DNA from: Verrucomicrobia bacterium IMCC26134
GTDB taxonomy: Bacteria > Verrucomicrobiota > Verrucomicrobiia > Opitutales > Opitutaceae
Reading direction: 5' to 3'
DNA length: 64,000 nt
Assembly: GCA_000972765.1 (NCBI GenBank)
Contig: CP011265.1
Location: forward strand, 2,527,501-2,591,500
Position 1 is the first letter of the stretch; each line of letters starts with the position of its first letter. A program made the position numbers and the translations under genes. Under the pieces are notes generated by a model that made no database searches, was not told the origin of the DNA, and saw only the letters and a list, made by a program, of their open reading frames with translations. Below are positions 1-64,000 of this stretch, in pieces.

Positions 1-16
1 TCGCCATTCTCCCCCC

Positions 17-2410
17 ATGCTTCGCCGTGTTTTCGTATCCGCCTCCGTCTTTACCGGCATCGCCCTGGGCGCAGGCGCCTTCCCGTCAACGGCAGATACG
101 ACCCCCGCCGCAATCGTTAACGCCGCCGCGGAGGAACATCCCTTTCTGCTCGTGCGCCGCACCGACTACCCAGCCCTGCAAGCCCTGGCGCAAGTCGAAC
201 CGGGCAAAGGCATGCGAGCCCGGGCCATCGCCCTCGCCGGCGGTTCCAGCGGGTCTTCCGACGTGGCCTCACTGGTTTACGATCCCTTGGCCGATTCCTC
301 CATCCGCAGCGCGCTGCTCGCCGATATTTTCAGCACCACAGCCCTCGCCTACCTGCTCGACGAGCCAGGCCGGTCTGCCTACCGGAATCGTATCATCGAG
401 CATCTGCGTTACTGGGATCCGGCCATCCCGGGCAACCTCACCCTCGAGCTTGGTAACGACAGCGAAACCCTAGCCACCGCCCAGGCTGGCGCCTTCTTCA
501 ACGCCACGCTCGCGCTCGACCTCATCCACGACGAACTCGGCTCCGACGAGCTCGCACGCATCCATGCGCTGCTCGACGCCGGTCCCTCCCGCTATTTCGA
601 TCATTCAAGCAATCTAAAAGCCGCCGCCCCCGCCGCTCGCGGCGCCTGGGCGCGCTACCGGGGAGACCGCTTCACTTTCGAAAAAAACAAAGATGATTTC
701 CTGCGGGACATCTTCTCTGCGATTACACCGGACGGTGTTTTTGCCGACGGCCCCGGGCATGCCTTTACGCGCTGGACCCGCTTGAACCGAGAACCCACCA
801 GCTCTTTTGGCGACATCCTCACCCACCTCGCTGAATACGCCGACGGGGATTCCGAAACGCGTTTAACCCTTTTTCAGGAATGGCTCTTCGGCTACGCAAC
901 CACTCCCTCGGGCATCCCGTGGGCCATCGGCGACACTTCGCCGGGAGGAATCAAGGCCCCGGCGGGCGAAACGGTCTACCCTCCTGTCGTGGTTGACGGC
1001 GCACCCAAATTCTACGGCTTCGAGCGGGCAGCCCGTTTCTCCCCGCTCGCCTCCCGTTATGCCGCGCGCTTCAACCTGGTCGCGCCTCCCGCCAGCCGAC
1101 TGACCTCCTACCTGAATCTGGCGCGCCCGTCCGATGCAGCTCCAAACCAGGCCTCCGCCCCGAGTCGCATCTTCCCCGACGGCGGCGCCTACTTGCGCGA
1201 AACCCGCAACACCCCCCAAGCCCTCGCCGGCGTGCTTTCAAACCTCAAAACGCCCTCCGCTCACGCTCACAAGGAGGTTAACTCCATCCACCTCGCCGGC
1301 TACGGCCAGCTTCTGCTGCGCGGCTCCGGCTACAACGGCTGGGACACCCCCGCCTTGGATTTCTCGTGGGACTACATCAACCGCCGCGCCGTTTCGGGCA
1401 ACACCGCGCTCATCGACTACGAGCCCCTCCGCGACGACGCCCCCCCGCAACGGCCCTCTGCGCTGAACGACCACCGCGACTCTGGCGGCGGCTCCGATGG
1501 CAAGGCGGGCGGTGGGGTCCGAGGCTTCACCACCCGTTCGCTCGACTTCTCCAGCGGGGATTCCGGCAAGGCCCTTCCCAACGGCCGCCACCGTCGCGAT
1601 TTCATCTTAGTGCATCCGCGCGACGCCGCTCCCGGCTATTTTGTGGTCTTCGACCAGCTGCAGGCCATCCCCGGCTCCAAGCTGGCGAACGTCGTCTGGC
1701 ATCCCAACTCGGCCACGCCCCCCGTCATCACCGCACCGGAAAAGGAGTATAGCTGGCAAGTCACCCCGAAAGCTTCGACTGCGCTAACCCTTTTCCTCGC
1801 CACTCCGCCCGCCGGACTGGATCTCTACGACGGTGTGCTCGCCAGTTGGGGCGGAGGTTTTGTCGGTAAATATCTCTTCACCCGCTACCCGCTGGATCCC
1901 GAGGGCCGCCGGCAGATCGTCACCTTGCTCTATCCCAGCGACACCGCCCGCCCCAAAGCCACCTTCGCCCGTGTTTCAGCACCGGGCTACACCGGCGCGA
2001 GCGTGTCCGCAATCGGCGGTCGCATCATCGACACCGTCCTCGAACTCAACTCCGCCACCACCGTGACTCTGCCCGACGGCGTAAAACTCCAGGCTGCATC
2101 CGCAGTGAGCCGTCGTCTCGAAGGCCGCCACACCTTCGTCTTTGCGCGCGAAGCCAGAAGTTTTCGCGACGGCGCCTACGGATTTACCAGCAGCGCGCCC
2201 GTGACGGTCTTTCTCGACGAACGCGGCGGTCACATCGACTCTCTGGGCTCCATTGTGCGGATTCACCGGCCGGACCTTTCCGAGGTTATAGTAGACGGCG
2301 TTACCATTCCGCTCACCACCACCGGTCCGGGCTGGATCGAGTTCGCCGTGCCCTCCGGTTCCCACACCCTGGAGTTCACTCTCGCCCGAACGCTGCGCGC
2401 CCAGCAATAG
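17..2410 (+). CDS. Secreted heparinase II/III-like protein (putative polysaccharide lyase)
   Basis: The 797-aa product starts with a hydrophobic signal peptide (about residues 1-26). An N-terminal region of alpha/alpha-toroid type follows (about 40-370), and then a beta-rich C-terminal half. Around residues 413-430 lies SAHAHKEVNSIHLAGYG, which resembles the His/Asn-rich strand (HxHxDxNSF-like) of heparinase II/III-fold lyases. Family members cleave uronic-acid polysaccharides by beta-elimination. Substrate cannot be read from the sequence, but the neighbours (GH28, PcRGLX-like, CE12, PL11) point to pectin or RG-I. The ATG at 17 follows a C-rich leader with no clear ribosome binding site, as is usual in this window. 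The gene is complete. Family assignment is fairly safe; the exact PL family and substrate are inferred. Confidence 0.75.
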   Translation: MLRRVFVSASVFTGIALGAGAFPSTADTTPAAIVNAAAEEHPFLLVRRTDYPALQALAQVEPGKGMRARAIALAGGSSGSSDVASLVYDPLADSSIRSALLADIFSTTALAYLLDEPGRSAYRNRIIEHLRYWDPAIPGNLTLELGNDSETLATAQAGAFFNATLALDLIHDELGSDELARIHALLDAGPSRYFDHSSNLKAAAPAARGAWARYRGDRFTFEKNKDDFLRDIFSAITPDGVFADGPGHAFTRWTRLNREPTSSFGDILTHLAEYADGDSETRLTLFQEWLFGYATTPSGIPWAIGDTSPGGIKAPAGETVYPPVVVDGAPKFYGFERAARFSPLASRYAARFNLVAPPASRLTSYLNLARPSDAAPNQASAPSRIFPDGGAYLRETRNTPQALAGVLSNLKTPSAHAHKEVNSIHLAGYGQLLLRGSGYNGWDTPALDFSWDYINRRAVSGNTALIDYEPLRDDAPPQRPSALNDHRDSGGGSDGKAGGGVRGFTTRSLDFSSGDSGKALPNGRHRRDFILVHPRDAAPGYFVVFDQLQAIPGSKLANVVWHPNSATPPVITAPEKEYSWQVTPKASTALTLFLATPPAGLDLYDGVLASWGGGFVGKYLFTRYPLDPEGRRQIVTLLYPSDTARPKATFARVSAPGYTGASVSAIGGRIIDTVLELNSATTVTLPDGVKLQAASAVSRRLEGRHTFVFAREARSFRDGAYGFTSSAPVTVFLDERGGHIDSLGSIVRIHRPDLSEVIVDGVTIPLTTTGPGWIEFAVPSGSHTLEFTLARTLRAQQ

Positions 2411-2419
2411 ACGGAGACC

Positions 2420-2985
2420 ATGAGGACCGCCTTTCCCCTGCGTCTGGCGCGCGCCGAAGACATTTCAGATTTGGAGCGGCTCATCCCGATTTCCGTGCAC
2501 GCGCTCCAATCGGCTTTCTACAGCGAAGCGCAGAGGCGGGCCGCGCTTGGCCCCGTTTTTGGCGTGGACCGGCAGCTCATACGGGACGGCACCTACTTCG
2601 TGGTGGAGCATGGCGGACTGATTGTCGGCTGCGGGGGATGGAGCGGACGCGAGTCGGTCTTCGGCGGCGATGCGGGAAGGCCGGAGGCGGGCAAGGTCCT
2701 CGATCCCGCCTCGGATCCAGCGCGCGGCGGGCCTTCTTTGTCCACCCCGATTGGACGCGCCGCGGTATCGGAAAAACGATTCTATCGGCCTGCGAATCCG
2801 CCATGACGGCCTGCGGTTTCCGCAACGCCATGCTGGTCGCCACCCTCGCGGGCGAGCCACTTTACGCCTCCTGCGGATATGCCGCGGCCCGGCGCTACGA
2901 GATCCCGCTCGCCAACGACCTCACCCTGCCTGTCGTCGAGATGCGAAAACATCTGCCTATTCACGCGACTTGCATCCGTGCCTGA
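2420..2985 (+). pseudogene. GNAT family N-acetyltransferase, interrupted by a frameshift
   Basis: Two overlapping reading frames together make one GNAT acetyltransferase. The first (from ATG 2420) gives the N-terminal half: LRLARAEDISDLERLIP, then VVEHGGLIVGCGGWSGR. The second frame, open to the stop at 2985, carries the acetyl-CoA-binding motif FFVHPDWTRRGIGKTIL and the C-terminal YASCGYAAARRYEIP. The join falls within about 2715-2730, in the GC-rich run gcgcgcggcggg, where one missing (or two extra) bases would restore DPAR...RAFFVHPDW. It is either a decayed gene or a sequencing error. A purine-rich GGAG just before ATG 2420 could be a Shine-Dalgarno, unlike most genes here. The acetylated substrate is unknown and there is no obvious link to the pectin genes. 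Confidence 0.75.
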
Positions 2986-3073
2986 GCATGAAACTAGATA
3001 GTCTCCTGCAACCCCAATCGGTCACGCCCCCTTTACCCGCCAGCTCTCATTCTCCACGCGCCTCTTTGAAATA

Positions 3074-4618
3074 ATGCCCTTCGTCTTTCGCGTTCTCTTT
3101 CTCGGTTTGATCGCGTTCACCTTGAACGCAGGCGCCGCTCCAGCCAAAACACCGGTGCCTGTAATCCCCGCCGACGCCCCGGCCTGGGAAGGCCCGATGC
3201 GCGCGAACCTCGAGAAAATGGCCGCCGATCTCACCGCCACACTCACGCCCTGGGTTCACCCGAGACTCGTCATCCTGCCCGAAATCTACGGCGCCAAGGC
3301 TGATGGCAACACGCTCAACACCACCGCGATTCAGAACGCCATCGACATTTGCGCCTACCGTGGCGGCGGCACCGTTCTTCTGTCGGCTGGCGACTACCTC
3401 ACCGGCGCCCTTGAGCTGAAATCCGGGGTCATAATCGAAATTGCCAAGGGCTGCCGTCTCTTGGGTAGCACTAATCTTGTCGACTACACCGTCCGCACCC
3501 CGAAGCGGCCGACCGTCATGAGCGTCAACTACAAGGTGTCGCTCGCCCTCCTTTACGCCGAGGGTGTCGAAAAAGTCGGTATTCGCGGCCCGGGCACGAT
3601 CGATTTCCAAGGCGGCCGGAAATATTTCACCACCAAGCCGGGCGCAGCTTTTAGCGACGAGCGCCCGTTCGGCATACATATCATCGACTCAAAGAAAATA
3701 CTGGTGGAAAACATCTCGCTCAAGGACTCATCCAGCTGGATGCAAAGCTACCTCAACTGCGAAGATCTCATCATCCGGCGCATGAAAGTCGAAAACCACG
3801 CCAACGACACCAACGCGGGGCTCACGATCGACGGATGCCGCCGTGTGATTGTGCGCGACACCTACCTCAACTCCGCCAGCGATGCATTTTCTCTCAAGGG
3901 TGCCAGCTTCCGGCCGACCGAGGATGTATTGGTCGATAACTGCACCTTCTACTCAGCCGGCGCCGCCTTCAAAATCGGCGATGACACCCAAGGTGATTTC
4001 CGCCGCATCTACGCGAAAAATCTCAAGCTCGGCGGAGTCCCCCTGGACCTCCGCAGCTCAGCCGGTCACGAGGCCGGCAGCGGCATCACCCTCGCCACCA
4101 TCGACGGCGGCACGGTCGAAGATGTCCTCATCCGCTCCGCCGTGATCGAACGCTCCCGCGCTCCGATCTTTCTTCGGGTAGGCAACCGCGGGCGCGTCAT
4201 GCCTGGCATGCCGCGCCCTCCCGCCGGCACCCTTAAACACGTAGTAATCGAGGATATCTCCGGCCTTTCCAACTTCCGCCAAGGTTCGCTTATTGCAGGA
4301 GTCAAAGAGGGCCTCGTGCAGGACCTTGTCGTGCGCCGGGTAAAGCTGGGCATGGAAGGCGGCGGCTCCGCGGACATGACCGGCACAGCGGTCGACGAGA
4401 ATGAGAACGGCGCCGCTGACGCCGGACAGTTTTCGCCCCAAGGCCTGCCCGCCTACGGCTTTTATTTACGCCACGCCGCCGGCATTTCTTTCTCCGGCAT
4501 CTCGATCACACCCACCGCACCCGATGCCCGCCCTCTCTTTTTCGACGGTGGAAACACCGATGACATAAGCGTCGATGGCGCGCCTATGCTCCCCGCCTCG
4601 GTCACCTCTCCAAAGTGA
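3074..4618 (+). CDS. Secreted GH28 family glycoside hydrolase (polygalacturonase/rhamnogalacturonase-like)
   Basis: The 514-aa protein has a signal peptide (about residues 1-22) and the opening typical of GH28 beta-helix enzymes, IYGAKADGNTLNTTAIQNAI, followed by GGGTVLLSAGDYLTGALELK. The parallel beta-helix core contains NDTNAG (about 243), SASDAFSLKG (about 268) and AFKIGDDTQGD (about 297). These occupy the places of the classical NTD, DD and GHG motifs but are not canonical: only one Asp remains in the SDAF segment and GHG is not evident. Specificity may therefore differ from simple endo-polygalacturonase. In an RG-I locus the probable role is hydrolysis of galacturonosyl linkages of the backbone in the periplasm or outside the cell. 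It is convergent with the GH2 gene that ends at 4699. Confidence 0.85.
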   Translation: MPFVFRVLFLGLIAFTLNAGAAPAKTPVPVIPADAPAWEGPMRANLEKMAADLTATLTPWVHPRLVILPEIYGAKADGNTLNTTAIQNAIDICAYRGGGTVLLSAGDYLTGALELKSGVIIEIAKGCRLLGSTNLVDYTVRTPKRPTVMSVNYKVSLALLYAEGVEKVGIRGPGTIDFQGGRKYFTTKPGAAFSDERPFGIHIIDSKKILVENISLKDSSSWMQSYLNCEDLIIRRMKVENHANDTNAGLTIDGCRRVIVRDTYLNSASDAFSLKGASFRPTEDVLVDNCTFYSAGAAFKIGDDTQGDFRRIYAKNLKLGGVPLDLRSSAGHEAGSGITLATIDGGTVEDVLIRSAVIERSRAPIFLRVGNRGRVMPGMPRPPAGTLKHVVIEDISGLSNFRQGSLIAGVKEGLVQDLVVRRVKLGMEGGGSADMTGTAVDENENGAADAGQFSPQGLPAYGFYLRHAAGISFSGISITPTAPDARPLFFDGGNTDDISVDGAPMLPASVTSPK

Positions 4619-4644
4619 GGATGATCGAGCACGCGGAAAAATGT

Positions 4645-4691
4645 AAAAACCGCAGGGCGCAGGCTTCCACGGAAGCCGGACGGCGCTGCGG
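4645..4691 (-). terminator. Rho-independent terminator of the GH2 gene
   Basis: On the minus strand a two-part stem (CCGCAG with CTGCGG outside, GGCTTCC with GGAAGCC inside) is followed by TTTTTACATTTTT. It lies directly after the stop codon of the minus-strand GH2 gene, in the convergent gap with the GH28 gene. The hairpin could also slow plus-strand transcription, but there is no U-tract on that side. Confidence 0.7.
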
Positions 4692-4698
4692 CTCAGAC

Positions 4699-7158
4699 TT
4701 AGCGCTTTAAAACCACAAACTCGGTAGGCAGTCCCGCGCATTGCACGCTGGCGACGGCGGACCCCGCAAGTTCTACCTCGATTCGCGCCCGTCCGTTGGC
4801 GAATTGCACCACTCGGGAACCCTTAGCAGTGCCTAGGTTGTCGAGCAACCGCCCGTCGCCAGCCAGTCCGAATCGCACCGTCTGCGCCGCATCCAGGCAG
4901 GCTACGCCATTGGCGTCGAAAACCCGCGCCTCGATCAGGACCACTGCATCCCTACGCGATATCTCTCGCAATTCGAGTCTGGCCGGTTTTCCCCAGACGG
5001 CGGTCTGGTAGGAAAAGGTGACCGCGTCCTCGATCTCCCGGCCGTCGCGGCGCGCCTTCGCCGACAAACGATTCTCGCCCTCCAGAAAGCGCACCTTCCA
5101 CCGCAGCCCTGCGGCCGGAAAATCAGCACTGTCACGGCGTCTTACCCCGGCCGATACGCCATTTAAAAACAGCTCCACCTCGGCGCAGTTCGAAAAGACT
5201 TTGACCAGCTTCTCCTCGTTCACTTTGCCCCAACGCACCGGCCAGGTATGGCCGTAGATGTGCAGCATGGGAGCATCGGCCCAATAGCTTTGAAACAGAT
5301 AGTAGCTCTCCTTGGGCGTGCCGTCGCGCTCCAACACGCCCTTCTGGTTGACGTAGGGCACGGGATTCTCAGGGCGCAGCGGGGTCGCGAAGTCCTTAAA
5401 AACCCACTGCGCCGCCCCGGTCAGATCGGGCATCTGCTCCTGTTCCTTGAGATGCCAGTCGAATAAATTCACGATGTAGCTTTCCGACCAATCTCCATCT
5501 CGCGAAGCGCGTGCCTCGCCACCTTGGTTTTTATAGGCTTTTCCGATCTCTTCCGTGCCCTGGCCCGTGGTGATCTCACCAAGAAACTTTTCCGGCTCCT
5601 CGGCGTGGCGTCCGGCATGACTGTCGCCGCCGTATTCCGCATGAAAAAACCTGGGGGTGGCCGCGATCTCACGTTCAGTGGACTTGCGATACTCGGTATA
5701 GCGTCCGCGATACCAACCGGCCCAGATGCTAGGCGAATACACATCCACCACATCCTTGCAAAAATCACACCGCCGGATGGTCGTTTTGCGCGTGGGATCG
5801 AGTTGATGCGCGAGGGCGTTCAACTCCTGCATAAAGGCCCGGATTTCGGCCTTTTCAAAAATCTCAAAATCACCCGGCCAGTCGTTCTCGTTGCCCAGTC
5901 CCCACAGCATGACCGATGCGTGGTTGCGGTGCTGGTCGATCATGTTGGCGAGCATCTCTCGGGCCTGCTTGCGGTAGGCGGGACCGCCGAGCCCGCCGCG
6001 ACACCAGGGGATCTCCTCCCACACCAACAGCCCCAGCTCGTCGCACATCTCCAGAACGAGCGGAGCCTGCTGATAATGGCCGAGTCGCACAAAATTCGCC
6101 CCCATATCCTTCATCGCTCGCAGGGTCTGCCGCACGACTTCATCCGGCACTGCCGCCCCGACTCCGGCGTGGTCCTCGTGATAATGCGACCCGCGTAAAA
6201 GCAAGCGTTCGCCGTTCAACTTGAAGGGGCCGTGCTCCACCCATTCAAAGGTCCGCACCCCGAAACGCTCCTGCACCACTTGCTCACCGTGCCGGGATTT
6301 GAGGGTGACAAGACAGCGGTAAAGCGAGGGCGTGCGGGGAGACCATAGCTGCGGCGAAGCTAGGTCGAACGCAGCCAGTGCGGCCTCCCCCGACCCTGGA
6401 GCATGGGGCTTACTGTGTTTCGCAACCCTGCGGCCCTGCGGGTCGAAAACCTCAATCCGGATATCCGTCTCGTCGGAGAGTGCCCGGGGATTACGCATCC
6501 GCCCGGCCACCTCGACATGCGCCGTGCCGTCAGGAGCAAGCCTTGCCGTGACATGAACCCGCTCCAGCGAAATTGCCGGCACATACTCCAAAGTCACATG
6601 CCGATAAAGTCCTCCATAGCGGGTGAAATCACTTAAATCACTCGGGAGGGTCTCCGCATCGCGCGAATTATCGCACCCTACCGCGAGCGGCACGCTGGAC
6701 GTTTTTTCCGCTCCGCCCCTCGCACGCACCACAGCCTCGGTCAGATCGACCGTCCAACCGTCATAACCGCCGACGTGCTCACCTGCCAGCTCACGCCCAA
6801 CGTAGACTCGCGCCCGTTGTCCCACGCCATCGAAATGAAGCAGGGTGCGGCCACCGGCATAGGGATTATCGACCTGCAGTCGGGTGCGATACCAAGCCGG
6901 TCCCTGATAATATCGCGCATCGGGATCCACCGCGTCGCGCGCATTATAACAGTGAGGAAGCGTGACCGGCGCCCAAGGGACATTGTCGCTGGCCTGCTCC
7001 CCGCGCCAAATCTCCCACGTGCTGCCCAGGCCTCCTCGGTAAAACTCCCACCCCTCCGCAAGCTGCCTCGATGTCTGGCCGGACAGGTCAGGAATTAAGG
7101 CTGCACAGGCTAAAAGCCATAGGACACCGAGCAGATTTAAGCTTCGAAGAATTTGCAT
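4699..7158 (-). CDS. Secreted glycoside hydrolase family 2 (beta-galactosidase-like)
   Basis: Starting at ATG 7158 gives 819 aa with a clean signal peptide (MQILRSLNLLGVLWLLACAA). Upstream in-frame starts would add an unlikely 48-residue polar tail. Domain order is the GH2 one: jelly-roll sugar-binding domain (about 25-200), Ig-like sandwich (about 205-310), TIM barrel (about 315-600), and C-terminal beta domains. The general acid/base is visible in MLWGLGNEND (Glu near 424) and the likely nucleophile in FFHAEYGGD (Glu near 508). GH2 enzymes hydrolyse beta-galactosides, glucuronides or mannosides. Galactan side chains of RG-I are the natural candidate here, by context only. It lies 180 bp downstream of the lacI-type gene on the same strand and may be cotranscribed with it. 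A terminator follows. Confidence 0.85.
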   Translation of the reverse strand: MQILRSLNLLGVLWLLACAALIPDLSGQTSRQLAEGWEFYRGGLGSTWEIWRGEQASDNVPWAPVTLPHCYNARDAVDPDARYYQGPAWYRTRLQVDNPYAGGRTLLHFDGVGQRARVYVGRELAGEHVGGYDGWTVDLTEAVVRARGGAEKTSSVPLAVGCDNSRDAETLPSDLSDFTRYGGLYRHVTLEYVPAISLERVHVTARLAPDGTAHVEVAGRMRNPRALSDETDIRIEVFDPQGRRVAKHSKPHAPGSGEAALAAFDLASPQLWSPRTPSLYRCLVTLKSRHGEQVVQERFGVRTFEWVEHGPFKLNGERLLLRGSHYHEDHAGVGAAVPDEVVRQTLRAMKDMGANFVRLGHYQQAPLVLEMCDELGLLVWEEIPWCRGGLGGPAYRKQAREMLANMIDQHRNHASVMLWGLGNENDWPGDFEIFEKAEIRAFMQELNALAHQLDPTRKTTIRRCDFCKDVVDVYSPSIWAGWYRGRYTEYRKSTEREIAATPRFFHAEYGGDSHAGRHAEEPEKFLGEITTGQGTEEIGKAYKNQGGEARASRDGDWSESYIVNLFDWHLKEQEQMPDLTGAAQWVFKDFATPLRPENPVPYVNQKGVLERDGTPKESYYLFQSYWADAPMLHIYGHTWPVRWGKVNEEKLVKVFSNCAEVELFLNGVSAGVRRRDSADFPAAGLRWKVRFLEGENRLSAKARRDGREIEDAVTFSYQTAVWGKPARLELREISRRDAVVLIEARVFDANGVACLDAAQTVRFGLAGDGRLLDNLGTAKGSRVVQFANGRARIEVELAGSAVASVQCAGLPTEFVVLKR

Positions 7159-7338
7159 GGGGCGAGGGATGGGTTGCGAATGCGAACAGACTGCTGCCTG
7201 CGCCGATAGGCAGCCAGAATTAGGACGAGAAAACAACTTCATGCAGACGTTTCGGCGGAGCACTCCGATGCAAAGCGAAACCCAAGCCGAGAAAAGATAC
7301 ACCGGCTTTCTCCCATGATAGAGCGCGTTAGCGAACGC

Positions 7339-8379
7339 TTAGCCCTGCCCGCGGGGGATCTGCCGAACCGTGGGACCATCCTGCCAGGATGCGGGCAACA
7401 CCGTGGTCGTAGGCACATCAGGCGCGCCGGTTTCGTTGCGCAGCATCTGGCCGATCAACAACTCCACGCCACGCGCCCCAAGCAATCGTGGATGAAGATC
7501 CAGCCCGGCGCAGGGGGTTTTGCTGTTCAATACATTCAGGCAGCAAAATCCATGCGTTTCAGGCACCTTTGCCCCGGCCGCCTTCATCCAGTCGATGACC
7601 TCGGGATTATGCGACATCACCACGTCGCACTTCACCGATTGAAACCACCGGGTAAAATCCTGCGCATTCGGATTACTCATCAACAAGGGAGGCAACCGCA
7701 TCATCCCGTCGTGATGAGTTTGGAACGTCTGGTAGGCCGCCTCCCAACGATGCAGGAGCCGGGCATCATGCGGAGCGGAAAGAACCAGACCCGGCCGTTT
7801 ATAACCCAACAGGCGCAAGCGATCCATGGCGTCCAGCATCGCCCGATAATGATCAGGGCAAACCGCGTGCAATCCGGGCCGTTCGATCACATAATCAGAG
7901 TAGATTCCCGAAAAGTGGGTCCAGCCCAGCCGGGTCAAATCCGGCGTCTCGCGCACCGGCAGCAGGAAAATGCCCCGAATACCGCGAGATTGCAGAATCG
8001 TATCCAGTCGCTCCAGGGATAAGCCGCCGCCGCCCTCCAGAGAAAATACATCGGCTTTGAAGCCCAGTTCCTCGCCCCGCTGGATGGCTCCTTTGGTCAA
8101 CTCCGCATGGTAGCGGGCGGGCCCCGCCGGACGTCCTTCCGCCCCGTCCAGATCGAGCACCGCAAGCACGCCCCGAAAAGTGCCGGATCGAGAACGTCGC
8201 ATCTCAGACATCAACGCTCCCGCCAGCGGGTTACGCTGGTAACCCAGCTCGTTCGCTTGCTTGACGATTTTCGCTTTTGTCTCGGCCTTCACCCGGGGAC
8301 TGCCGCGTAGAGCCTCCGATACAGTGGTGTGGGATAAACCCAGTTTTTGAGCTAACTGGCGAAGGGAAGGGGTCGGCAT
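7339..8379 (-). CDS. LacI family transcriptional regulator
   Basis: With the start at ATG 8379 the protein is 346 aa, normal for the LacI family. It begins directly with the DNA-binding headpiece: LRQLAQKLGLSHTTVSEALRG is the helix-turn-helix and the following NELGYQRNPLAGAL the hinge. A periplasmic-binding-protein-like effector domain fills residues 60-340. An upstream in-frame ATG (8451) would add 24 residues before the headpiece and is disfavoured. The gene is divergent from the Gfo/Idh-rhaM pair, and a perfect palindrome TCTTACTGTAAGA lies 12 bp upstream of its start. It probably controls the surrounding pectin genes in response to a rhamnose- or RG-I-derived sugar. The effector is inferred, not visible. 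Confidence 0.9.
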   Translation of the reverse strand: MPTPSLRQLAQKLGLSHTTVSEALRGSPRVKAETKAKIVKQANELGYQRNPLAGALMSEMRRSRSGTFRGVLAVLDLDGAEGRPAGPARYHAELTKGAIQRGEELGFKADVFSLEGGGGLSLERLDTILQSRGIRGIFLLPVRETPDLTRLGWTHFSGIYSDYVIERPGLHAVCPDHYRAMLDAMDRLRLLGYKRPGLVLSAPHDARLLHRWEAAYQTFQTHHDGMMRLPPLLMSNPNAQDFTRWFQSVKCDVVMSHNPEVIDWMKAAGAKVPETHGFCCLNVLNSKTPCAGLDLHPRLLGARGVELLIGQMLRNETGAPDVPTTTVLPASWQDGPTVRQIPRGQG

Positions 8380-8390
8380 GGGGGTATGTC

Positions 8391-8403
8391 TCTTACTGTA
8401 AGA
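8391..8403. promoter_or_regulatory. Palindromic operator candidate between lacI-type gene and Gfo/Idh-rhaM
   Basis: TCTTACTGTAAGA is a perfect inverted repeat around a central T, in the 103-bp divergent gap. One arm with the centre, ACTGTAAGA, recurs upstream of the PL1, GH127 and MFS genes. Position, symmetry and the adjacent lacI-type gene suggest autoregulation plus control of the divergent operon. Confidence 0.6.
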
Positions 8404-8482
8404 ACTGCTCTGCATCGCGGCTTGGCTCAAGCGGATTATTTTGCGTTTCACTCAACGGGCTCCACGCCCACTCTCCGCCTCC

Positions 8483-9682
8483 ATGCCTACCCCTCACGGC
8501 CCCTTACCGCGCGTCGCCCTCATCGGCGTATCCGGCTACGGTGGCATCTACCTCCAACTGCTGCGAGAGGCCTTGCTTAAAAAAACCGTGGTGCTTGTAG
8601 CGGCGGTGGTCATTAATCCCGATGATGTGGCCGACATCTGCTCAGAGCTAAGAAGCTACGGTGCTGTAATTTACACAGATACCGAGTCGTTTTTCAGCGC
8701 CGAATCCGGCCGGATAGACCTTTGCCTCATTCCCGTCGCCATCCAGTGGCATGCACGCCTCACCGTATCCGCATTGGAAGCGGGCATGAACGTGCTGGTG
8801 GAGAAGCCGCTGGCTGGCTCCGTCGCCGACATCAAAGCCATCCGCAAGGCCGAGGCAGAGTTCAACCGTTGGGTCGCCGTGGGCTTCCAAGATATCTACG
8901 CCATTGAGTCACGCTGGTTAAAGGCCCAGCTCCTCGCCGGCGTCATCGGAAAGCTCGAGTCCATCCGCATGATCGGCCTATGGCCTCGCAGCCGGTCCTA
9001 CTTTACCCGCAATCATTGGGCGGGCCGCATTCAGGCCGACGGAGCCGCCGTGCTCGACTCACCGCTGAACAACGCCTTCGCCCACTTCATCAACCTGCCC
9101 TTGTATCTGGCCGGTCCGACGATGGACGACTCCGCCGGCATCAAACTGCGATCGGCCAACTTGCATCGAGCCCATCAAATTGAAAACTTTGACACCGCGA
9201 TCGTGGAGGGCGTCACCGATGAGGGCGCCCAACTCTGGTTTGGGGTGAGCCACACCAGCGCCGCCATCCGGGAACCCGAAATTTACATCTGCGGATCCAA
9301 GGGACGAGCGGAGTGGTGGCACGAGCAGCGTTGCGTGCTGATCGACGAGGCGGGACATCGCCAGGTGTTTCCCCTGCCTTCGGCCGAAGAAACCAGGCGC
9401 CTCATGTTCGCCGCCGTGGTAGATCGGCTCTACCATCCGTCCACGTTCGTCTGCTCCACGGCCATGGCCGAAGAGCACACCAAGTTGATCGAAGCCGTGC
9501 AGCGATCAGGTCCGGTTCGCGACTTCCCCGAGTCCTCCATCTCCTGGGTGAGCGATCAGACTGGTCTCAGCGAACGCCCTGTCGTCTGCGATCTCGATGA
9601 AGCCATGGATGAGGCGCTCGTGCAAGGGAGCCCCAGCCTGCGCCTCGCACCCTTGAGTCCTTCTCTCGTTCCACCCGTATGA
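8483..9682 (+). CDS. Gfo/Idh/MocA family oxidoreductase
   Basis: The 399-aa protein starts at ATG 8483, just before the dinucleotide-binding strand [17 protein letters not shown] (variant of GxGxxG). The hallmark EKP motif is present in [11 protein letters not shown] (about 107-117). A C-terminal alpha/beta domain typical of the family follows. These are NAD(P)-dependent sugar dehydrogenases or related enzymes, here most likely cytoplasmic since no signal peptide is present. The stop codon overlaps the start of rhaM by 4 bp (ATGA), so the two are translationally coupled, which hints at oxidation or epimerisation of rhamnose or a related sugar. An in-frame ATG at 8441 lies inside the regulatory gap and is a weaker start. 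Substrate is unproven. Confidence 0.85.
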
Positions 9683-9993
9683 TCCGCAAAGCCTTTGTCA
9701 TGTCCGTGAACACCGGGGCCGAGGCAGAATATGCCCATCGCCACCAGCCCATCTGGGACGAGCTCGCCGACGTGCTGCGCTCCCATGGCGTCCACAACTA
9801 TTCGATTCATCTCCACCCCGAGACCAACCAGCTTTTCGCCTACGCCGAGATCGAAGACGAGGAACGCTGGCAGGCCATCGCCCGCACCGAGGTCTGCCAG
9901 CGTTGGTGGAAACACATGGGACCGCTCATGCCTTCCAACCCCGACCATAGCCCGATTTCGAAATCGCTTCAGGAAGTCTTCCACCTTGCCTAG
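9679..9993 (+). CDS. rhaM: L-rhamnose mutarotase
   Basis: At 104 aa it has the same length as Escherichia coli RhaM and matches it along its whole length, for example [25 protein letters not shown] and LQEVF. RhaM interconverts the alpha and beta anomers of L-rhamnose. The active-site Tyr18 and His22 of the family are conserved at the same positions. The gene overlaps the Gfo/Idh gene by 4 bp and is the clearest evidence that the locus handles free L-rhamnose, the repeating neutral sugar of the RG-I backbone. No rhamnose isomerase, kinase or aldolase gene is found in the window. It is predicted to be cytoplasmic. Confidence 0.95.
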
Positions 9994-10066
9994 CTAGTCC
10001 TTGGGCCGGGCTGGTTTCGTTTGATTCTAATCGGCGGGATATTTTTCCGCCCCTCTCTTCTCCCCT

Positions 10067-12808
10067 ATGCCCCTCAGCCGTCGATCCTTCGTAAAACACG
10101 GCACGCTCGCCGCCGTTGCATTTCCGCTAGCCGCAACCTTGCGCGCAGGCCAAGCCGCTCAAACCACGAGTCCGGCTTCATCCGTAAACACCACTCCCGC
10201 CAAACCGGGACGCGCCCTGCTGCACTGGCTCGAAGGCGTGCCGGCCGAGCAGCCCGGCGCCACCTTGGGAGTTCCATGGCCACGCGGCTCCGTTCCCGCC
10301 GGTTCAGCCTTCGCCCTGCGGACCGCCGCCGGAGACGACGTTGCGGTGCAATCCTGGCCACTGGCCAAATGGCCCGATGGATCACTCAAATGGACCGCTC
10401 ACGCCGTCATGGCTGGAGCCGCTCAGGTCAATGAACTCGTTTTAGCCCCCGGTCTTCCCGCCGCCACGCCGCCAAACGCGGTCTCCGTGCGTGAAACCCC
10501 CGAAAAAATCGAAATCGACAACGGTATCGTCTGCGTAGTCGTTCCCCGCAACGGCCCTCACCTCGTCGAATCCATCCGACGCGACGGGCATGAAATCGCC
10601 CGGGCGGGCAGGCTCGTTTCGCTCCGAAAAGAGCAGCCGGACAATGTCTCGCCCGCCGAGGCCTTCCGAGGCGACACCCTGGCCGTCACCGTCGAGCAAA
10701 GCGGCCCCGTTCGCGCCGTCGTGCGCATCGACGGCCGCCAGGTCGGGACCGCCAGCGGCCGCCACTGGCTGCCCTTCACCATCCGCCTCTATCTTTACGC
10801 GGGCGGAGACGCCCTCCGCATCATGCACTCGTTTGTGTATGACGGAGATGAAACCCGGGACTTCATCGCCGGGCTTGGCGTGCGTTTCGACGTGCCGATG
10901 AAAGACGCTCCGCACGACCGCCATGTGCGGTTCTCGGGCGAGGGCAGCGGGCTTTTTTCCGAAGCCGTGCGGGGCATCACCGGTCTGCGGCGCGATCCAG
11001 GACAGGCCGTTCGCAAGGCCCAGATCGCAGGCCTGCCCACCCCGCCGCTTTCCGCGTGGGAAAAAAGCGTTTCAGAGCGCCTCGCGCTTGTGCCCGCCTG
11101 GGGCGATTACACCTTGTCCCAATTATCAGCCGACGGCTTTGAAATCCGTAAACGCACCCAGGCCGGCCACGCCTGGATTCGTTCCGGTGCCGGTCGCCGC
11201 GCTTCGGGCCTCGCCTATGTCGGAGGAGTCTCGGGCGGACTGGTCTTTGGCGTGCGCGATTTCTGGGAAAAATATCCCGGCCAGCTCGACATCCGTTCCG
11301 CCCACACCGAACTCGCCGAGGCCACGGTCTGGCTTTGGTCGCCTGAAGCCCCTCCGATGGATCTGCGGTTTTATCACGACGGGATGGGGATGGACAACCA
11401 CGCCGAGGAAATCGAAGGGCTTAACATCACCTACGAGGACTACGAAAAAGACTTCGGCACCCCGCGCGGCATCGCGCGCTCGCACGAGCTCGTCTTTCGC
11501 GCCGTCTCCGCCACCCCTTCGAATGAAGCCTTCCCTCGCTTTGCGGAAGCGCTGCGCCGTCCGCCGCAGCTGGCCGCGGCCCCCGCACACTGCCAGGCGG
11601 CCGGGGTGTTTGGCGCCTGGAGCCTCCCGGACCGCTCCCATCCCGCCAAAGCACGCATCGAAGACCAGCAGGACTTCCTGCTTCAGACCTACCTCGGCCA
11701 AATCGACCAGCGCAGCTGGTATGGCTTTTGGGATTTCGGCGACGTCATGCACAGCTACGACTCCGACCGCCATTGCTGGCGCTACGATGTGGGAGGCTTC
11801 GCCTGGGCGAATTCCGAGCTCTCGCCCGATCTTTGGCTCTGGTTATCTTACCTTCGTTCCGGCCGGGCTGATATTTTCCGGCTCGCCGAGGCCATGACCC
11901 GGCACACCGGGGAAGTGGACGTCTACCACCTCGGCCGCTTCAAGGGCCTGGGCTCACGTCACAACGTCCAGCACTGGGGGTGCTCGGCCAAACAACTTCG
12001 CATCAGCACCGTCGCGTATCGGCGTTTCTACTACTACCTCACCGCCGACGAGCGCGTAGGCGACCTCATGCGGGATCTGGTCGGCGCGGACGAGGCGTTT
12101 CTCACTCTCGATCCGATTCGCAAGATACGCACCGAGCCCATCCCTCCTCCGACCCGTTCCGCCGCATCCGTTGGCTTTGGCACCGACTGGGGTTCGCTCG
12201 CCTACGCTTGGCTCACCGAATGGGAGCGCACCGGCAACACCGCGATCCGCGATAAACTGGTCGCCGGCATGCGCACCATCGGAGCCCAGCCGCACGGCTT
12301 TCTCTCGGCCGGCGCCACGTTCAATCTCGATACCGGCGAATTCTCCCTCGTGCCCGACGGTGAGATCGGTGTTTCGCATCTCAGCGCCGTTTTCGGCCTG
12401 CCTGAACTCTGCATCGAGCTGAACGAGCTCGTTGACGTGCCTGCCTTCCGTGCCGCCTGGCTGCAGTATTGCATCCTCTATAACGCGACCGCCGCCGAAC
12501 AAAGGGCCGCGGTCGGTTCCGATTTCGGCAAACTCAATCTCTGGGAGGCTCACGCGCGCCTGACCGCCTACGCCGCCAGCCAGAAAACAGATCCGGCGTT
12601 GGCCGCCCGCGCCTGGAACGAGTTCTACGGCGGCAAGGCGGGATACGGCGTGAAGTCCGAATTGAAATCAGCCCGCATATCAGGCCCGGCGGTGCTCAAT
12701 CCCGTGGACGAAAACTTCGGCCTGAGCACCAACGCCACCGCCCAGTGGGGCCTCTCCGCCATAGCGATGCTGGCTTTGGTCGGGGACCGCATCCCCTCCG
12801 CTCGATAA
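10067..12808 (+). CDS. Tat-exported PcRGLX/YetA-like exo-rhamnogalacturonan lyase family protein
   Basis: The 913-aa product opens with a twin-arginine signal (SRRSFVKHG followed by a hydrophobic stretch and an Ala-rich cleavage region), so it is probably exported folded. From about residue 45 there is a RIFT-barrel-like N-terminal region (LLHWLEGVPAEQPG, then FALRTAAGDDVAVQSWPLAKWPDGSLKW, shown in parts), then a central sandwich and a large alpha/alpha C-terminal domain. This organisation and these motifs recall the PcRGLX/YetA family, whose fungal founder is an exo-acting rhamnogalacturonan lyase (PL26). It sits between rhaM and a CE12 esterase, fully in keeping with attack on RG-I chain ends. 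Activity is inferred from family and context. The ATG at 10067 follows a pyrimidine-rich leader. Confidence 0.75.
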   Translation: MPLSRRSFVKHGTLAAVAFPLAATLRAGQAAQTTSPASSVNTTPAKPGRALLHWLEGVPAEQPGATLGVPWPRGSVPAGSAFALRTAAGDDVAVQSWPLAKWPDGSLKWTAHAVMAGAAQVNELVLAPGLPAATPPNAVSVRETPEKIEIDNGIVCVVVPRNGPHLVESIRRDGHEIARAGRLVSLRKEQPDNVSPAEAFRGDTLAVTVEQSGPVRAVVRIDGRQVGTASGRHWLPFTIRLYLYAGGDALRIMHSFVYDGDETRDFIAGLGVRFDVPMKDAPHDRHVRFSGEGSGLFSEAVRGITGLRRDPGQAVRKAQIAGLPTPPLSAWEKSVSERLALVPAWGDYTLSQLSADGFEIRKRTQAGHAWIRSGAGRRASGLAYVGGVSGGLVFGVRDFWEKYPGQLDIRSAHTELAEATVWLWSPEAPPMDLRFYHDGMGMDNHAEEIEGLNITYEDYEKDFGTPRGIARSHELVFRAVSATPSNEAFPRFAEALRRPPQLAAAPAHCQAAGVFGAWSLPDRSHPAKARIEDQQDFLLQTYLGQIDQRSWYGFWDFGDVMHSYDSDRHCWRYDVGGFAWANSELSPDLWLWLSYLRSGRADIFRLAEAMTRHTGEVDVYHLGRFKGLGSRHNVQHWGCSAKQLRISTVAYRRFYYYLTADERVGDLMRDLVGADEAFLTLDPIRKIRTEPIPPPTRSAASVGFGTDWGSLAYAWLTEWERTGNTAIRDKLVAGMRTIGAQPHGFLSAGATFNLDTGEFSLVPDGEIGVSHLSAVFGLPELCIELNELVDVPAFRAAWLQYCILYNATAAEQRAAVGSDFGKLNLWEAHARLTAYAASQKTDPALAARAWNEFYGGKAGYGVKSELKSARISGPAVLNPVDENFGLSTNATAQWGLSAIAMLALVGDRIPSAR

Positions 12809-12904
12809 GCAAATCGAACTCGCCTGAGCCCTGCGCCAACTCCGTCGCAGAGCGTCACCCGCCCTCAATCTTCCCCAATAATTTTACCGGCCTCGATTTC
12901 CGCT

Positions 12905-14260
12905 ATGAGAACCACCCGCCCCCTCCTCAATCTCCTGCTCGCGCTCGCCGTATCTGGCCCCCTGGCCGCCGCCACCCCCTCGATCACGAAATTTGATTTC
13001 GGCCTTGGACCTGTCGCCCCTGATTGCGCCGCCGTCACACCCGACACGCTCTATACCCCTGCACGTGGCTACGGCCTGCTCCCCTCCACCGGACTGGTCT
13101 CCAGCACCGCCGGCGATGCCGCCCTGGCAAAGGATCCCCTGCGCGCCGATGCCTTGGTTTCAGATCATCCGTTCTATTTCGTGATCGATATGCCCGAGGG
13201 CAATTACGACGTCACCGTCCTCCTCGGCGATCCAGCCGGCGACGCCGACACCACCGTCAAAGCCGAGACGCGCCGCCTCATGCTGGAGTCGGTAAAAACC
13301 TTCGCCGGCCCCCGCGCGGTCGAATCGCGCTCCTTCACCGTGAACGTCCGCACCCCTGTCCTTCCCCGCGGCCGCAAAGTGATGCTCAAGGAACGCGAAC
13401 TGGCCACCTTCAGCTGGGATAATAAACTCATCCTCGAATTCAACGGCAAGCGCCCCGCCGTAGCAGGCGTGGACATACGCCGCAACGATGCCGCGCAGAC
13501 CGTTTTCATCGCCTCGGACTCGACCGTCACCGACCAACCGGGCGAACCTTGGTGCGGCTGGGGCCAGATGTTGCCGCGCTTTTTTCCTGCCGGCGTCGCC
13601 ATCGCCAACCACGCCGAATCAGGACTATCGCTCGCCTCTTTTCGTGGTTCGGGCCGCCTGGAAAAAATCCTTACCCTGATCAAACACGGCGACTACGTTT
13701 TCATCCAGTTTGGTCACAATGATCAAAAGGAGAAGGGTGAGGGCGTCGGCGCCTACACGACGTATGCCTCAAGCCTGCGCGACTACATCTCTGCCATTCG
13801 GGAAAAAGGCGGCGAACCGGTGTTGGTGACGTCCATGTATCGTCGGCGCTTTACCGGCACCCTCCTCTACGACACGCTCGGCGATTACCCCGCCGCCGTG
13901 CGCCTGATCGCGGAGGAGCAGCATGTGCCGCTTATCGACCTGCACGCCATGAGCGCCAAATTCCTCTCTGCCTTGGGCCCTGACTTATCCAAGCGAGCCT
14001 TCGTTCACTTTCCCGCCGGCACCTATCCGGGGCAGCCCAAGGACATGAAGGACGACACCCACTTCTGCGCTTACGGTGCCTATGAGCTCGCACGCTGCGT
14101 CGTCGAAGGCATTCGCTCCTCGGTTCCTGCCCTCGCCGACCGACTTGCGCCCGACCTTACGCGTTACAATCCCGAGATGACTGCCGGCCCCGCCGACTTC
14201 ACGATTCCGCCCAGCGCTCCCCTCAGCGAGGTTCGCATCCCTGATGGGGACGGAAAATAA
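12905..14260 (+). CDS. Secreted rhamnogalacturonan acetylesterase (CE12, SGNH fold)
   Basis: The 451-aa protein has a signal peptide (about 1-23), an N-terminal beta domain (about 25-195) and an SGNH hydrolase domain (about 198-435). The nucleophile block is FIASDSTVTDQ, with Ser206 in an SDS variant of the GDS motif. The Asn block is FIQFGHNDQKEKG, and the acid/His block is DDTHFCAYGA. These are the signatures of rhamnogalacturonan acetylesterases, which remove acetyl groups from galacturonic acid in RG-I so that lyases can act. It lies 96 bp after the PcRGLX-like gene on the same strand, suggesting joint expression. The N-terminal domain may bind carbohydrate; this is a guess. Confidence 0.88.
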   Translation: MRTTRPLLNLLLALAVSGPLAAATPSITKFDFGLGPVAPDCAAVTPDTLYTPARGYGLLPSTGLVSSTAGDAALAKDPLRADALVSDHPFYFVIDMPEGNYDVTVLLGDPAGDADTTVKAETRRLMLESVKTFAGPRAVESRSFTVNVRTPVLPRGRKVMLKERELATFSWDNKLILEFNGKRPAVAGVDIRRNDAAQTVFIASDSTVTDQPGEPWCGWGQMLPRFFPAGVAIANHAESGLSLASFRGSGRLEKILTLIKHGDYVFIQFGHNDQKEKGEGVGAYTTYASSLRDYISAIREKGGEPVLVTSMYRRRFTGTLLYDTLGDYPAAVRLIAEEQHVPLIDLHAMSAKFLSALGPDLSKRAFVHFPAGTYPGQPKDMKDDTHFCAYGAYELARCVVEGIRSSVPALADRLAPDLTRYNPEMTAGPADFTIPPSAPLSEVRIPDGDGK

Positions 14261-14480
14261 GCTATTCAACTCCGTCGACCGTCTCACCCGCCTTTACCCC
14301 CTTTAACCTGATAGAATGGGTGGCCCTACTTCGGTCTGCGCGGCAATCGAAGGCTCCCTCCGCGCACCTGGCAAAAACCCGACACCAGCCAGATCCAAAC
14401 CCCGACCGCTCCCTGATCGTCAAGACGGTTCCTGTTTTGACTGGGCCGTCATCACGCCCTGATTTCCTTTCCTATCTACC

Positions 14481-17138
14481 ATGCTCATCACCCGACTTTT
14501 CCAACGCGCCTTACTTTCGCCTGCAGTCGCGCTCGCCACCTTCGCCTTACTCATGCCTACCCTTGTCAACGCCACCGTCGCGCCCGTCAGCCGCGAGATT
14601 TTACCCTTCGACTCCGGATGGCGCTTCCACCGCCACGACCCAGAGCCAGTCGGCACCGATCTCTCCCGCGAGGCCTTGCGGGCCTGGCTGCTGCCCCAGA
14701 CGGATACTTTCTCCAACTATCTGCCCGCGCCTCATTCGAGACCTGCTTCACCGGAGCCGGGTGCGTCACTCTCCGTCATCCAGCAAGGTTACGACGATTC
14801 CACATGGCGAACCCTCGATCTGCCGCATGATTGGGCCATAGAAGGCCCGTTCGACCAGTCTCTGCCTGGTGAAACCGGTAAACTGCCTTGGACCGGGACC
14901 GGTTGGTATCGTAAAACCTTCGCCTTGCCCGCCGGCGACGCAGGCCGCCACCTCACACTCGAGATCGACGGCGCCATGTCGCACTCCGCCGTCTGGTTGA
15001 ACGGTCGCTTCGTCGGCGGCTGGCCCTACGGCTACACTTCCTTCCAGCTTAACCTTACTCCCTATGCCCGCCCCGGTGCGGACAACATCCTCGTCATCCG
15101 CCTCGACAGTCCGCCCGACTCCTCGCGCTGGTATCCCGGCGCCGGGCTTTATCGTCACGTCCGTCTGGTCAAAACCAACCCCGTTCGCATCGCGCCGTGG
15201 GGCGTCTTCGTCACCACTCCCGCCATCTCCGAAAAATCCGCCACCGTCGATGTCCGCATCGAGATCGACAACCATGCCGCCGAGTCGGCCAAGCTGGCCG
15301 TCGCTGTAGCTCTGCAAGAAATTGACCTCGCAGGGCGGCCGGTCGCTGCCCCCGTCGCCGTCGCCAAACCGCAACAGCTTGAGATTAAGGCCGGTCTCCC
15401 GCGCCAGACTTCCTTCAACCTTTCCGTGCCTTCGCCCCTGCTCTGGAGTCCGGCCAGTCCGCGTCGCTACGTGGCGGTTGCCACCCTGCATAAAGACGGC
15501 GTGCTCATCGATCGCGTTGAGACCCCCTTTGGCATCCGCAGCCTCGTCAACGACCCTGATCGGGGCCTCATTCTTAACGGCGAACCGGTCCGCCTGCACG
15601 GCGTCTGCATGCATCACGATATCGGCGCGCTCGGAGCGGCCGTCAACGTCACCGCACTCGAACGCCAGCTCCGCATCATGCGCGAGATGGGGGCCAACTC
15701 CATCCGCACCTCGCACAATCCCCCCACCCCCGAGCTTCTCGATCTCTGCGACCAGATGGGCTTGCTCGTCATGGCCGAATCCTTCGACGCCTGGGCCTTG
15801 CCCAAAAAGAAAAACGACTACTCGGTCGATTTTCCGTGGTGGCATGAAGCCGATCTGCGCGCCTTGGTGCGCCGCGACCGCAACCACCCCTCCGTGGTCA
15901 TGTGGAGCATAGGCAACGAGATCGTCGAGCAATTCAACTCCGTCGGCTGGAAGCTCGCCACCCGTCTCGCCGGCCTGGTCCGCGAAGAGGACCGCACCCG
16001 CCCGATCACCGCCGGGTTTAACCACACCTGGTCCGGCTACAATGGCTTCCAGACCGCCGTCGATATCGTCGGCTTCAACTATAAACCCGGTGAGTATCCC
16101 ACCTTCCGCGCCGCCCACCCTCGTATCGCCGTGCTCGGCGCCGAGACGGCCTCCACCATCAGTTCGCGCGGCGAATACATGTTCCCGGTCACCAACAACC
16201 AGGCCGCCGGCGCAGCCGACTTCCAGGTCAGCAGCTACGATCTCTCCGCCCCGCGCTGGGCCACCACGCCGGACCGTGAATTCGCCGCACAGGACGACAA
16301 TCCGGCCGTCCTCGGCGAGTTCGTCTGGACCGGCTTCGATTACCTCGGAGAGCCCACCCCCTATAACGACGATTCAACCAACCTGCTCAACTACTCCAAC
16401 CCCGCCGACCGTGAGCGCGCCGCCAAGGAACTCGCCGCCCTCGGCAAGATCCGCGTGCCTTCTCGTTCCAGCTACTTCGGCATCGTCGATCTGGCCGGCT
16501 TCCCCAAAGACCGCTACTACCTCTACCAGGCCCGCTGGCGCCCGGAGCTCGCCCAGGCCCACCTCCTTCCTCACTGGAGCTGGCCGGGACGCGAGGGTCA
16601 GGTGACACCCGTCCACCTCTACACCTCGGGTGACGAGGCTGAACTTTTTCTCAATGGTGTCTCGCTCGGTCGCAAGAAACGCGGCCCGCACGACTACCGT
16701 CTCCGCTGGGACGACGTCGTCTACCAGCCCGGCGAACTTCGTGCCGTCGCCTACAAAAACGGTGCGGTCTGGGCCGAAGCCGTCCAGCGCACCGCAGGCA
16801 TCGCGGCGACCCTGCAACTCACCCCCGAGCGCGCCACCCTCGCAGCCGACCGCCGCGATCTGGCCTTCGTCACCGTGCGGGTGCTCGACGCCGCCGGCGT
16901 GCTCGTGCCGCGCGCGAAGGACGCGTTGACCTTCGAGGTTTCCGGACCCGCCGACCTCATCGCCACCGACAACGGTGATGCCACCAGCTTCGAGAGCTTC
17001 CAAGCCCCCGCCCGCAAAGCCTACAACGGCCTCGCGCTGGTCATCCTACGCACCCGCCCCGGCCAGACGGGCGAGATCACGCTCACCGCCCGCGCCACCG
17101 GCCTGCCCGCCACCTCCCTAAAACTCCGCTCCGAGTAA
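14481..17138 (+). CDS. Secreted glycoside hydrolase family 2 (beta-galactosidase-like)
   Basis: The 885-aa protein has a signal peptide (to about residue 32), then the GH2 domain series: sugar-binding jelly roll with WYRKTFALP and the HSAVWLNGRFVGGWPYGY strand pair, Ig-like domain, TIM barrel, and a C-terminal Ig-like domain of the DUF4982 kind followed by another beta sandwich. Acid/base Glu480 is in MWSIGNEIVEQ and nucleophile Glu555 in VLGAETAS. All catalytic features are intact, so a beta-galactosidase or related exo-activity on RG-I side chains is likely. It follows a 220-bp gap after the CE12 gene and precedes the GH29 gene by 63 bp on the same strand. The start ATG follows a C/T-rich stretch. 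Confidence 0.88.
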   Translation: MLITRLFQRALLSPAVALATFALLMPTLVNATVAPVSREILPFDSGWRFHRHDPEPVGTDLSREALRAWLLPQTDTFSNYLPAPHSRPASPEPGASLSVIQQGYDDSTWRTLDLPHDWAIEGPFDQSLPGETGKLPWTGTGWYRKTFALPAGDAGRHLTLEIDGAMSHSAVWLNGRFVGGWPYGYTSFQLNLTPYARPGADNILVIRLDSPPDSSRWYPGAGLYRHVRLVKTNPVRIAPWGVFVTTPAISEKSATVDVRIEIDNHAAESAKLAVAVALQEIDLAGRPVAAPVAVAKPQQLEIKAGLPRQTSFNLSVPSPLLWSPASPRRYVAVATLHKDGVLIDRVETPFGIRSLVNDPDRGLILNGEPVRLHGVCMHHDIGALGAAVNVTALERQLRIMREMGANSIRTSHNPPTPELLDLCDQMGLLVMAESFDAWALPKKKNDYSVDFPWWHEADLRALVRRDRNHPSVVMWSIGNEIVEQFNSVGWKLATRLAGLVREEDRTRPITAGFNHTWSGYNGFQTAVDIVGFNYKPGEYPTFRAAHPRIAVLGAETASTISSRGEYMFPVTNNQAAGAADFQVSSYDLSAPRWATTPDREFAAQDDNPAVLGEFVWTGFDYLGEPTPYNDDSTNLLNYSNPADRERAAKELAALGKIRVPSRSSYFGIVDLAGFPKDRYYLYQARWRPELAQAHLLPHWSWPGREGQVTPVHLYTSGDEAELFLNGVSLGRKKRGPHDYRLRWDDVVYQPGELRAVAYKNGAVWAEAVQRTAGIAATLQLTPERATLAADRRDLAFVTVRVLDAAGVLVPRAKDALTFEVSGPADLIATDNGDATSFESFQAPARKAYNGLALVILRTRPGQTGEITLTARATGLPATSLKLRSE

Positions 17139-17201
17139 CTCGCCCCCCAGGGAACGCCGGGCTCCAGCTCGGCCCTCGTCCGCCGCTTTCCGTCCTCCGT
17201 C

Positions 17202-18923
17202 ATGTCGATCCTCCTGCCGCTGGCCCTACTCGCCGCACCCTTGCCAGATCTTCCGCCCATCCCTGTCATCCCCGCCCCGCTCCCCGTCGACAGCGTGCCC
17301 TTGCTCGACTCCGCCTCCGCCCCCGAGGTGAAGCTCGATCTCCCCATCGCGCCCGGCCCCTTCGAGCCCACCTGGGCCTCCATCGAAAAAAACTACCCCG
17401 GCACGCCCGCCTGGCTGCGCGAGGCCAAGTTCGGCATCTGGGTCCACTTCGGTCCCCAGGCCGCCGGCGAAAGCGGCGACTGGTATGCCCGCCACGTCTA
17501 CAAGCCTGACCACCTCGCCCGCCGCAATTTTGCCAGGACCTACGGCCCGCCCGACGAGGTCGGTTACAAGGAGGTCCTCCGCGATTGGAACCCGGTCAAA
17601 CTCGACCCCGCCGCCCTCGCCGCGCTCTACAAAGAGGCCGGCGCACGCTTCCTCTTCGTCCAGGGTGTCCACCACGACAATTACGACCTGTGGGATTCGC
17701 GTTACCAGCCCTGGAACTCCACCCGCCTCGGCCCCAAGCGCGACTTCGTGGGCGAGTGGGCCCTCGCCTGCCGCGCCAACGGCCTGCGTTTCGGCGTCAC
17801 CTTCCATCACGAATACACCTGGTGGTGGTGGCAGACCGCCTTCATGGCCGACCGCGAGGGACCGCGAGCCGGCATCCCCTACGACGGCCACCTGACCCTC
17901 GCCGACGGCGTAGGCAAATGGTGGGAAGGCCTCGACCCGCGCCTGCTCTACGGCATCGACCTCCGCGAATACGCCGGCGTGTCGAAAGCCGCCCTCTCGC
18001 CCTGGACCCCGCCGCCCGCCGGTCTCTTCGGCCGCCACGCCGACTACGCCAACTGGTATGCGACGTGGTGGGCGCTGCGCATGATGGACGTGGTCGCCAA
18101 ATACGACCCGGACTTCATCTACACGGACGGCACCGGCACCCAGCCCTTCAGCGGCGACCACACCGGCACCGGTCTCAAGGCCGACGCCATGCAGCGCGTC
18201 ATCGCCGACTTCTACAACCGCGCCCTGACCCGTCGCGGCCAGGTGGATACGTTCTCCATCGTTAAATTCCGCCCCGCCACCAACGGCACCGTCAACACCG
18301 AGGAGTTCGGCATCCCCGCCGCGATCAAGACCGACCAGCCCTGGATCGCCGAGGCCCCCGTCGGCGATTGGTTCTACGCCCCCGGTTTCTTCTACGACTC
18401 CAGCATCGTCATCCGCTACATCATCGAGTCCGCCGCACGCGACGGCGCGGCCGCCGTCTGCATCTCCCCGCGCCCCGACGGCTCGCTCGACGAGGGCACC
18501 CGGACCCTCCTCCAAGGCGTCGGCGAGTGGATGCGCCGCAACGGCGACGCCATCTACGGAAGCAAGGCATGGAGCATCCCTGGCGAAGGCCAGATCGTGA
18601 AAGGAAAGCTCAAGATGCTCCCCGGCGGCAAACTCGGCCGCGCCCACGCCGAGATCACCTTCGGCCCGCAGGATTTTCGCTTCACCGTCGGCAAGGACGG
18701 AGCCCTTTACGCCACCTGCCTCACCGTCCCCGCATCCGGCACCGAACTGCGCATCAACTCGCTGAGCTCCTCCGCCGCCCGCCTCGGCCACCCGGTCAAA
18801 TCCGTGACCCTCCTCGGCCACGACGGCCCCTCCCTCGTCTGGCGCCAGACGCCCGAGGCCTTGGTCATCACCTGCCCCGACACCACGCCCTTCCGCACCG
18901 CCTTGGTTTTTCGCATAGATTAA
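17202..18923 (+). CDS. GH29 alpha-L-fucosidase
   Basis: The 573-aa protein has the GH29 pattern: PAWLREAKFGIWVHFGPQ, the His pair in VQGVHHDNYDLWDS, and the nucleophile segment DFIYTDGTG with Asp309. The acid/base cannot be placed with certainty, as is common in this family. The N-terminus is hydrophobic (LLPLALLAAPLP) and then Pro-rich. It looks like a signal peptide without the usual positive charge, so export is likely but less certain than for its neighbours. Alpha-L-fucose occurs on pectic side chains and xyloglucan, and the enzyme probably trims such residues. It lies 63 bp after the GH2 gene and is probably cotranscribed. It is long for a minimal GH29 because of a C-terminal beta domain. 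Confidence 0.87.
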   Translation: MSILLPLALLAAPLPDLPPIPVIPAPLPVDSVPLLDSASAPEVKLDLPIAPGPFEPTWASIEKNYPGTPAWLREAKFGIWVHFGPQAAGESGDWYARHVYKPDHLARRNFARTYGPPDEVGYKEVLRDWNPVKLDPAALAALYKEAGARFLFVQGVHHDNYDLWDSRYQPWNSTRLGPKRDFVGEWALACRANGLRFGVTFHHEYTWWWWQTAFMADREGPRAGIPYDGHLTLADGVGKWWEGLDPRLLYGIDLREYAGVSKAALSPWTPPPAGLFGRHADYANWYATWWALRMMDVVAKYDPDFIYTDGTGTQPFSGDHTGTGLKADAMQRVIADFYNRALTRRGQVDTFSIVKFRPATNGTVNTEEFGIPAAIKTDQPWIAEAPVGDWFYAPGFFYDSSIVIRYIIESAARDGAAAVCISPRPDGSLDEGTRTLLQGVGEWMRRNGDAIYGSKAWSIPGEGQIVKGKLKMLPGGKLGRAHAEITFGPQDFRFTVGKDGALYATCLTVPASGTELRINSLSSSAARLGHPVKSVTLLGHDGPSLVWRQTPEALVITCPDTTPFRTALVFRID

Positions 18924-19044
18924 TGAATCTACATGGCTGGCGTCTCCCTCGCCTGGCCCCGCTTTTGGGGGTTGAGAGCTTTGTTTGAAAAAACGGCGTC
19001 CCCAGTCTGCGTTTTTGGCCGTCCGCCTTCCTTCCCGTCATCCG

Positions 19045-19053
19045 ACTGTAAGA
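19045..19053 (+). promoter_or_regulatory. ACTGTAAGA element upstream of the PL1 gene
   Basis: This copy of the repeated 9-mer lies 68 bp before the start codon of the giant pectate lyase, in the same orientation relative to its gene as the other three copies. The left arm is not palindromic here (CCG instead of CTT), so it would be a half-site or a promoter element. Confidence 0.45.
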
Positions 19054-19120
19054 ATCGTCCCCCGTTGCGCCGGCCGAAGCGCAGCATATCCTGTCACTGA
19101 CCCCTGATTGTTAGTTTTCC

Positions 19121-22100
19121 ATGCCGCCACGTTTCTCTACTGCGTTCGTCCGACACTGCTTTTCCGCAGGCGCATTTCTCAGCGTCACGGCCATCGCCAG
19201 CGCCCTGATTCCCGCCTTTCCGGGCGCCGAGGGCTACGGTGCCTACGCCGCTGGCGGTCGAGGCGGCGACGTCTACCACGTTACCAACCTCAACGCCTCC
19301 GGCTCCGGCTCCTTCGCCGACGCGATCGCCACGGTCCCGGCCGCCGGTCGCACCATCGTCTTTGATGTCAGCGGCTACATTCGCATTCCGAGTGGTTCGG
19401 GCGGCCTGCGCATGACCACCTCGAAAGTCACCATCGCCGGCCAGACCGCGCCGGGCGATGGCGTCGGATTCTATAACAACTTCTTTCGGATTTCCGGAGA
19501 CGACATCATCGTCCGGCACCTCCGTTTTCGCCACGGCAAATACGGCTCCGGCGGCGATTGCATCGACCTCGACAGCGGCTGTCTGAATGCCGTGCTCGAC
19601 CACATCTCGATGCAATTCAGCACCGACGAAAACATCTCCAGCTTCGGCAGCCCGCCCGAGAATCTCACCCTGCAATACTCCCTCAACTCGTGGGGCCTCG
19701 AATCACACTCCTGCGGCGGCCTCTGGGACCAGAATCACGCCACGTCGCACCACAATCTCTGGTCGCACAACCACACCCGCAACCCCAAGGCCCGGCCCAA
19801 CGGCCTGCTCGAATGGATCAACAACGTCACCTTCGACTGGGACATCGGTTTCATCATGGGCGACTCCCAGTCCGTCGCGAGCTGGAAGGCGAATCTCATC
19901 AACAATTACTTCATCTGCCCTCCCGGCAACACTCACTCCAAGGCCCTCGTAAAGGGCACCATCGCCACCAATAATCTCCCCAACTTCACCGTCTACCTCG
20001 CCGGCAACTTGATCGACACCGATGGTGACGGTTTACTCAACGGCCTGGACAACGGCTATGGCATCGTGGACGGCTCGGTCTATAATCCCGCCGAGACTCC
20101 CGCCGCCGCTCCCGGCGCCTATCGCTATTACCAGTCCGCCTCCGCCATCGCCGGCTCCACCGCCGGCGTCGCAACCGACAGCCCTCTCCTCGCCTACAAA
20201 AAAGTCGTCTCCAACGCCGGCGCCCTCCGCCTCGATTCCAACTACTCCGGCACCCTCCGCGACGAGGTCGATACCATCCTCGTCTCCAAACTCACTTCGC
20301 AAACCGCTTTCCACGTCACCCGCGAGAGCGACACCGGAGCCAGCGCCGCCGGCTTCGGCACCCTCAACTCGACCTCGGCCCCCATCGATTCCGACCGCGA
20401 CGGCATGCCCGACTACTGGGAAACCGCCCTCGGCTTCGCTCCCGCGACCGACGACCACAACACCGTCTTCACCGGCAGCGGCGGCATCATCACCGGCACG
20501 ACTTTCTTCCCCGCCTCGACTCCGCTCGGCTACACCTGCCTTGAGGAATACCTCCACTTCCTCGCCATTCCCCACGCCAGCATCGCAAAAAACACCGTCG
20601 CCGCGCCGTCCTCCTTTGCCATCGACCTGCGCAAATTCACCTCCGGCTTCACCGGCTCCCCCGTATTTACCCTTTCCGGCGCGACCGGCGGCGCCACCGC
20701 CCAGTCCGGCACCGGCGGCGCGATCGTTACTTTCACTCCCACCGTCAACACATCGGGTCGCGCGCGTTTCGAGTTCACCGTCACTGATTCCGCCGGCAGC
20801 ACGTGGACCCAGACCTTCGCCATTCTCGTCTCCGCCAGCTCTTTCCCCCGCGACCTCGTCTGGAAGGGCGACTCCTCCTCCAACACGTGGGACGAGGCCG
20901 CCAACAACTGGCTGCGCAATGGCGCCCCCACCGCCTACGCCGCCGGCGATCGCGTCTCTTTTGACGACACCGGCTCGCGCTCGCCATCCGTCAACACCAC
21001 CGCCGCCCTCGCACCCGGTAGTTTTTACGTGGATACCACTCTCGGTTATACCATAGGCGGCAACGGCTCCCTTTCCAGCAGCGGTCCCCTTTCCAAGCGC
21101 GGCTCAGGCAACCTCACCCTGAACGTATCATCCGCCTTCGTCGGAGGCGTCTCGCTCGACGCCGGCACCCTCTTCCTTGCCGGTTCCGCCAGCCTCTCCG
21201 GCGGCACGCTCACGATGCAGGACGGCACCGGGATCACCAACGTTTTCAACGTCAACAACACCGCGTCCATCTCCACCCCCATCGCCATTCCCTCCGGCCA
21301 GACCGCCACGATCAAAACCGGCAACCGTCTGTCCCTTTCCGGCGCGCTCACCGGCTCCGGCACCCTGAACTGCGTCGTTCAGACCACGGTCTCCCGTTTC
21401 GACCTCTCTGGCGCCACCGCCGCTTTCACCGGCAACCTCAACTTCTCCGGCAGCAGCGGCGTCCGTCTCTTCTTCAATGGCGGCTCTTTCAACGGCTTCA
21501 ACGCCGCCTCGGTGGATCTCGGCGGCTCCGTGAGTCTCCAGCCGCAAACCAATTCAGGCGGCAACACCCTCACCATCGGCTCGCTCTCCGGCACGGCTGC
21601 ATCGGCCGTCCTCTCCGGGGGCACAGCCGGCTCCCCCACCTACCTGATCGGCGGCCTCAACCGCAGCACCACTTTTGCCGGTTCCATCCAGGGCAACTCC
21701 ATCCTTTCCAAAACCGGAACCAGCACTCTCACACTCACCGGCGCCAGCACTTACACCGGAGCCACCACCGTTTCCACCGGCGGCCTTTGCTTGAATGGCA
21801 GCCTCGGCGCCACTGCCGTCACCGTCGCGGGCGGCGCCGTGCTCTCCGGCTACGGCACCCTCGGTGGTGCACTCGCCGTCTCCTCCGGAGGCATCATCTC
21901 GCCAGGTCCCGCTGGAGGCACCTCATCTGGCACCCTCAACGTAGGAAGTCTCGCGCTCACCACACCCACCCTGCGCTTCGATCTCTCCGCCAACCCCGCC
22001 GACCTCGCCAGCGACCGGATCCAGATCGCCACCGGCGGCGCGCTCTCGCTCACCGGTGCCCAGACTTTCCAGTTTAACCTCATCAATGGCACGCTCGGCG

Positions 22101-23824
22101 CCGGCACCTACAGTCTCGTTGAAACCACCGGCACCCTCACCGCCAGCAGCGCCACCTTTGCGTCCAATCTCCCTTCCGGCGCGCGCCAGACTTTCTCACT
22201 CCAACGCCCCGCTTCCGGCTCCACTCCGGGCTACATTCGCCTCGTCGTCACCGGCTCGACCGCTTCGCTGGTTTGGAAGGGCCTCGCCGGCGGCGCGGCG
22301 TGGGACCTTGCCACCGCGGGTCTTTGGCAAAACGGCGCGGCCACCGACACGTTCTTTAACTTCGACGCCGTCACCTTCGACGACACCGCCGCCACCGGCC
22401 TCGTCTCCATCACCTCGCCCGCCGCCCCGCGCACGCTCGTGGTGAACAACTCCTCGCTCGCCTACACTTTCTCCGGCGAAGCCATCACCGGAAGCACCCA
22501 GTTGGTGAAAAACGGTTCCGGCACCCTCACCCTCTCGCCCACCAGTCCCGCCATCAACACCTACACCGGCGGCACCCTTCTCAACGCCGGCACCATCGTG
22601 CTCGCGACCGACTACGCCAACTCCAACGCCCTCGGCACCGGCCCGGTCACCTTTGGCAACAGCACCACGCTCACGATGTATAACAACATCTCGGGCGACA
22701 ACACCGCCGCCTTCGGCTTCGTGGTTCCCACCGGCATCACCGCCACCCTCAACGCCGATTCGCGCGTCACCCTCACCGGCCCCATCACCGGCGCCGGCAC
22801 CCTCAACCTGCGCGTTCCCTACGTTCGCACCAACATCACCGGCGATTGGTCCGCCTTCAGCGGCCGGATCAACGTCTCCACCGACGCCGATGGCGGTGAG
22901 TTCCGCTTCGGCACCAACTACTCCTACCCGGGCTTCCCCGCCGCCGCCATCTCCCTGCCCGACCGGGTTTCCGCACTCTACCTCGGCATCATCTCCTCCG
23001 GCGCCGGCACCACCATCGACCTCGGCGAGATTTCCGGCACCAGCCTTTCCTCCTTAAAGGGCGGCCCTACCGGCGGACGCTCCCTCACCTACCGCATTGG
23101 CGGCCGCAACACCGACGCCGTTTTCGCCGGCGCCATCACCGAGCAAGCCACGGGTGACCTCACTTCGATCGTCAAAACCGGTGCCGGAAGCTGGACCATC
23201 GCCGGCCCCGCCACCCACGCCGGCAGCACCACGGTCGAGCAGGGAACCCTTCGCGTCTCGGGCTCGATCAACAACACCGCCGCACTCACCGTCGCTCCGG
23301 GCGCCACCCTCGACCTCGTCAATGCTTCCATCGCCGTCGACACCCTCAACGTCCAGCCCGGCGCCATCCTCACCGGCACCGGCACGATCAACAACGAGCT
23401 CGTCAACGACGGCACCATCACTGTCTCCAACGGCGGCACGCTCACCGTCACCGGCGATGTCACCAACACCGGCGTCATGCGCTTCACCGGAGGCTCCTCC
23501 CTCGCTGCCACCGGTGCCTTCGTGAACAATGGCCTGCTCGACCTCATCACCGCCGGCGGAACCCGCCCCGCCAACCTTGAAAACAACGGCGTCGTTCTCG
23601 ACGCCAGCGACGTGAAACTTAACTCGTCCTCAGTCTCCGGCACCGCCTTCACCCTGCGCATCGCTTCCTATTCGTATCACACCTACACGCTCCAGACTTC
23701 GGCCGACCTCTCCGGCACCTGGACTGACGTCGAATCCCGATCTGGGTTCACCGGACAGGAACTCGTTTTCGCCCATGACGCCGGTCCATCCGCCCGCCGT
23801 TTCTATCGCATCCATGTGCAATGA
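19121..23824 (+). CDS. Giant secreted PL1 pectate lyase with autotransporter-associated beta-strand repeats
   Basis: The 1567-aa protein has a signal peptide (about 1-28) and an N-terminal PL1 beta-helix (about 33-330): FPGAEGYGAYAAGGRGGDVY, VTIAGQTAPGDG, NNVTFDWDIGFIMGD. A calcium-type loop DSDRDGMPDYWE (about 424) and an Ig-like domain (about 500-575) follow. Two long PATR-type cassettes then start at LVWKGDSSSNTWDE (about 580) and LVWKGLAGGAAWD (about 1050), each with repeated GSGTLTL/YTGATTV strands. There is no beta-barrel. The last 60 residues (TYTLQTSADLSGTW ... RRFYRIHV) match the ends of the two other giant proteins here. PL1 enzymes cleave homogalacturonan by beta-elimination; the repeats probably form a long stalk. 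A shared ACTGTAAGA element lies upstream. Confidence 0.88.
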   Translation: MPPRFSTAFVRHCFSAGAFLSVTAIASALIPAFPGAEGYGAYAAGGRGGDVYHVTNLNASGSGSFADAIATVPAAGRTIVFDVSGYIRIPSGSGGLRMTTSKVTIAGQTAPGDGVGFYNNFFRISGDDIIVRHLRFRHGKYGSGGDCIDLDSGCLNAVLDHISMQFSTDENISSFGSPPENLTLQYSLNSWGLESHSCGGLWDQNHATSHHNLWSHNHTRNPKARPNGLLEWINNVTFDWDIGFIMGDSQSVASWKANLINNYFICPPGNTHSKALVKGTIATNNLPNFTVYLAGNLIDTDGDGLLNGLDNGYGIVDGSVYNPAETPAAAPGAYRYYQSASAIAGSTAGVATDSPLLAYKKVVSNAGALRLDSNYSGTLRDEVDTILVSKLTSQTAFHVTRESDTGASAAGFGTLNSTSAPIDSDRDGMPDYWETALGFAPATDDHNTVFTGSGGIITGTTFFPASTPLGYTCLEEYLHFLAIPHASIAKNTVAAPSSFAIDLRKFTSGFTGSPVFTLSGATGGATAQSGTGGAIVTFTPTVNTSGRARFEFTVTDSAGSTWTQTFAILVSASSFPRDLVWKGDSSSNTWDEAANNWLRNGAPTAYAAGDRVSFDDTGSRSPSVNTTAALAPGSFYVDTTLGYTIGGNGSLSSSGPLSKRGSGNLTLNVSSAFVGGVSLDAGTLFLAGSASLSGGTLTMQDGTGITNVFNVNNTASISTPIAIPSGQTATIKTGNRLSLSGALTGSGTLNCVVQTTVSRFDLSGATAAFTGNLNFSGSSGVRLFFNGGSFNGFNAASVDLGGSVSLQPQTNSGGNTLTIGSLSGTAASAVLSGGTAGSPTYLIGGLNRSTTFAGSIQGNSILSKTGTSTLTLTGASTYTGATTVSTGGLCLNGSLGATAVTVAGGAVLSGYGTLGGALAVSSGGIISPGPAGGTSSGTLNVGSLALTTPTLRFDLSANPADLASDRIQIATGGALSLTGAQTFQFNLINGTLGAGTYSLVETTGTLTASSATFASNLPSGARQTFSLQRPASGSTPGYIRLVVTGSTASLVWKGLAGGAAWDLATAGLWQNGAATDTFFNFDAVTFDDTAATGLVSITSPAAPRTLVVNNSSLAYTFSGEAITGSTQLVKNGSGTLTLSPTSPAINTYTGGTLLNAGTIVLATDYANSNALGTGPVTFGNSTTLTMYNNISGDNTAAFGFVVPTGITATLNADSRVTLTGPITGAGTLNLRVPYVRTNITGDWSAFSGRINVSTDADGGEFRFGTNYSYPGFPAAAISLPDRVSALYLGIISSGAGTTIDLGEISGTSLSSLKGGPTGGRSLTYRIGGRNTDAVFAGAITEQATGDLTSIVKTGAGSWTIAGPATHAGSTTVEQGTLRVSGSINNTAALTVAPGATLDLVNASIAVDTLNVQPGAILTGTGTINNELVNDGTITVSNGGTLTVTGDVTNTGVMRFTGGSSLAATGAFVNNGLLDLITAGGTRPANLENNGVVLDASDVKLNSSSVSGTAFTLRIASYSYHTYTLQTSADLSGTWTDVESRSGFTGQELVFAHDAGPSARRFYRIHVQ

Positions 23825-23875
23825 GCTGGATTTCAAAAATCCGCCGCACGCGCGCATCGACCTGACTTCCATCCC

Positions 23876-24685
23876 GTGAAACAATCTTTTGCCTGGTGGT
23901 GTTTTGCCAATCGCGGGGTCGAGCCTGAAGCCCTGCTCTCCGGGGCCGCGCGCCTCGGCTACGAAGGTGTCGATTTGCTCGACGAGGCCCTCTGGCCGCT
24001 TGCCCGCCGCCATGGCCTCACCGTGTCCGCCGCGCTCGGCCACGGCACACTCACCGATGGCCTCAACCGCCCCGCCAACGCAGCCCGCATCGAGACCGAG
24101 TTGCGCGCCAACATCGCTCGCGCCGCCGCCGCCGGCATTCCCGTGCTCATCTGTTTCTCCGGCAACCGCGCCCCCGATCTCGACGACAAGTCCGGCCTCG
24201 CCACCGCCGCCGCGACTCTGGCCCGCGTCGCCCCGCAAGCCGAGGCCGCCGGCGTCATCCTCGCCCTCGAGTTGCTCAACAGCCGCGTCGATCACCCCGG
24301 CTACATGGCCGACCGCACCGCCTGGGCCGTGCGTCTCTGCGAGCAGGTGAACTCACCCGCCGTGCGCGTGCTTTACGACATCTACCACGCTCAAATCATG
24401 GAGGGTGACATCCTCCGCACCATCGATACGCACCACCGCTGGTTCGCCCACTACCACACCGCCGGAAACCCCGGGCGCGGCGAATTCGGCGGCAATTTCG
24501 ACCGCACGCAGGAACTCAACTACGCCGCGATTCTAAGCGCCATCCGCCGCACCGGCTTCACCGGCTTCGTTGCCCACGAGTTCATCCCCGTCGGCGACCC
24601 GCTCGCCGCCCTCGCCCGCGTCCACGCTTTTACATTCGAAAACCAACCGTCCGACACAGCGTTCACCCAGCCATTCTCTGCCTGA
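23876..24685 (+). CDS. Hydroxypyruvate isomerase-like TIM barrel protein
   Basis: The 269-aa protein belongs to the xylose-isomerase-like TIM barrels of the hydroxypyruvate isomerase type. Likely metal-binding and catalytic positions are visible in [16 protein letters not shown] (Glu), [14 protein letters not shown] (Asp, His), [13 protein letters not shown] (His) and FVAHEFIP (Glu). It starts with GTG at 23876, 52 bp after the PL1 gene, and has no signal peptide, so it is cytoplasmic. Family members isomerise or epimerise small hydroxy-keto acids and sugars. In this locus it may act on a product of unsaturated uronate or rhamnose breakdown, but that is context only. It is convincing as a family call, weak as a specific reaction. 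Confidence 0.82.
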
Positions 24686-24793
24686 AAATACGGCTTCGAT
24701 GGCTGTGAATCCTGCCTCGTCCACGCCCGAATAGTGACGGTAAAAAATCCGCGCCCTTGGCATCGCCTGGATGCGTCGCTTTCATTCCACACT

Positions 24794-27787
24794 ATGCCCC
24801 CCACCCTAAGCAGAATCTCCGTCGGCCTCTTCACTTTGCTTGGCCTCGTCCTCGCCATCTGCCCTTCGCTCAAAGCCACCCGCGCAGACTACAACTTCGA
24901 TCCGGGCTGGCGTCTCCAGGTCGGCGATGCCCCCGGCGCCGAGGCCGTCGCCTTCGACGACTCCGCCTGGAAACCCGTCACCCTCCCGCACGCGTGGAAC
25001 GAGGACTCCGCCTTCAAGGTCTCCATCGACGACCTCCCCACCGGCATCGCCTGGTATCGCAAATCCTTCGTCCTCCCGCCCGAGGCCTCCGGCAAAAAAA
25101 TCTTCGTCGAGTTCGAGGGCGTGCGCCAGGGCGCGGAGTTTTTCCTTAACGGCAAATCCCTCGGCCTGCACGAGGACGGCATCACCGCCGTCGGCTTCGA
25201 TCTCACCGCCCTCGCCCTGCCCGCCCCCGCCGTCAACGTCCTCTCCGTCCGCACTGACAATGCCTGGGACTACCGCGAAAAATCCTCCAACAGTCGCTAC
25301 CAGTGGAACGATAAAAACTTCAACGCCAACTACGGCGGCATTCCCAAGCACGTCCGTCTCCACGTCACCGATCTGCTCCACCAAACCCTCCCGCTGCTCA
25401 ACGGCCTCGGCACCACCGGCGTCTACGTTTACCCGACCGACTTCGATCTCTCCGCCGGCTCCGCCCGCATCCACGCCGAGTCCGAGGTGCGAAATGACGA
25501 CACCGCCCCCCGCGCCTTCTCCTACGAGGTCACGGTCGCCGAGCTCGACGGCCGCGTGCTCGCCTCCTTCACCGCCCCCGAAACGCTCACCCTCGCCCCC
25601 GGCACCTCCGCCACCATCACCGCCTCCTCCCGCGTCAAATCCCTCCAATGGTGGAGCTGGGGCTACGGCCGCCTCTACGACGTGACGACCACCCTCTTTG
25701 TGGACGGAAAACCCGCCGACTCCGTGCGCACCCGCACCGGCTTCCGCCAGACCAAGTTCGCCGAAGGCATGGTCACGCTTAATGGCCGCGTCCTCCAGAT
25801 GAAGGGCTACGCCCAGCGCACTTCCAACGAGTGGCCCGCCATCGGCATGTCCGTGCCCGCTTGGCTCAGCGATTTCTCCAACGGCCTCATGGTCGAGAGC
25901 GGCGCCAATCTCGTCCGCTGGATGCACATTTCTCCCTGGAAACAGGACGTCGAGTCCTGCGACCGCGTCGGCCTTCTCCAGGCCATGCCCGCCGGCGATT
26001 CGGAAAAAGACGTCACCGGCACCCGCTGGACCCAGCGCGTCGCCGTCATGCGCGCCTCGATGATCTATTATCGCAACAACCCCTCCGTCCTCTTCTACGA
26101 GAGCGGCAACAACGGCATCTCCGAGGAACACATGGCCGAGATGAAGGCGCTCAAGGACCGCTACGATCCCCACGGCGGTCGCGCCTCCGGTTCGCGCGAC
26201 ATGCTCGGCAGCCGCGTCGCCGACTACGGCGGCGAGATGCTCTACATCAACAAAAGCGCCCGCATCCCTTTCTGGGCGATGGAATACTCCCGCGACGAGG
26301 GCCTCCGCAAATACTGGGACGAGTTCACCCCGCCCTTCCACAAGGAGGGCGACGGTCCCCTCCACAAAAACGCCCCCGCCACCTCCTACAACCACAACCA
26401 GGACGCCCACGCCGTCGAGAACGTCCGCCGCTGGTATGACTACTGGCTCGAACGCGCCGGCACCGGAACCCGCGTCAGCAGCGGCGGCGTGAACATCATT
26501 TTCTCCGACTCCAACACCCACCATCGCGGCGCCGAAAACTACCGCCGCAGCGGCGAGGTGGACGCCATGCGCATCCCCAAGGACGGCTTCTATGCGCACC
26601 AAGTCATGTGGGACGGCTGGGTGGACGTAGAAAAACCCCGCGCCCATCTCATCGGCCACTGGAACTACACGCCCGGCGTGAAAAAACCCGTGCAGGTCGT
26701 CTCCTCTGCCGACGTCGTCGAATTGTTTCTCAACGGCAAATCCCTCGGCCGCTCCGACAAGCCCGAGTATCGTTTCCTCTTCACCTTCGCCGACATCATC
26801 TGGCAGCCCGGCACTCTCGAAGCCATCGGCTACGACAAATCGGGTAAAGAAATCTGCCGCGACCGCCACGAAACCGCCGGCGCCCCCTTCGCCCTGCGCC
26901 TGACCTCGCGCGTCTCACCCGACGGTCTCGGCTTCAAGGCCGACGGCGCCGACCTCGCCCTCGTCGAGGTCGAGGTCGTCGACTCCGCCGGCCATCGCGT
27001 GCCCACCGCGCTCGACACCATCGACTTCACCCTCGATGGCCCCGCCGAATGGCGCGGTGGCATCGCCCAAGGCCCGGACAACTTCATCCTCTCCCGCAGT
27101 CTGCCCGTCGAGTGCGGCGTCAACCGCGTCCTCCTCCGCTCCACCCCCGCCTCCGGACGCGTCACCCTCCGCGCCACCGCTGCCGGTTTGAAATCCGCTG
27201 AGCTCGTCCTCGCCACCGTCGCCGTGCCCTCCGCTGTCTCCACCGGCGTGTATCCGATAAGCCCTGATTCCGGCCTCGCCCCTTCCCTCGCCCGCGGCCC
27301 CACTCCCTCCGGCCCGTCCTTCCATGTCACCCGCACCCCTGTCGCCATCGCTTCCGCCAAGGCTGGCGGTAACGCGGACAAGATCGCGTTCGCCTACGAC
27401 GACAACGAGGAGACCACCTGGACCAACGGCGACACCCCCGACTCGGCCTGGGCCGAGTTCACCCTCGCCCGCCCGGCCAAGCTCACCGAACTCACGGCCC
27501 GCCTCCCCGGCTGGCGTTCCCGCTCCTACCCGATTCTGGTCACCGTCGATGGCGTTCCAGTTTATCGCGGCGCCACGTCGCCCAATCTCGGCTACGTGAC
27601 GCTCCCGATCAAAACCGCTAACGCCGGCCAGGTCGTCCGCATCCAGCTCACCGGCAAGGGCGAAGCCAACATCGGCTTTGGCGAGATCACCGAGGTCAAC
27701 AACGCCAAAAACGCCTCCGACGGCGCCCCCGCCGCCAAGGGTTCCCTCGGCATCGTTGAAATCGAGTTCTACGAGGCCGCGCCCTGA
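24794..27787 (+). CDS. Secreted GH2-like protein with altered acid/base position and C-terminal discoidin-like domain
   Basis: Starting at ATG 24794 gives 997 aa with a signal peptide (about 1-29); a GTG 60 bp upstream is less likely. The sugar-binding, Ig-like and TIM-barrel domains of GH2 are clear (WYRKSFVLP, QGAEFFLNGKSLG, GANLVRWMHISPW). The motif normally ending in NE reads VLFYESGNNGISEEH, so Asn440 replaces the catalytic acid/base. The candidate nucleophile Glu497 is present in FWAMEYSRDE. After DUF4982-like and Ig-like segments, residues about 840-990 look like an F5/8-type (CBM32-like) carbohydrate-binding domain. It may be a specialised GH2 branch using another acid (the nearby EE pair), or a binding protein. 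It follows the TIM-barrel gene by 108 bp. Confidence 0.82.
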   Translation: MPPTLSRISVGLFTLLGLVLAICPSLKATRADYNFDPGWRLQVGDAPGAEAVAFDDSAWKPVTLPHAWNEDSAFKVSIDDLPTGIAWYRKSFVLPPEASGKKIFVEFEGVRQGAEFFLNGKSLGLHEDGITAVGFDLTALALPAPAVNVLSVRTDNAWDYREKSSNSRYQWNDKNFNANYGGIPKHVRLHVTDLLHQTLPLLNGLGTTGVYVYPTDFDLSAGSARIHAESEVRNDDTAPRAFSYEVTVAELDGRVLASFTAPETLTLAPGTSATITASSRVKSLQWWSWGYGRLYDVTTTLFVDGKPADSVRTRTGFRQTKFAEGMVTLNGRVLQMKGYAQRTSNEWPAIGMSVPAWLSDFSNGLMVESGANLVRWMHISPWKQDVESCDRVGLLQAMPAGDSEKDVTGTRWTQRVAVMRASMIYYRNNPSVLFYESGNNGISEEHMAEMKALKDRYDPHGGRASGSRDMLGSRVADYGGEMLYINKSARIPFWAMEYSRDEGLRKYWDEFTPPFHKEGDGPLHKNAPATSYNHNQDAHAVENVRRWYDYWLERAGTGTRVSSGGVNIIFSDSNTHHRGAENYRRSGEVDAMRIPKDGFYAHQVMWDGWVDVEKPRAHLIGHWNYTPGVKKPVQVVSSADVVELFLNGKSLGRSDKPEYRFLFTFADIIWQPGTLEAIGYDKSGKEICRDRHETAGAPFALRLTSRVSPDGLGFKADGADLALVEVEVVDSAGHRVPTALDTIDFTLDGPAEWRGGIAQGPDNFILSRSLPVECGVNRVLLRSTPASGRVTLRATAAGLKSAELVLATVAVPSAVSTGVYPISPDSGLAPSLARGPTPSGPSFHVTRTPVAIASAKAGGNADKIAFAYDDNEETTWTNGDTPDSAWAEFTLARPAKLTELTARLPGWRSRSYPILVTVDGVPVYRGATSPNLGYVTLPIKTANAGQVVRIQLTGKGEANIGFGEITEVNNAKNASDGAPAAKGSLGIVEIEFYEAAP

Positions 27788-27920
27788 GCGCTCGCGCCTG
27801 CGCATGGCCTGGCTCCGCCCTTCCTCGCGTTGCCCGCCGCTCTTCACAACTCGTCGCCTCCGCTTCCACCGGCCAGATTGACGCCGGGCCCTCGCCCGCC
27901 ACCCTCAAAGCCACTTTGAA

Positions 27921-28682
27921 ATGAAATTTTCGCGTCTGCTTTTTCTCCTCTGGGCATTGTGCATCGGACATTTTTCCTTCGGCGCCGAAGGCACCGTTTT
28001 TTATCTGCTCATGGGCCAGTCCAACATGGCCGGTCGCGGCGCGCTCGATTCCACTGCCCAGACGGACAATCCGCGCATCCGCTCTCTCGACCCCGAAGGC
28101 CGCTGGGTGATCGCCCGCGACCCGCTCCACGTCAAAATCGGTCGCGCCGAGCCCGGCGTCGGCCCCGGCCTGTCCTTCGCTCAGGCCATGCTCAAAGCCA
28201 ACCCCGAGGTCACCATCGGCCTCATCGCGTGCGCCGTCGGCGGTTCGCCACTGGAGCGCTGGAGCAAAGGCGGCGACCTCTACGAACAGGCGGTCGCCCG
28301 CGCCAAGGCCGCCTCCACCGACGGTGTTCTCGCCGGCGTGCTTTGGCACCAAGGCGAAACCGACTCCGATAAACCGCCTTGGGCCGACACCTACGAAGCG
28401 AGCCTCGTCCGCATGATCGCCGAGCTGCGCGCCGACCTCGGCCGCCCCGATCTGCCCGTCGTCGTCGGACAACTCGGTGAGTTTCTCACGGTGGAAAAAC
28501 ATCCCGGAATCGAAACCGTCCGCGCCGCGCTCAAACGCATCCCGGCTCTCGTCCCGCACACCGGTTACGTGGACTCCGCCGGACTGGTTCACAAAGGCGA
28601 CGCACTGCACTTCGACACGGCTTCCGCCCGCCAACTCGGGCTCCGCTACGCCGAGGCCATGCTTAAAATCGCCAAACCCTGA
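27921..28682 (+). CDS. Secreted SASA-domain carbohydrate esterase (CE6-like)
   Basis: The 253-aa protein has a signal peptide (about 1-23) and starts its domain with the nucleophile motif FYLLMGQSNMAGRG, diagnostic of the sialate-O-acetylesterase/CE6 (SASA) fold. GVLWHQGETDSDKP is the second conserved block, and GLVHKGDALHFDTASARQLG carries the C-terminal His region. Such enzymes remove O-acetyl groups from plant polysaccharides such as xylan and pectin. It is 133 bp downstream of the GH2-like gene and convergent with the second SASA/SIAE-type gene. Acetylated RG-I or arabinan fragments are probable substrates from context. Confidence 0.85.
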   Translation: MKFSRLLFLLWALCIGHFSFGAEGTVFYLLMGQSNMAGRGALDSTAQTDNPRIRSLDPEGRWVIARDPLHVKIGRAEPGVGPGLSFAQAMLKANPEVTIGLIACAVGGSPLERWSKGGDLYEQAVARAKAASTDGVLAGVLWHQGETDSDKPPWADTYEASLVRMIAELRADLGRPDLPVVVGQLGEFLTVEKHPGIETVRAALKRIPALVPHTGYVDSAGLVHKGDALHFDTASARQLGLRYAEAMLKIAKP

Positions 28683-28720
28683 CACCGGCGTGCGCTCGTT
28701 TTCGTTGTGATCGAGTTCCA

Positions 28721-28745
28721 GACTGCGCCGTAATCTCACGCAGTC
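28721..28745. terminator. Hairpin between convergent esterase genes
   Basis: A 7-bp stem GACTGCG/CGCAGTC with an 11-nt loop sits in the 78-bp convergent gap. Neither side has a proper U-tract, so it is at best a weak bidirectional terminator. Confidence 0.3.
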
Positions 28746-28760
28746 CGGGTGCGAAAAACT

Positions 28761-30329
28761 TCACTTCGCGACGCCGAGCTTAAACGGCGCCGCCGGAAGC
28801 CCCGCCGCATTGTAAAGATTGGCCGTCTCCGGGTAGCCGGACCAAGCGTAGCGCGCCGCCTGCGGCTGCGCCACGCTCGCGGCGCGAAGCACCACTGCAT
28901 CGCCGTCGATCACCGCCTCTGCGCCCAAAAACTTGCCGTCCGCGCCCGCGATTTCAAAAGCGCCCGGCGCATTGTCCTTCGCCACAAGTCCGCCGTTTAG
29001 CTCGGTGAACTTCACCCGCAGCGCGCCGTCTTTATCGCTGGTCACGACGGTCGCCACCGGCCCCGAGGCGACCACGTCGCGCGCGTAGGTTTTCGCCAGT
29101 GCGAGGCGGGCGAGGCGATCGCCGACGTCCTGTTTGTTTTTCGGATGCACGTTCTTGCGGTCTCCGATGTCGATGGTGACCGCCATGCCGGTCGCGGGCA
29201 GCTTGAGCGCTTGAGCCTGAAGCGCGCGAACCTCGGGGGCGTTGCTCTTCGCGTCATGCGCGGCGAGCTGGACAAAATAGAAGGGCAGCTCCCGTCCCCA
29301 CAGGGCGCGCCAGTCGCGGATGAGCGTCTCGTTCCAAACCGGAAACAGCTCGCGCGGCTCGGTGATCGACTCGCCCTGATACCAGATCACACCGCGTATC
29401 GAATAGCCCACGACAGGCGCGATCATGCCGTTGAACATCACCGTCGGGTTGTGCTGGTCCTGCACCGGGTCGGGATTGCGAGGTCCGCGCGGCACCTTCA
29501 GGCCCTTGGCCTTGGCCTCCTCGGCGGCGACCTTCCAAGCGGCGTTTGCCGCCTCGTATTTCGCCTGCACCGCCAGATCGCCGCGATAGGCGGCCACCAA
29601 GGCATCGAATTTGGCCAGCTCCGCCGCCAAACGGGGGTCGCCCGTCATCGCCTCGCGCCGCACCCAGGCCTGCGCACAGCTCGCGCCGAAGGTCATCGTC
29701 ACGATCCCCACCGGCACCTCGAGGTCGGCCTGCAGCCGGCGCGCGAAAAAATACCCGACCGCCGAAAACTCGCGCACCGTCTCCGGCGTGCACACCTTCC
29801 ACGCGCCGTTCACCCGTGCGGCGGGTTCGAAACTTTTTTTCCACTCGCCGCTGAACATGCGGATGAGCGGATGGTTGGCCGCCGCCACCTCCTCGGCCTC
29901 TTTGTTCACACCGGCGAAGTAGTATTTCTCCGTCCTGGCCACGGTGAAGTCCATGTTGCTCTGCCCGGAGGCCAGCCAGACTTCGCCGACCAGCACGTCG
30001 TCGAGCCGGATCGGATTTTCCGTCTTTGAACCCGTCACCACCAGCTCGCGCGCCTTGGCCGAGGCCTTTAAGGCCGGCAGCTCCACCCGCCACGCGCCCT
30101 TCTCGTCGGCCACCGCCTGGGCGGTCTTGCCGGCAAAGCGCACCGTCACTTTCTCTCCCGGCTCGGCGTTCCCCCAGACCGGCACCGGCAGCTCGCGCTG
30201 CAAAACCGCGTGACTGGTGAAGGGACTGGCAAGCTGCACCTCGGCGCGCAATACGCCAGCCATCACGATGGCAGCGAGTCCGCTGCGTAACAGTCGAATA
30301 CTACGTGACCAATGGAACGGGGAAGACAT
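28761..30329 (-). CDS. Secreted sialate O-acetylesterase-like protein
   Basis: The start at ATG 30329 gives 522 aa with a signal peptide (MSSPFHWSRSIRLLRSGLAA, cleaved after VLRA). The upstream in-frame start would add 17 polar residues. The order is that of bacterial SIAE-type enzymes: an N-terminal beta domain (SHAVLQRELPVPVWGNAEPG), then the nucleophile block EVWLASGQSNMDF and the block GVIWYQGESITEPR. These proteins deacetylate sugars, and in plant-polysaccharide loci usually xylan or pectin fragments. It is divergent from the GH127 gene, with 128 bp between the start codons containing a copy of the ACTGTAAGA element. Together with the CE6-like and CE12 genes it makes three esterases in the locus. 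Confidence 0.87.
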   Translation of the reverse strand: MSSPFHWSRSIRLLRSGLAAIVMAGVLRAEVQLASPFTSHAVLQRELPVPVWGNAEPGEKVTVRFAGKTAQAVADEKGAWRVELPALKASAKARELVVTGSKTENPIRLDDVLVGEVWLASGQSNMDFTVARTEKYYFAGVNKEAEEVAAANHPLIRMFSGEWKKSFEPAARVNGAWKVCTPETVREFSAVGYFFARRLQADLEVPVGIVTMTFGASCAQAWVRREAMTGDPRLAAELAKFDALVAAYRGDLAVQAKYEAANAAWKVAAEEAKAKGLKVPRGPRNPDPVQDQHNPTVMFNGMIAPVVGYSIRGVIWYQGESITEPRELFPVWNETLIRDWRALWGRELPFYFVQLAAHDAKSNAPEVRALQAQALKLPATGMAVTIDIGDRKNVHPKNKQDVGDRLARLALAKTYARDVVASGPVATVVTSDKDGALRVKFTELNGGLVAKDNAPGAFEIAGADGKFLGAEAVIDGDAVVLRAASVAQPQAARYAWSGYPETANLYNAAGLPAAPFKLGVAK

Positions 30330-30397
30330 GGGGAATGAGGGGGTTGTGCGCCCAGTGGGGCGGGTCTCTTCCGCTTGCACAACTGTTCAACCGCATG

Positions 30398-30412
30398 ACT
30401 GTAAGATATAGT
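30398..30412 (+). promoter_or_regulatory. ACTGTAAGA element overlapping a probable -10 box of the GH127 gene
   Basis: ACTGTAAGA (30398-30406) lies 52 bp upstream of the GH127 start and directly abuts TATAGT (30407-30412), a good -10 hexamer. A regulator bound here would cover the promoter. A convincing -35 is not evident (TGTTCA at 30384 is poor), which would suit a regulated promoter. Confidence 0.45.
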
Positions 30413-30457
30413 TTTCGCCGCGCCCGATGACTCGCGACACCATCCTGCCCCCGCCCC

Positions 30458-32866
30458 ATGCATCTCACGTCCCGCACCGTCCTGGCTTTTACCTGCCTGC
30501 TCGCCATGTCCGCCCCCTCGCTTCCGGCCTTCGCCGTCGCGGCGCCCGCCCAAGCGACGGAACTGTTTCCCCTCAGCGCCGTGCGTTTGCTCCCCGGCGG
30601 GCCCTTCTCGCCCGCAGTCGCGGCCAACCGCGCCTACCTCGTCGCGCACGACCCCGACCGCCTGCTCGCCGCCTTCCGCCGCGAGGCCGGGCTGGAACCG
30701 CGCAAGCCTTCCTACGGCGACTGGGAAAACATCGGCCTCGATGGCCACACCGCCGGACACTACCTCGCCGCCCTCGCCGACATGATCGCCGCCACCGGCG
30801 ATGCCGAACTGCGCCGCCGCCTCGATTACATGGTGAACGAGCTAGCGCTCTGCCAGCAGGCTGCCGGCGACGGCTACGTGGGCGGCATCCCCGGCGGGCG
30901 CGCCTTCTGGGCCGACTTCGCCGCCGGAAAAATCAAGGCCGGCGGCTTCGCCCTCAATGGCAAGTGGGTGCCCTGGTATAATCTCCACAAAACCTTCGCC
31001 GGCCTGCGCGACGCCTACCTCGTCGCCGGCAACACCCAGGCGCGCGAGATCCTCGTGCGCTACGGCGACTGGTGCGAGCGCGTGACCTCCGGCCTCTCCG
31101 ACGCCCAGATGCAGGACATGCTCCGCGCCGAGCAAGGCGGCATGTGCGAGGTCCTGGCCGACCTTTCCGTCATCACCGGCGACGAGAAATACCTGCGCCT
31201 CGCAAGGCGCTTCGAGCACCACGCCGTCCTCGATCCGCTGATACGCCACGAGGACAAGCTCACCGGCCTCCACGCCAACACCCAGATCCCCAAAATCATC
31301 GGCCTCCAACGTGTCGCCGCCCTCACCGGCGATGCCGCCGCCTCCTCCGGCGCGCGCTTTTTCTGGGAGACCGTCACACAGCACCGCTCCGTCGCCTTTG
31401 GCGGCAACAGCATGTCCGAGCATTTTAACGACCCGCACGATTTCCGCGCCCTGCTCGAACACCGCCAGGGCCCCGAGACGTGCAACACCTACAACATGCT
31501 GCGCCTCACCGAGCAGTTGTTCACCGCCGCCCCCGACGCCGCCCAGGCCGACTACTACGAGCGCGCCCTCTACAACCACCTGCTCGCCTCCATCAACCCG
31601 GAGCACCCCGGCTACGTTTACTTCACCCCCATTCGCCCCGACCACTACCGCGTTTACTCGCAACCCGAGGTCCACTTCTGGTGCTGCGTCGGCACCGGCA
31701 TGGAGAACCCCGGGAAATACGGAGAGTTCATCTACGCCCGCGCCGCCGACGGCCTCTACGTCAATCTCTTCATCGGCTCCGAACTCGCGGCGCCCGCCCT
31801 CGGCCTCGTGCTCCGCCAGGAAACCGCCTTTCCCGACGAGGCCCGGACGCGCCTCGCCCTCAAACTCGACAAGCCCGCCACCTTCACCCTGCGCGTGCGT
31901 CACCCCGGCTGGGTGGCCGCCGGTGCCTTCGCCGTGCGCGTGAACGGCCGGTCCGTCGCCACCACGTCGCAACCCTCCTCCTACGCCGCCCTTACCCGCG
32001 AGTGGCGCGACGGCGACACGGTCGAGATCGAGCTGCCCATGCGCACCACCACCGAGGGCCTGCCCGACGGCTCGCCGTGGCACGCGATTTTCCACGGCCC
32101 CATCCTGCTCGCTGCCCCCGCCGGCACCGACCACCTCGACGGCCTCCGCGCCGGCGAAGGCCGCAGGGCCCACATCGCCAACGGCCCGCTCGCTCCCCTC
32201 GATCAAGCTCCCGTGCTGCTCGCCGCAGCCGAGGCCATTCCCGCCCACGTCGCACCCGATGCCGCCGCCGGTCCGCTGCATTTCCGCCTGACCGACATCG
32301 TCACACCCGCCGCCGCCACGGGCTTGCCCCTCGTGCCCTTCTTCCGCCTGCACGACGCGCGTTACCAAATCTATTTCAACACCACCACCGCAGCCGCCTA
32401 CGCCGAGTCCCGCGAGCGCGCCGCCGCCGCCGAGCGCGCCAAGCTCGACCGCGAAGCCGCCACGCTCGACCGCGTGACCGCCGGCGAACAACAGCCCGAG
32501 GTGGACCACGCTTTCGCCGGCGAAGACACCACGACCGGCGAGCACAAGGGCCGCCACTGGCGCCACGGCCGCTGGTTCGCCTACACCCTCGCCACCCGAG
32601 GCGAGAAAACCGCCGAGCTGGTCGTCACCTACTGGGGCGGCGACCGCGACAGGCACTTCGACATCATGGCCGGCGACTCGCTGCTCGCCGTCGAAAATCT
32701 CGACGGCTCCGGCCCGAAGGAGTTCATCGAACGCCGCTACCCGCTCTCGCCCGAAGTCCTCGCCTCGGCGCACGACGGCACGCTCCGGATCAAATTCTCC
32801 GCCCACGCCGGCTCACTGGCCGGCGGAGTCTACGAAGTGCGCCTCATGCGAGTCACTAAACGCTGA
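30458..32866 (+). CDS. Secreted GH127-type beta-L-arabinofuranosidase
   Basis: The 802-aa protein has a signal peptide (about 1-29) and the full DUF1680/GH127 alpha/alpha-barrel. Recognisable blocks are DWENIGLDGHTAGHYLAA, QGPETCNTYNMLRLTEQL and EVHFWCCVGTGMENPGKY. Cys409/Cys410, with the Glu and Cys of ETCN, correspond to the zinc-site and nucleophile cysteines of characterised GH127 enzymes. The C-terminal domain (about 690-800, HRKG-rich then YWGGDRDRHFDI) is of the DUF6805-like kind often found in this family. The enzyme should release L-arabinofuranose from arabinan or arabinogalactan side chains. It is divergent from the SIAE-type gene. GH146 or a related family is the main alternative. 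The start follows a C-rich leader. Confidence 0.9.
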   Translation: MHLTSRTVLAFTCLLAMSAPSLPAFAVAAPAQATELFPLSAVRLLPGGPFSPAVAANRAYLVAHDPDRLLAAFRREAGLEPRKPSYGDWENIGLDGHTAGHYLAALADMIAATGDAELRRRLDYMVNELALCQQAAGDGYVGGIPGGRAFWADFAAGKIKAGGFALNGKWVPWYNLHKTFAGLRDAYLVAGNTQAREILVRYGDWCERVTSGLSDAQMQDMLRAEQGGMCEVLADLSVITGDEKYLRLARRFEHHAVLDPLIRHEDKLTGLHANTQIPKIIGLQRVAALTGDAAASSGARFFWETVTQHRSVAFGGNSMSEHFNDPHDFRALLEHRQGPETCNTYNMLRLTEQLFTAAPDAAQADYYERALYNHLLASINPEHPGYVYFTPIRPDHYRVYSQPEVHFWCCVGTGMENPGKYGEFIYARAADGLYVNLFIGSELAAPALGLVLRQETAFPDEARTRLALKLDKPATFTLRVRHPGWVAAGAFAVRVNGRSVATTSQPSSYAALTREWRDGDTVEIELPMRTTTEGLPDGSPWHAIFHGPILLAAPAGTDHLDGLRAGEGRRAHIANGPLAPLDQAPVLLAAAEAIPAHVAPDAAAGPLHFRLTDIVTPAAATGLPLVPFFRLHDARYQIYFNTTTAAAYAESRERAAAAERAKLDREAATLDRVTAGEQQPEVDHAFAGEDTTTGEHKGRHWRHGRWFAYTLATRGEKTAELVVTYWGGDRDRHFDIMAGDSLLAVENLDGSGPKEFIERRYPLSPEVLASAHDGTLRIKFSAHAGSLAGGVYEVRLMRVTKR

Positions 32867-32921
32867 GCCTAGTGCGCCGACACCCGGAGGCACACCAGCT
32901 TCTGACTGATCGACTCTGAGG

Positions 32922-32984
32922 TGGGGCGGGACCGCTGGGCCCGCCGTGCGGTTCCACGGTCGGCCCAGCGGTCCGCCCCTACCC
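32922..32984. repeat. Long GC-rich imperfect palindrome between convergent genes
   Basis: The arms at 32923-32941 and 32962-32979 pair over about 18 bp with a single bulge (GGGGCGGGACCGCTGGGCC against GGCCCAGCGGTCCGCCCC). It lies between the GH127 gene and the minus-strand PEP-CTERM gene. A diverged relative sharing GACCGCTGGGC and ending in CCCTACC is found at 51904-51984, so it is probably a dispersed REP-like element that may also stop transcription. Confidence 0.65.
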
Positions 32985-33008
32985 CGGGCAAAAACCTAAA
33001 CGACCACC

Positions 33009-33818
33009 TCAACCCCTCGTCGCCCTACGGCGGCGCAGGGCGGCGAAGCCCAAGATCAGGCCGCCCGAGACGGCAGCGTAGCTGGCGGGTTCAGGCACGG
33101 ACGAAGCGAAGGAAACGCTGACGTTGTCGAGGCCGAGGCCATGAACGGGGACCCCAAGAGCAGAATAGGAACCCCAGCTCAGCCAGAGTTCCTGACCGGG
33201 CAAGAGGGTGAAACCGTCGATAAACGAACTAATGCCGCGCAGGCTATTTGCCGGAGCGTTACCATCGAGTGTAGAACTCGCGTTTAGGGATGCGTTGGGT
33301 GAGGTGAAGCTCAAGGACGGAACGAAGGTCCAGCCGATGTGTTCATCAGCATAAATCGCTCCGGTGCCCGCCTCGAAGACCTGGTAGGAGAATAGCAAGC
33401 TGGATGGCTTTTGTGGATTTGCCGCCTGCCGATTCCATTGCTCGCCATCAAAAGTGACGGAGACACTCGTGAGGGTGGATGATGTGAGGTTTTTGAAACT
33501 CACTGCGATTAGTGCATCCGTTGAAATAGTGCCTGCCGCGCCAAAAGCACGATCACCTTGCCAACCGGTAGGCCCCCAACTGTCAACGCCCCCCACAAAA
33601 CCAGCGCCGATAACTTGTTCGGTGGTATACCAACCGGGAAGTGTCACGGTGTCTGTCCAAGGCTTTGATAAGCCCGTTCCGGTGAGTGAATCGAAGTTCT
33701 GGGTATAAGTGCCGGAAAGGGCGACTTGGTTCGCACCCAGAGCCGTATCCACAATCTGAATCTGGGCGCAGGCCGCGGTCGTAATGACAAGGCCGAGAAA
33801 AAGACCGTTTGATTTCAT
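33009..33818 (-). CDS. PEP-CTERM sorting domain protein of unknown function
   Basis: The 269-aa protein has a short signal peptide (about 1-19), a beta-rich, Ser/Thr-rich middle (AQIQIVDTALGANQVALSG, SFKNLTSSTLTSVSVTFDGE) and a classical C-terminal PEP-CTERM tail: VPEPASYAA, a hydrophobic helix (SGGLILGFAAL) and RRRRA. Such tails are recognised by an exosortase, so the protein is probably processed at the membrane and released or displayed. No exosortase gene is in the window. It is on the same strand as, and 128 bp downstream of, the MFS gene. G+C looks lower than in its neighbours. Its function is unknown; a role in surface or exopolysaccharide contact is only a family-level expectation. 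Confidence 0.85.
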   Translation of the reverse strand: MKSNGLFLGLVITTAACAQIQIVDTALGANQVALSGTYTQNFDSLTGTGLSKPWTDTVTLPGWYTTEQVIGAGFVGGVDSWGPTGWQGDRAFGAAGTISTDALIAVSFKNLTSSTLTSVSVTFDGEQWNRQAANPQKPSSLLFSYQVFEAGTGAIYADEHIGWTFVPSLSFTSPNASLNASSTLDGNAPANSLRGISSFIDGFTLLPGQELWLSWGSYSALGVPVHGLGLDNVSVSFASSVPEPASYAAVSGGLILGFAALRRRRATRG

Positions 33819-33946
33819 GATGGGATGCGTGAATACGCCACTCGACTCCCGTGCCGAGACGGGGGACCGAATGCGAAATCACTCGCGAATACCCGACACT
33901 CCAAATGAAGCGGCGGAATTAAGCAAAAGCTGAAAGCGAACCGCCC

Positions 33947-35359
33947 TTAACTCGGAGGCGTGTAGTTTTGACTTCCGCCCAGCACGCAGAACTTCCGGTA
34001 AAGAATCACAAAGATCACCACTCCGAGCGCGGCGACGATGCCGCCAACCACGAAAGTATAACGATAAACGTGTCCGGTTAAATCGAGGAACTTCCCCATC
34101 GCCGGCGGCAGGCAGATGAAACCGATGGCCAGAATGACTCCGGCCGCGGAAGCGAACTGGGCGAACTTCGCCCGGGGAAAGAGCCGGGGGAACATCGAGG
34201 CGGTGCCGGTGAAAAACACCCCCGAAATCACCCCGTGCGCCACGTAGGCGATCGAAAAACTGGTCACATCGGTCGCGACCAGACCGGCCCAAAGCGAGAT
34301 CAGGGCATAGGCGCCCAGCGCAAATAAACCGATGCGGATGGGATGGAATTTGTCGGCGAGCCAGCCGATGAAGAACGCCAGGCTGATCGAGATCGCATAG
34401 GTCAGGGAGCGCAGATCGCCCCAGCGCTCGTGGCTCATGCCTATGCTGTCGATGTAAGGCAAATCGAAGCTGTTGATCGGCAAGAAGGCGGCGTTGCCCA
34501 CCATCGCGGCGAGGAAAATCCAAAGGTAGAACGGATGCGCGGCGCACTCGCGAAAATAGGCTTTTACGGGTTCGAGTATCCGAACGACGAGCGCTCCCTT
34601 CTGCGCCGGCGCAGGCGGAGGATAGTCTCCTTCCTTCACAAACAGACACATCATGGCGAACCCGACGCCATAGAGCAGGCCCAGGCAGATGAAGATGAGG
34701 CTGTAGTTCTCCTTGGCGTGGCCCATGAAGTAACTGTTGAAAATGATTCCGGCGCCGAGGCTCACGATGCGGAAGAGAGCGAAGAATCGTCCGATGACCG
34801 CCTGGGGAACGACATCGTTGATCAGCCCGACGAAGACAGCGTTGGCGATGACCGTGAAGATCTCAAAGAACGCCCAAAGTGAGCCAAAGACCAGCAGCCG
34901 GCAGGTCGTGACATCGGGAGCACCTTCGCCGAGCAACGCGCGCAGCACCTCGGCCAATTGCGGCGTGTAACCCATGCCGACCATCGCGGCCACAGCGATG
35001 GGCGTGGGCACGAGCAGATACGGGATGCGACGCCCCCAACGGCCGCGGTGGTTGTCCGACTTCATGCTGACGATGGGGCCGAGCAACATGCCGAGCGCTG
35101 CCGGGAGCGAGGTAACCATCAAACCAAGAACCAAGTCGCTCGCCTTGAATTGTTTAAACAGCATCTGCGCTATCGGGTAGACGGCGCGCTCCTTCATATT
35201 CCACGCAAAATCGCCCCAAAGCAGCCACGCGAAAAGCACGACCAGTCCAACGGTGGTGTAGCTCAGCGTGCCCACCCTCCAGTTGTTCGATTGCGCCGGA
35301 TTTCCAACCGCTGCGGCATGATCAGTCTCAGGTGAAGGGGTATTCGGAAATGAACTCAT
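33947..35359 (-). CDS. MFS sugar transporter
   Basis: The 470-aa protein has about 12 hydrophobic segments and is of the major facilitator / GPH-like sugar-cation symporter kind. It has a long cytoplasmic N-terminus, a loop DNHRGRWGRRIPYLL after TM3 that matches the family's conserved R-G-x-x-R-R-P element, and a large central loop (KEGDYPPPAPAQKG). It probably imports mono- or oligosaccharides released by the secreted enzymes, and is the only transporter gene in the pectin locus. Its promoter region contains two copies of the ACTGTAAGA-like half-site two helical turns apart, so it is a likely member of the LacI-type regulon. Substrate is inferred, with L-rhamnose or an RG-I disaccharide the best guess. 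Confidence 0.87.
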   Translation of the reverse strand: MSSFPNTPSPETDHAAAVGNPAQSNNWRVGTLSYTTVGLVVLFAWLLWGDFAWNMKERAVYPIAQMLFKQFKASDLVLGLMVTSLPAALGMLLGPIVSMKSDNHRGRWGRRIPYLLVPTPIAVAAMVGMGYTPQLAEVLRALLGEGAPDVTTCRLLVFGSLWAFFEIFTVIANAVFVGLINDVVPQAVIGRFFALFRIVSLGAGIIFNSYFMGHAKENYSLIFICLGLLYGVGFAMMCLFVKEGDYPPPAPAQKGALVVRILEPVKAYFRECAAHPFYLWIFLAAMVGNAAFLPINSFDLPYIDSIGMSHERWGDLRSLTYAISISLAFFIGWLADKFHPIRIGLFALGAYALISLWAGLVATDVTSFSIAYVAHGVISGVFFTGTASMFPRLFPRAKFAQFASAAGVILAIGFICLPPAMGKFLDLTGHVYRYTFVVGGIVAALGVVIFVILYRKFCVLGGSQNYTPPS

Positions 35360-35425
35360 AGGGGTAAGTGACCCGAAGATTGGGATTTTTAAAGTGAGCG
35401 CGAGCCTTGTCCCGCAAGGATCCAG

Positions 35426-35456
35426 TCTTACAGTATACTTACCCCCTTCTTACTGT
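35426..35456 (-). promoter_or_regulatory. Double half-site in the MFS gene promoter
   Basis: TCTTACAGT (35426-35434, minus-strand ACTGTAAGA) is preceded on the minus strand by TATACT, a good -10 box, and lies 67 bp before the MFS start. A second copy, TCTTACTGT (35448-35456), sits 22 bp away, about two helical turns, in the same orientation. This is the densest cluster of the shared element and fits cooperative binding. Confidence 0.5.
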
Positions 35457-35560
35457 TCGATTCAGCGAGGCTCCTTATCGAACGGACCTTTCGCAATAAA
35501 TTGTCACCCCCTACTTGAGCACGTCTTCAAGAGCCTGCCCGAGGCTCCTGTCGCTTGTAT

Positions 35561-36070
35561 ATGATCCCCTTACTCCGACATTACCTATCGATAACAGCCG
35601 TGTTTTTCTCGTCGCTGGCCTGCGCCCACGATCCATTTCAAAACACCCTCGAAATCCAGCCCACTGCGCAATGCCTGGAGGTGGTCGCCATTATATCCCC
35701 GCTCACCGGCGGCGCCTTGCTCACCCCGCCCAGTCGCACCCCCCTCTCGCAAGAGGTCTATCTTGCCCAGCGATCCGGTCTGCTCGCCGCCGCGCCTAAA
35801 GTCTGCGTCCTCTTGGACTCCGAAGGGAAGGCGATCCCCTCGTCCGGCGTCCACCTCTCGTTCAACACTCAAGGCGAGCTCCAGTTCCTGTTTGAATACC
35901 CGTCGGCGTCCCGCCCCGCCGTCCTCCGCGTCGATCTCCTCTCCAGCCTGGGCAGCAACTACTTCTTCGAGGTGATCGACCGCACCTCAAGCCCGCCGCG
36001 CCTGATCAGTTTAGTGCGCGACCATCCGCTTTTCCCCCTTCAAGCCCAGCCGTCCGTCCCGACCCCATGA
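35561..36070 (+). CDS. Small secreted protein of unknown function coupled to the PL11 gene
   Basis: The 169-aa protein (ATG 35561; a TTG two codons earlier is an alternative) begins with a signal peptide ending near SLACAHDPF. The rest is a beta-rich sequence with no motif I recognise: LTGGALLTPPSRTPL, VCVLLDSEGKAIPSSGVHL, VLRVDLLSSLGSNYFFEV. It looks like one small beta-sandwich domain. The stop overlaps the start of the giant PL11 gene by 4 bp (ATGA), implying coupled translation and a joint function, perhaps as an export or folding partner or an accessory binding protein. That is inference. The divergent MFS gene shares the 201-bp upstream region. Confidence 0.65.
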   Translation: MIPLLRHYLSITAVFFSSLACAHDPFQNTLEIQPTAQCLEVVAIISPLTGGALLTPPSRTPLSQEVYLAQRSGLLAAAPKVCVLLDSEGKAIPSSGVHLSFNTQGELQFLFEYPSASRPAVLRVDLLSSLGSNYFFEVIDRTSSPPRLISLVRDHPLFPLQAQPSVPTP

Positions 36071-39000
36071 TCGCCTTTATCCGACGGTTCATCTCGCTCC
36101 TGCTCCTGATCGCCTTGGCCGGCGTTCCGATGGCCCGCGCCCAGCGTCAAATGGAAAACCTGGGGCGAGGCGTCGTCGCGATGCGCACCAGTTCCACCCA
36201 AGTCTACATCGGCTGGCGCATGCTCGGCGACGACCCGTCCGCCGTCGGCTTCAATCTCTACCGCTCCCTCGCCGGTGCCGCCGCCACCAAACTCAACGGC
36301 TCCACGCCGATCACCAGCTCGACCAACTACGTCGATACCCCAGGCTCCACCGCGCTCACCGGCGCGATTTCCTATTACGTCGTCCCGGTCCTCAACGGCG
36401 TCGAGCAAGCCGCCGGCGCCTCCTACACGCTCCCGGCCAATACCTCCAGCGGCCAGCAGTTCATCAATCTTCCCTTCGCGACCGCCTACCCCAACCCCGC
36501 CTCCACCTTCGCCTACACCGTGAAGTTTTGCTGGGTGGGTGATTTCGACGGCGACGGCGAATACGATTTCCTCGTGGATCGCCTCTCCACCAACCCCACC
36601 ACCGAAAAGCAGTTTCTCGAGGCCTACAAGCGAGACGGCACCTTCCTCTGGCGCATGGACATGGGCGTGAATTCAGTTTACCAATACGCCTACGAACCCG
36701 GCGCCTCGGCCATCAGCGTGGGCGACACCGACAACGTCACCGTCTACGACCTCGACGGCGACGGCAAAGCCGAGGTCGCCGTGCGCACCGCAAACGGCGT
36801 CAGCGTCACCAACGCCGCCGGACAGGTCGTCGCCACCATCAGCGCCGCAAGCGACACCACCCAGTTTGTCTCCATCATCAACGGCCTCACCGGGGCCGAG
36901 CTCGCCCGCACCACCCTGCCCAACCCTTGGGCTCAATTCGGCACCCTGACCAGCAAGTGCGCCATCGGCTACTTCGACGGCCAGCGCCCGAGCGTCCTGT
37001 TCTACGGCTACAACCGCGACGGCTCCGGCCCCTTCTATCGCGCTTTCACCGCCTTCGATTACCGCAACGGCCAGCTCACCCAGCGCTGGTCCACCGCGCA
37101 GACTTTCCACGGCTCCGAGGGCCACCAGATCCGCATCGCCGACGTCGACAATGACGGCAAAGACGAGGTCATCGATATCGGCCACGTCATCGACGACAAC
37201 GGCACCCAGCTCTTCGACGTAGCCGAGATCACCCACGGCGATCGTTTCCATGTCGCCGACATCGATCCGGACCGCCCCGGTCTCGAAAACTTCATCATCC
37301 AGCAAAACAACCCCAGCTTCCTCGCCACCGCCTACTACGAGGCCGGCACCGGCCAGATGATCAAAAAATGGTATGCCACCGATGTCGTGGACGTCGGCCG
37401 CGGCATCGCCCTCGACCTCAACTCCACCCACAAGGGCTACGAGATGTATTCCACCCAGCCCGGCATCTACAACGCCAAGGGCGCGCAGATCTACACCAAC
37501 AACGCCTGGGCCCCCGAGGGCCTTTGGTGGGACACCGATCTGCTGCGCGAATTCATCGACGGCGCCGGCAACGGGGCCCTCAATCCAGCCATCCAGAAAT
37601 TCAACCAGACCACCGGCGTCTCCGACCGCGTCTGGTCGATCTACAGCGACTTCGGAGCCTACAGCATCACCCAGGCCTACGGCGGCCGCCCCGCCTTCTG
37701 GGGCGATATCCTCGGCGACTGGCGCGAGGAGCTCGTCTTCGTTAAAACCGACTACACCGGGATGCGCCTCTACACCACGACCAACGTGGCCACCAACCGG
37801 CTCTACACCTTGATGCACAACCCGGCCTACCGTTGCCAGACCACCGCCAAGGGCTACGTGCAGTCCTCCAATGTCGATTACTACCTCGGCGTCGGCATGA
37901 CCACTCCGCCGCCCCCGCCGATGGTTCCCGCCACCCTCGCTTGGAATGGAGGCGCCTCGGGCTACACGTGGGACGACAACACCACCGCGTCGTGGAAAAA
38001 CACCTCCTCTTCCGCGGCCTCCGCCTTCACCAGCGGTTCCTCCGTCCGTTTCGACATCGCCGGTAACAACGCCAGCTCCATCGCCCTTTCCGGCATGCTC
38101 CAGCCTGGCGGCGTCACCGTCTACTCGCCCAACGATTTCACTTTCAACGGCGCCGATGGCTCCCTCACCGGCGCGATGTCGCTCGTCAAAGCCGGCAAGG
38201 GCTCGCTCCGCCTCACCGGCAACCAACCCTACACCGGCGCCACCACCGTATGGGATGGCGCCCTGCGCGTTGACGGGACGCTCTCCGGCTCAGCCGTCAC
38301 CGTCTGGGGCGGCACATGGGGCGGCGCCCTGGCCAAGGGGCTCACCGGCGGCCGCCTCTCCGGCTCAGGCACCGTCGCTCAAGCCGTTTCACTCCAGTAT
38401 CGCGGCACCCTCACCCCCGGCAGCGGGATGAACTCGGCGGGCACGCTCTCTCTCGGCGGAGGCCTGACTGCACTTGATGGCTCAACCATCGCCTTCGACC
38501 TCTCCAACGATCCGACCGGCGTGCTCACCGCCAACGATCTCCTCGCCATCACCGGCAACCTCACCCTTTCCGGCAGCGTTTCCATCGTCATCAACCCCAC
38601 TTCCGGTCAGCTCGCCGCCGGGGCCTACACCCTCGCCACCTACACCGGAACCCTGAGCGGTTCGGCCTCCAACCTGTCCGTGGTCCTGCCCGAAGGCACT
38701 CCCTACTCGGTCGCACTCGCCGCCGGCAAACTCACGCTCACCCTCCCCGTTTCCCGCACTCCGGGCACCGTCACCTGGACCGGCGCCAGCTCCGGAGCCT
38801 GGGATCTGGCCAACACGCCCAACTGGAGAATTTCCAGCGCGGCGGATGTCTTCATGGCCGGCGATTCCGTTCTGTTCAATGACATCGGCTCGGCCCGCCC
38901 CACCGTCACCCTTGGCGTCGCCGCCACGGTCGCCGGCGTCGCCTTCTCCGGCTCCACCAACTACACGCTTGGCGGCACCGGCGCCCTCTCCGGCTCCGGC

Positions 39001-42000
39001 GGGCTCACGAAATCCGGCAACGCCACCGTCACCCTCAACACGACCAACACCTTCACCGGCCCCGTCTCCCTTTCCGGCGGCGTCCTGGCGGTCGACAACC
39101 TCAACGACGGCGGCCTCCCCAGCTCCATCGGCGCCTCCTCCGCCTCCGCCTCCAACTTCACCATCAACGGCGCCACCCTCCGCCTCATCGGAGCCCAGAC
39201 CAACACCAATCGCGCCCTCACCGTAGGCACTTCCGGCGCGACCATCGATATCCCCACCGCGTCCGTAAGTATGCAGATCAGCGGAGCCGTTTCAGGCTCA
39301 GGTTCCCTGACCAAGTCCGGCGCCGGCACCCTCATCCTCGCCACCGCCAACACCCACTCCGGCGGCACCTTCCTCCAGGCCGGCACCCTTGTGCTTGCCT
39401 CCGATACCTCCAACACCTCCGGGCTCGGTTCCGGCGGCATCACCCTGCAAGGCGGCATCCTCCGGATGTATGACAATATCTTAACCTACAACACATCCGC
39501 CTGGCCCATGAGCGTGCCCGCCGGCGCCAGCGCCCGCTTCGAAACCGATGGCCGCTGCTTCCTCACCGGCAACCTGACCGGCTCCGGCACCCTCGATTTC
39601 AACACCCCCTACGTCCGCACCGAGCTCAACGGCAACTGGTCCGCCTTCACCGGCACCATCAACGTCACCACCGACGCCGACGGAGGCGAGCTACGCATCA
39701 ACAACGCTTACGGCTACGCCAACGCCACCGTTAATCTGGCCACCCTCGTCTCCGCCTACGCACTCAACGGCTCCACCAGCATCGGCGCTCTCTCCGGCGC
39801 GGCAGGCTCCACCCTCTCCGGAACCGCCTGGACCCTCGGCGCCAAAAACACCGACACCACTTTCGCCGGCGCCATCACCGGCAACAGTGTGACCAAAGTA
39901 GGCACCGGCGCACTCACCCTCACCGGCAACTCCACCTACACCGGCGCCACCACCGTCAGCGCCGGCAAGCTCATCCTCGACGGCGGCTCGCTCTCCGGCT
40001 CCGCCATCACCGTGCAGGCCGCCGGTGCGTTCGGCGGCCAGGGCAGCGTCACCGGCACGGTGAACTTCACCAGCGGCTCCACCCTGCTCGCCGATCCCGC
40101 CTCCGGCCCCCTCGCCCTCACCGGCAATCTCACCTTCGGCGGCACCGTCACCGTGGCCCCGGTTCCCGGCGCCTCTCTTGCCGCCGGCACCTATCCTCTC
40201 TACACCTACAGCGGCACGCTCACCGGCACGCCCGCCTTCACTTGGAACGGCGCCGGCTACACCGCGACGTTCAACACCTCGGTTGCCGGCTCGGTCTACT
40301 TCACCCTCGCCGTGAACAGTTCACGCTCCACCGCCGCAGCCACCACCTGGACCGGCGCGGCCTCCTCCACCTGGAACGCCGCCTCCGTCAACTGGAGCTA
40401 TTCCGGCGTCGCCACCAATTTCATCGACGGGGACGCCGTCCGCTTCGACGACACCTCGGCCGTCAACTCCCTCACGCTCTCCGGCACCCTCCTGCCCTCC
40501 TCCGTCACCGTGGCCGCCACCAAGAACTACACCTTCTCCGGCTCCGGGGCGATCGGCGGCGCCGCCACCCTCGTCAAATCAGGCTCCGGCACCCTCACGA
40601 TCTCCACCGCCCAGACTTACACCGGCGGCACCACCGTCTCGGCCGGCACCCTCGTTCTTGGCAACGCCACCGCCCTCGGCAACGGCACCCTCACCCTTTC
40701 CGGCGGCACTCTCGCAACCGGTTCCTTCGCCCCCGCCAACTCAATCGCCCTCACCGCCGACTCTCGCATCACCGGCGGCAATGCCACCGGCACCCACGGC
40801 ATCAAGGCCGTCTCCGGCACCGGCACCCTCACCCTCGATGCCACCACCCTGTTTGACCTCGAGGGTTCGCTTTCCAGCTTCACCGGCACCTTGGTGCTGA
40901 CCGGCACCGGTTCTTTCCGTCTCCATGGCAGCACCGGCTCCGCCTCCGCCGATTTCAATCTGGGCAACCGCACCCTCAGTGCCGTCTCCGGCAGCGCCCT
41001 TTCCCTCGGTTCGCTTACCGGCATCGCCGGCTCAACCTTGGGCAACAACAGCGCCAACCCGTCCGCCACCGCCACTTTCACCGTCGGCGCCAGGGGCATC
41101 GACTCCGTCTTCGCCGGCTCGGTCGTCGATGGCTCGGCCTCTTCCTTCACCGCCCTCACCAAGACCGGCAACGGCACCCTCACCCTTTCCGGTAACAGCA
41201 CCCACACCGGAGCCACCACCGTCTCCGGCGGCAGTCTGCTCATCACCGGTTCCCTCGGCGCGACCGCCGTCTCGGTCTCCTCCAACGCCACCCTCGGCGG
41301 CCATGGCACTCTCGGCGGCAACCTCACTCTCGCGTCCGGCTCCACCCTCGCCCTGGGCGTCGCCCCTTCCGCCACCAAGGGCCTGACCGTCTCCGGCACC
41401 AGCACGCTCAACGGCGCCATCACCGTGGTCCCGGCCGCGCTCGGCGGCATTCTCCAGCCCGGCACCTACACGCTGCTCGCTTACTCCGGCAGCCTCGCCG
41501 GCTCGCCCGTATTCACGTGGAACGACACCTCGGGGCTGGGCTATGCGGCCACCTTCGACACCACCACCGCCGGTCTCGTTAAAATCACCGTCGCCACCGC
41601 CATAACGACTCCGTCAGCGCCGGCCAATCTGGCCGCCATCGCAGGCAACACCCAGGTGTCCCTCTCCTGGAACACGTCCTCCAGCGCGAGCTCCTACACC
41701 GTGCTCCGCTCCACCACCAACGGCTCCGGCTACGTCAGTATCGCCTCCAGCCTCACTTCCCCTGCCTACACGGATAACGGACGCACCAATGGCACGACCT
41801 ACTACTACGTGGTCCGCGCCGTCAACACCGCCGGCTCCAGCGCCAACTCCTCCCAGGCCTCCACCTCCCCCATCGCGGCCCCTGCCGCTCCCGCCAGCTT
41901 CACCGCCACTACGGGCAACGCCCAGGTCTCCCTCTCCTGGAGCTCGTCCGCCACCGCCGTCTCTTACACTGTCCTTCGCTCCACCACCAGCGGCTCCGGC

Positions 42001-43623
42001 TATGTCAGCGTCGCCGCCGGCCTCACCTCCCCGGCCTACACCGACACCGGCCTCCCCAATGGCACCCCCTGCTATTACGTGGTCCGCGCCGTCAACACCG
42101 CCGGCACCAGCGCGAATTCCGCCGAGGCCTCCGCCACTCCGCTCACCGCCCCGGCAGCCCCGGTCAATCTCGTCGCCACCCCCGGCAACACCCAGATCGC
42201 TCTCACCTGGAGCCCCTCCGCCACCGCCGTCTCCTACTCCGTCCTTCGCTCCACCTCCAGCGGCTCCGGCTACGTCAGCGTCGTCTCCGGCCTCACCTCT
42301 CCGGCCTATACCAATACCAGCCTCACCAACGGCACCGCCTACTTCTACTTCGTTCGCGCCGTGAATGCGGGCGGCACCAGCGCGAATTCCTCCGAGGCCT
42401 CCGCCTCGCCGCTCCCCCCGCCCGCCGCTCCGGCTAATCTCGTCGCCACCGCGGGCGACACCCAAATCGCTCTCACGTGGAGCCCCTCTGCTACCGCCAC
42501 CAGCTACGCCGTCCTTCGCTCCACCGCCAGCGGCTCCGGCTACGTCAGCATCGCCTCCGGCCTCACCTCCCCGGCCTACTCCGACTCCGGCCTCACCAAC
42601 GGCACCGCCTACTTCTACGTCGTCACCGCCACCAACCTCGGCGGCACCAGCGCCCGCTCCTCCGAGGCCTCCGCCACTCCGCTTCCACCCCCGCCCGCCG
42701 CTCCGGCTAATCTCGTCGCCACCGCGGGCGACACCCAGATCGCTCTCACGTGGAGCCCCTCCGCTACCGCCACCAGCTACGCCGTCCTTCGCTCCACCGC
42801 CAGCGGCTCCGGCTACGTCAGCATCGCCTCCGGCCTCACCTCCCCGGCCTACTCCGACTCCGGCCTCACCAACGGCACCGCCTACTTCTACGTCGTCACC
42901 GCCACCAACCTCGGCGGCACCAGCGCCCACTCCTCCGAGGCCTCCGCCACTCCGCTTCCACCTCCGCCCGCCGCTCCGGCTAATCTCGTCGCCACCGCGG
43001 GCGACACCCAGATCGCTCTCACGTGGAGCCCCTCTGCTACCGCCACCAGCTACGCCGTCCTTCGCTCCACCGCCAGCGGCTCCGGCTACGTCAGCGTCGC
43101 CTCCGGCCTCACCTCCCCGGCCTACTCCGACTCCGGCCTCACCAACGGCACCGCCTACTTCTACGTCGTCACCGCCACCAACCTCGGCGGCACCAGCGCC
43201 CACTCTTCCGAGGCCTCCGCCACTCCCGTTTCCCCGCTCTCCGCGCTACAACAATGGCGGCTCACCTACTTCGGTTCCTCCTCGGCCAGCGGTAATGCCG
43301 CGGACGCCTCCGACCTTGATGGCGATGGCTTGCCCAACCTGCTCGAATACGCCCTCGGTTCCCCTCCCGATTCCTCAAGCCCCAACGCCCGCCCGGTCAC
43401 CGACACCGCCGCCGGCCGTCTGCGTCTCACTTTTAACCGGATCGCAGACCCCGGCCTCACCTACACCTTGCAGGGATCGTCCGATTTCGTCAGCTGGGTC
43501 GATGTGTGGTCCAGCACGGGAGCAGCCAACACCCCCGGCTCCATCACCGTTGCCGACACCTTCGACCTCAGCATCACCCCTCGTCGCTTCCTCCGTCTGC
43601 GCGTCAGCACCCCCTCGCCCTAA
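36067..43623 (+). CDS. Giant secreted PL11 rhamnogalacturonan lyase with PATR and fibronectin III repeats
   Basis: The 2518-aa protein has a signal peptide (about 1-25) and a PL11 beta-propeller catalytic domain at about 27-620, complete by comparison with Bacillus YesW. Visible segments are MENLGRGVVAMRTSS, WVGDFDGDGEYDFLVD, VYDLDGDGKAEVAVRTANG and DILGDWREELVF; the DGDG loops bind calcium. Three PATR-type cassettes start near residues 618, 900 and 1427 (W-x-G-A-x-S-x-x-W entry, GSGTLTL strands). Then come six fibronectin type III domains (about 1848-2387), the last three almost identical in DNA, and a C-terminal module (QQWRLTYFGSSS, DLDGDGLPNLLEYALG, RRFLRLRV) shared with other giants here. 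PL11 cleaves RG-I between rhamnose and galacturonate. There is no barrel or anchor. Confidence 0.92.
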   Translation: MIAFIRRFISLLLLIALAGVPMARAQRQMENLGRGVVAMRTSSTQVYIGWRMLGDDPSAVGFNLYRSLAGAAATKLNGSTPITSSTNYVDTPGSTALTGAISYYVVPVLNGVEQAAGASYTLPANTSSGQQFINLPFATAYPNPASTFAYTVKFCWVGDFDGDGEYDFLVDRLSTNPTTEKQFLEAYKRDGTFLWRMDMGVNSVYQYAYEPGASAISVGDTDNVTVYDLDGDGKAEVAVRTANGVSVTNAAGQVVATISAASDTTQFVSIINGLTGAELARTTLPNPWAQFGTLTSKCAIGYFDGQRPSVLFYGYNRDGSGPFYRAFTAFDYRNGQLTQRWSTAQTFHGSEGHQIRIADVDNDGKDEVIDIGHVIDDNGTQLFDVAEITHGDRFHVADIDPDRPGLENFIIQQNNPSFLATAYYEAGTGQMIKKWYATDVVDVGRGIALDLNSTHKGYEMYSTQPGIYNAKGAQIYTNNAWAPEGLWWDTDLLREFIDGAGNGALNPAIQKFNQTTGVSDRVWSIYSDFGAYSITQAYGGRPAFWGDILGDWREELVFVKTDYTGMRLYTTTNVATNRLYTLMHNPAYRCQTTAKGYVQSSNVDYYLGVGMTTPPPPPMVPATLAWNGGASGYTWDDNTTASWKNTSSSAASAFTSGSSVRFDIAGNNASSIALSGMLQPGGVTVYSPNDFTFNGADGSLTGAMSLVKAGKGSLRLTGNQPYTGATTVWDGALRVDGTLSGSAVTVWGGTWGGALAKGLTGGRLSGSGTVAQAVSLQYRGTLTPGSGMNSAGTLSLGGGLTALDGSTIAFDLSNDPTGVLTANDLLAITGNLTLSGSVSIVINPTSGQLAAGAYTLATYTGTLSGSASNLSVVLPEGTPYSVALAAGKLTLTLPVSRTPGTVTWTGASSGAWDLANTPNWRISSAADVFMAGDSVLFNDIGSARPTVTLGVAATVAGVAFSGSTNYTLGGTGALSGSGGLTKSGNATVTLNTTNTFTGPVSLSGGVLAVDNLNDGGLPSSIGASSASASNFTINGATLRLIGAQTNTNRALTVGTSGATIDIPTASVSMQISGAVSGSGSLTKSGAGTLILATANTHSGGTFLQAGTLVLASDTSNTSGLGSGGITLQGGILRMYDNILTYNTSAWPMSVPAGASARFETDGRCFLTGNLTGSGTLDFNTPYVRTELNGNWSAFTGTINVTTDADGGELRINNAYGYANATVNLATLVSAYALNGSTSIGALSGAAGSTLSGTAWTLGAKNTDTTFAGAITGNSVTKVGTGALTLTGNSTYTGATTVSAGKLILDGGSLSGSAITVQAAGAFGGQGSVTGTVNFTSGSTLLADPASGPLALTGNLTFGGTVTVAPVPGASLAAGTYPLYTYSGTLTGTPAFTWNGAGYTATFNTSVAGSVYFTLAVNSSRSTAAATTWTGAASSTWNAASVNWSYSGVATNFIDGDAVRFDDTSAVNSLTLSGTLLPSSVTVAATKNYTFSGSGAIGGAATLVKSGSGTLTISTAQTYTGGTTVSAGTLVLGNATALGNGTLTLSGGTLATGSFAPANSIALTADSRITGGNATGTHGIKAVSGTGTLTLDATTLFDLEGSLSSFTGTLVLTGTGSFRLHGSTGSASADFNLGNRTLSAVSGSALSLGSLTGIAGSTLGNNSANPSATATFTVGARGIDSVFAGSVVDGSASSFTALTKTGNGTLTLSGNSTHTGATTVSGGSLLITGSLGATAVSVSSNATLGGHGTLGGNLTLASGSTLALGVAPSATKGLTVSGTSTLNGAITVVPAALGGILQPGTYTLLAYSGSLAGSPVFTWNDTSGLGYAATFDTTTAGLVKITVATAITTPSAPANLAAIAGNTQVSLSWNTSSSASSYTVLRSTTNGSGYVSIASSLTSPAYTDNGRTNGTTYYYVVRAVNTAGSSANSSQASTSPIAAPAAPASFTATTGNAQVSLSWSSSATAVSYTVLRSTTSGSGYVSVAAGLTSPAYTDTGLPNGTPCYYVVRAVNTAGTSANSAEASATPLTAPAAPVNLVATPGNTQIALTWSPSATAVSYSVLRSTSSGSGYVSVVSGLTSPAYTNTSLTNGTAYFYFVRAVNAGGTSANSSEASASPLPPPAAPANLVATAGDTQIALTWSPSATATSYAVLRSTASGSGYVSIASGLTSPAYSDSGLTNGTAYFYVVTATNLGGTSARSSEASATPLPPPPAAPANLVATAGDTQIALTWSPSATATSYAVLRSTASGSGYVSIASGLTSPAYSDSGLTNGTAYFYVVTATNLGGTSAHSSEASATPLPPPPAAPANLVATAGDTQIALTWSPSATATSYAVLRSTASGSGYVSVASGLTSPAYSDSGLTNGTAYFYVVTATNLGGTSAHSSEASATPVSPLSALQQWRLTYFGSSSASGNAADASDLDGDGLPNLLEYALGSPPDSSSPNARPVTDTAAGRLRLTFNRIADPGLTYTLQGSSDFVSWVDVWSSTGAANTPGSITVADTFDLSITPRRFLRLRVSTPSP
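42431..43227 (+). repeat. Three near-identical 273-bp tandem repeats encoding FnIII domains
   Basis: The same 273-bp unit (91 aa) recurs with starts at about 42431, 42704 and 42977, differing at only a few positions (for example Arg/His in SARSS/SAHSS and Ile/Val in VSIASG/VSVASG). The three preceding FnIII copies have a 270-bp period and are much more diverged, so the last three look like a recent expansion. Confidence 0.9.
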
Positions 43624-43680
43624 AAAGCGGTTTCAGTTGGGCCATAGCCGCGATTAACCGTGGAAATGCGAACTGATTAC

Positions 43681-43868
43681 TTAGCCGCAAAAACCGCAAG
43701 GAGAGCCGTTTCGGCCAGTATTTCTTTGCGTTCCTTGCGTTCTTTCGCGGCTAAGCTTCCGGTTGAAACGCGCTAGGCATTTTCAAGAAAGTGATAGCCA
43801 TAAAGAACACGGAGAGCACAGAGAGCCTACGGCAGTTAACTTCCTATCTTTGCGTTCTTTGCGGCTAA
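43681..43868. repeat. Dispersed intergenic repeat, several copies in both orientations
   Basis: Copies: inverted TTAGCCGCAAAAACCGCAAG (43681-43700), direct TTTGCGTTCCTTGCGTTCTT continuing to CGCGGCTAA (43725-43754), and TTTGCGTTCTTTGCGGCTAA (43849-43868); a short TTGCGGCTAA follows near 43895. A further copy lies at 52000-52026. Inverted copies could pair in RNA. The function is unknown. Confidence 0.7.
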
Positions 43869-44111
43869 TTATTAAGTCGATTCCTCACAAGAACTTGCGG
43901 CTAAGGCTCCACTAAAACCCGCGCTCAGGGCACTCCGTTCGGCTTTTCATTGCTGATCGGTGCTTAGGTTTCACTCGAAACCGCGCTCACGGCGCAAAAA
44001 GCCTGCGGCGTCGCCCGTTTCGCCCCTGCTTTTCTCAAAAGCGACCGGCAAAGGCTGACCATAAAACAAGCCCGCCCGCCCGCCATCAGCCTATCCCTCA
44101 ACCGAGCCTAA

Positions 44112-44126
44112 TCATGATAATCATGA
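44112..44126. promoter_or_regulatory. TCATGA-TAA-TCATGA palindrome upstream of the 2514-aa gene
   Basis: Two TCATGA hexamers with a 3-bp spacer form a 15-bp near-perfect palindrome at the start of an AT-rich segment, about 134 bp upstream of the start codon. Operator-like by symmetry and position; no regulator is identified. Confidence 0.4.
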
Positions 44127-44259
44127 AAGGTTATAGCAATTAGGCGTAATTTATTTATTTTTAATAATTTATGCCCCAAGTCGTGCTCCCGCACCTCGGG
44201 GCTCCGGTTCACCGGGCGGCTGTCCGCCCACTCACCTCCACGCTTTTCAACTTAATAAA

Positions 44260-47200
44260 ATGATAACCTCCCTCCGTTCATTCTTCGCCGTCTTCGCCTT
44301 GGGCGTTTTGCTGGCACCTGCCGCGGACGCCGCCGCGGTCGATTTCCCCAGTGCTGGTGGGATCACGATTAACAACCTGCTTTATACAGGTCCCGGAAAT
44401 CCCTATCCCTCGCCCGTCACGGTGACCAATATGGGGGTGGTTTCGGCAGTTCGGGTGAAGATCAACGGTTTCAACAGCGACCAAGCCGCCGACGTGGACG
44501 TATTCCTCGTCGCGCCGAATGGCCGGGTCTCCGCGGTCTTTTCAGACGTGGGCGGTGACGTCTTTACCATCAACAATATCAACCTCGTCCTGGACGACGC
44601 GGCCACTGCGAACCTCCCAGCGAACTCCACCTTGGCTTCAGGGACCTACAAGCCGATCAACAACCAGCCGGTTGAAGCCGTGCCAGCGGGGGCGACGGGG
44701 CCCATCGGCACCAACCTCAGCGCCTTGGCCGCCAATGGCGCGAATGGTGTCTGGAAACTCTATGTGACAGGTGACGGTGAGGCTGACAACGGGGGAGGCG
44801 GCTCGATTGCGTCTTGGGCTTTGGTGTTCGACACCACGGGAGCCACGGTCACCACCCCGACCGCGTCCACGATCACCACCACCGCCGCCACCCTGGGCGG
44901 CAACGTCACAGCCGCCGGAGGGTTGACCATCACCTCCCGCGGGGTCGTTCTGGCACCCACCTCGACCAACAGCGATCCGGCGATCGGGGGAACCGGCGTC
45001 GTCAACCTGACAACCTCCGGCACCACTGGCATTTTCACGCTCAACGCCAGCAGCCTCAGCCCCCAGACTGCTTACACCTACAAAGCTTACGCGACCACCA
45101 GCGCGGGCACCAGCTACAGTGTTGCCAGCAGTTTCAATACCCAGATCACCCTGACCTACGCGGCCGGAGCTGGCGGCTCGCTCACCGGCACCACGCCGCA
45201 GACCGTCAACTACAACGCCAGCGGCTCCGCCGTCACCGCCGTCCCGGCCGCCAACTACCACTTCGTGAACTGGAGCGACGCCTCCACATCCAACCCCCGC
45301 ACCGATGCCAACGTGACCGCCGCCAAGAGCGTCACCGCGAATTTCGCGATCAACACCTTCACCCTGACCTACACCGCCGGCGCCAACGGCTCCCTCACCG
45401 GCACCACGCCGCAGACCGTCAACTACAACGCCAGCGGCTCCGCCGTCACCGCCGTCCCGGCCGCCAACTACCACTTCGTGAACTGGAGCGACGCCTCCAC
45501 ATCCAACCCCCGCACCGATGCCAACGTGACCGCCGCCAAGAGCGTCACCGCGAATTTCGCGATCAACACCTTCACCCTGACCTACACCGCCGGCGCCAAC
45601 GGCTCCCTCACCGGCACCACGCCGCAGACCGTCAACTACAACGCCAGCGGCTCCGCCGTCACCGCCGTCCCGGCCGCCAACTACCACTTCGTGAACTGGA
45701 GCGACAGCTCCACCGCCAACCCGCGCACCGATACCGGCGTGACGGCCGATCGGAGCGTGACGGCCAACTTCGTCTTCAATCTTCCTCCAGTAGTCCCGTT
45801 GCCCATCGTCACGTTGAACGGGCCGGCGACGGTGACCATGGCGGCCAACAGCACCTACACGGAGTCGGGCGCGTTCTCCGGTCCCAGTGCCCTTGCCGCA
45901 GGCGGGTCACACAACCTGGCGCTGCGCAGCGACGGGACGGTCGCCGCCTGGGGATACAATTACTATGGGCAGACGACCCTCCCCTACGGCTTGATCAACG
46001 TGGTCGCCCTTGCCGCTGGCAAGTTTCACAGTCTGGCGCTGCGCAGCGACGGGACGGTCGCCGCCTGGGGATACAATTACTATGGGCAGACGACCCTCCC
46101 CGTTGGCTTAAGTAACGTGGTGGCCATTGCTGCGGGCTGGGAGCACAGTCTGGCGCTGCGCAGCGACGGGACAGTCGCCGCGTGGGGAGGCAATGCGGAA
46201 GGCCAGTCGACCATCCCCGCCGGGTTGAGCAACGTGGTGGCCATTTCCGCGGGCCATTATCACAGTCTGGCGCTGCGCAGCGACGGGACGGTCGTCGAGT
46301 GGGGACACAATTACTATGCCTACACGACCCTCCCCGCCGGCTTGAGCAACGTGGTGGCCATTTCCGCTGGCTATTATCACAGTCTGGCGCTGCGCAGCGA
46401 CGGGACGGTCGTCGCGTGGGGATACGGTGGCAGCGGCTTGGCGACCATCCCCGCCGGCTTGAGCAACGTCGTGGCCATTGCCGCTGGCGGAGGGCACAGT
46501 CTGGCGCTGCGCAGCGACGGGACGGTCGCCGCCTGGGGAGACAATTACTATGGCCAGACGACCCTCCCCGCCGGCTTGAGCAACGTGGTGGCCCTTGCCG
46601 GGGGCGAGGATCGCAGTCTGGCGCTGCGCAGCGACGGGACGGTCGTCGCGTGGGGAGATAATTACTATGGCCAGACGACCATTCCCGCGAATGCCTATCT
46701 GCCTGCCACCGTCAGCGGCAACGTGGATACCCACACGCCCGGCAGCTACGTTTTGACCTACAGTGCCACCAATTTCCTGGGCGGCAGCAGTAGCAACACC
46801 CGCACGGTGGTGGTGGTGCCGCCCTTTACCCTGACCTACGCGGCGGGCGCCAATGGCTCGCTCACCGGCACCACGCCGCAGACCGTTGACTACGGCACCG
46901 CTGGCACCTCCGTCACCGCCGTCCCGGCCCCCGGCTACCACCTCGTGGACTGGAGCGACGGCTCCACCGCCAACCCACGCACCGACGTAGTCGTGACCGC
47001 CAACCGCAGCGTGACCGCAAATTTCGCAATCGGTGGCTACACGCTGGCCTATGCTGCGGGCGCCAACGGCTCGCTCACCGGCACCACGCCGCAAACCGTC
47101 ATCCACGGCACCAGTGGCACTGCCGTCACTGCCGTCCCGGCCCCCGGCTACCACTTTGTGAATTGGAGCGACGGCTCCACCGCCAGCCCGCGCACCGACA

Positions 47201-50200
47201 CCAACGTGATGGCAGACCGCAGCGTGACCGCGAATTTCGCCATCGGTGGTTACATCCTCACCTACACCGCCGGCGCCAACGGCTCGCTCACCGGCACCAC
47301 GCCGCAGACGGTCAACTACAACGCCAGCGGCTCCGCCGTCACCGCCGTCCCGGCCGCCAACTACCACTTTGTGAGCTGGAGCGACGACTCCACCGCCAAC
47401 CCCCGCACCGACACCAACGCGATGTGGAATGTGAACGTGACCGCGACCTTCGCGATCAACACCTACACGCTGACCTACGCGGCAGGCACCCACGGCTCGC
47501 TCACCGGCAGCACGCCACAGACCGTTGAGCACGGCACAACTGGCACGGCCGTCACTGCCGTGCCAGTTCCCGGCTATCACTTCGTGGTCTGGAGCGACGG
47601 CGCTACTGCCAATCCACGCACCGACACCAACGTGATGGCAGACCGCAGCGTGACCGCGAATTTCGCCATCGGTGGTTACATCCTCACCTACACCGCGGGT
47701 GCCCACGGCTCGCTCACCGGCAGCACGCCGCAGACCGTTGACTTCGGCACCGCTGGCACCGCCGTCACCGCCGTCCCGGCCCCCGGCTACCACTTCGTGG
47801 TCTGGAGCGACGGTGCCACCGCCAGCCCCCGCACCGACACCAATGTGATGGCGAATGTGAACGTCACCGCGAACTTCGCGGGCATTCCACCCGGCACCCT
47901 CGATCCGCTGAACCTTGGCGTCGAAGGCACAGGAGTCTATGGCACGGCCGTGCAGCCCGACGGCAAGACCATCATCTCAGGCATTTTCACCTCCGTGCTC
48001 GGAGTGCCGCGCAACAGTATCGCCCGGCTCAATGCCGACGGCACGCTCGACATGGGCTTCGATCCCAATGCGGGCGGCGGCGGCGTCAACACCATTGTCC
48101 TTAGCTTGGCCTTGCAGGCGGATGGCAAGGTGCTGATCGGGGGCATCTTCACCACGCTCCAGCCCAACGGCGCGGCCACCGCCACTACGCGCAACCGCAT
48201 CGCCCGGCTCAATGCCGACGGCACGCTGGACGAGGGCTTCGATCCCAATGCGAACGGCACCGTCTCTAGCCTGGCCTTGCAGGCGGATGGCAAGGTGCTG
48301 ATCGGCGGCAGCTTCACCACGCTCCAGCCCAACGGCGCGGCCGCGCCCACTCCGCGCAACCTCATCGCCCGGCTCCATGCCGACGGCATGCTGGACATGG
48401 GCTTCGATCCCAATGCGAATAACACCGTCTCGAGCCTGGCCTTGCAGGCGGATGGCAAGGTGCTGCTCGGCGGCAGCTTCACCACGCTCCAGCCCAACGG
48501 CGCGGCCTCGGCCACCACGCGCAACCGCATCGCCCGGCTTAATGCCGACGGCACCCTGGACCTAGGCTTCGATCCCAATGTGATCCGCATCAATCTTAGC
48601 GGCGTCGCCACCGGCGGCTCCGTCGCGAGCATCGTGGTGCAGGCGGATGGCAAGGTGCTGATCGGGGGCAACTTCACCACGCTCCAGCCCAACGGCGCGG
48701 CCACCGCGACTACGCGCAACAGTATCGCCCGGCTCAATGCCGACGGCACGCTCGACATGGGCTTCCGTCTCAATCCGAGCGGCATCGTCCAGAGTGTAGC
48801 GTTACAGGCGGATGGCAAGGTGCTGCTCGGGGGCCAGTTCAACCTGTTCTATCCCATCACCAACAATTATGCCATAGCCACCCCTCGCAACCGCATCGCC
48901 CGGCTCAATGCCGACGGAACACTGGACGCCAGCTTCAATCCCGATGCGGACGGCGCCGTCCTTGGCGTGGCCTTACAGGCGGATGGCAAGGTGCTGCTCG
49001 GGGGCTTTTTCACCGCGATCTCGTCCATCCCCCGCAATCTATTTGCCCGGCTGGACAACGACGCTGCCACGCAGACCCTCTCCGCCCCCGGCGCCACCGA
49101 GGCGCTCTGGAGCCGCGGCGGGGCGGCGCCGGAGCTCACCCGGGTGACCTTTGAGCTGAGCACCGATGGCGGCACCACCTGGGGCGCGCCCATCGCGGGC
49201 ACGCGCCTCGGCGCCACGGCCAACTGGCAGGCCTCCGGCCTTGCCCTGCCTGCCAGCGGACAACTCCGCGCCCGTGGCGTGACATCCGGCGGCTATCGGA
49301 GCGTCAGTTCAGGGCTGATCGAGCAGGTCACCAGCTTCACCCTCTACACCGTGACCTACGCGGCAGGCGCCCACGGCACCCTCAGCGGCACCACGCCGCA
49401 GTGGGTGGCCTCCGGTGCCAGCGGCACCGCCGTCATAGCCGTGCCGGATGCCGGCTACCACTTCGTCAACTGGAGTGACGGCTCCACCGCCAACCCCCGC
49501 ACCGACGCCAACGTGACGGCCAACCTGAGCGTCAATGCGAACTTCGCCCTCGGTGGCTACACCCTGGGCTATACGGCGGGCGCCAACGGCTCGCTCACCG
49601 GCACCATGCCGCAGACGGTCAGCCACGGCACCAGCGGCACCGCCGTCACCGCCGTTCCAGCCAACGGCTACCACTTCGTGAACTGGAGCGACGGCTCCAC
49701 CTCCAACCCCCGCACCGACGCCAACGTGACGACCAACCTGATTTTCACCGCGAACTTCGCCCTAGGCGGCTACACCTTGGCCTATACGGCGGGCGCCAAC
49801 GGCTCGCTCACCGGCACCGCACCGTGGACGGTCAGCCACGGCGCCAGCGGCACCGCCGTCACCGCCGTCCCGGTCACCGGCTACCACTTCATCAGTTGGA
49901 GCGACGGCTCCACTGCCAACCCGCGCACCGACACCAGCGTGATGACGAGTGTGAACGTGACCGCGTCTTTCGGCCTGTATGCGCCGGCGGCACCCGTGCC
50001 CACGGTCACGTTGAATGGGTCAGCGACGGTGACCCTGGCGGTCAACAGCACCTACACCGAGTCGGGCGCGTTCTCCGGGCCCACTGCCATTGCCGCGGGC
50101 GCGTCTCACAGTCTGGCGCTGCGCAGCGACGGGACGATCGCCGCGTGGGGAGACAACACCTATGGCCAGACGACCCCTCCCGCCGGCTTGAGCAACGTGG

Positions 50201-51804
50201 TGGCCATTGCCGCGCGCTTGTATCACAATCTGGCGCTGCGGGGCGACGGGACGGTCGTCGCGTGGGGAGATCAGACGACGATCCCCGCCGGCTTGAGCAA
50301 CGTGGTGGCCATCGCCGCGGGCGGGTCCCACAGTTTGGCGCTGAGCAGCGACGGCACGATCGCCGCGTGGGGAGATAATACTTATGGCCAGACGATCATC
50401 CCCGCCGGGTTGAGCAACGTGGTGGCCCTTGCCGCGGGCACTTATCACAATCTCGCGCTGCGAAGCGACGGAACGGTCATCGGGTGGGGATACAATGCCT
50501 ATGGCCAGACGACGATCCCCGCCGGCTTGAACAACGTGGTGGCCATCGCCGCAGGCGATTTTTACAGTCTGGCGCTGCGCGGCGATGGGACGGTCGTCGG
50601 GTGGGGAGATAATCGCTCTGGCCAATTGAACAGCCTCCCCGCCGACTTAAGCAACGTGGTGGCCCTTGCCGCGGGCTATAATCACAGTCTGGCGCTGCGA
50701 AACGACGGGACGGTCACCGGGTGGGGACCGAATTACTATGGCCAGTTGACCAACCCCGACGGCTTGGACAACGTGGTGGCCATTGCCTGCGGGAGCTTTT
50801 ATCACAGTCTGGCGCTGCGCAGCGACGGGACGGTCTTCGCGTGGGGATACAATGACCATGGCCAGACGACCATTCCCTCGAATGTCTATCTACCTGCCAC
50901 GCTCAGCGGCAGCGTGGATACCACCAGGCCAGGCAACTACGTGCTGACCTACAGTGCCACCCATCCACTGGGGGGCACCAGTAGCACCACCCGCACCGTG
51001 GTGGTGCCCGCCACCCTCACCTACGCGGCAGGCGCCCACGGGACGCTCACCGGCACCACGCCGCAGACGGTCAATTACGGTGCGAGCGGCACCGCCCTCA
51101 CCGCCGTGCCGGACGCCAACTACCACTTCGTGGACTGGAGCGACGGCTCCACCGCTAATCCGCGCAACGACACCAACGTCACGGCCGACCTGAGCGTCAC
51201 CGCCAACTTCGCCCTCGGTGGTTACACCCTGACCTACGCGGCGGGCGCCCACGGCACAATCACGGGCAGCACGCCGCAGACCGTTGACCACGGAGCCAAC
51301 GGCACCGAGGTCACCGCCGTGCCAGCCGCAAACTCCCAATTCGTGAGCTGGAGCGACGGCGTGCTGACGGCGGCGCGCACCGAGACCAACGTGACGGCCG
51401 ATCGGAGCGTCACGGCGAACTTCTCCCTCAACACCGTCAACACCTGGCGCGAGACCTACTTTGGCCCCACCGCCACCAACTCGGTTAATGCCGCGAATAC
51501 CGCCGATCCTTACCACACCGGCGTCCAGAACCTCCTGGTCTATGCCTTCTTCGGCCCGGCCCAGAATCCTGCCACGGTCCAGATCAGCCAGCTCCCGCAG
51601 GCCACCGCCAGCGGGAATTTTCTGAGCTACGAGTTCACCGAGCCAAGCGGAGTCAGCGGCCTCACCTACGGCGCCGAGTGGAGCGCGACGCTGGGCAACG
51701 ACTGGCAGCCCGTGACCGACACCGGCATCGCCCCCGTGCACACCTTCCGCGTGCCCCTGGACGGACCCAAGAAGTTCCTGCGCCTGCGCGTCACCACGCA
51801 GTAA
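44260..51804 (+). CDS. Giant secreted mosaic protein: P-domain, InlB-type repeats, two RCC1-like arrays and a delta-60 array
   Basis: The 2514-aa protein has a signal peptide (about 1-25). Residues about 27-190 resemble a proprotein-convertase P domain (VDVFLVAPNGRVSAVF, NGVWKLYVTGDGEADNGGG). Thirteen divergent InlB B-type repeats of about 71 aa follow in blocks (GSLTGTTPQTV, YHFVNWSDGST, SVTANF). Between blocks lie seven RCC1-like repeats (about 545-812; SLALRSDGTVAAWG), seven delta-60 repeats (about 1225-1605; ALQADGKVLIGG, IARLNADGTLD) and again seven RCC1-like repeats (about 1941-2210). Each RCC1 array is flanked by halves of a DUF5011/Ig-like domain (VTLNGPATVTMAANSTYTES ... SGNVDTHTPGSYVLTYSATN). 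The C-terminus (WRETYFGPT ... KKFLRLRV) matches the giant lyases. No enzyme domain is seen; an adhesive or surface role is inferred. Confidence 0.85.
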   Translation: MITSLRSFFAVFALGVLLAPAADAAAVDFPSAGGITINNLLYTGPGNPYPSPVTVTNMGVVSAVRVKINGFNSDQAADVDVFLVAPNGRVSAVFSDVGGDVFTINNINLVLDDAATANLPANSTLASGTYKPINNQPVEAVPAGATGPIGTNLSALAANGANGVWKLYVTGDGEADNGGGGSIASWALVFDTTGATVTTPTASTITTTAATLGGNVTAAGGLTITSRGVVLAPTSTNSDPAIGGTGVVNLTTSGTTGIFTLNASSLSPQTAYTYKAYATTSAGTSYSVASSFNTQITLTYAAGAGGSLTGTTPQTVNYNASGSAVTAVPAANYHFVNWSDASTSNPRTDANVTAAKSVTANFAINTFTLTYTAGANGSLTGTTPQTVNYNASGSAVTAVPAANYHFVNWSDASTSNPRTDANVTAAKSVTANFAINTFTLTYTAGANGSLTGTTPQTVNYNASGSAVTAVPAANYHFVNWSDSSTANPRTDTGVTADRSVTANFVFNLPPVVPLPIVTLNGPATVTMAANSTYTESGAFSGPSALAAGGSHNLALRSDGTVAAWGYNYYGQTTLPYGLINVVALAAGKFHSLALRSDGTVAAWGYNYYGQTTLPVGLSNVVAIAAGWEHSLALRSDGTVAAWGGNAEGQSTIPAGLSNVVAISAGHYHSLALRSDGTVVEWGHNYYAYTTLPAGLSNVVAISAGYYHSLALRSDGTVVAWGYGGSGLATIPAGLSNVVAIAAGGGHSLALRSDGTVAAWGDNYYGQTTLPAGLSNVVALAGGEDRSLALRSDGTVVAWGDNYYGQTTIPANAYLPATVSGNVDTHTPGSYVLTYSATNFLGGSSSNTRTVVVVPPFTLTYAAGANGSLTGTTPQTVDYGTAGTSVTAVPAPGYHLVDWSDGSTANPRTDVVVTANRSVTANFAIGGYTLAYAAGANGSLTGTTPQTVIHGTSGTAVTAVPAPGYHFVNWSDGSTASPRTDTNVMADRSVTANFAIGGYILTYTAGANGSLTGTTPQTVNYNASGSAVTAVPAANYHFVSWSDDSTANPRTDTNAMWNVNVTATFAINTYTLTYAAGTHGSLTGSTPQTVEHGTTGTAVTAVPVPGYHFVVWSDGATANPRTDTNVMADRSVTANFAIGGYILTYTAGAHGSLTGSTPQTVDFGTAGTAVTAVPAPGYHFVVWSDGATASPRTDTNVMANVNVTANFAGIPPGTLDPLNLGVEGTGVYGTAVQPDGKTIISGIFTSVLGVPRNSIARLNADGTLDMGFDPNAGGGGVNTIVLSLALQADGKVLIGGIFTTLQPNGAATATTRNRIARLNADGTLDEGFDPNANGTVSSLALQADGKVLIGGSFTTLQPNGAAAPTPRNLIARLHADGMLDMGFDPNANNTVSSLALQADGKVLLGGSFTTLQPNGAASATTRNRIARLNADGTLDLGFDPNVIRINLSGVATGGSVASIVVQADGKVLIGGNFTTLQPNGAATATTRNSIARLNADGTLDMGFRLNPSGIVQSVALQADGKVLLGGQFNLFYPITNNYAIATPRNRIARLNADGTLDASFNPDADGAVLGVALQADGKVLLGGFFTAISSIPRNLFARLDNDAATQTLSAPGATEALWSRGGAAPELTRVTFELSTDGGTTWGAPIAGTRLGATANWQASGLALPASGQLRARGVTSGGYRSVSSGLIEQVTSFTLYTVTYAAGAHGTLSGTTPQWVASGASGTAVIAVPDAGYHFVNWSDGSTANPRTDANVTANLSVNANFALGGYTLGYTAGANGSLTGTMPQTVSHGTSGTAVTAVPANGYHFVNWSDGSTSNPRTDANVTTNLIFTANFALGGYTLAYTAGANGSLTGTAPWTVSHGASGTAVTAVPVTGYHFISWSDGSTANPRTDTSVMTSVNVTASFGLYAPAAPVPTVTLNGSATVTLAVNSTYTESGAFSGPTAIAAGASHSLALRSDGTIAAWGDNTYGQTTPPAGLSNVVAIAARLYHNLALRGDGTVVAWGDQTTIPAGLSNVVAIAAGGSHSLALSSDGTIAAWGDNTYGQTIIPAGLSNVVALAAGTYHNLALRSDGTVIGWGYNAYGQTTIPAGLNNVVAIAAGDFYSLALRGDGTVVGWGDNRSGQLNSLPADLSNVVALAAGYNHSLALRNDGTVTGWGPNYYGQLTNPDGLDNVVAIACGSFYHSLALRSDGTVFAWGYNDHGQTTIPSNVYLPATLSGSVDTTRPGNYVLTYSATHPLGGTSSTTRTVVVPATLTYAAGAHGTLTGTTPQTVNYGASGTALTAVPDANYHFVDWSDGSTANPRNDTNVTADLSVTANFALGGYTLTYAAGAHGTITGSTPQTVDHGANGTEVTAVPAANSQFVSWSDGVLTAARTETNVTADRSVTANFSLNTVNTWRETYFGPTATNSVNAANTADPYHTGVQNLLVYAFFGPAQNPATVQISQLPQATASGNFLSYEFTEPSGVSGLTYGAEWSATLGNDWQPVTDTGIAPVHTFRVPLDGPKKFLRLRVTTQ
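45150..45776 (+). repeat. 213-bp tandem repeats encoding InlB-type domains
   Basis: Three consecutive units with a 213-bp period (the same GACCGTCAACTACAACGCC segment begins near 45201, 45414 and 45627) are almost identical in DNA. More diverged relatives occur later in the gene, and a copy with the same NYNASGSAV segment near 47310 suggests internal gene conversion. Confidence 0.85.
45894..46700 (+). repeat. First RCC1-like array, seven units of about 111 bp
   Basis: Seven in-frame repeats of about 37 aa with the core LALRSDGTV-x-x-WG and a GLSNVVAIAAG linker. DNA identity between units is high (ctggcgctgcgcagcgacgg in most). Seven units match a closed seven-bladed propeller. Confidence 0.85.
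47930..49070 (+). repeat. Delta-60 repeat array, seven units
   Basis: Seven units of about 53-65 aa with QADGKVLIGG-F and IARLNADGTLD-GF-PN. Several share long identical DNA stretches (gcggatggcaaggtgctg). Units four and six have longer loops. Confidence 0.82.
50083..50890 (+). repeat. Second RCC1-like array, seven units
   Basis: Seven repeats of the same kind as at 45894-46700 but more diverged; the second unit is shortened (WGDQTTIPAG lacks the usual loop). They are flanked by the same split Ig-like halves as the first array. Confidence 0.82.
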
Positions 51805-51852
51805 CCCCCTCCACGGCGAACGCTCCTACGGCGCCCCTGCGCGAGTTCCCCG

Positions 51853-51882
51853 GCCCGCCCCCTCCAAAGGGGCGGGCTTTTT
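51853..51882 (+). terminator. Rho-independent terminator of the 2514-aa gene
   Basis: Perfect 9-bp stem GCCCGCCCC/GGGGCGGGC with a 7-nt loop, followed by TTTTT, 49 bp after the stop codon. Confidence 0.9.
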
Positions 51883-51903
51883 CATGCCCTCGGCTAATAG
51901 CTA

Positions 51904-51984
51904 GGACGTGACCGCTGGGCGCGCCGGATTTGGATGCGTTCTAAAGAGTTATTTCGCAGCGGGCCACAGCGGGCCGGCCCTACC
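51904..51984. repeat. Diverged copy of the GC-rich palindromic element
   Basis: Shares GACCGCTGGGC followed by CGCCG, and the ending CCCTACC, with the element at 32922-32984, but has a longer, AT-richer centre. Confidence 0.5.
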
Positions 51985-51999
51985 ATAAGACGGTCGTTC

Positions 52000-52026
52000 T
52001 TTGCGTTCCCTGCGTTCTTTCGCGGC
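52000..52026. repeat. Further copy of the TTTGCGTTC intergenic repeat
   Basis: TTTGCGTTCCCTGCGTTCTT followed by TCGCGGC matches the copy at 43725-43754 with one substitution over about 26 bp. Confidence 0.7.
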
Positions 52027-52120
52027 AAAAATCCGTCGGCGTTTCCGCTGCTGATCGTGGCCGGGGCGCAAGTTCAACCGCGCCCGAGCTTCGGCGAACC
52101 ATCACCGGAATGAGAGGCGC

Positions 52121-52151
52121 AAAAAAAGAGCCAGCCCCCAAGGGCTGGCTC
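52121..52151 (-). terminator. Rho-independent terminator of the FKBP gene
   Basis: On the minus strand a perfect 10-bp stem GAGCCAGCCC/GGGCTGGCTC with a 4-nt loop is followed by TTTTTTT, 39 bp after the stop codon. Confidence 0.92.
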
Positions 52152-52190
52152 GAATCAAACAAGGGCGTAGGAAAACCTAAGCCGTCGCTT

Positions 52191-53015
52191 TTACTTGGCG
52201 GCCGGGGCCGGGATGGTCAGCGGCTCGGTCACGGCCTCGATCGGAGCGGACGGGGCGGCGGGAGCGGCGGGGGCGGCGGGGGCCTTGATATCAATCAGTT
52301 CGACGTCGAAAACGAGCGTGGCGAACGGAGGAATCGTGCCCTGTGAACCCTGGGCTCCGTAGCCGAGTTCGGAGGGGATGTGCAGCTTCACCTTGCCGCC
52401 CTTGCCCACCAGTTGCAGACCCTCGGTCCAACCGGGGATAACCTGATTGAGGGGAAACTCGACCGGCTCGCCGCGCTGCACGGAGCTGTCGAAAACTTTT
52501 CCGTCGAGCAACTTGCCGGTGTAGTGAACCTTGACGGTGTCGGTCGGCTTGGGCTTGTCGCCGGAACCGGGGGTCACGATCTCGTAAAACAGGCCGCTCT
52601 CGGTCGATTTCACACCCTTGGTCTTGAGGTCGGCGAAGTAGCTGGCCGACTCGGCCTTGCCCTTGGCCGAGGCCTTGGCCTGCGCGACCTCGTTGCGACC
52701 ACCCAGCACGCGCTGGATTTCGGGACCATAGGTCTCGGGCGAGAAAGCGCCTTGCGCGCCGTCAAACGCGGTCGTGAGACCCTTGAGGAGAGCGGCTTTC
52801 TCTCCGGCGGTGAGTTCAAACTGGGCGACGCCGATGCGCTGCCCGACGAGATAACCGAAGGCCTCGAAGACCTGCTCGTCGGTGTATTTGGGGGCGACGG
52901 GAGCGGCCGCGGCGGGAGCGGCTGCCGGAGCAGCGGCATCCTGGGCGGAAGCTACGTTGGCGGAGACCGCGAGAGCGGCGAGGGCGGAGGCCTGCAAGAG
53001 GCGGGCGAGTTTCAT
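52191..53015 (-). CDS. FKBP-type peptidyl-prolyl cis-trans isomerase
   Basis: With ATG 53015 the product is 274 aa and has a signal peptide (MKLARLLQASALAALAVSAN), so it acts in the periplasm. An Ala/Pro-rich linker leads to an FKBP-N-like dimerisation region (about 37-130, FEAFGYLVGQRIG), and then the FKBP domain (about 140-250): VKVHYTGKLLDGKVFDSS, GEPVEFPLNQVIPGWTEG, IPSELGYGAQG, ATLVFDVELIDI. All the core FKBP residues expected for isomerase activity appear present. The C-terminal tail is again Ala/Pro-rich. It resembles FkpA/Mip-type foldases, useful in a cell exporting very large beta-rich proteins. It is divergent from the LOG-domain gene with 158 bp between, and ends at a strong terminator. 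Confidence 0.93.
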   Translation of the reverse strand: MKLARLLQASALAALAVSANVASAQDAAAPAAAPAAAAPVAPKYTDEQVFEAFGYLVGQRIGVAQFELTAGEKAALLKGLTTAFDGAQGAFSPETYGPEIQRVLGGRNEVAQAKASAKGKAESASYFADLKTKGVKSTESGLFYEIVTPGSGDKPKPTDTVKVHYTGKLLDGKVFDSSVQRGEPVEFPLNQVIPGWTEGLQLVGKGGKVKLHIPSELGYGAQGSQGTIPPFATLVFDVELIDIKAPAAPAAPAAPSAPIEAVTEPLTIPAPAAK

Positions 53016-53173
53016 GCGATGCTTTTGGATAGGGTTGGTATGGATAGGCAGACCGTTGATTGACGCCGCAAGCCGCCTAAAGTTCCAAAGTGGCCAAGCC
53101 GCCCCCGTGGTGGCAAACTCATACTCACGCTTGTGCCGCGGCACTCAAACACCCAAGTTCGCCCCCTACTTTA

Positions 53174-55096
53174 ATGCATTCCGACCATTTTTGGACCAGT
53201 CAGGACGGCCAGATACTCTCCGTGCGTCGCAAAGACCCCCGCACGCTCGCCCTGACCCTGGCCTTCTGGCCCCGTCACCCCGGCGAGTGGGCTTTTCTTC
53301 AAACCCACGCCTCGTCGCTTCACTTCACTGAGCGCAGCACCCTGGCCCGTATCGGCATAGAAATGATGCCCCACGGCACCCCGCACGTCGACGGACGCCG
53401 GCTCATCCTCGAGGCCGACGCCTTTCTGTTCGACGAAAGCTTCCCCCACGCCGCCTACTGGTCGCAATTGCTGCGCCCCGGCGTGCCCGTGGGCCGTCTT
53501 TTCTACGCTCCCGCCAGCGCCAAGCTCACCTCCACCGAGATCTGGGAAGCCGTCCAAACCCACCGCCTCAAGCTCCCCGCGTCCATCAGCATCGACCGCC
53601 ACGGACGGGTCTTCCTCACCCCCCACGCGCTCACCTACACGCTCAACCCCCGCTTAACCCGCCCGGCCTTCGAGCGCATGGTCAGCGGAGACTCCGGCCG
53701 CTCCTTCCTCGACAAGGTCCAGATCCGCCACGAGGCCTCCCCCATCACCATCGCCCCGCGCACCGGCATCCTGACCAGCTGCTCCATGTATCTCAAGGAG
53801 CACTACGTCCGGCTCAACCCCGGCGAGGGCAACTTCGGCATCCACACCAGCGCCGTCCTGCTCGACCCGATAAAAACCTTCGGCACGAACGTCATGCTGG
53901 AGATCTACAACCACGGAGAGCAACCCGTCGTGAATCCGATGGTTTCCCTGGAAATCTACCGCGCACCCGCGCCCGATGAGCTTCCGGCCAAGACCCGCAC
54001 CCGCGCCCGCGTCCAGGATATCACCGCCACCCGCGCCCTTTACGAATGCCTCGACGCCCGGCCCGTCGACACCGCCGCCCCCGCCGCCCGGCCCCGCACC
54101 CGCGTCTCCGTGCGCGGCCAGAGCTCCGTCATGGCCAATCCGAGCGTTTTCCTCGATGCGGAGTCCTTCGCCGCGCTTCGCGCGAAACCCGCCGCCAGAA
54201 AGCTGGATCAAATCTGCGGCCACCGCACGATGATCCAGGCCCTCGATGCCGCCCCCGCGGGTTCCGACACACTCGTCGTGGACTACTTCCCCAACCTGCT
54301 CGAACACGTCGAGATCCTCACCCGTCTCGCCAAGACTCCGGTCAAGCGCCTGATCTTCCGCCGCCCCTCCCGCACCCACGGCTTTTTCTTTTCCAGCAAC
54401 GCCCACGCCCGCCTCGACACCCTCGACGCCCTCGGGATCAAGGTCTACTGGTTCAACCCCGAGCTCGGCGATCTCTACCTCCACACCTACAAGAAGAGCC
54501 ACGGCTTCTTCCTGCGCGAAGAGATCTGCAAGCGCTTCCAGGAGTCCACCATCCTCGCCTTCTACGGCAGCGCCGTCGGTCTCGACGCAGCCCAGACCAA
54601 GCGCATCTCGTCCCTCATCGACAAACTCTCCGGCTTCATCGGGCCGAATGTAGGCGTGCTCACCGGCGGCGGCGGCGGCGTCATGCGGCTCGCCACCGAG
54701 CAGGCCCGGGAAAAAGGCGCGCTGACCGGCGCCTGCTTCCTCGAGCTCGAGGCCCAGCCGCCCGAGATCGGCGTCGATTTCTTCAACACCTTTCAGGAGA
54801 CGTCCCGCCACTTCCGCCAAAAGTGGTTCGAGGTCGCTGACTTTTGCATCTTCAACACCGGCGGCGTCGGCACCCTGGAGGAGATCGGGATCGAGCTGTG
54901 CAATCTCAAACTCGGCATCCGTCCCCGCGTGCCCTACGTCTTCATGGACCGCGCCTACTTCTCTCCCCTGCGCGACCAGCTCGCCCGCATGGTCGACGAG
55001 AAGCGCGCCCCGGCCTGGATGCTCGACTACGTGCTCTTCACCGACGACCCCGACGAGGTCCTGCAATTCTACCGCCGAAAACTCCAGGTCCTCTGA
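53174..55096 (+). CDS. LOG-domain (lysine-decarboxylase-like Rossmann) protein with a large unrecognised N-terminal region
   Basis: From ATG 53174 the protein is 640 aa; a start 84 bp upstream is less likely. Residues from about 458 form a LOG-type Rossmann domain: STILAFYGSAVGLD, GVLTGGGGGVMRLATEQA, FFNTFQETSRHFRQKW and NTGGVGTLEEIGIELC. The last is the PGGxGTxxE motif with Thr in place of Pro. In cytokinin-activating LOG proteins this motif binds nucleotide monophosphate, but family members have several roles. The first 455 residues are unfamiliar; they include a beta-rich part (IHTSAVLLDPIKTFGTNVML) and a second alpha/beta-looking part (TLVVDYFPNLLEHVEILTR). No signal peptide, so cytoplasmic. 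purD follows 60 bp downstream, hinting at a nucleotide link. Function unknown. Confidence 0.75.
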   Translation: MHSDHFWTSQDGQILSVRRKDPRTLALTLAFWPRHPGEWAFLQTHASSLHFTERSTLARIGIEMMPHGTPHVDGRRLILEADAFLFDESFPHAAYWSQLLRPGVPVGRLFYAPASAKLTSTEIWEAVQTHRLKLPASISIDRHGRVFLTPHALTYTLNPRLTRPAFERMVSGDSGRSFLDKVQIRHEASPITIAPRTGILTSCSMYLKEHYVRLNPGEGNFGIHTSAVLLDPIKTFGTNVMLEIYNHGEQPVVNPMVSLEIYRAPAPDELPAKTRTRARVQDITATRALYECLDARPVDTAAPAARPRTRVSVRGQSSVMANPSVFLDAESFAALRAKPAARKLDQICGHRTMIQALDAAPAGSDTLVVDYFPNLLEHVEILTRLAKTPVKRLIFRRPSRTHGFFFSSNAHARLDTLDALGIKVYWFNPELGDLYLHTYKKSHGFFLREEICKRFQESTILAFYGSAVGLDAAQTKRISSLIDKLSGFIGPNVGVLTGGGGGVMRLATEQAREKGALTGACFLELEAQPPEIGVDFFNTFQETSRHFRQKWFEVADFCIFNTGGVGTLEEIGIELCNLKLGIRPRVPYVFMDRAYFSPLRDQLARMVDEKRAPAWMLDYVLFTDDPDEVLQFYRRKLQVL

Positions 55097-55156
55097 CCCG
55101 CCCGCCCGCCAACCTCCCCGTCTCTTCGCCCGCCAACCGTCTCTTCGCCCTTCACC

Positions 55157-56437
55157 ATGCTTCCCACCTCCGTCCTCATCGTCGGCTCCGGCGGACGTGA
55201 ACACGCGCTCGTGCGTGCGCTCGTCGCCTCCCCTGTCCGCCCGCGCGTCATCTGCGCGCCGGGCAACGCCGGCATCGCCAGCGAGGTGACCTGCTTCCCC
55301 GTCGCCGCCGACGATATCACCGGCCTCGTCGCCCTCGCCCAGCGCGAGCGCGTGGGCTTCGTCGTCGTAGGCCCCGAGGTGCCGCTTTCCCTCGGTCTGG
55401 TCGACGCCCTCGCCGCCGTTAACATCCCCGCCTACGGCCCCCGCGCCGACGGCGCCCGCCTCGAAGCCTCCAAGGTTTTCACCAAGCGCATCCTGCTCAA
55501 ATACGGCATCCCCACCGCCCCCGCCGGCATCTTCACCGAGGTCGCGCCCGCCCTCGCCTACCTGCGCGAACGCGGCGCACCCATCGTGGTCAAGGCCGAC
55601 GGCCTCGCCGCCGGCAAGGGGGTCGTCGTCGCCCAGTCCCTCGCCGAGGCCGAGGCCGCCGTGCAGGACATGCTCGCGGGCAACAAATTCGGCGCCGCCG
55701 GCTCCCAGGTCCTGATCGAGGACTGCCTCACCGGCGAAGAAACCTCCCTGCTCGTCGTCGTATCGGGTAAAAACTACGTCATCCTCCCCACCTCGCAGGA
55801 CCACAAACGCATCGGCGACGGCGACACCGGCCCCAACACCGGAGGCATGGGCACCTACTCCCCCGCCGATGTGGTCACCCCCGCGCTGCTCGACCTGATC
55901 GAGAGCTCCATCGTCAAACCCTCGGTGAACGCCATCGCCGCCGAGGGCATGGACTTCCGCGGCACCCTTTTCATCGGCATCATGCTCACGCCGCACGGCC
56001 CGAGCGTGCTCGAATACAACACCCGTTTCGGAGACCCCGAAACCCAGGTGGTGCTGCCCCGCCTCGCCGACGACCTGCTCGCCCTGCTCTGGCGTGCGGC
56101 CAAGGGCGAGCTGGTCACCGCCCGCGCCGCCGAGCGGCCCGAGCACGCCGTCTGCGTGGTGATCGCCGCCCAAGGCTACCCCGAGGCCTACCCCAAGGGG
56201 GATGTCATCACCTTCCCCGCCGCACTTCCGCCCGGCGTCGCCGTGATCCACGCCGGCACCGCCCGCAACCCCGCCGGCCAGATCGTCACCGCCGGCGGCC
56301 GCGTGCTGGGCGTCACCGCGCTCGCGCCGACCCTGCGCGCCGCCGCCGATCTCGCCTACCAGACCTGCGCCGCGATCGACTGCAGCACGAAATACTACCG
56401 CCGCGACATCGGTGCCAAACAGCTCAACCGGAAATAA
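55157..56437 (+). CDS. purD: Phosphoribosylamine-glycine ligase
   Basis: The 426-aa protein is a standard-length GAR synthetase, the second step of de novo purine synthesis (phosphoribosylamine + glycine + ATP to GAR). Diagnostic blocks are present in order: N-terminal VLIVGSGGREHALVRAL, ATP-grasp segments IVVKADGLAAGKGVVVAQ and DHKRIGDGDTGPNTGGMGTY, the metal-binding EYNTRFGDPETQVVL, and the C-terminal PAGQIVTAGGRVLGVTA. Cytoplasmic. It lies 60 bp after the LOG-domain gene on the same strand and may be cotranscribed. It is convergent with the ccsBA-type gene; only 39 bp separate the stops. No anomalies. Confidence 0.97.
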   Translation: MLPTSVLIVGSGGREHALVRALVASPVRPRVICAPGNAGIASEVTCFPVAADDITGLVALAQRERVGFVVVGPEVPLSLGLVDALAAVNIPAYGPRADGARLEASKVFTKRILLKYGIPTAPAGIFTEVAPALAYLRERGAPIVVKADGLAAGKGVVVAQSLAEAEAAVQDMLAGNKFGAAGSQVLIEDCLTGEETSLLVVVSGKNYVILPTSQDHKRIGDGDTGPNTGGMGTYSPADVVTPALLDLIESSIVKPSVNAIAAEGMDFRGTLFIGIMLTPHGPSVLEYNTRFGDPETQVVLPRLADDLLALLWRAAKGELVTARAAERPEHAVCVVIAAQGYPEAYPKGDVITFPAALPPGVAVIHAGTARNPAGQIVTAGGRVLGVTALAPTLRAAADLAYQTCAAIDCSTKYYRRDIGAKQLNRK

Positions 56438-56455
56438 AGCGGTTTCAGCCCGCCC

Positions 56456-56473
56456 CCTCGGCGTTACCCGAGG
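56456..56473. terminator. Weak hairpin between convergent purD and ccsBA-type genes
   Basis: CCTCGG and CCGAGG form a 6-bp stem with a 6-nt loop in the 39-bp gap. There is no U-tract on either side, so it is only a possible terminator. Confidence 0.3.
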
Positions 56474-56476
56474 AAA

Positions 56477-59400
56477 CTATGCGATTTTGGCTTTAAAACT
56501 GCGCCAGTTTGCGAGGGGGAGCGATGCGATGAGCATGACGGCCAGTTGGGTGCCGACGAACGCCACGAGCCACCACATCGCCGAGTCCATAAACCCGTAG
56601 CTGTGCAGGCCGACGCCCAGCATGTTCACCCCAAACCAGCTCCAGGCGGTGACGATGTTGCCAAAGATGGCGAGATTCATGAGGCCGCGCGCCTTGACCA
56701 GCCCCCCCCAGCGGGCGTGGAGGATGAGCGCGTTCCAAAGCACGATGATGAGCGCGCCGTTCTCCTTGGGATCCCATCCCCAGAAGCGCCCCCAAGATTG
56801 GTCGGCCCAGATGCCGCCCAGCACCGTGCCGACAAAGCTGAAGAGCGTGGCGAAGCACACGATGCCGTAAACCATGCGGGCGAGCGAATCGGCGGTGGCG
56901 GCGTCGAGCGACCGCGTGAGCACGCCGCGCAACACGTAGATAAGCGCCAGGAAACCGGCAAGGAAGGTCGCCGCGTAGCCGACCGTCACGGTGACGACGT
57001 GCGTCGCCAGCCAGAAATTCGAATCCAGCACCGCGCGCATCATCTCCATGGTGTCGCCGCCGAGGGACAGATGATGGGCGATGAGCAGGGTGGCGAAGCC
57101 GATGAGACCGGCGGCGACACTGCCGATGGCGTTTTTAAAGACGGACTCGAGGACAAGGCAGAGTCCGACCGCGCCCCAACCGACAAACAGGGCCGAGGAG
57201 TAGAGATTGGTGACGGGCGGACGGTTCTCCAGCCACATGCGCGCAAGGATGCCGGCACTGGCGAGGACAAAGGCCACGACGACCAGCCAGAAGGCGGCGC
57301 GCCCGAGCGGCGCGGGCCACTTCAGCCACGATAAAATCGCCAGCAGGAACGCGGCGACGTAGAGCATCATGCTCGTGTAGAAGGGCTGCGAGGAATTGAA
57401 CCGCGCCTCGACATCGCACTTGGCCAGGCGGGCGGGAATGGCGGTCTCGAGGCGGGCTCGATAGGCCGCGACGGCGGTGTTAAACGCGGAAGGCGACTGC
57501 TCGCGCCAGGCGCCGCCGAGCACGGCGTAGGTGGTGACGGCGGGATTCACCCGACCCTCGACGAGGCTCGCCTGCAACGAGGCGCCGGCGCTCTTCCACG
57601 CCGAGGGCGAATCGGCACCCGTCTCGGGCGGAATGGGCAGCAAGTAGCCCAATGTGTCGAGGGTGGCGAAGGTCTGGCTGAGCTCGAGCAACTCCTTGGT
57701 GAGGACGGAATCATGCGGCTGGCCGGCACGCTGTAAACGGAGGGCTTCGAGTCCGGCGGGGATGGTCACGCCAAAACGGGCGGCGCGATCGAGGTAGTTA
57801 TCCACCCCGGGAGGGACCAGGCTGGCCTGGAGATGTTGATAAAGGACGATGTTGTCACGGAGCTTGATGACCGCGCGCTGGAACGGTGAGCGCACGGGGG
57901 CCTCGGCGCCATCGGCGAGGTTGGCCTGACGCTCGAGCTCGGGGAGGGACTTGTGGAGCTGCGAGAGAGAGAAGCGTTTTTTACCCGCACCGTCCTCCGG
58001 GGCGAGATTGACGAGGGTCAGCACGTCGGGATGAACGATCTCGAAAGTCTGGTAGGTATCCGCGACCTCGGGTTGGTAAAGCACATCGAGCAACCACGCG
58101 GCGGGCGTGAGCGAGCGCCCATCCGGCGTGGTGACGCGCTGGCGGCCCTGGGTGGTGAGCAAGGTGGTGCGTCCGACGGTGTCGAGGGGCTTGAGACGGC
58201 CGTTCACCAAGGTCGGCAGGCGACCGAAGCCGACGAGGTCGAAGTCGCCGGCGTTACTCGAGGACCGCAGGGAAAAGAGAACAAGCAGCACGGCGGCACC
58301 GAGCACGAGACGCGGGAACAGTTTACCGGACACGGGAGTAACGGGGGCGACGGCGGCTGATTTCCCCGCAACGGGGACGACCGGCGCGCGACGGCGCTTG
58401 ACGAAGCCCAGGAGGTGGATGCCGAACTGGATGAGCAGGCCGGCGGACATGATCCCGCAGGCGATGTAAGGGAGAAGCCATGACGGATTGCGCACGACCT
58501 GCAGAATGGTGGTGCGGTCGTTGTTGGCGAAACCGGCCTGGTAAAACGTGAGGCCGGCGTAGCGCAACGGGTTGTTCATGTAGATGACCACGTCACGATC
58601 TTCGCGGCCATCGGGGGTCTTGAGGTGGATGCGGCTGGAAAAGTTTTTCGGGATATCAGTGCCCGCGTAGCGGTCGTGGCTGAACTTTTGCAACGTGAGC
58701 GAGAACGGCCGGTAAATGCGTTTCGCGCGCAGGGTGATTTTCCAGGACTGGCCGGCGTAGTCGAAAGTCTGCGGCACGGTGAGGTTGGTGGAGACCAGGA
58801 AAGTGCCCAGCGAGGCGTCGGGGGCGACGAGTTCAACGTAGGCGGAGGGGGTGTTGGATTCGTCGGTCTTGTAGGTCACGGGAACCGGCGCGGCATCGAG
58901 GGAGAGGCCGGCACCGAGAGTGGCCAGGGTGGGCGTGCCGCCGTCGGGGCGACGCGATTGCAGAAGCGAGTTGGGGTAGTAAACTTTAGGAACGACGCGA
59001 AACGGCAGATTCGGGTGCTGGACCTCCTTGTGGCGGGCGAGCAGCGCGTCAGGGATGGCGACGACCTCGTCGAAGTCGGGCGAGGTGACCTTGGTGATGG
59101 CGAGCTCGTTAAGTTGATAGCTCTCGGCGTAATTCTTCGTTTCGCCATTGTTCAAGCGCATGAAGTATTCCTCCTGCCAGAGGCCGCTGAGCAGTTCGCC
59201 AACCAGCAGCAGAATGAGACCGATGTGGGTCAGGAAGATGCCGGCCTTGCGCGCGTTGAGGGTGAAGCGGTAGAGGTGGCCGGCGACGAGGTTGATGAGC
59301 AAGAGGCCGCCGATCAGGTAGCCGCCGGGGAAAAGCGGAAGCGCGAGACCGTTGACCTCTTGGAAAACAATAAAGGTTCGGAACCACTTATGCTGGATGC

Positions 59401-59527
59401 CCCAGACGCCGAGGTTGGTCTGGTCGAGCGTGGCGGCGAATACCAGCAGGATGGAGAACGCAATCAGGACGACCGTGAGCTTCAGCGAAACGAAGAAGTC
59501 GCGAAAATAACGGAGGATATCGTTCAT
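56477..59527 (-). CDS. ccsBA: Fused CcsB-CcsA (ResB-ResC) cytochrome c haem lyase
   Basis: The 1016-aa membrane protein fuses both System II components. The N-terminal half is ResB-like: TM helices near 15-35, 68-85, 95-115 and about 355-375, with a large periplasmic domain between (NGETKNYAESYQLNELAI, NFSSRIHLKTPDGREDRD). A further periplasmic segment follows, about 450-720. The C-terminal half is CcsA with about eight TM helices and the WWD haem-handling loop WADQSWGRFWGWDPKENGA (about 900-920). It exports haem and attaches it to CxxCH motifs, so it matures the multihaem cytochromes encoded just downstream on the other strand. The start overlaps the end of the lipoprotein gene by 4 bp (ATGA), so both are one coupled operon. 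Confidence 0.93.
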   Translation of the reverse strand: MNDILRYFRDFFVSLKLTVVLIAFSILLVFAATLDQTNLGVWGIQHKWFRTFIVFQEVNGLALPLFPGGYLIGGLLLINLVAGHLYRFTLNARKAGIFLTHIGLILLLVGELLSGLWQEEYFMRLNNGETKNYAESYQLNELAITKVTSPDFDEVVAIPDALLARHKEVQHPNLPFRVVPKVYYPNSLLQSRRPDGGTPTLATLGAGLSLDAAPVPVTYKTDESNTPSAYVELVAPDASLGTFLVSTNLTVPQTFDYAGQSWKITLRAKRIYRPFSLTLQKFSHDRYAGTDIPKNFSSRIHLKTPDGREDRDVVIYMNNPLRYAGLTFYQAGFANNDRTTILQVVRNPSWLLPYIACGIMSAGLLIQFGIHLLGFVKRRRAPVVPVAGKSAAVAPVTPVSGKLFPRLVLGAAVLLVLFSLRSSSNAGDFDLVGFGRLPTLVNGRLKPLDTVGRTTLLTTQGRQRVTTPDGRSLTPAAWLLDVLYQPEVADTYQTFEIVHPDVLTLVNLAPEDGAGKKRFSLSQLHKSLPELERQANLADGAEAPVRSPFQRAVIKLRDNIVLYQHLQASLVPPGVDNYLDRAARFGVTIPAGLEALRLQRAGQPHDSVLTKELLELSQTFATLDTLGYLLPIPPETGADSPSAWKSAGASLQASLVEGRVNPAVTTYAVLGGAWREQSPSAFNTAVAAYRARLETAIPARLAKCDVEARFNSSQPFYTSMMLYVAAFLLAILSWLKWPAPLGRAAFWLVVVAFVLASAGILARMWLENRPPVTNLYSSALFVGWGAVGLCLVLESVFKNAIGSVAAGLIGFATLLIAHHLSLGGDTMEMMRAVLDSNFWLATHVVTVTVGYAATFLAGFLALIYVLRGVLTRSLDAATADSLARMVYGIVCFATLFSFVGTVLGGIWADQSWGRFWGWDPKENGALIIVLWNALILHARWGGLVKARGLMNLAIFGNIVTAWSWFGVNMLGVGLHSYGFMDSAMWWLVAFVGTQLAVMLIASLPLANWRSFKAKIA

Positions 59528-60189
59528 GGGGCGGCGGGCGCGGGGGCTTTGACGGTTTGCAGGAAGGCGAGGAAGGCGGGTTTGGCTGCGGTGACGAGGG
59601 CATCGGGCCCCATGAGTTTAAAGAACCACATCGCCTGTCCAAAGGGCACCATGGCGCCGAGAATGCGCTTGGGCTGATCACCGGAACCGGCGAGATCGAC
59701 GACCGTGAAGGTCAGATCGCCCGCAGTGACGCGGGTAGCGGCCGCAGGGAGTCCGGCGGCATCGATCGGATCGAGCGAGACCTGGCCGCGCCAGCGGTTG
59801 ATGTTGGCGAGTTCTCCTCCCACGGCACCGGGGAACGCCGTGATGGAGAGGTCGGCGATGGCGCCATCCGCACCGGTGACGGTGAAGCTCCCTTTGCGCA
59901 TCTGGCCGAGGTCTTTTGCCTGCCAGTCGCCAGGGGCGGTCCAAGTGAGATTCGCACCGGCGGCGGTTTCAACCGGGGTGGATGCCATCGCGCCCATTCC
60001 GGGCATGGCGGCGGGCAGGGCCCCCGAAGGCTGGGCTGACTCGGGTATGGCTCCGTGAGGAGCAGCACCGGCGTTGGCCGGTTCGGACGGGGGTGCAGTG
60101 TCGGTTTCCTTGGCGACGCGGTATGACTCGACCTTGGGGTCGCGACATCCAGATGCGGCGAGCAGGAGGCCGAGCAGGCTCACGAGCAT
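59524..60189 (-). CDS. Lipoprotein coupled to ccsBA
   Basis: The 221-aa product from ATG 60189 has a short lipoprotein signal with lipobox LLLAASGC, so it is probably membrane-tethered on the outside of the inner membrane or in the outer membrane. ATG codons at 60303 or 60345 would give longer forms that bury the lipobox and are disfavoured. A Pro/Ala-rich linker (about 30-75) is followed by a compact domain, LTWTAPGDWQAKDLGQMRKG, NINRWRGQVSLDPID, MVPFGQAMWFFKLMG. I recognise no characterised function. The 4-bp overlap with ccsBA suggests an accessory role in cytochrome c maturation or use. That is inference from context. Confidence 0.75.
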   Translation of the reverse strand: MLVSLLGLLLAASGCRDPKVESYRVAKETDTAPPSEPANAGAAPHGAIPESAQPSGALPAAMPGMGAMASTPVETAAGANLTWTAPGDWQAKDLGQMRKGSFTVTGADGAIADLSITAFPGAVGGELANINRWRGQVSLDPIDAAGLPAAATRVTAGDLTFTVVDLAGSGDQPKRILGAMVPFGQAMWFFKLMGPDALVTAAKPAFLAFLQTVKAPAPAAP

Positions 60190-60477
60190 GAAGCGTGAGC
60201 TCCCGGTCGTGATGATATTGAGGAAAGCAGGGGTGACGGAGGAGCCGTTGATTGAATTCACGAGATTCACTATATCAGCAGAAGGCGATCTGCTGCTGTG
60301 CATATTTTGCTCAATCCCTGTTGGGACTTGGGCTGGAAGAAGCAAAGTTTGCTACACTCTGAGCAAGTGATGCGTAGCCGATTTGCGCAAAATAAGGCAT
60401 CCTAACGCAAGATCCGCAGCCGGTCGCGGTTGCACGAAAAAATCCCTCAAATTGCAGCACCCGGCTGAATAAAACCC
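60190..60477. promoter_or_regulatory. 288-bp divergent intergenic region between the lipoprotein and cytochrome genes
   Basis: No gene is seen. It holds an inverted repeat CAGCAGA-(6 nt)-TCTGCTG at 60276-60295 and a 10-bp palindrome TTTGCGCAAA at 60382-60391. Both could be regulator sites for the two divergent cytochrome operons. If the lipoprotein began at an earlier ATG the first repeat would be coding. Confidence 0.4.
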
Positions 60478-60813
60478 ATGAAAACCTCCCTTAAAATTGC
60501 CGCTCTCGGCGCCAGTCTGCTTGTTGCCGGCACTATTAGCCAGGCCGCACCCGCCTCGGAAAACTGGGAAGCCAACTGCGCCAAATGCCACGGTGCAGAC
60601 GGCAAGGGAGAGACCAAGGTTGGCAAAAAACTAAAGGTGAAGGACTACACCGACGCCGCCGTGCAGGCCAAGCTGACAGACGACGAGCTGCTCAAGGCCA
60701 TCACCACTGGCGTCAAAGAGGGAGAGAAAGAGAAAATGAAGGCCTTTAATGATGTCCTCACCAAGGAAGAGATCGCCGATCTCGTCGCCTTCGTCCGCAA
60801 GTTCAAGTCCTGA
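60478..60813 (+). CDS. Small periplasmic monohaem cytochrome c
   Basis: The 111-aa protein has a signal peptide (MKTSLKIAALGASLLVAGT, cleaved after SQA) and one haem-binding motif, CAKCHGADGKGE, with a likely axial Met in EKEKMKAF. This is the layout of the class I c-type cytochromes of the c6/c553/c5 kind (about 85 residues mature). It should shuttle single electrons in the periplasm. The Lys-rich surface suggests docking to an acidic partner. It lies 109 bp upstream of the heptahaem gene on the same strand and is divergent from the lipoprotein/ccsBA pair that would mature it. Confidence 0.92.
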   Translation: MKTSLKIAALGASLLVAGTISQAAPASENWEANCAKCHGADGKGETKVGKKLKVKDYTDAAVQAKLTDDELLKAITTGVKEGEKEKMKAFNDVLTKEEIADLVAFVRKFKS

Positions 60814-60921
60814 GCGCCCCGCCGGCGTTCCCTGTTTCCTTCCGAGAACGTGCCCGGTCGTCCTGACGACGGCGCGGACCCTCGGCGTCTGTCCGCACCC
60901 TCCTGACTCACCTTCCCCGCC

Positions 60922-62418
60922 ATGTCCGACTCCACGACACCACCCGATTCAGCGCCCGTCAGAAACCGCTCGGTTTTCAACAACTGGATCAGCGCCATAG
61001 GCGGTATCCTGGCCATCGGCGCGCTGTTTTCCTTCGCTCTGCTGGTCTGGATGGACTTCACGCAGGGGGACAAGAACCCCTACCTCGGCATCCTCACCTA
61101 CCTAGTCGCCCCCGCTTTCCTGATCGCAGGTCTGATCTTCGTCTTTTTCGGAGCCTGGGCCCAACGGCGCTGGCAGATCAAGCACGCCGCCACCATGCCG
61201 GATAAGTGGCGACTGGACTTCAAAAACCCCAGGCAGAGGCGCACTCTGGTGCTCTTCGGCAGCGGTGGCGTGCTCTTTCTGATGCTCAGCGCATTCGGCA
61301 GCTACGAGACCTACCACTACGCCGAGTCCACCCAGTTTTGCGGAGAAGTCTGCCACAAGGCCATGAGCCCCGAGCTGACCACCTACAAACGCGGAGCCCA
61401 CGCGCGGGTCGACTGCGTGCAATGCCACGTCGGATCCGGCGCCCAATACTTCATCAAGGCCAAGATAAACGGCACCCACCAGCTGATTGCGTATACGATG
61501 GACAACTACAAACGCCCCATCGAGACCCCGATCAAGAACCTGCGGCCAGCACAGGATACGTGCGAAAAATGCCACTGGCCGGAGAAATTTCACGGCAACA
61601 TCGACGTGGAATACTCGCATTTCCTGTCCGATAAAAAAAACTCACCCTACAACGTCCGCATGTTGATGCGGGTGAACAGCGGCCTGCCCGGCAGCCCCAC
61701 CGGTGGCATTCACTGGCACGTCAACCCGGACAGCCGCGTCGAATACTACGCCGCCGACCCCAAGCGCCAGGACATCCCCTGGATGCGCGTAACCAACGTC
61801 AAAGAAGGCACCGCGCGCGTCTACCGCACCGAGGCCTTCAAGGGCGAACCGGACCCGGCCAAGATCCGCGTGATGGACTGCATGGATTGCCATAACCGCC
61901 CCGCTCACAGCTTCCCCACCGCAAACAGCTCGATCGAGCTGGCGATGGCTTCGGGAAAGCTCAGCACGAAACTGCCCGCGCTGAAGCGGGTCGCGGTCCA
62001 GGCCATGACGCAGAAGGACATCACGACGGCCGCCGAAGCCCAGCAAAAGATCGCGGCTTTCCTGACCTTAAAATACCCCGACTCGCCGGAACTGCCCGCC
62101 ACCATTGCAGAGGTGCAGGAACTCTACGCCGCGACGATATTTCCTGAGCGCAAGGCCGACTGGACCGTGTATCCGAATAACATCGGCCACAAAGACTGGC
62201 TCGGTTGCTTCCGCTGCCACGACGAGAAACACAAGACCGACAAAGGCGCGTCCGTGAAAGCCAGCGACTGCACGTCCTGCCACATCATACTTACGCAGGG
62301 AGCGGGCACCCAGCTCACTTCGATCGCTGCGCAAGGCCAGCCGTTCAAACATCCGGACGGGGAACTCGACGGCGATCTCACCTGTTCCGACTGCCACAAC
62401 GGCGGGATTCAAAAGTAA
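60922..62418 (+). CDS. Membrane-anchored heptahaem NapC/NirT-like cytochrome c
   Basis: The 498-aa protein has two hydrophobic helices near the N-terminus (about 24-45 and 55-78) and a third at about 107-125, directly before the first haem site. Seven CxxCH motifs follow: CGEVCH, CVQCH, CEKCH, CMDCH, CFRCH, CTSCH and CSDCH. The first part (ESTQFCGEVCHKAM, GAHARVDCVQCHVG) is NapC/NirT/NrfH-like, the family that takes electrons from membrane quinols. More haems than the usual four suggest a longer periplasmic wire. It is preceded by the monohaem cytochrome gene and followed, after 230 bp, by an octahaem cytochrome. A role in feeding electrons to the periplasm is likely; the final acceptor is inferred. 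Confidence 0.88.
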   Translation: MSDSTTPPDSAPVRNRSVFNNWISAIGGILAIGALFSFALLVWMDFTQGDKNPYLGILTYLVAPAFLIAGLIFVFFGAWAQRRWQIKHAATMPDKWRLDFKNPRQRRTLVLFGSGGVLFLMLSAFGSYETYHYAESTQFCGEVCHKAMSPELTTYKRGAHARVDCVQCHVGSGAQYFIKAKINGTHQLIAYTMDNYKRPIETPIKNLRPAQDTCEKCHWPEKFHGNIDVEYSHFLSDKKNSPYNVRMLMRVNSGLPGSPTGGIHWHVNPDSRVEYYAADPKRQDIPWMRVTNVKEGTARVYRTEAFKGEPDPAKIRVMDCMDCHNRPAHSFPTANSSIELAMASGKLSTKLPALKRVAVQAMTQKDITTAAEAQQKIAAFLTLKYPDSPELPATIAEVQELYAATIFPERKADWTVYPNNIGHKDWLGCFRCHDEKHKTDKGASVKASDCTSCHIILTQGAGTQLTSIAAQGQPFKHPDGELDGDLTCSDCHNGGIQK

Positions 62419-62648
62419 AGTTAACTCAAATATTAGTGCCGGGGACTGTAACCCTAAGGACCATCGCGCACACTCAGGCAAAGACCGCGTGAATGATACT
62501 CAAGCCACCAAGGTCTGCGTAGCGCTTGGCAAGCGGTGCGCAGTGCTCGGGCCGTATATCAGATAATGTGCCTGGTTGATTGAAACTGAACTTTAAGTCT
62601 GCCCCGCAAACCAGCCCCTCCACTCGCCACTAACCGCCAGCGTTATCC

Positions 62649-63458
62649 ATGACCATGATCACTCGACCCCGCCTCACCAAAACCACTCTCTTGTTCGGAG
62701 GCACTGTCCTTTGGGGGCTGCTTCTTATAGGATGCGTAGGCATCAATCGCAGCATTCTCGCCCCGGCAAAAGTGCCGGGCGCAGACTACGTCGGAACCAA
62801 GGAGTGCGCGCAATGCCACTCCGACCAAACCGATCATTTTAAAAACGCCAGCCACGACAAACTCGCCATCGCCGACCCCAAGGTTGGCGCAACCGGTTGC
62901 GAGGCTTGCCACGGCCCCGGCAGCCTGCACGCCAAGGCGGGCGGCGGTATAAACAACATCGTCAACCCCAAGAAATCCCCCGAGACGTGCTTCGCCTGTC
63001 ACGTGGACAAGCGCGGTCAGTTCAGCCTGCCCAGCGCTCACCCCGTTCTCGCGGGCAAGGTAAGCTGCGTAGATTGCCACGAAGTTCACGGCAGCGACGC
63101 CATCCAAGGCCCCGCCGCTTTAGAGTCGATGAACGAAACCTGCACCAAGTGTCATACCGCTCAAAAGGGGCCGTTTGTCTTCGAGCACAGTGCGCTCAAG
63201 GAAGGCTGCGTTTCCTGCCACAGCCCGCACGGCTCCGTGAACCAGAAGATGCTCGTCGCCCGCGACGCCAACCTCTGTCTCCGCTGCCATCTTGAGTCGC
63301 CGGGCAAGCTCGCCGCCGATCTCGGCCAGATCAACGCCAACGCCATCGCCCATACCAATGCCAACCACAACAGCCGTCTCATGTCGGGCAACTGTTGGAG
63401 CTCGGGCTGCCACGAAGCGGTCCACGGCTCGAATACCAGTAATTTCCTTCGCTACTAA
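62649..63458 (+). CDS. Octahaem c-type cytochrome lipoprotein (DmsE/MtrA/OmaB-like)
   Basis: The 269-aa protein has a lipoprotein signal with lipobox LLLIGCVG. Seven CxxCH sites are present (CAQCH, CEACH, CFACH, CVDCH, CTKCH, CVSCH, CLRCH), plus a C-terminal CWSSGCH with four residues between the cysteines, so eight haems are likely. Segment order (YVGTKECAQCHSDQ, GCEACHGPGSLHA, CVSCHSPHGS, ending CHEAVHGSN) is that of DmsE/MtrA-type cytochromes, which pass electrons across the periplasm and plug an outer-membrane barrel. MtrA has ten haems, whereas periplasmic OmaB/OmaC of Geobacter have eight. The next gene, 20 bp away, looks like the barrel. The lipid anchor is unusual for MtrA. Confidence 0.9.
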   Translation: MTMITRPRLTKTTLLFGGTVLWGLLLIGCVGINRSILAPAKVPGADYVGTKECAQCHSDQTDHFKNASHDKLAIADPKVGATGCEACHGPGSLHAKAGGGINNIVNPKKSPETCFACHVDKRGQFSLPSAHPVLAGKVSCVDCHEVHGSDAIQGPAALESMNETCTKCHTAQKGPFVFEHSALKEGCVSCHSPHGSVNQKMLVARDANLCLRCHLESPGKLAADLGQINANAIAHTNANHNSRLMSGNCWSSGCHEAVHGSNTSNFLRY

Positions 63459-63478
63459 CCCTCTATCCCAGACTCAAC

Positions 63479-64000
63479 ATGCAGACCAAATCTCATCAGT
63501 TGTTTCGCACCGCCGGCTTGCTTACAGCCACTTCGCTGGTCATCACCGCCTCGCAGCTAGTCGCCGCGGATAATACCGACGCGTTTCCCTCGTTCGACAG
63601 CTATATCAAAATCAGCGGTCAGTCGGCCTCGATCAAAGGCGACGGGGCCGCGCTCCAAAAACGCACCGGTCAAAACGAAAACTACGGCGTTGGCATCGAG
63701 GAGTTCTACTACGGACGCGACCTCACGAAATCCACCGCCATGACCATCCAAGGCCGCGCCCTGGGCGGCACCGAGGACTATCTCCTCCATATCAACGTAG
63801 CCAAATCCGAACTCGGCTCGATCGACGTCGGCTATGAAAGCTTCCGCACCTTCTACGACTGCGTGGGCGGCTTTTTTCCGGGCGGTGTCAAATGGCGTCC
63901 GGTCACCTCTTTCTATCCCACTATCGACCAGGACATGTCCGTGGATCGCGGAAAACTCTGGGCCGAGGTAAAGCTGGCTAAGGAAAACCTTCCGGAAATA
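63479..64000 (+). CDS. Probable outer-membrane barrel protein (MtrB/OmbB-like), truncated by window end
   Basis: The first 174 residues are in the window and the reading frame is still open at the edge. It has a signal peptide (about 1-30, ending LVAADN). The mature part consists of alternating strands with aromatic and charged residues (FDSYIKISGQSASI, ENYGVGIEEFYYGRD, YLLHINVAKSELGSIDVGYE, FRTFYDCVGGFFPGG). This is typical of a beta-barrel such as MtrB or the porin of Geobacter porin-cytochrome complexes. The gene follows the octahaem cytochrome by 20 bp, the standard arrangement for such complexes. One Cys is visible (FYDCVGG); the N-terminal CxxC of Shewanella MtrB is absent. The assignment rests on context plus strand pattern. 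Confidence 0.65.
   Translation, partial: MQTKSHQLFRTAGLLTATSLVITASQLVAADNTDAFPSFDSYIKISGQSASIKGDGAALQKRTGQNENYGVGIEEFYYGRDLTKSTAMTIQGRALGGTEDYLLHINVAKSELGSIDVGYESFRTFYDCVGGFFPGGVKWRPVTSFYPTIDQDMSVDRGKLWAEVKLAKENLPEI

Follow-up and report, generated by a model that had tools for sequence, protein, structure and literature searches.

Do the multihaem cytochrome genes at the end of the window, a 64,000-nucleotide stretch of the genome of Verrucomicrobia bacterium IMCC26134, encode a route by which electrons leave the cell? An initial annotation had proposed here a porin-cytochrome conduit for extracellular electron transfer. According to the open reading frame calls, the locus comprises four consecutive genes of the forward strand, encoding a monohaem cytochrome c, a heptahaem cytochrome, an octahaem cytochrome and an outer-membrane barrel. 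The last three genes lie at the positions first assigned to them, and the barrel start follows the octahaem stop after 20 bp, as claimed. The observation made in the initial annotation is confirmed, and its interpretation is partly supported: we consider it likely that the four genes form a compact electron path from inner-membrane quinol through the outer membrane to an outside acceptor. The computed support for this path consists of the gene order, the haem counts, the homology to MtrA, the barrel fold of a homologue, the conservation of the octahaem-barrel pair and the co-occurrence with ImcH-like genes; the discharge of electrons onto minerals or partner cells is what we infer from it.

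The quinone side of the path is represented by a 498-aa protein (60922-62418, + strand), described initially as a heptahaem NapC-like cytochrome with membrane helices. It carries three N-terminal hydrophobic helices (residues 23-41, 57-75 and 108-126), one CX3CH motif (C140) and then six CX2CH motifs, versus at most one CX2CH in 5000 shuffles. The protein is NapC/NrfH-like in the region of helix 3 and of the first haems: its match to PF03264 (1.9e-11) is above the family cut-off, that to the NrfH model TIGR03153 (7.1e-16) is under it, and comparison with the NrfH structure 2j7a gave 0.0019. A search of a plasmid collection gave no match, and the alignment of the family comprised 18 sequences. 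A heptahaem quinol dehydrogenase had been regarded as a departure from the known versions of such systems; this view did not hold, as the protein matches the published description of ImcH, a quinol oxidase of 495-519 aa with three N-terminal helices, an adjoining CX3CH and six CX2CH (PMC6295460). Because its length, helices, CX3CH and six CX2CH fit this architecture, we read the protein as ImcH-like, setting it beside the Geobacter protein by published description. One difference concerns the surroundings: the 2018 survey found no mtrAB beside imcH (PMC6295460), whereas an MtrAB-like pair lies 230 bp downstream here. In a 2026 study of cave MAGs, six of eight decahaem-porin clusters are reported to come with ImcH- or NapC-like proteins (PMC13264449).

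The interval originally singled out begins with a fourth gene that was left unnamed (60478-60813, + strand). It encodes a monohaem class I cytochrome c of 111 aa (PF13442, 3.6e-12; PF00034, 2.4e-11), which is a probable periplasmic carrier between the heptahaem and octahaem proteins. Homologues are present in 54 of 76 related loci, which are those ranking highest in octahaem similarity among at least 550 relatives. Within flanks of up to 10 kb, only 34 of these loci contain a heptahaem gene, and in 28 of the 34 the monohaem gene lies directly 5' of it on the same strand (gap <800 nt).

The third gene (62649-63458, + strand) encodes an octahaem MtrA-like lipoprotein of 269 aa, in which both the eight haem motifs and the lipid anchor (lipobox cysteine 29) of the original description were found. 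Seven motifs are CX2CH (at most three in 5000 shuffles) and one is CX4CH. All eight are invariant in an alignment of 37 sequences (our own and those of 36 of the 76 loci), as are the eight motif histidines and seven further histidines; an eighth further histidine is conserved in 32 of the 37. Since these further histidines suffice in number, eight bis-histidine haems are predicted from the alignment. A structure predicted without haems is a low-confidence model (pLDDT 45.3, pTM 0.23).

That the octahaem protein is homologous to MtrA is evident from a phmmer comparison with chain 6r2q_A (5.9e-32), which belongs to an entry titled Structure of the Mtr complex and is labelled cystathionine beta-synthase in the search table. 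The two proteins differ in that MtrA has ten haems and its counterpart here eight, in that the latter is a lipoprotein, and in that no MtrC was found here; in our manual reading of the alignment, MtrA Trp204, located under the MtrB cap, corresponds to Ala135. The best NCBIfam model is NF041028, the family of Geobacter GSU2203 (OmcK; 1.8e-52), although this is a decahaem family and the score of 178.5 bits is under its cut-off of 325. The DmsE model TIGR03508 also matches (2.6e-46), with 158.2 bits and thus under the cut-off of 192.2. This last similarity agrees with a reading in which the octahaem-barrel pair works as DmsE and DmsF do, feeding a specific surface-exposed reductase encoded elsewhere and not minerals or humics generally. 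The absence of a reductase gene adjoining the pair speaks against it, as does the absence of a reductase among the annotated recurrent ORF families of the 76 loci, where the families free of haem motifs are mostly unannotated. We regard such a specialised role as quite unlikely.

The fourth gene begins within the window (63479-64000, + strand) and continues beyond it to 65770; the complete barrel has 763 aa (L002, 5479-7770). Its own sequence matched no Pfam or NCBIfam model, PF11854 (MtrB_PioB) included, and PF11854 had no match in the genome; a search of PDB sequences with the barrel-family profile found none. An ORF of more than 600 aa with a stop codon was obtained at 71 of the 76 loci, 62 of which provided the homologue set; the ORFs are broken in L041 (194 aa) and L059 (42 aa), and a contig end truncates those of L071, L078 and L104. 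PF11854 matches six of the 62 homologues (best 8.6e-7), fewer than YadA_anchor (11 of 62), while the GSU2204 family matches four (best 1.6e-6) and leaves our own barrel without a match.

The fold was judged on the homologue L046, 49% identical to the barrel of the locus. Its model (mean pLDDT 83.3, pTM 0.80) contains 26 strands in a manual count that joined 657-662 with 665-675 and left out three short strands, a result which bears out the expectation of about 20 or more strands beyond position 64000. The best solved Foldseek match is MtrB (6r2q_B; 1.8e-11, target TM 0.61), with TonB-dependent receptors close behind (next 5.7e-11). A VIA-align comparison likewise placed MtrB first (Z 22.9, rmsd 4.2, 570 of 649 residues) and FecA next (18.7); likeness among large barrels is common, Z values of at least 8 being reached by 611 of the 989 chains compared. 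The resemblance to Shewanella MtrB extends to the 26 strands, the short first four of them and the helix between strands 1 and 2 (PMC7198977). Judged by the modelled fold of this homologue, the truncated gene encodes an MtrB-like barrel. Of the features of the MtrAB/DmsEF superfamily, MtrA homology and a 26-strand barrel (on L046) are present, whereas ten haems and scores at the curated cut-offs are absent.

What follows the barrel also bears on the question, since a nitrite or DMSO reductase at this place had been named as an outcome that would speak against a conduit, and an extracellular multihaem cytochrome as one in its favour. Neither was found: the genes that come next lie on the same strand, start 395 bp after the barrel and encode a multicopper oxidase, CusB and CusA, a separate copper unit. 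Their position and strand would suit a single unit for copper or metal oxidation formed together with the cytochrome locus. This is highly improbable: about 60 nt past the barrel stop there is a strong terminator, a hairpin with a T-run (-25.9 kcal/mol, z -3.85), and no homologue of the oxidase or of CusB or CusA was found in any of the 76 conduit loci (tblastn at 1e-5, searching flanks of up to 10 kb). We have therefore rejected the copper unit as a part of the conduit, because the terminator precedes it and none of the loci shares it. The hairpin is among nine terminators found in a scan for which 6.3 were expected, and a promoter scan found none (1.5 expected).

On the other side of the locus, two genes of the reverse strand provide context. 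One (59524-60345), divergent, encodes a lipoprotein predicted by eye that matched no Pfam or NCBIfam model and has homologues in 13 of the 76 loci. The other (56477-59527) encodes a ResB-CcsA fusion of cytochrome c maturation system II (PF01578, 7.3e-22; PF05140, 5e-17), with homologues in 17 of the loci; the presence of this gene in the neighbourhood was counted in favour of the conduit.

Comparative analysis supports the association of the main components. In all 76 loci a barrel gene follows the octahaem gene on its 3' side, at a distance of no more than 408 nt. In a set of 57 genomes, 11 of the 12 with a conduit have a strong ImcH-like match (E <1e-100), adjacent or not, as against none of the 45 others (Fisher p 6.5e-11, a value that ignores relatedness). 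Heptahaem matches were obtained in 14 of the 57 genomes, of which the 11 below this threshold were counted and the weak ones (G012, G022 and G051) dropped; octahaem matches were likewise obtained in 14, those of G012 and G019 being weak and accompanied by no barrel match. The tallies over the 76 loci and the 57 genomes are not independent, because the two sets overlap.

Is there a surface cytochrome at which the path could end? No MtrC/OmcA-type protein adjoins the barrel, and none scores above the cut-off of TIGR03507 in the genome, where the one match below it is a five-haem protein at 603 kb. Proteins with 11 or 13 haems near other conduits were considered as surface cytochromes and rejected: the two that were scanned have a cytochrome b561-like membrane domain (PF01292) at the C-terminus, in the arrangement of CbcL. 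Searches of our genome with these 11- and 13-haem proteins gave no match, a result that, without a positive control, carries no weight. Haem motifs number 146 on the forward and 132 on the reverse strand, compared with 108 and 116 for a backward-pattern control; these totals barely exceed the control, so that only clusters of motifs are meaningful. Among the matches listed, which extend up to 2.589 Mb (+) and 2.946 Mb (-), there is a further cluster, which encodes two decahaem proteins and possibly an outer-membrane protein, and this cluster would suit the DmsE-DmsF-like alternative discussed above.

Inward conduits typically function without a surface decahaem, and the finding of none here fits a path on which an external donor, Fe(II) or some other, would supply electrons to the quinone pool or to an oxidase, the direction put forward for the Mto and Pio systems. 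Extracellular electron transfer can proceed in both directions (PMC6295460), but the quinone-side protein has the architecture of ImcH, whose homologues are reported only in Fe(III) reducers (PMC6295460). The polysaccharide-degradation genes of the window (GH2 and GH127) fit a heterotroph, which also disfavours the inward direction, and we consider it unlikely. With outward flow as the preferred reading, electrons probably exit without the locus providing a dedicated surface cytochrome of its own.

The octahaem-porin pair as such is not new. Clusters of a porin (at least 20 strands) and an octahaem periplasmic cytochrome were described for Verrucomicrobia by He et al. in 2017, in bog genomes, Opitutus terrae, Opitutus sp. 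GAS368 and others (PMC5615132), and by this description they resemble our locus. Two of the 76 loci come from Opitutus sp. GAS368 MAGs (L059 and L078, with octahaem proteins 68% and 58% identical to ours). The section of the 2017 study dealing with these clusters states that Geobacter and Shewanella homologues are absent, whereas we found an MtrA-homologous octahaem protein and an MtrB-fold barrel; it mentions an extracellular cytochrome in several clusters, whereas none is seen at our locus; and it names no ImcH or inner-membrane partner, whereas an ImcH-like gene is present here (PMC5615132). What is new is the homology to MtrAB and to Geobacter GSU2203/GSU2204, and the link to ImcH. A literature search combining Opitutaceae with extracellular electron transfer found no paper.

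The likeness to Mtr and Geobacter Oma/Omb systems first suggested for the locus stood in its Mtr part, the relatives found being of the MtrA/MtrB type together with the GSU2203/GSU2204 pair. In the Geobacter Pcc (OmbB-OmaB-OmcB), the genes of a porin, an octahaem periplasmic cytochrome and the 12-haem OmcB are adjacent (PMC4245776); an octahaem protein and a porin are present here, but no adjacent 12-haem gene. GSU2204 is a barrel of the MtrB/PioB family (PMC13188914), and in Geobacter sulfurreducens hematite raises GSU2203 2.68-fold and GSU2204 2.36-fold (PMC4070692).

In the mechanism we propose, the ImcH-like heptahaem protein would oxidise menaquinol, the presumed donor, at the inner membrane, and the small cytochrome c could serve as the electron shuttle of the periplasm. 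Lipid-held at the outer membrane, the octahaem lipoprotein would be threaded into the barrel as a complex, its haem wire conducting electrons through the membrane to an acceptor outside, for example humic quinones, Fe(III) or a partner cell. It is possible, though doubtful, that the locus is a self-contained exporter, for which the ImcH-type oxidase, the small carrier and the octahaem lipoprotein in its MtrB-type barrel suffice without any surface cytochrome, the octahaem tip itself acting as the terminal reductase that serves humics or a partner cell and the conduit being plugged, across Verrucomicrobiota, into an ImcH-like or a CbcL-like inner-membrane module.

The link to ImcH completes a testable one-locus path from quinol to the outside, for which the homology to MtrAB offers a structural model for the design of tests. 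If the proposed path is true, plant-sugar-degrading Opitutaceae could, under oxygen shortage, use extracellular acceptors for respiration, and carbon in soils and humic waters would be shifted from fermentation and methane to respiration, as has been suggested (PMC5615132).

The gene set proposed in the initial annotation was confirmed, and its reading as an electron conduit is supported by the present analysis. The genome of IMCC26134 is a single contig of 4.0 Mb, in which the window occupies positions 2527501-2591500. Genes encoding a cytochrome c (60478-60813), a heptahaem protein (60922-62418) and an octahaem protein (62649-63458) lie within the window, while the barrel gene (63479-65770) crosses its end at 64000 and is completed by the sequence beyond. 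These are followed by a gene for a 1735-aa YHYH/Ig-like/multicopper oxidase fusion (66166-71373), the successive intergenic gaps being 108, 230, 20 and 395 bp. The CusB and CusA genes are located 3' of the multicopper oxidase gene, ending at 75853, and the gene past CusA, a putative fabF judged by eye, is on the opposite strand.

The multicopper oxidase and CusBA were also considered as a part of the conduit, a reading rejected on two grounds. A hairpin with a T-run (-25.9 kcal/mol, z -3.85) is present approximately 60 nt 3' of the barrel stop codon, and homologues of the multicopper oxidase, CusB and CusA were found in 0 of 76 conduit loci (the best by octahaem similarity among at least 550 relatives in the genome collection, taken for locus comparison). 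Therefore, window positions 66166-75853 (8166-17853 of L002, a locus running past the window end, with coordinates 58000 below those of the window) constitute a separate copper unit, in which the oxidase fusion adjoins CusB and CusA.

The octahaem protein contains eight haem motifs, seven of them CX2CH and the other CX4CH, and its lipobox places the lipid cysteine at Cys29. This cysteine and every haem motif are invariant in an alignment of 37 sequences (our own plus those of 36 of the 76 loci), as are seven non-motif histidines, with an eighth conserved in 32 of the 37. Since the motif and further conserved histidines suffice in number, bis-histidine ligation is possible for all eight haems. 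According to the rule established for E. coli, lipoproteins without Asp after the lipid cysteine are sorted to the outer membrane; Asp directly follows this cysteine in none of the 37 sequences, so the predicted destination of the octahaem lipoprotein is likely to be the outer membrane. The protein is matched by MtrA of the solved Mtr complex of Shewanella (5.9e-32), as well as by the GSU2203 (1.8e-52) and DmsE (2.6e-46) families, both under the family cut-offs. The MtrA alignment falls into two overlapping stretches, one pairing octahaem residues 49-174 with 63-192 and the other pairing 108-263 with 177-325. This is the pattern that the loss of two haems from an MtrA-like ancestor, or a failure to gain them, would leave, and either event may lie behind it. 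Another octahaem protein, with TPR repeats, is encoded away from the conduit (L121 7782-10046; G000:C1, about 296281-298545).

The barrel protein itself has no family match in Pfam or NCBIfam. Among 62 barrel homologues, PF11854 (MtrB_PioB) matches six (best 8.6e-7), the GSU2204 family four (best 1.6e-6), YadA_anchor 11 (best 0.0018) and OMP_b-brl five (best 1.4e-9). The fold predicted for the homologue from locus L046 (49% identical; mean pLDDT 83.3, pTM 0.80) has 26 strands by our own count, the first four of them short, with strands 1 and 2 separated by a helix. In these strand and helix features the homologue resembles MtrB as described (PMC7198977). MtrB was also the top Foldseek hit of this model (1.8e-11, target TM 0.61), followed by TonB-dependent receptors (5.7e-11, at lower TM), and the top VIA-align hit (Z 22.9 across 570 residues; FecA 18.7).

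ImcH, the quinol-side cytochrome of Geobacter, is described as being 495-519 aa long, with three helices at the N-terminus, to which an atypical CX3CH motif is adjacent, and with six CX2CH motifs (PMC6295460). The heptahaem protein (498 aa; helices 23-41, 57-75 and 108-126; CX3CH at 140; six CX2CH) shares this architecture, as compared with the published description, and is the likely inner-membrane partner of the conduit. In the survey's account of imcH, neither mtrAB nor mtoAB was seen adjoining this gene (PMC6295460). ORFs with at least 11 CX2CH motifs occur in 17 of the 76 loci. Two of the encoded proteins, both from genes beside the conduit, were scanned for domains (L033 12864-15104, 13 haems; L075 7304-9601, 11 haems) and have a C-terminal cytochrome b561-like domain, an arrangement shared with CbcL and described for CbcL/MtrH/MtoC (PMC6295460). 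The conduit may therefore connect to ImcH-like or CbcL-like inner-membrane modules, or both; L033 contains modules of both types. A search of our own genome with the L033 and L075 proteins gave no match.

The barrel gene is situated no more than 408 nt 3' of the octahaem gene in all 76 loci. A cytochrome c homologue is present in at least 54 of them and the heptahaem gene in at least 34 (lower bounds, because contig ends cut many loci); in 30 of these 34 the heptahaem and octahaem genes share a strand, the former lying either 5' or 3' of the pair. The titles of 75 loci name Verrucomicrobiota taxa. The remaining one, L074, is titled Dechloromonas sp.; it too has the octahaem-barrel pair, with 60% identity between its octahaem protein and ours. 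The presence of the pair there is perhaps due to a binning error, or possibly to transfer. In L102 (6740-10783), where the barrel gene is flanked by two octahaem ORFs, the conduit seems to be duplicated in tandem. The octahaem and barrel genes are adjacent in 12 of 57 related genomes, with weak octahaem matches alone in two more, and a strong heptahaem match was obtained in 11 of the 12 genomes with the conduit versus 0 of the 45 without it. The distribution is patchy, since only 2 of 15 genomes of the genus, several of the others being incomplete, contain the pair. Strong matches (E < 1e-60) were found in 20 of 387 genomes of a phylum sample, 15 of them in the same family, and matches at a threshold of 0.001 in 49. 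The conduit genes have a G+C content of 55.9-60.6%, mildly different from the window value of 64.3% (sd 2.8 at 2 kb), which is compatible with transfer, although it is no proof.

A second porin-cytochrome cluster is possible in the same genome (L120, G000:C1:2408000-2427900, positions 7546-15454). Its products are a decahaem protein of 570 aa, a protein of 807 aa that by eye resembles an outer-membrane barrel and matches no family, and a second decahaem protein (1308 aa) that contains LVIVD repeats and matches ExtM under the cut-off (1.8e-20). The cluster is flanked on its 5' side by genes for a 4Fe-4S protein and for a protein judged by eye to be ferredoxin-reductase-like, and on its 3' side by putative cytochrome oxidase genes. 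Within the window, two neighbouring plus-strand ORFs (36067-43620, 2518 aa; 44260-51801, 2514 aa) were observed. The suggestion that the host is a plant-polymer degrader fits with the predicted PcRGLX-like (10067-12805), GH2 (14481-17135) and GH127 (30458-32863) proteins.

Porin-octahaem clusters of Verrucomicrobia, including Opitutus terrae and Opitutus sp. GAS368, were reported by He et al. (2017), who proposed that they deliver electrons to humic substances (PMC5615132), and were cited in a 2019 opinion paper (PMC6344600). A 2026 study presents decahaem-porin clusters, six of eight with ImcH- or NapC-like proteins; its section on these clusters does not name Verrucomicrobiota, and the L120 cluster resembles its group 1 (PMC13264449). 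Our search of open-licence literature, mostly not full texts, found ImcH nowhere linked to the verrucomicrobial pair and no functional test of this pair. The novelty is modest, this kind of cluster having been proposed in 2017; what is added is that its ancestry is now better defined by the relation to MtrAB and GSU2203/2204, and that an ImcH-like protein is its likely partner in the inner membrane.
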